DNA of 26,634 bases, from the IMG/VR virus record IMGVR_UViG_3300033571_012232, positions 1 through 26,634 of that record, one strand, 5' to 3'. Shown here in pieces: positions 1-26,634 of this stretch. The notes under the pieces are model-generated. The model was not told the DNA's origin, searched no databases, and was given only the letters and a program-made list of their open reading frames with translations. A program made the translations under genes and the position numbers. This stretch comes from a virus. Position 1 is the stretch's first letter. The number at the start of each line of letters is the position of its first letter.

Positions 1-2
1 AA

Positions 3-335
3 GATGCTTCTGACGAAGACAAGGCTAAATACGCTCAAGAACTCGCCGCATACAATGCTTACAAAGTTAAACTTGATAAATGGCTTGAAGACTGCAAATG
101 GTCTAACCTTGTTCACGATGGAACACACAAGCGCACTCGCTTCCATCATGGTTTGATCGCACAAGAAGTTAAATCAGTTATTGAAAAAACCGGAGTTGAT
201 TTTGGAGGATTCCAAGATCACACAATCAAAGGTGGCGATGAGGTAATGACGATTGGTTATACCGAGTTGATTGGCCCACTTATCAAAGCAGTTCAAGAAC
301 TCTCTGCTAAAGTTGCTGAACTTGAAGCTAAATAA
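3..335 (+). CDS. Tail fibre/spike C-terminus with S74-type intramolecular chaperone (partial)
   Basis: The reading frame is open to the left edge, so only the last 110 residues are visible and the true start lies outside. The visible part carries the hallmarks of the C-terminal end of the S74 peptidase/intramolecular chaperone domain: a basic-aromatic stretch (RTRFHHG), the conserved GLIAQEV segment, and the YTELIGPLIKAVQEL motif running into a short terminal coiled coil (LSAKVAELEAK). In this family the domain trimerises the fibre and is then cut off by a Ser/Lys dyad, which would lie upstream and cannot be seen here. The role inferred is host recognition by a trimeric fibre or spike. The next gene starts 7 nt downstream. 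A short version starting at TTG 153 is possible by frame, but it would cut the domain in half and is unlikely. Confidence 0.85.
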   Translation, partial: DASDEDKAKYAQELAAYNAYKVKLDKWLEDCKWSNLVHDGTHKRTRFHHGLIAQEVKSVIEKTGVDFGGFQDHTIKGGDEVMTIGYTELIGPLIKAVQELSAKVAELEAK

Positions 336-342
336 TTAAAAG

Positions 343-648
343 TTGAAAAACTACATCAACATATCTCATATCTTAATATGTCTTACACTACAAGGAATCG
401 GATATGCTCTTACAAAAGACCCGTTTATAGGAGCTATTGCAGGGGTATTTTTCTTTGTAGGAAGGGAGATTGCTCAAGCCGAGTATAAGAACATTGAAGC
501 ATCTCCAAGTAAGTTGAGAAAAGATATGAGTGTGTTTGGTGGGTTTAATCCGAAATACTGGACGCTTAAAGCATTCTTTGCAGACTTGACGATTCCATCT
601 GTAATTGTTTTAATTATTTCATTCATCTTAAAATATGCCATACGCTAA
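343..648 (+). CDS. Small membrane protein, holin candidate
   Basis: 101 residues starting at TTG; no ATG lies in frame nearby and the frame begins just after the fibre gene. Hydrophobic segments span roughly residues 7-24, 27-40 and 81-98, separated by a charged stretch with GREIAQAEYK and a basic loop. The GREIAQAEY element following a membrane segment recurs in small proteins annotated as holins in podovirus-like phages, and the place directly after the fibre gene fits a lysis gene. No endolysin is adjacent, so the holin role rests on size, topology and that motif. It could instead be a membrane protein of unknown role. Its end overlaps the next gene by 14 nt. Confidence 0.55.
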   Translation: MKNYINISHILICLTLQGIGYALTKDPFIGAIAGVFFFVGREIAQAEYKNIEASPSKLRKDMSVFGGFNPKYWTLKAFFADLTIPSVIVLIISFILKYAIR

Positions 649-1066
649 CGAAAAAGCTAAACTCAAATCAGATTTCATCGACCTTGGAGAAGAACTGAAG
701 CCCGGTGGAATGACGATCTCAATGGGTTCTGAAGAATCTGAAGAATCGCCAAAATATCACTATCCTTCGCTATATTTTGACAATGTAAAAGGCCTTGAAA
801 AGCTCGGAAAGGAAGGCATGGCAATTATCCATTACAAAAAAGTGATGGAACGCACAGAAGATATTACTCGCAATGGCAAAAATGAGAAGCGGCATTCCGT
901 TGAGCTTTGCATCTGCGGCATCAAGCCAGAATGTTGCGAAGAAATGCCAGAAAACGAAATGGAAGAAGAAGAGGACGATGAGGACGCAATCGAAGTAGGC
1001 TTGAAGGCAGCCGAAGGCGAATCCGAAGAAATGGAAGAAGAAGACGAAGAGGAAAACGAAGATTAA
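635..1066 (+). CDS. Acidic phage protein of unknown function (possible minor virion protein)
   Basis: 143 residues. Residues about 42-100 form a compact beta-rich core (YPSLYFDNVKGLEKLG, then MAIIHYKKV and HSVELCICGIKPE). The last 40 residues are almost entirely Glu/Asp. A similar core, a short beta domain around a 'YPSLY...' start, recurs in small proteins encoded among phage head or tail genes, some proposed to decorate capsids. I cannot assign a role from sequence alone. The acidic tail could bind basic partners or aid solubility. It overlaps the preceding membrane protein by 14 nt and ends 4 nt before the next gene, so translational coupling is likely. Long opposite-strand frames here are artefacts of the GAA/GAG-rich tail. 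Confidence 0.75.
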   Translation: MPYANEKAKLKSDFIDLGEELKPGGMTISMGSEESEESPKYHYPSLYFDNVKGLEKLGKEGMAIIHYKKVMERTEDITRNGKNEKRHSVELCICGIKPECCEEMPENEMEEEEDDEDAIEVGLKAAEGESEEMEEEDEEENED

Positions 1067-1070
1067 ATTT

Positions 1071-1400
1071 ATGCCACCTAAAAATACGCTTCCAACCGAA
1101 GCACCAACTCCAACCACAGAAGCGATGCCGGGTGAAATGGCCGCACCAACTCCCGACATGGTTACTCCTACAGGTGGTCAAGTTATGGTTCAAATGCCAT
1201 CTGATGCTTTTGATGCAATTTACTCTCTTGTAACTGAACTTGCCAGTGGCCTTGATGCATTAAAAGCTGATGTTGACAAACAAAAAGGTGAATCTGCATC
1301 ACCAGCACCTGAAGGCGCTGAAATGGCTCCAGAAGCGCCAGAATCAACAGAAGACGAGGAATTCTTGAAAAGTATTGCAGAGCAAGGTTCGATGCGCTAA
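1071..1400 (+). CDS. Pro/Ala-rich small protein of unknown function
   Basis: 109 residues. The first 40 residues are rich in Pro, Thr and Ala (PTEAPTPTTEA) and probably disordered. A central amphipathic helix (about residues 46-70, DAFDAIYSLVTELASGLDALKADVD) could oligomerise. A second Pro/Ala/Glu-rich linker leads to a short acidic helix ending EEFLKSIAEQGSMR. It begins 4 nt after the acidic protein and ends 9 nt before the tail-tube gene, so it belongs to the same transcript. The layout, disordered arms around one helix, suits an assembly cofactor or linker, but no family is recognised. Confidence 0.65.
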   Translation: MPPKNTLPTEAPTPTTEAMPGEMAAPTPDMVTPTGGQVMVQMPSDAFDAIYSLVTELASGLDALKADVDKQKGESASPAPEGAEMAPEAPESTEDEEFLKSIAEQGSMR

Positions 1401-1409
1401 TGTCGCGCC

Positions 1410-4400
1410 ATGTTTGTTTCTGACATTTACGAAGAATGCGCTGAAATTCTAGGAACGACTGATTCTAAAAAAATCTTTCGCAAAATTCAGCAAGCCGTTC
1501 AGACATTGCTTGAGTCTGGACATTGGACTCATGCCACCGCAGAAGTTGATGTTTGCACGGGATGGGATCGTTGCTCTTTGGCACTTCCTTATGGCATTGA
1601 TGTTCCGCTTGCTGTCAATGTGGATGGCTCTCCAACATATTTCAGAAACAGACTTTTCCAGTATCATGTAAACAAAGGTGGAGTGTATAATTCCGTTGAA
1701 TGGGCGTGGGATGATCGTGGATATACAGCAACGCTCATGGACATAATTAGTCCATCTCAACTTATTGCGGTTGCTGAAAGCAATAACGATGTTGGCAAGA
1801 AACTTCGCGTTCTCGGAATAGACCAAAACAATCGCATTCTCCGTTCGCAAATGCCGAATGGCGCTGGTGTTGATGGAATCCTTGTTCCTATTCACTCACA
1901 GCAAGACTTCCAGTATGGAACGATCGCTCCTGATGATGCAACGATTGCTACACGAAATGTTGCAATTACTCCGATCACCAATTTTACAACAGCAACACCT
2001 CATGGCCTGACTTCTGGCCAAGGAATGTCAACTAAAGTCATCAGTGGAACTATTCCTGTTCCTCTAAATGATGGCCAAACATACTATGTCGGAGTTATTG
2101 ACGCATACACCGTTCAGTTGTTCGGCGATTCATTGAGCGCAGAAGCATTACAGTATCCTATTGCGCTTTCTAGCATCATTGGATTTGGTTCAATGCAACT
2201 TCAAGATAAACGCAATGCAAGCGTTGTAACTTCAATGGAGTTTGCGTCTGCACCATCGTTTGCGATTGATTCTCCAAATGAAGTTGTTTTTCCAAACACT
2301 CCGCTTCCTTCTCCGCTTGAGGTTGATAAAACTTACTTTGCTCAACCTATTGATTCAACGCATTTGAACATTTTCAGTTCGCTTTCTGACGCAAAAAGCA
2401 ACACGAATCCAGTATATACAACTGGATCAATGAATCCGATTGATATTGATATTCGCAAAGCAATTGTTCCAGAAACAAAACTTGTTTTCAGTGTTCGACA
2501 TTACTTCAATGATGGAGACCAAGTTCAGGCATTTACTTCTGGTGGAACATTGCCACAACCTCTTATTGCGAACCAGAATTACTTTGTAAATATTATTGAT
2601 CCATTCTCTGTTTCGCTTCACGAAAACCAAGCTGACGCCCTTGCTTCAAGCCCTACAAACTTCGTAAATCCAATCAAGATTACAACGGCTGGAGCCGGAA
2701 CAAATTCGCTTGTGAAATTGATTCAAGCAACATCTAAAGTTGGAACAGAAAGTCAAATTACAGCTCAAGGACTTTCTATTGGAACTCCTTCTGGCTCTGG
2801 AGCGCAATTTCAAGCAAATATTGTTGGCGTGGTAACATCTACTCGCGTAACTGCTGGTGGAAGCGGATACGGAACAACCGTTCCGAATGTGACATTCTCT
2901 CAACCAACCGATCTTCCTGCTGGAAGCAATCTTCAAACTCGCGTTGCAACTGGATATGCAGTTCTTGTTTCTGGTGCTGTAAATAACATTGTAATCACTG
3001 ATGCTGGACAGGGGTATTCTTCCGCTCCAACAATCACGATTGATCCTCCCCCCGGATTTCCCGGAACTGGATTAGCTCAAGCAACGGCAACAGCAACAAT
3101 TACTACATCATTTGTTTCTGGATTTACAAAGATTTCTGGCGGCTTTAACTATGCTGAAGTGCCGCAAGTAAAAATTAGCGGTGGCGGAGGAACTGGAGCC
3201 ACAGCAACAGCAACGGTCAATAATACAAATCTCTCCGTTTCTTCTATTTCTCGTGTAGGAACAACTGCTACTGCAACAACATCAACTTCGCATGGCTTTA
3301 GTTCAGGTCAGACCGTTGCAATTTCTGGAGCAAACGAAGTTGGATACAACGGAAATGTTGTTATTAGTGTTCCTCAAATAAATACATCTGTTTCGTCTAT
3401 TACTCGCGTTGGAACACTGGCCACGGTGACAACTTCAACGAACCATGACTACAATACTGGTGATCGAGTTACTATTTCTGGAGCTACTGGAACATCTGCT
3501 GGATACAATGCAACTTACAATGTAACCGTTACTGGGCCGACTACATTTACTATAAATGTTCTTTCAACGCTTCCGACTCCTGCCGTTGGAACTATTGTTT
3601 CTTCCATAGCCGACAATACAGCTACTACATTCACATACACTGTCTCTGGATTGCTTCCAACTCCAGCAACTGGAACAATATCTGTATTTTCAGGTGAGGT
3701 AACTGGAATTAATGTTGTTACTTCTGGAACTGGATATACATCCATTCCAACCGTGACGATTACTCCTTCAACTGGCGTATTTGTAAATTTCTCATCTACT
3801 GGCTCATTGCCATCTCCCCTTGTTTCTGGAACATCATATCGCGCAGAAACACCACTTAACGGAATTACTGGAACATTCACGGTTAAGAACTCCGACTTCA
3901 GCGATGTTAATATCACTTCAGCCCCAACTGGAACATTTTATGTAGTTCTTTCTCGCGCATTCGGAGTTGATTTTACAAATAACTGGCTAGGAGACTTTAC
4001 AAGCCTTACAAGCGGTCAACAAATTTATTTTGGAACTGACTATATTCTTCCAACAACATCTCCATCCATAGATAATGGTGTAACTCCATTCTATTTAAGC
4101 GTTGCGTCAAATACATTGGCAAAAGCATATTCAAATATTGGTTTAACTACTGTTATCAATGTAGATTCGTTTGGAACTGGTCAGACATATTACGCAATTC
4201 GCACTCAAGTTACTCCATCGGTTGATGCAAATTTAATTAAACCAACTAATCTTGGATACTTGACGGAAGATGAAGTCGTGCAGTTTAGCACTTCTGGAAC
4301 ATTACCGACTCCGCTTTTAACATCTACTGATTATACGATTAAAATCATCGGAGATGAAGTTCGTGTCTACAACGGATCGACTCCTATCGTTTTGACATCT

Positions 4401-5150
4401 ACTGGAACTGGTCAATTGAGCATGGATATCATTCGTAATGTATCCGTTCAGGCATCTACTAGTATTGCCGCCGAAGCATCGCTTTACGAGACAGGAACAC
4501 AGCTTGTAGCTCGCGCAAATGATGGAGATGTTTTGCCAACAGGATTAGTTGCTGGAACCAATTATTATGTTCGTAGAATCAACAATAATGTTTTTGAGCT
4601 TTACGACACTCTTAATAACGCAAAAAACTTGACATCCACAACTGGACGCAGGAGCTACACGAAAACTGGGAACTCTGTTTCATCTACATTCTTTGTTGAT
4701 GCGATTTATGATCCGACATTCGTAAAATCTGTTGCTCATATCGAAAAACCCCTCACAGATGGATATGTTAGCCTCTACGCGTGGGATTATGGTCGTAGCA
4801 ATGATATGACTTTAATCGGTCAATATCATCCGAATGAAATTAACCCAAGCTATCGCAGAATTCGCATTGGCAAGCCTTGCGCTTGGGCAAGGATCATCTA
4901 CAAGGTAACTTCTCCAAGGATTTCCAGTCTTTACGACTTTGTTCCTCTGGAGCAGGAAAGAGCGATTATTGCTGCTGTTCATGCAGTTGACTTGGAAGAT
5001 AAAGATTTTGCCGATCAAGCTCTGCGTTATTGGCAAATTGCATTTGGATACCTCAAGAATCAGCAAGAATCTATTGACGGACACTCTATGGTTGCACCGC
5101 AAGTCAATGGGATTACCTATGGTGATACCACTGATCCGGTAATGTTTTAA
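1410..5150 (+). CDS. Tail-tube adaptor-like protein (T7 gp11-type) with giant beta-repeat insertion
   Basis: 1246 residues. The N-terminal ~180 residues begin with a helical segment (FVSDIYEECAEIL, KKIFRKIQQAVQTLLESGHW) followed by beta strands. The C-terminal ~150 residues (from about 1093) contain SVAHIEKPLTDGYVSLYAWD, then a helical bundle (LEQERAIIAAVHAVDLEDK, ALRYWQIAFGYLKN). Helices at both ends around a beta barrel match the plan of T7 gp11-like adaptors, which attach the nozzle to the portal and are normally about 200 residues. Here about 900 residues of beta-rich repeats are inserted between the ends. They include six or seven units of the form G-x-L-P-x-P-L...Y-Y-V, two VSSI-x-RVGT-x-AT units and four G-x-GY-x-x-x-P units. 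Such repeats resemble FCCH-like and immunoglobulin-like phage surface domains. The gene is coupled by a 1-nt overlap to the nozzle-like gene. The adaptor role is inferred from the ends and from gene order. Confidence 0.65.
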   Translation: MFVSDIYEECAEILGTTDSKKIFRKIQQAVQTLLESGHWTHATAEVDVCTGWDRCSLALPYGIDVPLAVNVDGSPTYFRNRLFQYHVNKGGVYNSVEWAWDDRGYTATLMDIISPSQLIAVAESNNDVGKKLRVLGIDQNNRILRSQMPNGAGVDGILVPIHSQQDFQYGTIAPDDATIATRNVAITPITNFTTATPHGLTSGQGMSTKVISGTIPVPLNDGQTYYVGVIDAYTVQLFGDSLSAEALQYPIALSSIIGFGSMQLQDKRNASVVTSMEFASAPSFAIDSPNEVVFPNTPLPSPLEVDKTYFAQPIDSTHLNIFSSLSDAKSNTNPVYTTGSMNPIDIDIRKAIVPETKLVFSVRHYFNDGDQVQAFTSGGTLPQPLIANQNYFVNIIDPFSVSLHENQADALASSPTNFVNPIKITTAGAGTNSLVKLIQATSKVGTESQITAQGLSIGTPSGSGAQFQANIVGVVTSTRVTAGGSGYGTTVPNVTFSQPTDLPAGSNLQTRVATGYAVLVSGAVNNIVITDAGQGYSSAPTITIDPPPGFPGTGLAQATATATITTSFVSGFTKISGGFNYAEVPQVKISGGGGTGATATATVNNTNLSVSSISRVGTTATATTSTSHGFSSGQTVAISGANEVGYNGNVVISVPQINTSVSSITRVGTLATVTTSTNHDYNTGDRVTISGATGTSAGYNATYNVTVTGPTTFTINVLSTLPTPAVGTIVSSIADNTATTFTYTVSGLLPTPATGTISVFSGEVTGINVVTSGTGYTSIPTVTITPSTGVFVNFSSTGSLPSPLVSGTSYRAETPLNGITGTFTVKNSDFSDVNITSAPTGTFYVVLSRAFGVDFTNNWLGDFTSLTSGQQIYFGTDYILPTTSPSIDNGVTPFYLSVASNTLAKAYSNIGLTTVINVDSFGTGQTYYAIRTQVTPSVDANLIKPTNLGYLTEDEVVQFSTSGTLPTPLLTSTDYTIKIIGDEVRVYNGSTPIVLTSTGTGQLSMDIIRNVSVQASTSIAAEASLYETGTQLVARANDGDVLPTGLVAGTNYYVRRINNNVFELYDTLNNAKNLTSTTGRRSYTKTGNSVSSTFFVDAIYDPTFVKSVAHIEKPLTDGYVSLYAWDYGRSNDMTLIGQYHPNEINPSYRRIRIGKPCAWARIIYKVTSPRISSLYDFVPLEQERAIIAAVHAVDLEDKDFADQALRYWQIAFGYLKNQQESIDGHSMVAPQVNGITYGDTTDPVMF
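1947..4688 (+). repeat. Degenerate beta-repeat array inside the tail-tube adaptor gene
   Basis: Three interleaved repeat types are visible in the translation. The first is LP-x-PL...Y units, starting near 2043, 2295, 2545, 3800, 4300 and 4525, with a weaker one near 4040. The second is VSSI-[S/T]-RVGT-x-AT-x-TTST-x-H units near 3235 and 3388. The third is G-x-GY-x-x-x-P units near 2858, 3004, 3139 and 3727. At DNA level, words such as TCTGGAACATT recur, but the units are too diverged to be a simple tandem repeat. They probably form strings of small beta domains projecting from the tail. Confidence 0.7.
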
Positions 5151-7255
5151 TGAAATCACCGCAAATCACATCTGGTCGTCAGACAAAAATTACTGCTGGA
5201 TGGAATCAAGGCGTAAATTCCGTTCGCAACCCATGGACATTGCCAGAAAATCAAGTCAAATGGGCAGTGAATTGTGAATTTCGAGGAGGAATCGCGCAAA
5301 CTAGGCCGGGTCAATCCATGCGATTGTCACTTCCTCCCGGTAATTTTCAAGGTGGCATCCTTTTTTCCGCTAACAAGCAGTATAAAGCTGCCACAGCAAC
5401 AGAATTTACTCAAATTTTTGACACAAATGGCGAAGGCGTGGAAGCAAACGAGCTTCCATACATTGTTTTTGCAGTAAATGGGAAAATTTATTGGAGTCCA
5501 TTCCCGCTTGTTCAGCCGAAATCATGGAAACCATTCCAATTAACCAATGTTTCACTTGATTCTGATGTAAAACAAGTCGTTTTTGCTCTTGCTACGAAGT
5601 CTGCAAACATTTCTAGCGGCGGAGATGTCTCCGTGACTCCATCTTATCGAGTTTTGTTCATTCAAGACGGGATAAGCCCTCCGATTTACTGGGATGGATC
5701 AAATACAACAGGAGTTCAATCGTCAGATATCCCGACTGGGACTTGGATGGCATATTCTGGCAATCGTCTTTGGGTTGCTAACAAAAATATCGTTCTAGCA
5801 TCCGATCTTGGAGACCCGACAAGCTGGAAAGAGCGCACAACTGGAACTGGGCGCGGAGATTTCTCATTCACTCGTCCAGTTACCGCTCTGGTCAACTATG
5901 TTGGACAGAATAACGACCAGAAACTTTATGTTTTTACAGATCGCGCTACCTATGCACTAGCAAGCGGTATTTATGACCGCGCCACATGGGCTACAACGGC
6001 AAATTTTCAAACTATTTTGTTCCCGACGATTGGTTGTATTGCTGGAAAATCTATCGCATTCCAAGCTGGAAAAATGTGGTGGTATTCGCAGGGAGGATTG
6101 ATTTCAGCGGATGTCGCTGGAAACGCTTACTTGTCATCGCAGGTTCTTTATCAAGATATCGAGATGGTTCGCGCCAAAGCATACATGGCTGGTGATCTTA
6201 CTGGAATCTGCGCTGCATCATTTGAAAACTATCTTCTATACAGCATCCCATACCTTGAGCCGTTGAATTCAGCTACAATGGTTATGGACTGGGCAATTGC
6301 CGCAGAGATGGGGCAATCTCGCATTCCTGCATGGTGTGGTGTATGGACTGGAACTAGGCCCGTAGAATGGACAACTGGAGTTGTTGACGGGCAACCTAGA
6401 TGCTTCCATTTTAGTGTTGATTATTCGGCTGTAAATGATGGCTCCTATATTTCACTCTGGGAATCATTCATGCCAAATCGAATTGATTCGTATTTGAACA
6501 TCAATCCAGATGGTTCAACGACTGAACTATTCAATCGCATTTATGCTCAAGTTGAAACCGCATTGCTTGGCGATGGTATGGACTACAAGCAGTTCGTCTA
6601 TGCAGAGCTTGAGTGTTGCGAGATCGGAGGAACAGTTGATGTCAAGGCTTCATATCGTGGAAGCAAGGGTCAATATCAAAACATTCTTGACACTAGGATT
6701 CTTGCTGTAACGGAAGATTACCAATGGCAAAATTCCCCATACGCTTCACAAGTTGAAAAGTTAGGATTTCTAAATTCTCAATATCGCCGATTGATTACTG
6801 AATCGGCAACTCGCAACGCAAGTTCTGAAACATGCGAGTCATCACTTACAACTGATATTGACAAAGGATTTTCAATGCTAGTTGAATGGTGCGGTGAATT
6901 CGGAGTAGAGACGATCAGAATGTTTCAAGACCCGTGGAGCGAGAAATCAACTGGAGTTCCAAATCAAGACGAAAAGAAATCATGCTTGCTTGCTCAAGAT
7001 GGATCAACGCTTACTCTTGACTTGCTTCCTAGCCCGTATGAGGCTCCTAATTCAGAACAGCAATCTTGGTATGCTAAAGTTTATAGAACCGTGACTCTAA
7101 ATTGCACAAGTTCATCTGGAACAATCTCCGCAACAGCAGCCGCATCATTTCTGTCAAGCGTTTCCTATTCTCACGCTGAAGAGCAGGCCGCGATTCTAGC
7201 GCAACAAGCGGCAAATTCCGCCGCCCAACAATACTTGATTAACAATCCTTGCTAA
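5150..7255 (+). CDS. Tail nozzle-like protein (T7 gp12-type tail tubular B)
   Basis: 701 residues, starting at an ATG that shares one base with the preceding stop (TAATG). The N-terminus (GWNQGVNSVRNPWTLPENQ, then NCEFRGGIAQTRPG) matches the usual opening of phage nozzle or tail tubular B proteins, where a 'gg.n....p..l.dnqa...N...r.G.l..RpG' pattern precedes a beta-propeller. Repeated beta motifs follow: YRVLFIQDGISPPIYWDG, GNRLWVANKNIVLASDLGDP, KLYVFTDRATYAL and KMWWYSQGGLISAD. These read as blades of a propeller spanning about residues 60-400. The C-terminal third has a further beta domain and a Cys/Asp region (SSLTTDIDKGFSMLVEWCG), then an Ala-rich tail helix. It lies directly after the adaptor, as gp12 follows gp11 in T7. 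The family assignment rests on pattern recognition and order. Confidence 0.65.
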   Translation: MKSPQITSGRQTKITAGWNQGVNSVRNPWTLPENQVKWAVNCEFRGGIAQTRPGQSMRLSLPPGNFQGGILFSANKQYKAATATEFTQIFDTNGEGVEANELPYIVFAVNGKIYWSPFPLVQPKSWKPFQLTNVSLDSDVKQVVFALATKSANISSGGDVSVTPSYRVLFIQDGISPPIYWDGSNTTGVQSSDIPTGTWMAYSGNRLWVANKNIVLASDLGDPTSWKERTTGTGRGDFSFTRPVTALVNYVGQNNDQKLYVFTDRATYALASGIYDRATWATTANFQTILFPTIGCIAGKSIAFQAGKMWWYSQGGLISADVAGNAYLSSQVLYQDIEMVRAKAYMAGDLTGICAASFENYLLYSIPYLEPLNSATMVMDWAIAAEMGQSRIPAWCGVWTGTRPVEWTTGVVDGQPRCFHFSVDYSAVNDGSYISLWESFMPNRIDSYLNINPDGSTTELFNRIYAQVETALLGDGMDYKQFVYAELECCEIGGTVDVKASYRGSKGQYQNILDTRILAVTEDYQWQNSPYASQVEKLGFLNSQYRRLITESATRNASSETCESSLTTDIDKGFSMLVEWCGEFGVETIRMFQDPWSEKSTGVPNQDEKKSCLLAQDGSTLTLDLLPSPYEAPNSEQQSWYAKVYRTVTLNCTSSSGTISATAAASFLSSVSYSHAEEQAAILAQQAANSAAQQYLINNPC

Positions 7256-7256
7256 T

Positions 7257-7508
7257 ATGCCATCAATTATTGACGCATCAGTAAAAGTGACTAATTTCCC
7301 GAATCGCTTTGTAAGTCCGTTTGGCGATGATCCAGTTGTTCCACTTTATTCTTCTGTTCCAATTCCAATCGGAGAAAATTGTATGCCATGCGTTGTGTGC
7401 GGGAATTTTTCTGAACGAAATAAAGTCATTCAGCAACAGGCAGAGAAATTCAAGGGATATTCGCCAACTGAATTGACTGGAAACGAGATTTCTGTAGGAT
7501 CAAACTAA
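7257..7508 (+). CDS. Small protein with CxxCxxC, unknown function
   Basis: 83 residues, beginning one base after the nozzle stop codon. The first half is hydrophobic and Pro-rich (FVSPFGDDPVVPLYSSVPIPIG). It is followed by Cys42, Cys45 and Cys48 in CMPCVVCGN, then a helical tail with ERNKVIQQQAEKFKGYS. The three cysteines could bind a metal, but a fourth ligand is not obvious. Its place between the nozzle and the internal-protein genes suggests a minor virion or assembly protein. No family is recognised. Confidence 0.65.
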   Translation: MPSIIDASVKVTNFPNRFVSPFGDDPVVPLYSSVPIPIGENCMPCVVCGNFSERNKVIQQQAEKFKGYSPTELTGNEISVGSN

Positions 7509-7515
7509 TAAATAA

Positions 7516-7902
7516 ATGAGAACAAGAATCGAATATAAATACGCAAAGCCGGGATCAAATGAGTTCTATGAATTGCAAGATTTCGCTCAAGAATTTGACC
7601 ATGAAATTATTGAGCATCCTAGCATAAATGTTTATGCGCATTACTCTAATGGAAAACTATTTGGATATTCAGATCATGTATTTCTTCCTGTAGTTTATCC
7701 AGCATTTCATCCAAATTACACTAAACCTCAAGATGTTATTCAGGTTATGAGTGACTGGAAAGCGCACTCTCAATTGTCTGGTCAACCCGGATATATAGGA
7801 GTTCCGCTAATTAATGATCGACCAAACTTTAGCAATGAAGTTATGACCAAATTAGGTTTGACGAAAATGAACCGAGAGGTTTATAGTATGACTAATTTTT
7901 AA
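7516..7902 (+). CDS. Unknown protein, possible degenerate GNAT-like fold
   Basis: 128 residues; the ATG follows an A/T-rich leader (AATAAATAA) without Shine-Dalgarno. The order of elements is a short N-terminal strand-helix (RIEYKYAKPGSNEFYELQDF), a strand pair containing GKLFGYSDHVFLPVVYPAFHP, a helix (PQDVIQVMSDWKAH), and a C-terminal segment with a second-helix-like NEVMTKLGLTKMNREVYSM. The final 'm.klGl..... vy.m' resembles the end of GNAT acetyltransferase-like proteins found near tail genes in many podoviruses. The acetyl-CoA-binding Q/RxxGxG/A loop is not seen, so an enzymatic role is doubtful. It sits 7 nt after its neighbour and 1 nt before the next gene. Confidence 0.7.
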   Translation: MRTRIEYKYAKPGSNEFYELQDFAQEFDHEIIEHPSINVYAHYSNGKLFGYSDHVFLPVVYPAFHPNYTKPQDVIQVMSDWKAHSQLSGQPGYIGVPLINDRPNFSNEVMTKLGLTKMNREVYSMTNF

Positions 7903-7903
7903 T

Positions 7904-8761
7904 ATGGGCGGGTCAAAAACAGTTGATGCAAGGCAATATTTGAGTAAACCAGATTCTTCGCGTGATTTGGCAATTCAAATGGCAATGATGCAAGCCCAAG
8001 CACAGCAACAGGAAAATCAAGCCAAATTGCTTGATGCTTATGCAAAAATGGCTCCAGCACAGCAAGAGTATGATGCTCTCAAGGAGTCAAAAAGACTTTC
8101 TGAACTTGGAATGGCGAATGTTCAGCGTTCTAGGGAATTGGAAAAAATGGTTTCTCCTGAAGCGGCGCAAATGCGACAAGCTCAAGGAGCTGAATTAGCT
8201 AGACTTGCAAGCATTGATAACGCAACTCGCTACATGAATGAATGGGCGCGGAATCAAGGTCTTATTCAAGGCTACGAGACAGGACTTGGTGATTCAACGA
8301 TTGGTCAGGCCGCAATGTATGATGCAGCATTAAAGGCTAAAGCAAATTACGATCAACAAAATCTTGCACTACAGCAAGAAACTCTTCGTCAAATGCAAGC
8401 TCCTGTTGGTGGAATTGATCCGACATCTTCCATTTCAGCGCAAGAAGCTAATAAAGCCGCTAATTTGCAGGCAATGCAAAACTGGCAAAATGCCATGTAT
8501 GGCAACATTGGTGGATACAACCAATCCGTTGCCGATCAAATGGCGCAATCTGGAGCAAATTTCCAAAACTTGTATCAAAACGCAATGCAAAACAAATTGA
8601 ATTACCAAGGTGCATTGCTTGGACAACAAGCTCAAAACCAAGCTGCACGAAATGCAATGACTGGTGCATATATTCAAGGCGCTGGAAGTATTGTTCAAGG
8701 TGCGGCTCAAGGTGCGGGATCGGCTTTTGCAAATAAAACTTGGGGCAGTGGCGGAGATTAA
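7904..8761 (+). CDS. Q/A-rich internal virion protein candidate (paralog A1)
   Basis: 285 residues starting MGGSK. It is almost wholly helical and rich in Gln, Ala, Asn and Met, with a glycine/alanine-rich C-terminal segment (about residues 255-280, IQGAGSIVQGAAQGAGSAF) that could insert in membranes. It aligns along its length with the next gene product. Shared blocks include QAKLLDAYAKMAP / QANLLKAYSSQAP, LGMANVQRSRELEKMVSPE / FGMDNLQRSKEFDRLLNPE, YMNEWARNQGLI / WMNNWAVKKGLM, and APVGGIDPTSSISAQEA / APIGGLDPASIIAAEQA. Composition and position match internal or ejection proteins of short-tailed phages, which leave the head with the DNA. That role is inferred. Confidence 0.75.
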   Translation: MGGSKTVDARQYLSKPDSSRDLAIQMAMMQAQAQQQENQAKLLDAYAKMAPAQQEYDALKESKRLSELGMANVQRSRELEKMVSPEAAQMRQAQGAELARLASIDNATRYMNEWARNQGLIQGYETGLGDSTIGQAAMYDAALKAKANYDQQNLALQQETLRQMQAPVGGIDPTSSISAQEANKAANLQAMQNWQNAMYGNIGGYNQSVADQMAQSGANFQNLYQNAMQNKLNYQGALLGQQAQNQAARNAMTGAYIQGAGSIVQGAAQGAGSAFANKTWGSGGD

Positions 8762-8764
8762 TTT

Positions 8765-9556
8765 ATGGCATACCCAAAACCAGATTCAACAGCAGCACTC
8801 CAAGGATTAATGATTCAGTCGCAAGGGCAACTTGCGATGTTGCAAAATCAAGCGAACCTTCTTAAAGCCTATTCATCTCAAGCTCCGTTGATGCAGTCGT
8901 TTGATGCAGCTAAAACCTCACAGCAGGCGGCAGAGTTTGGAATGGACAACTTGCAACGCTCGAAAGAGTTTGATCGGTTGTTGAATCCAGAAATTGCCAA
9001 GATGCGTGATGAGCTTGGCTCGAAGGTTGCGGAAGCCACCAATCTTGATGCTTCCAAGCAATGGATGAATAATTGGGCGGTTAAAAAAGGATTGATGAAC
9101 CAATCTGGATTGGGAACTGATAGCCTTATTGGTCGATCCGCTATTTACGACGAAGCAACTGAAGCTGGGAGACAAGCAAGGTTGCAGAATCTAGCAATTC
9201 AGCAAGGATATCTCGCTCAAACTCCCGCTCCAATCGGCGGACTTGATCCCGCATCAATTATTGCAGCAGAACAAGCCGCAAAAAATCAAAATTTGGCGGC
9301 AATGCAACAATATCAAGGGAATGTAATGCAGGGAGCGCAACAATTAAATCAATCAACAACTGATTGGATTAATTCAAATCTTGGACAGCTACAAAAAATA
9401 AATCAAAATCAGCAGCAAAGCCAGCAAAATTACGAGCAGATGTTGCTTCAAAATGCTCAACAAAATGCAGCCAGCTCCAATGCTCAAAAAGGTCAAATGA
9501 TACAAACTGGAGGCGCTGTTGCGGGTGCTGTCTTGGGAGCGGCTATCATTATTTAA
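8765..9556 (+). CDS. Q/A-rich internal virion protein candidate (paralog A2)
   Basis: 263 residues, beginning 3 nt after its paralog. It has the same helical, Gln/Asn-rich composition and the same ordered blocks (LLKAYSSQAP, FGMDNLQRSKEF, WMNNWAVKKGL, APIGGLDPASII). It differs in its start (MAYPKPDS instead of MGGSK) and in its end, which is a short hydrophobic tail (GGAVAGAVLGAAIII) resembling a C-terminal membrane anchor. The two probably arose by tandem duplication and may form a hetero-oligomer in the ejected complex. Its stop shares a base with the ATG of the PAPS-reductase-like gene (TAATG), so the two are probably translated together. Confidence 0.75.
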   Translation: MAYPKPDSTAALQGLMIQSQGQLAMLQNQANLLKAYSSQAPLMQSFDAAKTSQQAAEFGMDNLQRSKEFDRLLNPEIAKMRDELGSKVAEATNLDASKQWMNNWAVKKGLMNQSGLGTDSLIGRSAIYDEATEAGRQARLQNLAIQQGYLAQTPAPIGGLDPASIIAAEQAAKNQNLAAMQQYQGNVMQGAQQLNQSTTDWINSNLGQLQKINQNQQQSQQNYEQMLLQNAQQNAASSNAQKGQMIQTGGAVAGAVLGAAIII

Positions 9557-10392
9557 TGAAAGAAAAAATAGATAAAACAATAGATAAAATCAAAGAATGG
9601 AACAAAAGATGGCCTAGAGCAGTGGTTTTGTGGAGCGGAGGAAAAGACTCCACGGCATTGCTTCATCTTATTAAGTTCGGAGCGGGAATTGATCTTCCTG
9701 TCATTCAATACCGAGAACCAAAGTTGCGTGAGCGATATGCTTACTCTGACAAGTTAATCAAAGACTGGAAACTTGAAGTCTATGACTATGCGCCTAGTAA
9801 AATAGCTATTGCTGACGGGCCAGATGTTGAAACTGGAGAGCTTCGCTTTGATTTTATTAAATACATGCAATGGGGGCAAGGAACAGCAGTTTGTTTGTCT
9901 CTAGGAACCGAAAGGCCAAAAGAAGGAGAAGATTTTCTTTGTGCTGTCACTGATGTTTTACAACGCCCAACAGGAACATTTAATTGGCCATGGGGAGCAG
10001 TGTATATTGGAACAAAATATAGCGATACAGACCTAATAAAAGGCCATGTTCCGCTTGCTGTTGATATTCGATATGCAGAGAACTCGCCAATGTCTCTTTA
10101 TCCGTTGCGAGATTGGAATGATGATGATGTATTCAAATATCTTGAGGATAATAATGTCGCTCCAGACCCGACTAGGTATATTAAAGGAATCAACAAGTGG
10201 ACAAACAATCCAGACAAGTCTCTAAATGCAGACTTTTATCCGATTTGCTTTAATTGTGTAAATCGACATGAAGGAAAATATGTTGATTGTCCTAAACTGA
10301 AAGCAAAAGTATCCAATATCTCTCATCTCGCCCCATATGAGGATTTAGTTAATGACGATTTAGGATTTCGTCCTATTACATGGAACAAATAA
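9556..10392 (+). CDS. PAPS-reductase-family PP-loop protein
   Basis: 278 residues. The ATP-pyrophosphatase P-loop SGGKDST lies at residues 27-33 after a strand (AVVLW). A later segment (LYPLRDWNDDDVFKYLEDNNV) is the typical 'PL.dW...DVw.yi' element of phosphoadenosine phosphosulfate reductases and related CysH/CysD/DndC proteins. Near the C-terminus Cys231, Cys234 and Cys245 (CFNCVNRHEG...DC) could hold a metal or Fe-S centre, and the classical ECG.H catalytic tail of CysH is absent. The family either reduces activated sulfate or activates substrates by adenylation, so sulfur assimilation, thiolation or nucleic-acid modification are all possible and cannot be separated here. It is placed within the structural block and overlaps the next gene by 13 nt. 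Confidence 0.85.
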   Translation: MKEKIDKTIDKIKEWNKRWPRAVVLWSGGKDSTALLHLIKFGAGIDLPVIQYREPKLRERYAYSDKLIKDWKLEVYDYAPSKIAIADGPDVETGELRFDFIKYMQWGQGTAVCLSLGTERPKEGEDFLCAVTDVLQRPTGTFNWPWGAVYIGTKYSDTDLIKGHVPLAVDIRYAENSPMSLYPLRDWNDDDVFKYLEDNNVAPDPTRYIKGINKWTNNPDKSLNADFYPICFNCVNRHEGKYVDCPKLKAKVSNISHLAPYEDLVNDDLGFRPITWNK

Positions 10393-10676
10393 ATGAATTT
10401 GATTGTAAAACATGCGGTGCTTGCTGTTGTTTTAAGTGGTCTTGGCCTGTATTTAAGAGGGACAGGTCAGATGCAGCAGGAATACCAAAAGAAATGCAAA
10501 GATACGACTATCCTTTAATGAAAACTACAGACAATCGTTGCATTGCATTAGGAGGAACCGTTGGAGAATCTGTTTGTTGCAATATTTATGAAAATAGGCC
10601 AAATTCATGCCGACGATTTGATCCGGGAAGTGATTTATGTAAAGAAGCTCGAAAGAAAGTTCTTGATTTAGATTAA
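10380..10676 (+). CDS. YkgJ-type CxxCxxCC cysteine-cluster protein
   Basis: 98 residues. Cys9, Cys12, Cys15 and Cys16 form the CxxCxxCC signature. Further conserved cysteines follow at 54, 66/67, 77 and 87, in the usual order: DNRC-x-AL, then C-x-IYENRP-x-SCRRF-x-PGSDLC. These match the YkgJ/CxxCxxCC family, thought to bind Zn or an Fe-S cluster and often described as metal-binding or Fe-S proteins of unknown reaction. The start lies 13 nt inside the PAPS-reductase-like gene, so the two are likely translationally coupled and may act together, for instance in a redox or metal-dependent modification. That partnership is inference. Confidence 0.85.
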   Translation: MEQINEFDCKTCGACCCFKWSWPVFKRDRSDAAGIPKEMQRYDYPLMKTTDNRCIALGGTVGESVCCNIYENRPNSCRRFDPGSDLCKEARKKVLDLD

Positions 10677-10701
10677 TATTAACAATAATAAAACAAAAAT
10701 T

Positions 10702-11187
10702 ATGGGTGGACGACGATCAAAACCTAAACAAGAATCCCAACAGCAACAGCAATCTTCTGGCCCTGATCCAATGATTGCATTTATGGCTATGCAACAGCAA
10801 CAGCAAGCCGCACAAGCTCAAGCAGCCGCTGAAGCTCAAAGGAAAGCTCAAGAAGAAGCTCAACGACAAGCTGGAATGCAAGCCATGCAACAAGGTGAAG
10901 CTACCGCACGCCAAGCATTGAGTGGAATGAATGTTGGTCAGCAAGCGCAAGACCAAGCTACTATGGCAGCGCAACAAAAAGCATCTGCTGGAATGGGTTC
11001 TGGAGCGACTGCTGGAGGATACAATGTTGGCGCAACTGCTCAACCAAGCGTTTCAGCCGCCCCTGTTCAACCCGGCATTGGAGCCGCTGCCGCCATGGCC
11101 GCAAATCAAGGTGTTGGCGGAACCCAACAAAGGTTAAATCAATTTAATACACCGTCCATTTCTGGACTAACATTCGGAGGAGCATAA
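10702..11187 (+). CDS. Q/A-rich low-complexity protein (paralog B1)
   Basis: 161 residues. It starts MGGRRSKPKQE, followed by poly-Gln (residues 12-17), GPDPMIAFMAMQQQQQ, and a long Ala/Gln helix to about residue 75. A Gly/Ala segment with GGYNVGATAQP and a Pro/Ala linker lead to a C-terminus reading FNTPSISGLTFGGA. The next gene product shares both ends and the GPDPM core. It is probably an internal or assembly protein of the virion. No known domain is seen. A 25-nt A/T-rich gap without Shine-Dalgarno precedes it, and the gene ends one base before its paralog. Confidence 0.7.
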   Translation: MGGRRSKPKQESQQQQQSSGPDPMIAFMAMQQQQQAAQAQAAAEAQRKAQEEAQRQAGMQAMQQGEATARQALSGMNVGQQAQDQATMAAQQKASAGMGSGATAGGYNVGATAQPSVSAAPVQPGIGAAAAMAANQGVGGTQQRLNQFNTPSISGLTFGGA

Positions 11188-11188
11188 T

Positions 11189-11704
11189 ATGGGAGGAGGA
11201 AGAGGAGGAGGTTCCAAACCAAAACCAAAAGCAGAAGGGCCAGACCCGATGCTTGGATTCTTGGCTCAAATGCAAGCACAGCAAGCCGCTCAAGCTGCTG
11301 CCGCTCAAAAGGCACAAGAAGAGGCGCTAAAGCAGTCGCAAATGACCGCTGGGACTCAACGCCAACAACAATCAGAGCAAGCCGCTAGGCAGGAACTAGC
11401 GACAATGGGTTCCATGCAATCAATTCGTGATGCAAACGCACTTCTTGCCGCACAACAAGCACAGGCTACCGCTGGTCAAATGGCAACTGGTGGAGGATAC
11501 GATGTGAATAAAGCTCGTGAAGAAGCTCTTTCCAATCTTGGTGCAGCGCAAGGAATGTTGCCTTCTACACCTTCTAATCTTCCATCTACCGCAGTTAATC
11601 CCGCTCTTGCTGGACTAGTAAATCAAGGTGCGGCATCTACCTCAAAGAAAGCTAATATTTTCTCACTTCCTTCATCTAGTGATCTGAAATTTGGAGGAGC
11701 TTAA
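11189..11704 (+). CDS. Q/A-rich low-complexity protein (paralog B2)
   Basis: 171 residues with the same plan as its upstream neighbour: MGGGRGGGSKPKPK opening, GPDPMLGFLAQMQAQQA, an Ala/Gln helix, GGGYDVNKAREEAL, a Pro/Ser linker, and a C-terminus FSLPSSSDLKFGGA. Matching the neighbour's PS-x-S-x-L-x-FGGA end despite poor identity in the linker suggests that the end is a functional tag. Start choice is supported by the MGG match and by a GGAGGAG run upstream, though that run also encodes the FGGA end of the previous gene. A virion role is inferred from context. Confidence 0.7.
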   Translation: MGGGRGGGSKPKPKAEGPDPMLGFLAQMQAQQAAQAAAAQKAQEEALKQSQMTAGTQRQQQSEQAARQELATMGSMQSIRDANALLAAQQAQATAGQMATGGGYDVNKAREEALSNLGAAQGMLPSTPSNLPSTAVNPALAGLVNQGAASTSKKANIFSLPSSSDLKFGGA

Positions 11705-11706
11705 TT

Positions 11707-13284
11707 ATGGCAATTTCTTATTCCGGCGAAGGCTATAAGTTCCAGCCTCAATTCGCCAATCTTGGTGCATTGCAAGGTTTGACTCCACTTGATGTAACTC
11801 GCAGAGCGGAATTCGAGCTTCGTCCATTAACATACGCTCCCGTTCCATCCTCGCGTCCAGAGCTTGTGTCTGAAGGAATTTCAAAGGGAATTCTTTCCGC
11901 TGTCGGAGGAATTACCGAAGGAATTACAGCTAAATATAAAGCGGAACAAGCTAAAGAAGAGAAAAAAGAAGAGAGAAAGCATGAGCTTCGAGTTGCAGCT
12001 ATCAAGGCATCATCTCCAGAGAATACATGGCTTGATAAGGAGCGAATGAAGTTTATTGCTGAAAATTCTCAAAGAGCAGATTTTCAAGAACGGCTTGACG
12101 CATTCGATAGGGCCGCTGAAGATATTAAAGCTAAAGTTCCAAGTTCAGTAACAAATAAAACTGATACCGAAGAACCTCCTATAAGTGCGCTTCCAGAAGA
12201 AGTGCCTATAGTTGAAAATCCTCTTCCAGATTATGGATCAACAGCTGCATGGCTGGCTCCAGAAGAAAAGCCAGAAGAAGGGTTTAGTTTTTCTTTGAGA
12301 GAAATAGCAAAAGCAACGCCAGCTCCAAAAGAACAACCACAGCAAGCCGAAATTGTTGCTCCTGAAGCACAGCAAGCAGTTCAACAGGCAAAACAAGCCC
12401 CCACTGATTCGGCTCCAGCAACAGGAGTAGAAACGCCACAACAACCTCCGAAAGTGGATTATACAGTATATGAAGAACCTGTTGTTTCTGGCGAAAATAA
12501 ATTTGAAACCGAAAAAGAAGCTAGGGCTAATAAGCCAGCAAAAAATCCAGATTGGGAATTTGATCTTACAACAGATAAGGATGATTGGTTTTCATGGAAA
12601 GCAAGGAATGTAAGAGGTGACAGGATCGGTGAACAGCAAGAAAAGTTAAAAGCTTTTTACGACGCTCAAAATTTTGCTTTGAAACAGCAAGAAGCTGAAT
12701 CTAAATCTAATAAGATAACAAAAGATAATGTAAATCAATATAAAACGCAGTTAGAACAAGCATCTACATCTGTTAAAGAATTAGATCAGATGATAGATAT
12801 AATAAATAATAATCCAAGTTCTGTTGGAGGCGTTAGTGGTTATGTTGCAAATGTTCCATATACTCCAGCTAGGAGATTGAGGGGATTAATAAATCCAGCA
12901 AAGATAGCGATTTCACTTAATGCTTTGATGGAACTTAAAAAAGCAGGAATTAGTGTTGGACAACTAACAGAAGCAGAAAGAGAAGCATTATCGCAAACAG
13001 AAGGAGCGCTGGATTTGGATAGACTGGAATGGACAGATATCCTTCCAAGGCTAATAACCATTAGAGATGCAAGATTGAAGTTTATTAAATCAGCAGTAGA
13101 TGAAATTAAAAAGGTTGATGAAAAATACGAGCCTCCATCTTTGGTGTATCCAAAAACACAAACATCTAAATCAAAGACGCAATCTTCAAAAAAAGTGCAA
13201 GTAATTAGTCCAGATGGACAAGAGGGAGAAATTCCAGAATCTCAAGTTGATGAAGCTATAAAACAGGGGTATAAGCTGAAATAA
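11707..13284 (+). CDS. Predicted internal virion protein, unknown family
   Basis: 525 residues. The N-terminal ~75 residues are mixed (MAISYSGEGYKFQPQ, then SEGISKGILSAVGGITEGI). A highly charged coiled-coil segment follows at about residues 78-100 (EQAKEEKKEERKHE). Residues about 145-260 are a Pro/Glu/Ala/Gln linker, probably disordered. A helical domain at about 330-465 contains SGYVANVPYTPARRLRGLINP and LTEAEREALSQTEGALDLDRL. A Ser/Lys/Thr-rich linker precedes a C-terminal element of about 27 residues (QVISPDGQEGEIPESQVDEA, then IKQGYK). That element resembles short 'G..G.iP...v..A...Gy' modules seen in phage and bacterial proteins. It sits between the Q-rich pair and the giant ejection-like protein, and its layout suits an internal or ejection protein. 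Confidence 0.7.
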   Translation: MAISYSGEGYKFQPQFANLGALQGLTPLDVTRRAEFELRPLTYAPVPSSRPELVSEGISKGILSAVGGITEGITAKYKAEQAKEEKKEERKHELRVAAIKASSPENTWLDKERMKFIAENSQRADFQERLDAFDRAAEDIKAKVPSSVTNKTDTEEPPISALPEEVPIVENPLPDYGSTAAWLAPEEKPEEGFSFSLREIAKATPAPKEQPQQAEIVAPEAQQAVQQAKQAPTDSAPATGVETPQQPPKVDYTVYEEPVVSGENKFETEKEARANKPAKNPDWEFDLTTDKDDWFSWKARNVRGDRIGEQQEKLKAFYDAQNFALKQQEAESKSNKITKDNVNQYKTQLEQASTSVKELDQMIDIINNNPSSVGGVSGYVANVPYTPARRLRGLINPAKIAISLNALMELKKAGISVGQLTEAEREALSQTEGALDLDRLEWTDILPRLITIRDARLKFIKSAVDEIKKVDEKYEPPSLVYPKTQTSKSKTQSSKKVQVISPDGQEGEIPESQVDEAIKQGYKLK

Positions 13285-13290
13285 ATTAAA

Positions 13291-16200
13291 ATGGCAATTA
13301 ATTTTACTCCTACAAAAAAAGAAAATGAAAATGAGAAGAAGGATGATTCTTCTAATAAATCCATTTCATTTACTCCAAAAGAAGAAAAGGAATCTAAAAT
13401 AGATTTTTCTGAAGTTGAAGAAGAACCATCTACGACTGCATCTGGACTTGCTGGCTCTGTTGTAAGGGGAGTTGTTCCAACAATAGCTGAATCAACTGCT
13501 GGAGCAATACTTGGAATGCCACTTGGTTTTCCCGGAGTTGCTTTAGGGGCAGCGGCTGGGCCTTCTGTTGGTGCAGTTTCTGAAATGGCTGGAGGTAAAA
13601 GTTTGGTAAATTCAATAGCTGAATTAACCACCGAATCAGTAAATAAATTTCTAGGAACTCATTATAGTGTTCCAGAGGATGCTGTAACCGCTGCACTTGA
13701 TGCTGTTGGCGTTCCAAAGCCGAGGACATACGCTGAAAGAATGACTGAAGCTGTTTCGCGTGGAGTCACTGAAATGGCGACTGGCGCTGGTGCATTAAAA
13801 GGATTGTCTAAAGCTGTATCTGCTGGGAAACTTAAAGATTTTGCAGAGGCCATGGGAACATCACCAGTGGGACAAGCTGCAATTGGCGGTTCTGTTAGTG
13901 GCGCTGTTCAGCAAACTGAAGAAATGGGAGGAGGGCCACTTGCTCAACTTGGGGTTGGACTTGGTGCTGGACTTATTGGTGTTCCAGCCGTTTCTGCTGT
14001 TGGCGGAACACTTGGAAAATTGGTTCCAGCAATTCGCAGGGCAGGTCAAGCTGCAAAAGCGGAAGAATTGGCTGCTGGAGTCTTGCGTGAGTCAACAATA
14101 GGAAAAGAAAAAGCGATACAAGCATTGGCAGAAGCTCCAAGTGTTACTGAAGCTGGAATCAAGCCGATGACTGGAGATATCACGGCTGATCCAAAGATGA
14201 TTCAGTTGCAAAACAAGTTGCGCTCAATCTCCGATGAAATGATGACTAGGGATATTGAAAATGTCGCTGGAATATCTCAAAAATTAGAAAAAGGAATGGA
14301 GCAAGCAGGCGCAACTCCAGAACAGGCACAAGCATATTTTAAGGCAGAACTTGACGATATTACAAATCAAGCAGAACAAGCCAAATCTTCGCTTATCGCA
14401 TCTGGTGATGCTGAATCCGCTAGAATTCTTGATGAAGCATCTATTTTTGCAAACGAACAAAAACAACTTGCAGAACAAGGAATTCAAACATCAAAAGAAT
14501 CACTAGAAAACGCAACGGAAGCATTAAAGCAAAAATTTCAAAGCGTTAAAGATAAAGTTGATGCAAATCAAAGAGATCAGGCAAGTGAACTTGTCACAAA
14601 TGTTATTTCAAATCAAAGATCAAGGCAAAAAGACATCATAAATCAAGCATATGATGCTGCAAAAATTGAAACCCCACCGTTCCAGCAAAATGAAACGGCA
14701 AAATCAATAGAACAAATAGTTAAAAATAAAGAAGTTTCATCTGTAGGAGGAATTGAATCAATTCAAGATCAAATTAAATTGAATCCTAATATTCCAAGCC
14801 ACATTAAAAGTCTTTACAAATCAATTGTTGATAATGAAGGAAATTTTTATTCTAGGGAACTAGGTGATTTAACTGCAAATATCAAAGAAATAAATGCTGC
14901 AATTAGAAAAGAACCAAATGAAAATAATAGGAGGCTTCTTCTTATTGTAAAAGATGGTCTTAATAAGGATATTGAAAAGCTCGGTGATGTTAATGAAGCA
15001 GTAAAGAATGCAAATAAACTATATGCTCAATATGCAGATGTTTACAAAAAAGGAGCATCTAAAAAAGTGTTTGATGAGAAGGTTGAACCAAGTAAATCTC
15101 TATATGAATACTTAAAACCATCTCAAAAACAGCTAGGAAAAGAAGAAATACAAAGACTTAAAAAAGCGATTGATGTAAATCCAGAGTTTTACAACAAGCT
15201 AACTCCAGAGCAAAGAATTCTTGCTGATGCGGATAGGGAGACGGCAAGAGAAGCTATTAATAAATGGGTATATGGCACAATGGCAGATGCCATGAAAGAA
15301 AGCAATACATCTCAATCTATTAAAAACTGGGTTACAAATGTTGGGCAAAGAATTTCCAAAGAGTTTCCAGATGAATTTGATAAAGACAAAGGACAAATTA
15401 TCAAGTCTATTAATGATTTCCAAAATCTTGAAAAAGCAAAAAATGAGGCCAAGATATTTGTAGAAAAATCTAAAAAAGAAGCTCAAAAGCTAGGGAAAAG
15501 TGCTTCCGATGCAGAAAGCGAAGCGAATGAAAGAATTCGTTTAATCGAAAAATCATACAAAAAACTAGCTGGTGAATTGAGTGACAATTTACAAAAATCA
15601 ATTGATCCATCAAAAAACCCAGCCGCCGCTTTTGTTGGAGGAAATCCTCAACAAGTCATTAAGAGAATTATGTCTGGGCCAAATGTTCAGGAAAACATTT
15701 CTAATTTAGTTGAGAAGGCAAAACAAGACCCAAGCGGAGAAGCTATAGAGGGATTGAGAAACGCATTTAAGGGATGGCTTAATACTACAGCAAGAACAGG
15801 AGAAACGGTTGGAACAGGGATTCCGAAAGAAGTTGCTTCTCCAGAAGATTACGCTGCAAATTTGGATGTATTAAGAAATTTAATTATTAAAGGAAGCCCT
15901 ACTAGAAATGCACTTGAAACTGTATTTGGAAAAGAATCTTCTGATTTAAGAGTTCTTGATGAAGTAAGGCGTCAATTAGAAATGATTGAAAGAAGAGGGA
16001 GGGCTTCAATTGCTGAACCTGCAAAACTGGAAAAAGCAGGACAGGCAAAAGAATCTCCAGTCAAAGATACATTACTTGAAATCGCTGCAATTACTGCTGG
16101 CGGAGTAAGAGGATTCGTTGCATTTAAGGGAGTTGATTTGCTTCGCAAAATACAAAAAACATATGGTCAAGAAACATTGGAAATCATGCGTAAAATGCTG

Positions 16201-16374
16201 ACTGATGCAATGCTTGATCCAGAGATTGCAAGAACCATGATGTTAAAGCCAACTTCTGAAAATATGCCAAAAATTAATGATTTATTTAATATGTATGGCA
16301 TGGCAATAAGAGGAAAAGCTGGAGTTGAAGCAGTTCAAAAACAAGAAACTCCAACTGAAGAAGTTGAGGAGTAA
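13291..16374 (+). CDS. Large ejection-like internal virion protein
   Basis: 1027 residues. The N-terminus is polar with two FTP-x-K-like repeats (residues 5-9, 27-31). Two Gly/Ala-rich hydrophobic regions at about 55-100 and 193-245 could become membrane-spanning during DNA ejection. From about residue 255 to 960 the protein is almost continuous charged helix (long runs of Gln, Lys, Glu), followed by a last hydrophobic stretch (EIAAITAGGVRGFVAFKGVDLL). Size, helical body and glycine-rich amphipathic segments match large DNA-transfer or internal core proteins of short-tailed phages (T7 gp16, P22 gp16 type). No lytic transglycosylase motif was seen. Arg codons are mostly AGA/AGG and the gene looks more A/T-rich than the tail genes. 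Its stop overlaps the next start (TAATG). Confidence 0.75.
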   Translation: MAINFTPTKKENENEKKDDSSNKSISFTPKEEKESKIDFSEVEEEPSTTASGLAGSVVRGVVPTIAESTAGAILGMPLGFPGVALGAAAGPSVGAVSEMAGGKSLVNSIAELTTESVNKFLGTHYSVPEDAVTAALDAVGVPKPRTYAERMTEAVSRGVTEMATGAGALKGLSKAVSAGKLKDFAEAMGTSPVGQAAIGGSVSGAVQQTEEMGGGPLAQLGVGLGAGLIGVPAVSAVGGTLGKLVPAIRRAGQAAKAEELAAGVLRESTIGKEKAIQALAEAPSVTEAGIKPMTGDITADPKMIQLQNKLRSISDEMMTRDIENVAGISQKLEKGMEQAGATPEQAQAYFKAELDDITNQAEQAKSSLIASGDAESARILDEASIFANEQKQLAEQGIQTSKESLENATEALKQKFQSVKDKVDANQRDQASELVTNVISNQRSRQKDIINQAYDAAKIETPPFQQNETAKSIEQIVKNKEVSSVGGIESIQDQIKLNPNIPSHIKSLYKSIVDNEGNFYSRELGDLTANIKEINAAIRKEPNENNRRLLLIVKDGLNKDIEKLGDVNEAVKNANKLYAQYADVYKKGASKKVFDEKVEPSKSLYEYLKPSQKQLGKEEIQRLKKAIDVNPEFYNKLTPEQRILADADRETAREAINKWVYGTMADAMKESNTSQSIKNWVTNVGQRISKEFPDEFDKDKGQIIKSINDFQNLEKAKNEAKIFVEKSKKEAQKLGKSASDAESEANERIRLIEKSYKKLAGELSDNLQKSIDPSKNPAAAFVGGNPQQVIKRIMSGPNVQENISNLVEKAKQDPSGEAIEGLRNAFKGWLNTTARTGETVGTGIPKEVASPEDYAANLDVLRNLIIKGSPTRNALETVFGKESSDLRVLDEVRRQLEMIERRGRASIAEPAKLEKAGQAKESPVKDTLLEIAAITAGGVRGFVAFKGVDLLRKIQKTYGQETLEIMRKMLTDAMLDPEIARTMMLKPTSENMPKINDLFNMYGMAIRGKAGVEAVQKQETPTEEVEE

Positions 16375-16694
16375 TGCCTAAAATCATCACAATTCCGAAG
16401 ATTTCTTCTGTTAAGAAATCTGATTCTGATGAGCGTATTGTTTCTGCAACATATACTGATCCAGAAACAGGCGAGATAACTGAAGGGGAATCACATAAAG
16501 ACGCTAATCCTGATGCTCCAGATAAAGATTCTGAAAGGGAAACGCCTGAATATGGATTTAAGACCTCGAAAGGTCGCATGGTAAGTCGCAAGCAAGCATA
16601 CGACATTGCAAAAAAATCGAACCAACTAAAGTCTGCGAATCCGAAGAAAATTCTCCATACAACCAACCTCAAAAAATATAGAAAAACAAAATAA
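16374..16694 (+). CDS. Small conserved phage protein with GRMVSRKQAYDIA motif
   Basis: 106 residues, starting at an ATG sharing one base with the ejection-protein stop. The N-terminal half is polar with a DPETGEI turn. The C-terminal half holds YGFKTSKGRMVSRKQAYDIA and a terminal ILHTTNLKKYR. A 'GF.ts.GrfvdR.eA..iA...gq' pattern followed by 'LhsedL' is common in small phage and bacterial proteins of unknown function. I recognise the pattern but know no assigned role. Because it is tightly coupled to the ejection gene it should be co-expressed late. Confidence 0.75.
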   Translation: MPKIITIPKISSVKKSDSDERIVSATYTDPETGEITEGESHKDANPDAPDKDSERETPEYGFKTSKGRMVSRKQAYDIAKKSNQLKSANPKKILHTTNLKKYRKTK

Positions 16695-16695
16695 T

Positions 16696-16836
16696 ATGCC
16701 ACTACGCAAATGTGCCTCACAGAATTGCTTCACTCGCAATTTGAAAACTGAAATCAAATCTGGCAAGCCCGTCAAACAAGCTCTTGCCATCGCATACAGC
16801 GTCCAACGCAAGGCAAAATCCAAGAAGAAAAAGTAA
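16696..16836 (+). CDS. Tiny basic phage protein (GKPxKQAxAIAYS family)
   Basis: 46 residues, one base after the previous stop. The middle reads LKTEIKSGKPVKQALAIAYS and the C-terminus is strongly basic (KAKSKKKK). A 'nvk.Em.aGKPqKQAlAIAys..r.a' signature recurs in very small phage proteins of unknown role. The basic tail suggests nucleic-acid binding. The frame was found by reading directly after the preceding gene; the ATG follows an A/T-rich ATAAT leader. Confidence 0.7.
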   Translation: MPLRKCASQNCFTRNLKTEIKSGKPVKQALAIAYSVQRKAKSKKKK

Positions 16837-16860
16837 CAGATTGTTTTTCAATTTCACCCG

Positions 16861-16959
16861 ATGACAATTCACACTTGGACAATTTTGGTGATTGCTACGG
16901 CATCGTTTATTGCTGGTGGTTTTTGCATTGCTGCCGCTTGCTGGTGGGATGACAAATGA
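16861..16959 (+). CDS. Single-pass mini membrane protein (32 aa)
   Basis: 32 residues, of which about 7-28 are a single hydrophobic segment (TILVIATASFIAGGFCIAAA) followed by CWWDDK. The stop overlaps the next ATG (ATGA), which supports real translation. One-pass miniproteins of this type, with a 'W..l.iA...F.aG' pattern, are common in phage late regions. A lysis-accessory role is possible but nothing in the sequence proves it. Confidence 0.6.
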   Translation: MTIHTWTILVIATASFIAGGFCIAAACWWDDK

Positions 16960-17636
16960 TCACTCTTAAAAATATTGATCCAGTTGCCATGCGCTATGCG
17001 ACAACTGGAGATTGGGAATGGTTGCCTAATGGTGATTTGAAATGCACTTCAGCTGACTATGGAAATGAGGATGGATCGTTCCTTGTCAACCTACATGAGC
17101 TTGTTGAGGCTTGGTTGTGTAAGAAGGCAGGAGTCCGAGAAGATGAGGTCAGTAAATTTGACATTGAACATCCAGAGTTAGATGAGCCGGGAGATTCGCC
17201 AGAAGCCCCGTATTATCATCAACACCTAGTTGCCACACAGATTGAGCGATTGGCTTGTCAAGCGGCAGGAATCGACTGGAACGAGCATGACAACTGGGTT
17301 CAGCGAGTAGGTGACGAAGTTGAAAGAAAGCAAGAAGAAATTGTTCCATCAATCCTTATTGATGGGCCTAGATTCTGGGCGGAACTACACCTTTTCGCAT
17401 TGCGTCATCGCAATAAAAATAGCACTGGATGGCTTAATGACTGGATCGCTTCTATTCCATTTAATGGATGCCCATGTAAAAGTCATCTTGAAGAATTCAT
17501 GCAAGAAAATCCTCCAGACTGGAATGATTTTTTTTCTTGGACAATTGACTTGCATAATGCCGTAAATATTCGTATTGGAAAGCCGACAATGGATGTCGAA
17601 AATGCTAGGGAATACTGGTTGCAACGACATTTCTGA
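16956..17636 (+). CDS. Fusion: HExxE-type domain plus ERV/ALR-like domain with CxC
   Basis: 226 residues in two parts. The N-terminal part (about 10-115) has HELVE at 47-51, in the context LHELVEAWLCKKAGV, and a following Asp/His-rich stretch with YYHQHLVATQIERLA. This recalls a phage family with a putative metal-binding HExxE. The C-terminal part (about 136-222) has RFWAELHLFALRHR, then GCPCKSH (Cys172, Cys174, His177), then DLHNAVNIRIGKP at 199-210. These three blocks match the W..LH, CxxC and HN.VN..L.K motifs of ERV/ALR sulfhydryl oxidases, which pass electrons from dithiols to FAD and oxygen. The catalytic pair here is CxC, not CxxC, so activity is uncertain. Start overlaps the mini membrane protein (ATGA), suggesting coupled translation. 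Confidence 0.65.
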   Translation: MITLKNIDPVAMRYATTGDWEWLPNGDLKCTSADYGNEDGSFLVNLHELVEAWLCKKAGVREDEVSKFDIEHPELDEPGDSPEAPYYHQHLVATQIERLACQAAGIDWNEHDNWVQRVGDEVERKQEEIVPSILIDGPRFWAELHLFALRHRNKNSTGWLNDWIASIPFNGCPCKSHLEEFMQENPPDWNDFFSWTIDLHNAVNIRIGKPTMDVENAREYWLQRHF

Positions 17637-17656
17637 AATATGTCAAATAAATAAAT

Positions 17657-17893
17657 ATGACAATAATTAAGAAAAAACACAGAGGAACTGGATTGAAGCA
17701 ATATTCCGCTGGAGGCTCATCAGTATATAGTGGTGGAGAAAATTACTATGATGAATATCTCGCTAGGTTATCACGAGAAGTAAGTGTTGCCTGCGACAAA
17801 TTCTGGACAATGACCGAGGAGCGGCGCTACATAAACGAGAAACACTATAAATCAACTTCATTCTATAGAGAAGAATATGCCAAAGATCAATAA
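17657..17893 (+). CDS. Small polar protein, unknown
   Basis: 78 residues after a 20-nt A/T-rich leader (AAATAAATAAAT) and no Shine-Dalgarno. It starts basic (MTIIKKKHRGTG), has a Ser/Gly/Tyr-rich middle (SVYSGGENYYDEYLA), and a helical second half with SREVSVACDKFWTMTEERRY. No family is recognised. Its 3' end overlaps the next gene by 17 nt, which supports both being translated. It sits in a series of tiny genes, so it is likely accessory. Confidence 0.65.
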   Translation: MTIIKKKHRGTGLKQYSAGGSSVYSGGENYYDEYLARLSREVSVACDKFWTMTEERRYINEKHYKSTSFYREEYAKDQ

Positions 17894-18110
17894 TCACCCT
17901 GCATTTCCAGTAAACGCATTCCCCGGCGATGTTAATACTCCAAAAGTTCGGCCAAATTCTGGAATGTGTATGCGAGACTGGTTTGCTGGTCGTGCGCTGG
18001 AAGGAATCTTGTCAAATCCAGAAGAGCAAGCTATTGATGCAACTCCACAAGAAATTGCGTCATTGTCATACAAGTTTGCTGATGCAATGCTAAACGAAAG
18101 AGACACATGA
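17877..18110 (+). CDS. Small conserved phage protein (GMxMRDWFAGxAL family)
   Basis: 77 residues. NHPAFPVNAFP opens the protein, SGMCMRDWFAGRALEGIL is in the middle, and ASLSYKFADAMLNER ends it. The ordered combination 'PAFP...GM.LRDwFA..AL.g.l...A..aY..ADamL..R' is widespread in phage genomes and has no known function. Its start is 17 nt inside the preceding gene and its stop overlaps the following ATG (ATGA), so three genes are coupled. Confidence 0.8.
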   Translation: MPKINNHPAFPVNAFPGDVNTPKVRPNSGMCMRDWFAGRALEGILSNPEEQAIDATPQEIASLSYKFADAMLNERDT

Positions 18111-18250
18111 AAAGTCAACCATCGGCATCAATAAAATTTGGAACACCTATGATTATTTCAAATGGTGCGTCTAAAAAGAAAAAGCTATCGAACATGAATG
18201 TTTCGGTAGTAAAACCAAAAAACAATAAACTAAAATCCATAAAAAAATGA
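18107..18250 (+). CDS. Tiny basic protein (47 aa), unknown
   Basis: 47 residues, start overlapping the preceding stop (ATGA) and its own stop overlapping the next ATG (ATGA). It contains SIKFGTPMIISNG and two Lys clusters (KKKK and KNNKLKSIKK). The double 4-nt overlap is the main support. The high Lys content suggests nucleic-acid or acidic-partner binding. No family is recognised. Confidence 0.55.
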   Translation: MKSQPSASIKFGTPMIISNGASKKKKLSNMNVSVVKPKNNKLKSIKK

Positions 18251-18483
18251 GCGAAGAAAATAAAGAGCATAGCGGATTCTCCGAAGATCAAGTTAAAGCT
18301 ATTGAGCATGTGCTTAAAGGCGTGAATATCGACGAAGTGAGCAAGGATGATGTTTTCCTTGATGTCATTAATCGTCTCAAGCGTTTCAACTTTGAAATGA
18401 CTGTTGCATTGTATTTACTCGAAAAGAAAACGATAGCAGAAATGCCTGCGACACCCGTTGCAGAAGATGAAAGCGACAAATAA
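18247..18483 (+). CDS. Small acidic helical protein, unknown
   Basis: 78 residues. Two predicted helices (SEDQVKAIEHVLKGV and VFLDVINRLKRFNFEMTVALYLLEKK) are followed by a short acidic tail (VAEDESDK). No cysteines or catalytic motifs are seen. It begins within the stop of the basic 47-aa protein and overlaps the next small frame by 17 nt. It could be a small regulatory or assembly protein, but there is no direct evidence for this. Confidence 0.65.
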   Translation: MSEENKEHSGFSEDQVKAIEHVLKGVNIDEVSKDDVFLDVINRLKRFNFEMTVALYLLEKKTIAEMPATPVAEDESDK

Positions 18484-18658
18484 ATACGCACGATCCTCGA
18501 AAGTTGTGAAAGGGGGTGAACGAGTCCAATCCTCGCGCTCCCACGCTTCAGGAAAAGCTCCAAAAGGACTTAATGGAGAAACTGGAGAGGCTGGACGAGG
18601 AAAAATTAAATCGTTTATCGTAAGAAATCACATGCTATCTACAAGGAAAGAACCATGA
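18467..18658 (+). CDS. Small Ser/Gly/Lys-rich protein, unknown
   Basis: 63 residues from the first ATG (a TTG 9 nt earlier is possible). Composition is basic and Ser/Gly-rich (NKYARSSKVVKGGERVQSS, then ASGKAPKGLNGETGEAG), ending in FIVRNHMLSTRKEP. It overlaps the previous gene by 17 nt, and its stop overlaps the next ATG (ATGA). That overlap is the main evidence for translation, since the composition alone is not convincing. Confidence 0.45.
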   Translation: MKATNKYARSSKVVKGGERVQSSRSHASGKAPKGLNGETGEAGRGKIKSFIVRNHMLSTRKEP

Positions 18659-18888
18659 GCGTTGTAAGCGAAAGCGAAGATATTAAATCAAAGTGTAATT
18701 CTTGCGGAGTTCCTTGGGTTGACCATCGCGGCCCGACTTTGCTTTGCGAGAAAATTCAAGAGTGCAAGCGAGTAATTAAGGATTTGCTACACTATGTTGA
18801 GCAACCAGAATACATGCGCGATATTGGCGAAATGGAAGTCTATTACGATTTGATCGAGGACGCTGAAATTATTATTAAAGAGTTTTAA
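18655..18888 (+). CDS. Small zinc-ribbon-like protein
   Basis: 77 residues. Cys14, Cys17, His24 and Cys31 are spaced as in a small metal-binding knuckle (CNSCGVPWVDHRG...LLC). A helical region with EKIQECKRVIKDLLHYVEQ and an acidic end (YYDLIEDAEIIIKEF) follow. Zinc binding is plausible, but the function is unknown. Start overlaps the preceding stop (ATGA), and the next gene begins one base after its stop. Confidence 0.65.
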   Translation: MSVVSESEDIKSKCNSCGVPWVDHRGPTLLCEKIQECKRVIKDLLHYVEQPEYMRDIGEMEVYYDLIEDAEIIIKEF

Positions 18889-18889
18889 T

Positions 18890-19042
18890 ATGGAAACTCA
18901 AAAAGAATGGAATCATGGAGCAGGAAAAGGTGATAAGCCTCGTCCTGTAGACAAAAAGAAGTATTCAGAGAACTTTGATGAGATTGACTGGTCTGCTCAC
19001 AAGAAAAGCAAGGCTACCGCTTGCAAAGAACAAACTCAATAA
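18890..19042 (+). CDS. Tiny conserved phage protein (GKGDKPRPVDxxKYxxNFDxIDW)
   Basis: 50 residues. The core (HGAGKGDKPRPVDKKKYSEN, then FDEIDW) matches a signature very common in short phage proteins, of unknown function. The ATG overlaps nothing but directly follows the previous stop. The last 29 nt overlap the 3' end of the methyltransferase gene on the opposite strand, making this the convergence point of the two transcription units. No terminator hairpin is visible there. Confidence 0.8.
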   Translation: METQKEWNHGAGKGDKPRPVDKKKYSENFDEIDWSAHKKSKATACKEQTQ

Positions 19043-19583
19043 AGGCTTCAACGCCATCTTCAAATCGGAATGTTTGATCTTTGCTTGTTCCGATTTTGTA
19101 GTTGTAGTTTGAGTCAATAAGATCGCAGTAAATAATATCGCAATTAAACTTGTCTAACCACTCTGGTAGTTTTACATGATTTGGCGCTGGTGATCCGTCT
19201 TGCCAAAGTGAGAATGTTGATTTGTGGTCTGGATTGAATCGACTAGGCCAAATCATGCCTTCGTAAAGCTCCCACGATGGCACAGAAATGACCGCAAATC
19301 CCTTTGGCTTTAGAACCTTTAGCCATGAGTCCAAAGCGGCTTTAGGGTCTCTCATATGCTCCAAGCATTGCGAGGCATGGATGTAGTCAAAAGTATTTTC
19401 CAAAAAGTAATGATCTAGGTGATTAGCGTCACCATCTTCCATGTCAAATCCAATGACTCCATCAACCTTGATTAGATCATCACCTGCTCCAATGTCGATT
19501 CCTTCGCCTTGGAATATCTTTTTGAATAATGTTTGCTTCTCTGAAGAAAACCTACGATTCATTGCTTTGCTTGATTCTTTCAT
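19014..19583 (-). CDS. Class I SAM-dependent methyltransferase
   Basis: 189 residues. The nucleotide-binding loop is GIDIGAG at 28-34 and the acidic second motif is at about 45-49 (GFDME). Motif IV-like HASQCLEHMRDP lies at 69-80 and is followed by WLKVLKPKGFAVISVPSWE, the standard layout of small methyltransferases such as the Methyltransf_11 group. The substrate is unknown. Its place as last gene of a glycosyltransferase operon suggests it methylates a sugar or a glycosylated product. Its ATG overlaps the stop of the small upstream gene (ATGA). Its 3' end overlaps the opposite-strand gene by 29 nt. Confidence 0.85.
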   Translation of the reverse strand: MKESSKAMNRRFSSEKQTLFKKIFQGEGIDIGAGDDLIKVDGVIGFDMEDGDANHLDHYFLENTFDYIHASQCLEHMRDPKAALDSWLKVLKPKGFAVISVPSWELYEGMIWPSRFNPDHKSTFSLWQDGSPAPNHVKLPEWLDKFNCDIIYCDLIDSNYNYKIGTSKDQTFRFEDGVEAFIEFVLCKR

Positions 19584-19780
19584 TTGATTAGCTCTACTTC
19601 TTCGCAGTTAAAATATCCACCAGCAAGCTCCCAGTATAGTTCATCTTTTTCCATCCTATTAGTTCCTTTTGCGTCTGGATATTCTTGCTTTATGTATTCC
19701 TTCAATGCTTTTTTTGTCTTGAATGCAGCTTCAGGAATTGAATTTGCACCATATCCATTCATCAATATGTATATTTTCAC
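19580..19780 (-). CDS. Small protein in glycosylation operon, unknown
   Basis: 66 residues with a beta-alpha-beta look: KIYILMNGYGANS, a helix FKTKKALKEYIKQEYPDA, and a closing strand YFNCEEVELIK. No catalytic motif is seen. Both ends overlap neighbours by 4 nt, so it is firmly part of the operon. It may regulate or bind the adjacent enzymes; nothing more can be said. Confidence 0.65.
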   Translation of the reverse strand: MKIYILMNGYGANSIPEAAFKTKKALKEYIKQEYPDAKGTNRMEKDELYWELAGGYFNCEEVELIK

Positions 19781-20478
19781 TTGATTAATTTAAGTGGGTC
19801 TATCCCGTCTATAAAGTAATTTGCGCCTTTGTATCTAACAATGCTATCTGGAACATCAATGCAAGTTTCTTGCAATAACGGATGGTGCATTCCTGCGGCC
19901 ATCCAAAATGGAGATGATTGATTCCCAATGAACATGTCGCTTCCAGCAATCGCTTGAGCTATATCAAGGCAATTATTTGTGAGAAATCTGTCAACTTTCC
20001 CGAAATTCTGGACAAAATTGCCATATTCGTCATGAACTCCAATAAATACAACACGATCACGGATTTTCTCAATAAGTTCCCGCCATGGGAACAAATCATT
20101 ACGATACCGAGTTGACCTGCAACACACAATTTTTCCTTGCAAGTTCAAGTTTGGCTCAACTTCAAGCCATTTTTCTATGCAAGGCTCAACGCGAAGCTCC
20201 ATGGCCTGCATTTCAATAATCGTTCCTTTTCCCCAGTATTTTCTGAATCCGCACACATTGTAATCAATGTTCTTTGGTGTTTTCTCAAACGAAACTCCAG
20301 TAATGTATGGTTGTGACTCCAATAATGGCTTTAGTGACTCATATTTGAATCCCTCCATCATCAATTGTGGAGTTGAATTGTGGTCTGTAATTACTAAATG
20401 ACCACCACCAAGTTTCCGCATCAATGGCAGGAACGCTATGATGTCACCAATGTGACCAGAATGGAGGAATCTACTCAC
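19777..20478 (-). CDS. GT9-like (heptosyltransferase-fold) glycosyltransferase
   Basis: 233 residues. The N-terminal HSGHIGDIIAFLPLM (6-20) matches the 'GdiI...P.l..l' start of GT-B glycosyltransferases of family 9. The C-terminal block AQAIAGSDMFIGNQSSPFWM at 174-193, followed by AAG, resembles the sugar-nucleotide site (typically 'a..a.l.i..nsg..HlAaal'). The protein is shorter than typical heptosyltransferases (about 330), so the N-terminal lobe is reduced. It should act in the cytoplasm, on a lipid-linked glycan, a protein or DNA. The operon context with two other transferases and a methyltransferase suggests one pathway. Both ends overlap neighbours by 4 nt. Confidence 0.7.
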   Translation of the reverse strand: MSRFLHSGHIGDIIAFLPLMRKLGGGHLVITDHNSTPQLMMEGFKYESLKPLLESQPYITGVSFEKTPKNIDYNVCGFRKYWGKGTIIEMQAMELRVEPCIEKWLEVEPNLNLQGKIVCCRSTRYRNDLFPWRELIEKIRDRVVFIGVHDEYGNFVQNFGKVDRFLTNNCLDIAQAIAGSDMFIGNQSSPFWMAAGMHHPLLQETCIDVPDSIVRYKGANYFIDGIDPLKLIK

Positions 20479-21053
20479 GCCAATTCTTGCATGATTTCTG
20501 ATTTTTTCTTATCGGACTTCCTAGCATGATGAACCTTGTCAATGATGCCAGAAAGATTCGTTTGAGGATTCAGAATATCACATTCAAATCGTAGTTTTGA
20601 TTCGCAGATCAAATCCTCATTGATGAATTTCTGAATAGCCGCTGCACAATGCTCTTTTGTTGCGTAAAACAAGTAAGCTGGCTCTCCAGAAACAACACTC
20701 AATGTCGATTCATGCGAGTCAGAATCATTGCATGAAAATCCAAGATTCATTACATCGTAATCGCTCATCCAGCCTCCTCCAGCGGCATGAAGCGCACACC
20801 AACGAGAATAACGAGCCGCAATCAACGGAAAGTATGGCTGCATATCTTGTGGCAACGCGAACGAGAACTTCATTAGCTTTCCCATCAGTTTTTGATGCAA
20901 ATTGCTAGATTGAGCGTGCGATCTATTTAGCATCACGCATTCCCAACCATTCTTTTCCCATGATGTCTTCCACCAATTAGCGCAAGCAAATTCTTCGGTT
21001 TGAGGAAGGATTTGAATGCTTTCGTAGTAAGCGTATATCTTCTTTTTCATCAA
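20475..21053 (-). CDS. DXD-containing glycosyltransferase (GT32-like)
   Basis: 192 residues. The region AARYSRWCALHAAGGGWMSD and the DYD triplet at 98-100 match the conserved 'd..R...L...GG.y.D.D' signature of the Gly_transf_sug (GT32-like) group. There the Asp residues bind a metal and sugar nucleotide. An aromatic/basic N-terminal lobe (KKKIYAYYESIQILPQ) precedes it. The donor and acceptor are unknown. It overlaps both neighbours by 4 nt (ATGA), consistent with a translationally coupled operon. Confidence 0.75.
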   Translation of the reverse strand: MMKKKIYAYYESIQILPQTEEFACANWWKTSWEKNGWECVMLNRSHAQSSNLHQKLMGKLMKFSFALPQDMQPYFPLIAARYSRWCALHAAGGGWMSDYDVMNLGFSCNDSDSHESTLSVVSGEPAYLFYATKEHCAAAIQKFINEDLICESKLRFECDILNPQTNLSGIIDKVHHARKSDKKKSEIMQELA

Positions 21054-22063
21054 TATGTTTTGAATCCGACATGGAATACAGGAATTCCAAGATCGACATG
21101 AGGTTGATGCCCTGCTTTCTTGGCTCGCATACAGAACGATACATCTTCACCAGTTTGCGAGTTAATCGGATGGAAGAAATCAAACGCCGCATTCGGATCA
21201 TTCGGATTTACTGGTGCGAGGTCTGGATTCTGCTCCATAATGTCATTAAATACATTTCGATGGACAAGCATACATCCAGTTGCAACCCAATCGACAGGAG
21301 CAATGACATCGGCATATTCCCTAGCTTTTTGCGCTAGAGAACGATCAGAACACATGATTGGCGCACCTTCTTGGCGACCAAAATACGCTCCGCCAATGAG
21401 TGTTTTGCCACTACCAATCAAGCGATGAATGACATGGCGCTGGAGAGGCAAATCTGGCAAATTACGAGCCGCATGGACGGTTGCTTTCATCCAAGCGGGG
21501 CGACCAATGCAAGGAATAATGTCATCATCAAGCATCAATAGCCATTTCGCGTCAGTTTCAAGGAACTTCTTCGCAAGCGTATTGCGAGAATGATAAATCA
21601 TCGCATCTCCGATTGACATATCAAAGCGAATCTTATCCCGACCAAAATCAAGTGCCATTGCAATCATCGCAAATGCCGTGACGGGATTCGTGGTCTTATA
21701 GCACGGGAATCCAACCATAATGTCACGACCAGCGAATTCGCAACGATAACTTGGCAATCCTTCACTATTTCGGGACTCTACAATTGGTTGCTCTATTGTT
21801 AATGTTTTGTGTGGTGTTTCGACGGAAATATCACTACTTTTTTCCGTCATAACTGGAGGTTCAATTTCAATCTTTGGTTCAGCTTTTGGCTTTCGTCCGG
21901 GTTTATTTTTCACAGGTTCGTCGTATTTCGAGAAATCTCGATTCGATTTTGGTATATTTGGTTGATTGACTGGCTTAACAACTTGACCCGGCCTAGCGAA
22001 CGGATCGAAGTTCTCAAGCGCATTCATGGTGATTTTTTCGTCTGGAGATACTTTTGTTTGCAT
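21050..22063 (-). CDS. GT2-like glycosyltransferase with disordered N-terminal extension
   Basis: 337 residues. Residues 1-105 are polar and probably disordered. They contain NALENFDPFARPGQVVKP and a basic GRKPK (56-60) that resembles an AT-hook core. From about 110 the catalytic domain begins (DIMVGFPCYKT). It shows WLLMLDDDIIP with the DXD-type acidic cluster at 179-181, DWVATGCMLVHRNVF at 258-272, and GEDVSFCMRAKKAG at 305-318 followed by a final His331. These are hallmarks of GT-A family 2-like transferases acting on a sugar nucleotide. A start at M13 would remove part of the extension. It opens a five-gene operon, about 41 nt after the tRNA. Confidence 0.8.
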   Translation of the reverse strand: MQTKVSPDEKITMNALENFDPFARPGQVVKPVNQPNIPKSNRDFSKYDEPVKNKPGRKPKAEPKIEIEPPVMTEKSSDISVETPHKTLTIEQPIVESRNSEGLPSYRCEFAGRDIMVGFPCYKTTNPVTAFAMIAMALDFGRDKIRFDMSIGDAMIYHSRNTLAKKFLETDAKWLLMLDDDIIPCIGRPAWMKATVHAARNLPDLPLQRHVIHRLIGSGKTLIGGAYFGRQEGAPIMCSDRSLAQKAREYADVIAPVDWVATGCMLVHRNVFNDIMEQNPDLAPVNPNDPNAAFDFFHPINSQTGEDVSFCMRAKKAGHQPHVDLGIPVFHVGFKTY

Positions 22064-22103
22064 ATTTATATTTTATTAATAATTGTTTTAACTTTAGTAT
22101 AAA

Positions 22104-22176
22104 TGCCCCCAACAGGATTTGAACCTATAACCAATCGGTTATGAGCCGACTGCTCTAACCATTGAGCTATAAGGGC
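22104..22176 (-). tRNA. tRNA with CAU anticodon (Ile2-like or Met)
   Basis: The reverse strand folds into a standard cloverleaf of 73 nt. The acceptor pairs GCCCTTA with TGGGGGC, including two G-U pairs. The D arm is GCTC/GAGC. The anticodon stem GTCGG/CCGAT carries loop CTCATAA with anticodon CAU. The variable loop is TTGGT and the T arm ATAGG/CCTGT has loop TTCAAAT. Discriminator base is A73; no CCA is encoded. The D arm, variable loop and CTCATAA loop resemble bacterial tRNA-Ile2 (whose C34 becomes lysidine) as well as elongator Met, so the amino acid is uncertain. It lies 7 nt after the scaffold gene stop and within the same presumed transcript. Confidence 0.92.
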
Positions 22177-22183
22177 TAATTTA

Positions 22184-23455
22184 TCAACCAAGAGCTTCGT
22201 CTAGTCCAAGATCAATGGCATCTCCAGAACTCATTTTAATTCGATCTGAAAGATTCGATGGCTTGTTAGATGCTGGAGTCTTAACAGTCTGTTTAGGTAG
22301 CTTGGAGCTTCCTTTGAGCTTGTTATTCTCATCAGTCAATCGCTTCACTTGCTCAAGCAGTGCGTTCTTTTGCGTTTGTTCTGTTCGCAATTGATCTGTC
22401 AGCACATGGCTAAAAACAGCGGCAGCGGCAACATTGGCTCGCTCTTGCGCAGTCGTTGGCCACAAAGCAGAGTTAAACTTGGTAGCAAGGTCTCCAACTC
22501 GCTTATTATGCGACTCAATTTGCTGAATCTGCTCTGGAGTAGCATCTGGTTTCGGTTCTACGAATCGCGCCCAAGGCAATTCTTTCGTGATTTCATCCAT
22601 GTAGGAGTCGATTTGCTCAACTTCTTTGGAATACCACTCTTTATTTGCCGTTTCACGCTGTTGCATGATTTCTTCAGCGTGTTCAGCGGCATGAGCAACT
22701 TCCGCTTGTTGCTTCTCATTGAGGTCAGAAACATCAACTAGGTTGCGTTTGAGCTTTTCAGCGTCAGTCAGAGGAAGATTATTAAAAGCAGGTTGCTTCC
22801 AAAAGGAATCAGCAATCTTGTCTGGGCCTCCAGCCTTCTCAATGCTTTCGATTACTTCATCTCCAGCACCATGCTTTTTCAGAATTCCATATATACTTTC
22901 TTTTGCGCTTCGGATTGGCGCTTCGTATTTACTTTTGAACTCTGGGTCGTTTTTGATGTCGAAGATTGCGCGGAACTTTTTGAGTTCTTCGTAGTCCTGC
23001 GGGATTTCTTTCCTTTGCTCTGTTTCGGCGAGTCGCTGACGCAGAACTTCTGCTTCGGCGGCTTGTTGCTTGTATTGGCTGGCAGTCTCTTGTAGTTTTC
23101 GCCAATTGCTTTGGTTTTTTTCCGAGAGATTGCGAGGTTGCTCAATGGCTGCGATTTCTGGATCAATTTCGACTTGCGGCTTTGCTTCGGCTTGAACTGA
23201 CTCAACTTGGGTTGTGGGTTCAGCGGAAGGTTCAGGGACAGGAGCAGCAGGTTCTTCCAAAACCGCTTCTGGTTCGCTAACCACTTCTTCAGTTTTGGTT
23301 TCAGTTGTCGGTTCAACCTCTCCAAGTGCTTCATCAAGGAGACTGTCGATTGCTTGGTCTGTAGTGTCATCAATTGGATCATTGTTTAGGCTAGGGTTTC
23401 CGAATCCCGTAACATCGGGTTCGACTGTATTTTCTGTATTGTTTTCTTCTGTCAT
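22184..23455 (-). CDS. Scaffold-like protein
   Basis: 423 residues. The first 110 residues are strongly acidic and Pro/Thr-rich (disordered). A long coiled coil runs from about 115 to 165, followed by a helical middle and another coiled coil near 360-390 (KNALLEQVKRLTDENNKLK). The end is a basic linker plus MSSGDAIDLGLDEALG. This plan matches phage scaffolding proteins: disordered acidic start, long helices and a short C-terminal coat-binding helix. It is encoded downstream of the portal-like gene, as usual. A near-copy of the terminal motif (QAIDSLLDEALG) is at residues 34-45. No protease motif is seen. No capsid gene follows; a tRNA and transferases do. Confidence 0.6.
   Translation of the reverse strand: MTEENNTENTVEPDVTGFGNPSLNNDPIDDTTDQAIDSLLDEALGEVEPTTETKTEEVVSEPEAVLEEPAAPVPEPSAEPTTQVESVQAEAKPQVEIDPEIAAIEQPRNLSEKNQSNWRKLQETASQYKQQAAEAEVLRQRLAETEQRKEIPQDYEELKKFRAIFDIKNDPEFKSKYEAPIRSAKESIYGILKKHGAGDEVIESIEKAGGPDKIADSFWKQPAFNNLPLTDAEKLKRNLVDVSDLNEKQQAEVAHAAEHAEEIMQQRETANKEWYSKEVEQIDSYMDEITKELPWARFVEPKPDATPEQIQQIESHNKRVGDLATKFNSALWPTTAQERANVAAAAVFSHVLTDQLRTEQTQKNALLEQVKRLTDENNKLKGSSKLPKQTVKTPASNKPSNLSDRIKMSSGDAIDLGLDEALG
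22187..22234 (-). repeat. Shared C-terminal tag in the scaffold-like protein
   Basis: The last 16 residues (408-423) read MSSGDAIDLGLDEALG. The first 11 residues fit the pattern MSSx[D/N]AIxxGL seen at the C-termini of two other minus-strand proteins, ending at 24170 and 25013. It is probably a binding helix, for example for the coat protein. Confidence 0.6.
23321..23356 (-). repeat. Internal copy of AIDxxLDEALG near scaffold N-terminus
   Basis: Residues 34-45 read QAIDSLLDEALG, matching 9 of 12 positions of the C-terminal DAIDLGLDEALG. The codons of the two copies differ widely at third positions, which points to an old copy kept for its peptide sequence rather than a fresh DNA duplication. 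Confidence 0.6.
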
Positions 23456-23474
23456 AGATTTATTGATTGTTTTA

Positions 23475-23726
23475 CTATTTCATTGATTTAGCGCCACGGC
23501 AACGCCATTTTTTACGAGAAAGGCTGTTTGGACTATTTTTATCTTTTTTCCAATCACCTTTAATTTTCAAAGAGCGAGCGCAATATGCGTCACCTTTTTT
23601 AGTTCCCGGACGAATTCGATCTTTGCCATCAGCAGCTTTTCCAGCTTGACCATACTTAACCGTCCTAGTGCGGCCAGTCGCTTTATTAACGACAATTTTA
23701 GTGAATCGTTTTTTTATTTCAGCCAT
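23475..23726 (-). CDS. Small basic Cys-containing phage protein (YCARS...SRKKWKC type)
   Basis: 83 residues, pI clearly high. The N-terminus has TKIVVNKATGRTRTVKYGQAG. The conserved portion reads RPGTKKGDAYCARSLKIKGD, then NSLSRKKWRCRGAKSMK. The 'KGD.YCARS' and 'LSRkkWkCrG' blocks recur in small phage proteins of unknown role. Basic charge and paired Cys hint at nucleic-acid or metal binding. The start overlaps the stop of the preceding gene by one base (TAATG), and the scaffold gene follows 19 nt later. Confidence 0.75.
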   Translation of the reverse strand: MAEIKKRFTKIVVNKATGRTRTVKYGQAGKAADGKDRIRPGTKKGDAYCARSLKIKGDWKKDKNSPNSLSRKKWRCRGAKSMK

Positions 23727-23884
23727 TACTTTTTCTTAACGGTTTTAGCCGATTGTTTCAATGCTTTTGCAGTAGGAGCGCCTTTTGATCCGGGCTTCCT
23801 CATCTTCTCGCCGCTACCAGCAGCAATGCGTTCCCGTTTAGCGTGGATATTAGCCCACAATCCTTGTTGTTTAGTTCTTGCCAT
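23726..23884 (-). CDS. Tiny basic phage protein (LWANIHAKRERIAAGSGEKMRKPGSKGAPT)
   Basis: 52 residues, read directly from the sequence. QQGLWANIHAKRERIAAGSG and KMRKPGSKGAPTAKA form a signature very common in tiny phage proteins of unknown function. The C-terminus is Lys-rich. The ATG follows an AATT leader and its stop shares a base with the next ATG (TAATG), so it is co-translated. Confidence 0.8.
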   Translation of the reverse strand: MARTKQQGLWANIHAKRERIAAGSGEKMRKPGSKGAPTAKALKQSAKTVKKK

Positions 23885-23886
23885 AA

Positions 23887-24126
23887 TTACATTGTTGTAA
23901 AGTTTCCAGAAGAAGCGTCAGTGTCTTCATCATTTTTTGAAGATAAGTCAATCAATTCTTTAATTGCGTATTCAAAACCTTCTTTGAATTTTGCTTGCAA
24001 TGCTACTTGTTCTATGCTCTTGCCGTTGCAAAGAGGAATGCGTGATCGGTAGTATTCAATCAGTTTATTGTTTGACTTAATAAGATATTCTCGAAGAGCA
24101 ACGCTATCGGATTCTTTCCACTTCAT
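23887..24126 (-). CDS. Small helical protein, unknown
   Basis: 79 residues. Helices include SVALREYLIKSNNKLIEYYRSRIP and IEQVALQAKFKEGFEYAIKEL, with an acidic Ser/Asp/Thr-rich tail ending GNFTTM. No family is recognised. The ATG is preceded by AAATT; the stop lies 2 nt from the next ATG. It sits between the tagged proteins and the scaffold cluster. Confidence 0.65.
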   Translation of the reverse strand: MKWKESDSVALREYLIKSNNKLIEYYRSRIPLCNGKSIEQVALQAKFKEGFEYAIKELIDLSSKNDEDTDASSGNFTTM

Positions 24127-24166
24127 AATTTGTTATAGATTTGTTTATTATTGTAAAGCGCCTCGA

Positions 24167-25006
24167 CTACTTCAGTCCGGCTTCAATAGCATCATACGAT
24201 GACATTGGCTTTTTTGTTAATGAATCCAATTTTTGTTGAATTTTTTTAGATTCATTTATTTGTTCTTCAGTTATATTTCCAGCAGATAAATCACCAGTAA
24301 GTATTCTTGCAATAATTGTATGTTTTAATGGTGTTTTATCTTTTATTTTTCCATATTCAGTTTCAGAAAATGCGGTTTCTTGTTCAGGCGTTAAATTGAA
24401 TGCAGGGGATATTTTATTTTCCTTTAGATATTGTCTAATAGCTTCGTTTTTTGCCACCAATTTTTGTTGCTCTGGAGTATTTTTGCTATATGGATTTAAT
24501 GTTATCGCATTATCTTCTGTTGCCATTCCTGCGACTTCCGGCCTTTTTTTGAAAAACTCTTCTTCGCTTTTGTATGGTTTTCTTACTGGATAACCATATA
24601 TTGATTCATCTTGATTTTTTGGAACAGAAAAATATCTATCACCAAACTTTTTAACTTCAAATCCTCGTTCAGCTTCTCCTTTAATCAAGTCATCGTGACT
24701 TGGATGACTTGCACCTTTTAGAACGATATAAGACTCACCAGAAGGAAGTCCATGCTCTTTGTATTTTTGGTAAATGTCTTCATTAACTTGAGTAACTGAA
24801 CCCATGTGTCCAAAATTCTTCCCCGGACTCAAATCTGGCAACATACCAGATTCTTCAGCAGTCTTGTAATCGTATTCACTGCTATCGGCATTAAATGGTT
24901 GCTTCAAAACTTTCTCCCTGTCTTTTTGGACTTCTGGAGAATATTGCGAGCCATTTGTGCTTGCAATTGAGTTTTGATACCTTGCCTGATAATTTGCTCC
25001 GCCCAT
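24167..25006 (-). CDS. Virion-associated protein candidate with MGG start and shared C-terminal tag
   Basis: 279 residues. It starts MGGANYQARYQN, then has a polar region with YSPEVQKDREKVLKQPF. A central stretch reads FGHMGSVTQVNEDIYQKYKE, SYIVLKGASHPSHDDLIKGE and RGFEVKKFGDRYFSVPKN, which looks like a small mixed alpha/beta domain. A charged helical end finishes KKPMSSYDAIEAGLK. Both the MGG start and the tag at the end match the neighbouring 201-aa protein, and the tag also matches the scaffold. The function is unknown; virion or assembly role inferred from place and tag. The ATG follows ATAAATT, 3 nt after the neighbour's stop. Confidence 0.7.
   Translation of the reverse strand: MGGANYQARYQNSIASTNGSQYSPEVQKDREKVLKQPFNADSSEYDYKTAEESGMLPDLSPGKNFGHMGSVTQVNEDIYQKYKEHGLPSGESYIVLKGASHPSHDDLIKGEAERGFEVKKFGDRYFSVPKNQDESIYGYPVRKPYKSEEEFFKKRPEVAGMATEDNAITLNPYSKNTPEQQKLVAKNEAIRQYLKENKISPAFNLTPEQETAFSETEYGKIKDKTPLKHTIIARILTGDLSAGNITEEQINESKKIQQKLDSLTKKPMSSYDAIEAGLK
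24170..24208 (-). repeat. Shared C-terminal tag PMSSYDAIEAGLK
   Basis: This is the last 13 codons of the 279-aa protein. The 18-base core AAGCCAATGTCATCGTAT is identical to the corresponding DNA at the end of the neighbouring gene (near 25034-25051). This indicates recent duplication or gene conversion of the tag segment. Confidence 0.65.
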
Positions 25007-25009
25007 AAT

Positions 25010-25615
25010 TTATAGCCCCGAATTTATTGCATTATACGATGACATTGGCTTTTGTTTTATTGATTCATTTTCTTGAGCAAAAAAAGGCAATCCCTTTGCT
25101 TCTCTTTCTTTTGCAAATCTAACTGCTTTTTGTTCGATTTTTTTACCTAATTCTGGATTTTCTGTAAAAATTTTATCTTCTGGAGTGGAAAGCAAGTATT
25201 TAATTTCATTGCTATCAAGTGTTGGAACCATTGTGGGAATAAGTTTTTCTCCGCTTCCCCAATCTACTCCAATAGATATTTCGCTTGATACTCCACTTGG
25301 ATCATCAAGTCTTTTCATTCCACCAAGAAATCCACTTCCCTTTTTTGTTCCGTCTGGACGAATGGAATTAGGATTAGATTTTAATTCAGTATTTACATCC
25401 CTTCCATAAAAATTCGCAATGCCATCTTTCGCGTTTTTTCCAGCATCAAGCAGCTTTCCTAGTTCAATTCCGCTATCTTCAACTGTTGGATTGTCAAATT
25501 TAGCATATGCCTTTTCTGTTTCATTAGACATTCCCTCGCTTTTCTCATCTTTTGTTACTTGATTTTGATATTTGCGATATGTCTTCATCGCTTCAGTTGT
25601 ATTTGATCCGCCCAT
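25010..25615 (-). CDS. Conserved phage protein with MGG start and shared C-terminal tag
   Basis: 201 residues using the ATG 4 nt after the portal stop, chosen because it gives the MGGSNTTEAMKTYRKYQNQ start that parallels the neighbour. A longer frame would extend 33 residues into the portal gene. The C-terminal half has GFLGGMKRLDDPSGVSSEIS, then IGVDWGSGEKLIPTMVPTLD, then EIKYLLSTPEDKI and an Ala/Lys helix. The combination 'GflG.lkr.dg..sTEiSigv...iPt.VPtL...Ei.yll...' is a recurrent, unassigned phage module often near portal and tail genes. It ends KQKPMSSYNAINSGL, like the next protein and the scaffold. Probably a virion protein. Confidence 0.8.
   Translation of the reverse strand: MGGSNTTEAMKTYRKYQNQVTKDEKSEGMSNETEKAYAKFDNPTVEDSGIELGKLLDAGKNAKDGIANFYGRDVNTELKSNPNSIRPDGTKKGSGFLGGMKRLDDPSGVSSEISIGVDWGSGEKLIPTMVPTLDSNEIKYLLSTPEDKIFTENPELGKKIEQKAVRFAKEREAKGLPFFAQENESIKQKPMSSYNAINSGL
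25013..25048 (-). repeat. Shared C-terminal tag PMSSYNAINSGL
   Basis: This is the last 12 codons of the 201-aa protein, matching 8 of the 12 aligned residues of the neighbour's PMSSYDAIEAGL and the scaffold's MSSGDAIDLGL pattern. The identical 18-base DNA core at the start of the tag suggests recent exchange between the two genes. Confidence 0.65.
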
Positions 25616-25619
25616 AATT

Positions 25620-26634
25620 TTATCCAGCAGTAGGAGGCTTTGGAGGGTTTGCAATATTTGCAATCGTTCCTGACATTGTTGGAGCTTGAGACTCTGAAAT
25701 TGCGCCAACTTCACGGGATTGTGCTACAACTGGCGCACGGCCTCCGCGACCACCAGAAGGCATTCCAGCACCAGCAGCAGGAGTAAGCTCTGGAGGAGGA
25801 GGCGTTCCATGTCCGGCAGTAAGATGTGCGAATGCTTGCTTTGCTGCCTGCTCATATTGCGCCGTATTAGAACCTTTAGCTTTCGCTTGCTGGACATGCC
25901 CCATGAAGTGCTGAAGCGCCTTCATAAATGGTTGAACCATCTCTGGAGGCAATGCGCCAGCTGGAGCCTGTTCAATCAATGGCATGAGCTTTTGAGAAAT
26001 AACATCAAGATGAACAATGTCATTGTCACGAGGAGAAACAGGAACCTCTTGTCCTGCGATAATGGATTGCAGTTCGATAATCTGCTGACGGGTTGCCTCA
26101 ATAGCAATTGTTTCAACTTGGTCTTTTGGCAGAATAACCGCATTAGCAATTTCTTCACCCATCTTACGGCTCCAATCGAGCTTTAGAAGCTCATCTTGGT
26201 TGACATTTGGGTTGCCAGTATAACGCTGAATCATCATATCCAGCATTGCGTTGTCTTGAGCTTGGGTATCTGCCAGCAACTCTTCGGCTGGACTAAACGC
26301 CATGAGAAGAATGTCAGAAGGAGGAAGGTTGCGCTCCAGCATATTCAAGCAACAATTAATGGCATCCTCATCCAAGTGTTCTGGAATCTCAAAAGGAACA
26401 AGGAATGACGGCAAATCCATCACAGAGCGATCAAAAGCATCAACAACATCACGCCTAGCCCAAACTGCGTTCGGAACCATTTGGCGAGCGATGTCAAGAC
26501 GAGTTTTAAGCTCACTAGCAGCTTTTACATGTTCTGGATGGCAGATGCCACGCTGCATACGCTCAACAGCTTTGGAATACTGCTTTGTCCAGCGCATAAG
26601 GATACCTTGGCGCAACTGATTTTCAATAGCCGCA
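25620..26634 (-). CDS. Portal-like protein, C-terminal part (partial)
   Basis: The frame is open to the right edge, so the N-terminus is missing; the visible 337 residues are the C-terminal part. A helical region (KAVERMQRGICHPEHVKAAS) leads to a middle segment with FLVPFEIPEHLDEDAINCCL and LERNLPPSDILLMAFSPAEE. Next come long helices with LLADTQAQDNAMLDMMIQRY and VETIAIEATRQQIIELQSII. It then shows VSPRDNDIVHLDVISQKL, which resembles the 'p.Dnd..Hl' stretch near the end of podovirus portal (head-tail connector) proteins. A low-complexity tail rich in Pro, Gly and Ala ends NPPKPPTAG. The next gene begins 4 nt later. Portal identity is inferred from the helical C-terminus, the DND..H motif and the following scaffold-like gene. 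Confidence 0.5.
   Translation of the reverse strand, partial: AAIENQLRQGILMRWTKQYSKAVERMQRGICHPEHVKAASELKTRLDIARQMVPNAVWARRDVVDAFDRSVMDLPSFLVPFEIPEHLDEDAINCCLNMLERNLPPSDILLMAFSPAEELLADTQAQDNAMLDMMIQRYTGNPNVNQDELLKLDWSRKMGEEIANAVILPKDQVETIAIEATRQQIIELQSIIAGQEVPVSPRDNDIVHLDVISQKLMPLIEQAPAGALPPEMVQPFMKALQHFMGHVQQAKAKGSNTAQYEQAAKQAFAHLTAGHGTPPPPELTPAAGAGMPSGGRGGRAPVVAQSREVGAISESQAPTMSGTIANIANPPKPPTAG

Follow-up and report, generated by a model that had tools for sequence, protein, structure and literature searches.

In phage T4, according to excerpts of the cited report, diverse internal proteins have only a short terminal peptide in common for entry into the capsid (PMC3012670), and in P1 a terminal stretch suffices to bring a reporter into the head (PMC9024508). 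Scaffolds and their cargo are described similarly in excerpted accounts: the C-terminus of the P22 scaffold gp8 binds the coat, the herpes coat binds 25 C-terminal residues of the UL26 and UL26.5 proteins (PMC12005531), and foreign cargo fused to a fragment of the P22 scaffold gets packaged (PMC9962691). Encapsulin targeting peptides, as far as the excerpt of their description extends, are short C-terminal peptides on cargo in which glycine-spaced hydrophobic residues bind and basic residues lie near the end (PMC7925596).

The window analysed here is 26,634 nt of one strand of IMGVR_UViG_3300033571_012232, from a group of uncultured phages, and several of its proteins share a C-terminal tag that appears to be a variant of these known capsid targeting, scaffold C-terminus and encapsulin peptide types. 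The tag resembles the T4 targeting sequence, by sequence only, as a short peptide on unrelated bodies (12 of 25 clusters). Unlike the N-terminal T4 and P1 signals it is C-terminal, lying 1-9 residues from the end in 17/17 stretches, and it is also found on the scaffold's own end and on a third protein; packaging here would be by analogy, and T4 IPI is proteolysed to a mature form in the excerpted account. As in the P22 and herpes scaffolds the extreme C-terminus is conserved and would bind coat. The likeness to P22 and phi29 drawn in the initial annotation is doubtful in its details: the P22 coat-binding region is given in the excerpt as a basic helix-turn-helix, whereas the motif here combines acidic and hydrophobic residues and recurs in genes whose bodies are unrelated. 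Like an encapsulin targeting peptide the tag is short and C-terminal and may bind a shell, but its core is AIxxGL with no GSL or LGI, its end is basic in many cases and not in all, and a scaffold is present, unlike in encapsulin systems.

Motif carriers and their neighbours

A loose form of the motif, [DN][AS]Ixx[GS][LIMF], was found in 4 of the 35 called genes of the window (the gene calling for this count overlooked the G008 coat gene), namely the scaffold, two accessory proteins and an acidic protein, all situated among head and tail genes. The predicted portal, of which the C-terminal part is encoded at 25620..26633 (minus strand) up to the truncating window end, was named from gene order; its family search was without match, and it aligned over 340 columns at 85% identity with an 805-aa protein of G003. 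In relatives the scaffold gene lies between the portal and coat genes, and on this gene order the acidic 423-aa product of 22184..23455 (minus strand; pI 4.62), which ends ...IKMSSGDAIDLGLDEALG, is probably the head scaffold; it matched no Pfam or PHROGs family at E <= 0.001.

The scaffold carries DAIDLGLDEA at residues 412-421 (22193..22222, minus strand), just downstream of a conserved R and K, and its relatives keep DAI[DE]xGL. Among the matches listed, 78 of the 79 complete scaffolds found by body alone have this pattern at the C-terminus and the 79th has DAIDLGI, so that the loss of the pattern from related scaffolds, which the initial annotation had named as counting against its proposal, was not seen. 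The two body-based searches for relatives retained 80 of 163 and 80 of 177; the former was seeded with 13 sequences, of which the motif scan had supplied 12. Per-column conservation across 72 scaffolds was 1.00 for each of D, A, I, D, G, D, E and A and 0.99 for L; residues 97-126 exceed the C-terminus in conservation when 15-residue windows are compared. A second motif-like copy, DQAIDSLLDEA (residues 33-43; 23327..23359, minus strand), lies near the N-terminus and is 2nd among the 8512 windows when these are scored with the scaffold C-terminal profile. A permissive form of this N-terminal pattern occurs in 71 of 74 distinct scaffolds, and the C-terminal copy is the better conserved of the two. 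In G010, G017 and G018, which are much more distant, the genes in scaffold position lacked the motif.

The accessory genes are placed between portal and scaffold, and a conserved 79-aa gene (23887..24126, minus strand) forms the downstream boundary of their locus. Accessory protein 1 (modules D+A; 25010-25714, minus strand) is listed as an ORF of 234 aa with a probable start at the ATG at 25615 (MGGSN...) and ends ...KQKPMSSYNAINSGL; its tag PMSSYNAINSGL (25013..25048, minus strand), which reads YNAINSGL, fell outside the top eight windows of the scaffold profile and came sixth with the acidic profile, which a narrow filter had limited to 8 peptides. Accessory protein 2 (modules B+C; 24167-25006, minus strand; 279 aa) ends ...KKPMSSYDAIEAGLK, and its tag PMSSYDAIEAGLK (24170..24208, minus strand) came 3rd among the 8512 windows by the scaffold profile. 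Neither protein had a family match at E <= 0.1 in Pfam or PHROGs. The three minus-strand ends for which a common C-terminal pattern had initially been described all read as described, and 25013, 24170 and 22187 are the last codons before the stops; the identical stretch noted in the two accessory genes is present, though it spans 20 bases rather than 18 and is located before the core. Both proteins begin MGG[SA]N and finish with the tag, which suggests duplicates of a single gene frame whose interiors differ; with both ends in common, they owe some of their likeness simply to homology.

Apart from the three carriers first noted, the motif is also present as the N-terminal scaffold copy and in a small acidic protein (635-1066, plus strand; 143 aa, pI 4.31), encoded away from the scaffold and two genes upstream of the long gene 1410-5150, which we take to be a head-tail connector. 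Its motif DAIEVGLKAA (983..1012, plus strand), within EDAIEVGLKAA near the protein end, stands 4th among the 8512 windows scored by the scaffold profile, and the scaffold and the acidic protein have the motif in common on dissimilar bodies. Among the matches listed, the tails of 80 of 80 body-found acidic relatives contain the motif (41 strict, 39 looser), and its columns are invariant in a set itself chosen by the motif. The predicted model has a beta hairpin at 62-99 and a low-confidence tail, in which residues 118-127 form a short helix; no Pfam or PHROGs family and no PDB match to the model were found at E <= 0.001.

Recurrence, mosaic bodies and selection

The motif scan, with a pattern derived from the scaffold and acidic families, returned at least 119 stretches, and the 80 examined contained 78 in-frame rows comprising 60 scaffolds, 16 acidic proteins and 2 from apparently one unrelated protein. 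The search for the tag pattern across related phages that had initially been suggested, made in IMG/VR with PxSSYDAI[DE]xGL, gave 17 stretches, all in MGG-start accessory proteins of this group and all near the C-terminus. Besides, [IV]xxGL occurred within the last 24 aa of 31/64 accessory proteins vs 16/665 others (Fisher 3.5e-25, with related proteins counted as independent and a 17-aa fragment being one of the 64). The motif scan, the C-terminal placement and this enrichment rule out a chance origin of the shared motif. The scaffold profile used for the window and for eight large related contigs includes the scaffolds of the same contigs, and by construction it placed the scaffold first in 8/8; its top eight windows also held the tagged accessory protein in 4/8 contigs, the acidic protein in 8/8 and the N-terminal scaffold copy in 7/8. 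As maximum profile scores in shuffled proteomes were 13.0-17.3, the acidic matches in G022, G023 and G024 (11.5) and some tag scores (9.6, 14.4) are singly non-significant, and the acidic protein of G022 and G024 is outscored by the start of an 87-aa protein (MDDIPSILDTA, 11.8).

The accessory bodies formed 25 clusters at 60% identity, some having modules in common, and in 12 of them at least one member carries the tag, full or weak; one body is predicted to be zinc-peptidase-like. An accessory protein with the tag, in the form counted, was present at only 22 of the 75 loci having both portal and scaffold. Related accessory bodies or modules without the tag do exist, which is the first half of an observation that the initial annotation had set against its own proposal (tagless homologs that still enter the virion). 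Judged from these sequences, the accessory locus is a mosaic of differing bodies behind one tail.

The core A, I, G and L are written with different codons between the window genes. In nine module-D proteins the tag codons differ by 85 synonymous vs 16 non-synonymous changes and the 20 codons preceding the tag by 105 vs 206, where all such counts are pairwise comparisons and not events; the corresponding values were 851 vs 546 for 20 distinct tags together, 11923 vs 4816 for scaffolds and 8160 vs 6428 for acidic proteins. By these counts, purifying selection evidently holds the tag but not the adjacent linker in the nine proteins. The varied codons and the synonymous excess rule out recent DNA copying as the main reading, and pure paralogy was likewise rejected, as the scaffold and the acidic protein have the motif without similar bodies.

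A proposed reused docking peptide and its alternatives

The sharing of the tag, its specificity, its conservation by selection and its mosaic bodies are thus borne out in the sequences, and they uphold that side of the docking or targeting code initially proposed: the pattern recurs at relatives' C-termini, is common to the scaffold end, is under purifying selection and sits on exchangeable bodies. The coat as partner, the packaging and the order of events are what we infer. We give somewhat better than an even chance to the view that the tag is a docking peptide put to repeated use, by which accessory proteins are drawn into the procapsid. In such a scheme [DE]AI[DE]xGL would be a short docking helix, and the scaffold would hold its partner, most likely the inner face of an HK97-fold coat, through the C-terminal motif (with the related copy near the N-terminus) during procapsid assembly. 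The swappable portal-scaffold locus would yield small proteins with different bodies and the same terminal peptide, and because of that peptide they would enter the procapsid along with the scaffold. The acidic protein, with the peptide in its flexible tail, would occupy that site as well, perhaps once the scaffold has gone. It is a more tentative idea, and rather doubtful as a whole, that one code at one capsid site has three readers in turn, namely the scaffold, swappable cargo (including the predicted zinc peptidase) and the acidic protein; if true, this would be a natural form of P22-style cargo loading in which phages trade payloads behind a constant tail. If the tag loads heads, any ORF that ends with it can be predicted to encode a virion payload. 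There would then be a sequence rule for head-borne phage proteins in metagenomes without isolates, engineered capsids could be loaded by means of a compact C-terminal tag, and tracking one short peptide could locate its binding site.

The tag might instead dock on the scaffold, motif to motif or on its body, so that accessory proteins enter with the scaffold core. The N- and C-terminal copies in the scaffold would suit this, as would the T4 targeting sequence, said in the excerpted account to lead into the scaffolding core; but the best conserved copy is the scaffold C-terminus, the coat-binding end in P22 and herpes as excerpted, and the acidic protein gene is distant, and we regard scaffold docking as unlikely. 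Recruitment of a common partner outside the capsid, for instance a chaperone of the host or an assembly factor of the phage, is improbable; the carriers sit among head and tail genes, though no finding speaks directly against such a partner.

The shared ends could also be functionless relics of gene duplication and recombination joints, as a mosaic locus with common 5' and 3' ends and 20 identical bases between the two window tags might suggest; the conserved residues are spelled by several codons, however, in the nine proteins the tag is under selection and the neighbouring linker is not, and the scaffold and acidic protein carry the motif despite dissimilar bodies, all of which makes the relic explanation very improbable. 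The T4-type prohead protease consensus is L-x-E before A or G, and cleavage at such a site would account for LLDE-A and GLDE-A in the scaffold copies, for GLxEA in many acidic proteins and for GLTEA in one of the 17 tags (L171). Yet xEA after GL is absent from the other 16, a cut at the scaffold C-terminus would take off only a few residues, and the conserved AI[DE] falls outside such a site. Peptidase_S78 matched 0/10 records and Peptidase_S77 0/8, the latter a weak test as no control reached the cut-off, and a protease of another kind could act; on the tags without xEA and these searches the protease site was set aside as the main reading, and we hold it to be most unlikely.

The coat as candidate partner

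No coat was matched within the window, and the predicted coat of a relative had no match in Pfam and PHROGs at the limits used. A search of genome_contigs with the coat profile found no relative, and so no host was identified. When accessory protein 2, the scaffold, the portal, the coat and the acidic protein were compared by tblastn with 50,697 phage records, from which those closest to the window were possibly excluded, there was no match, and a PDB sequence search with the coat and scaffold profiles gave none at E <= 0.01. The model of the relative's coat is of low confidence (mean pLDDT 42.5) and had no Foldseek match in the PDB or the viral library at E <= 0.001. In VIA-align, all 50 rows listed for this low-confidence model were titled phage or herpesvirus capsid, head, head vertex, or encapsulin, the best with Z 8.8 (the tool's "middling"), rmsd 6.7 and 196 aligned.

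Conservation of the motif in the scaffold and the acidic protein

The C-terminal tags that the initial annotation had read on three minus-strand products of the window (MSSx[D/N]AIxxGL), an IMG/VR record of 26,634 bases, were found as it gave them. For the predicted scaffold (22184-23455, minus strand), relatives were sought with a query lacking the C-terminal end and 80 of 177 were kept; DAI[DE]xGL was retained in 78 of the 79 complete scaffolds, the remaining one carrying DAIDLGI and the 80th being cut by a contig end. Across 72 aligned scaffolds the D, A, I, D, G, D, E and A of the motif were each conserved at 1.00 and L at 0.99, and the scaffold bodies of a 15-sequence set were 43-66% identical to that of the window. 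One other stretch, residues 97-126, exceeded the C-terminal motif in conservation over 15-residue windows, and 71 of 74 distinct scaffolds have a related copy near the N-terminus that matches a permissive pattern.

The 143-aa acidic product of 635-1066 (plus strand) bears EDAIEVGLKAA in its tail and showed no similarity to the scaffold by BLAST. Its relatives were retrieved with a query trimmed of the tail, and the motif was present in 80 of the 80 kept from 163 (41 strict and 39 looser, such as EAIDSGL and DEIENGL), a set that may favour motif carriers as 12 of its 13 seed sequences came from the motif scan. When 18 contigs were searched regardless of the motif, the acidic protein was found in six, with the strict motif in five and DEIENGL in G006. 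Its model combines a beta hairpin with a flexible tail, residues 118-127 being a short helix of low confidence, and gave no PDB match at E <= 0.001.

An IMG/VR scan for DNA encoding DAI[DE]xGLxxA-like peptides gave, among the 80 matches listed, 78 in-frame rows comprising 60 scaffolds, 16 acidic proteins and two of apparently one unrelated protein; as the pattern was derived from the scaffold and acidic families their recovery is expected, and the scarcity of others is the informative part. The same scan with PxSSYDAI[DE]xGL returned 17 stretches, all 17 at the ends of MGG-start proteins from this phage group, 1-9 residues short of the C-terminus. A profile of scaffold C-termini applied to eight contigs ranks the scaffold first in all eight by construction, and its top eight windows included the acidic protein in all eight contigs, a tagged accessory protein in four and the N-terminal scaffold copy in seven, G021 having a different N-terminal stretch. 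The best score in shuffled proteomes had a median of 9.9-11.2 and a maximum of 13.0-17.3; G003 and G007, two related contigs, had tags scoring 18.1, and the acidic matches scored 11.5-19.6. The acidic matches are convincing through their recurrence, not singly, and in both G022 and G024 the acidic protein ranks below the N-terminal stretch of an 87-aa protein (11.8).

The tag on exchangeable accessory proteins

The interval from the portal to a conserved 79-aa gene (23887-24126, minus strand), which bounds the accessory locus, is a mosaic where the exchangeable body modules A, B, C and D and short repeats occur in many combinations. The accessory proteins of the window (25010-25714 and 24167-25006, minus strand) are of the forms D+A+tag and B+C+tag, respectively, and related contigs encode A+D+tag (G004), B+D+tag (G007), A+C+tag (G015) and B+tag (G011), with tag-free forms in G009, G013, G014 and G017. 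In four loci (L129, 4323-5318; L135, 5014-5967; L171, 2708-3646; L174, 5376-6317) the body of the tagged protein contains HEVGHH or HEVGHN, taken here as a zinc-peptidase or zinc-peptidase-like motif; Pfam gave no good match for the L135 and L174 copies. Among 80 scaffold loci examined, portal and scaffold were both visible in 75, and 22 of these encode a protein whose last 24 residues contain [DEN][AVE][IV][DEN]x[GE][LIM]; the accessory ends of other loci are weaker forms, such as KPLSSEQAIDIGLA. [IV]xxGL lay in the last 24 residues of 31 of 64 distinct MGG-start proteins, versus 16 of 665 other proteins from eight large contigs. Within the window, MGG stands at or near the start of five of the 35 called genes, the two tagged ones and 7904-8761, 10702-11187 and 11189-11704 (plus strand), and these three untagged genes may be structural.

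The A, I, G and L of the motif are encoded by differing codons across the four motif genes of the window, and codons varied at every conserved residue among 20 distinct tags. In nine module-D proteins the tag showed 85 synonymous versus 16 non-synonymous pairwise codon differences, and the 20 codons preceding it 105 versus 206; all 20 tags, which are more divergent, gave 851 versus 546. Recent DNA copying as the source of the shared tag was rejected, as it leaves this pattern unexplained.

Head genes and the proposed role of the motif

Searches by protein found numerous related contigs, some of 60-71 kb, and IMGVR_UViG_3300032296_000916 holds all three tag-bearing proteins of the window at 100% identity. 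As tblastn against 50,697 phage records gave no match for portal, coat or scaffold, these names derive from gene order and distant similarity among relatives and, for the coat, also from fold. In G003 a terminase-like gene is followed by a 194-aa gene, the portal, an accessory gene, small genes, the scaffold gene, glycosyltransferase-like genes, the gene for a 397-aa protein and fibre-like genes. Head and tail genes run in one direction in G003; in the window the head genes lie on the minus strand, facing tail genes on the plus strand. The 71-kb contig G019 (L353-L356) has two different scaffold genes, either from two joined genomes or by real duplication.

The model of the 397-aa protein is of low confidence (mean pLDDT 42.5), and no Foldseek match was obtained at E <= 0.001. 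In a second look with VIA, all 50 of the matches listed were titled phage or herpesvirus capsids, heads, head vertices or encapsulins, the best having Z 8.8, rmsd 6.7 and 196 aligned residues, a level that is middling by the tool's own scale. We read this uniform list as supporting a predicted HK97-fold coat. The protein had no match in the window or in G001.

By analogy, we infer that the motif would be a helix docking on some part of the procapsid, most likely the coat; the main rival is that it docks on the scaffold itself. Terminal peptides are known to carry proteins into phage heads. Thirty N-terminal residues of P1 DarB bring a reporter into the head (PMC9024508); in P22, coat is bound by the C-terminus of the scaffold, and cargo is packaged when fused to part of the scaffold (PMC9962691); a hook at this C-terminus is described with a herpes parallel (PMC12005531), and encapsulins use C-terminal peptides (PMC7925596). 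The tag studied here is C-terminal, unlike the T4 targeting sequence at the opposite end; it is not basic, in contrast to the P22-like scaffold domain, and differs from the encapsulin peptide in having neither a GSL nor an LGI core. Literature searches with the motif strings, and with scaffolding protein, short linear motif, phage and procapsid combined, returned no paper, and the accessible portions of the literature on targeting sequences, cargo and ejection proteins held no report of the motif. Loading by terminal peptides is already known; what is new is one tag common to the scaffold, swappable accessory proteins and the acidic protein.

Other genes

The neighbouring, similar products of 10702-11187 and 11189-11704 share a second ending (GLTFGGA and DLKFGGA), with like endings in G003 and G022, and are probably a duplicate pair. 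In G003 the terminase-like gene (L037, 49732-52575) and the CHAP gene (L035, 3499-4953) are about 300 aa longer than several relatives; the two products show weak mutual similarity (E 3e-6), LAGLIDADG is weakly matched by the CHAP protein (E 0.006), and the extra segments are read as intein-like insertions. The window also encodes a PAPS-reductase-like protein (9556-10392), a methyltransferase (19014-19583) and a product with only a weak glycosyltransferase match (21050-22063, E 0.062). The product of 11707-13284 weakly matches phrog_2534 (E 0.00086), a family annotated as leaving the phage when the host is infected.
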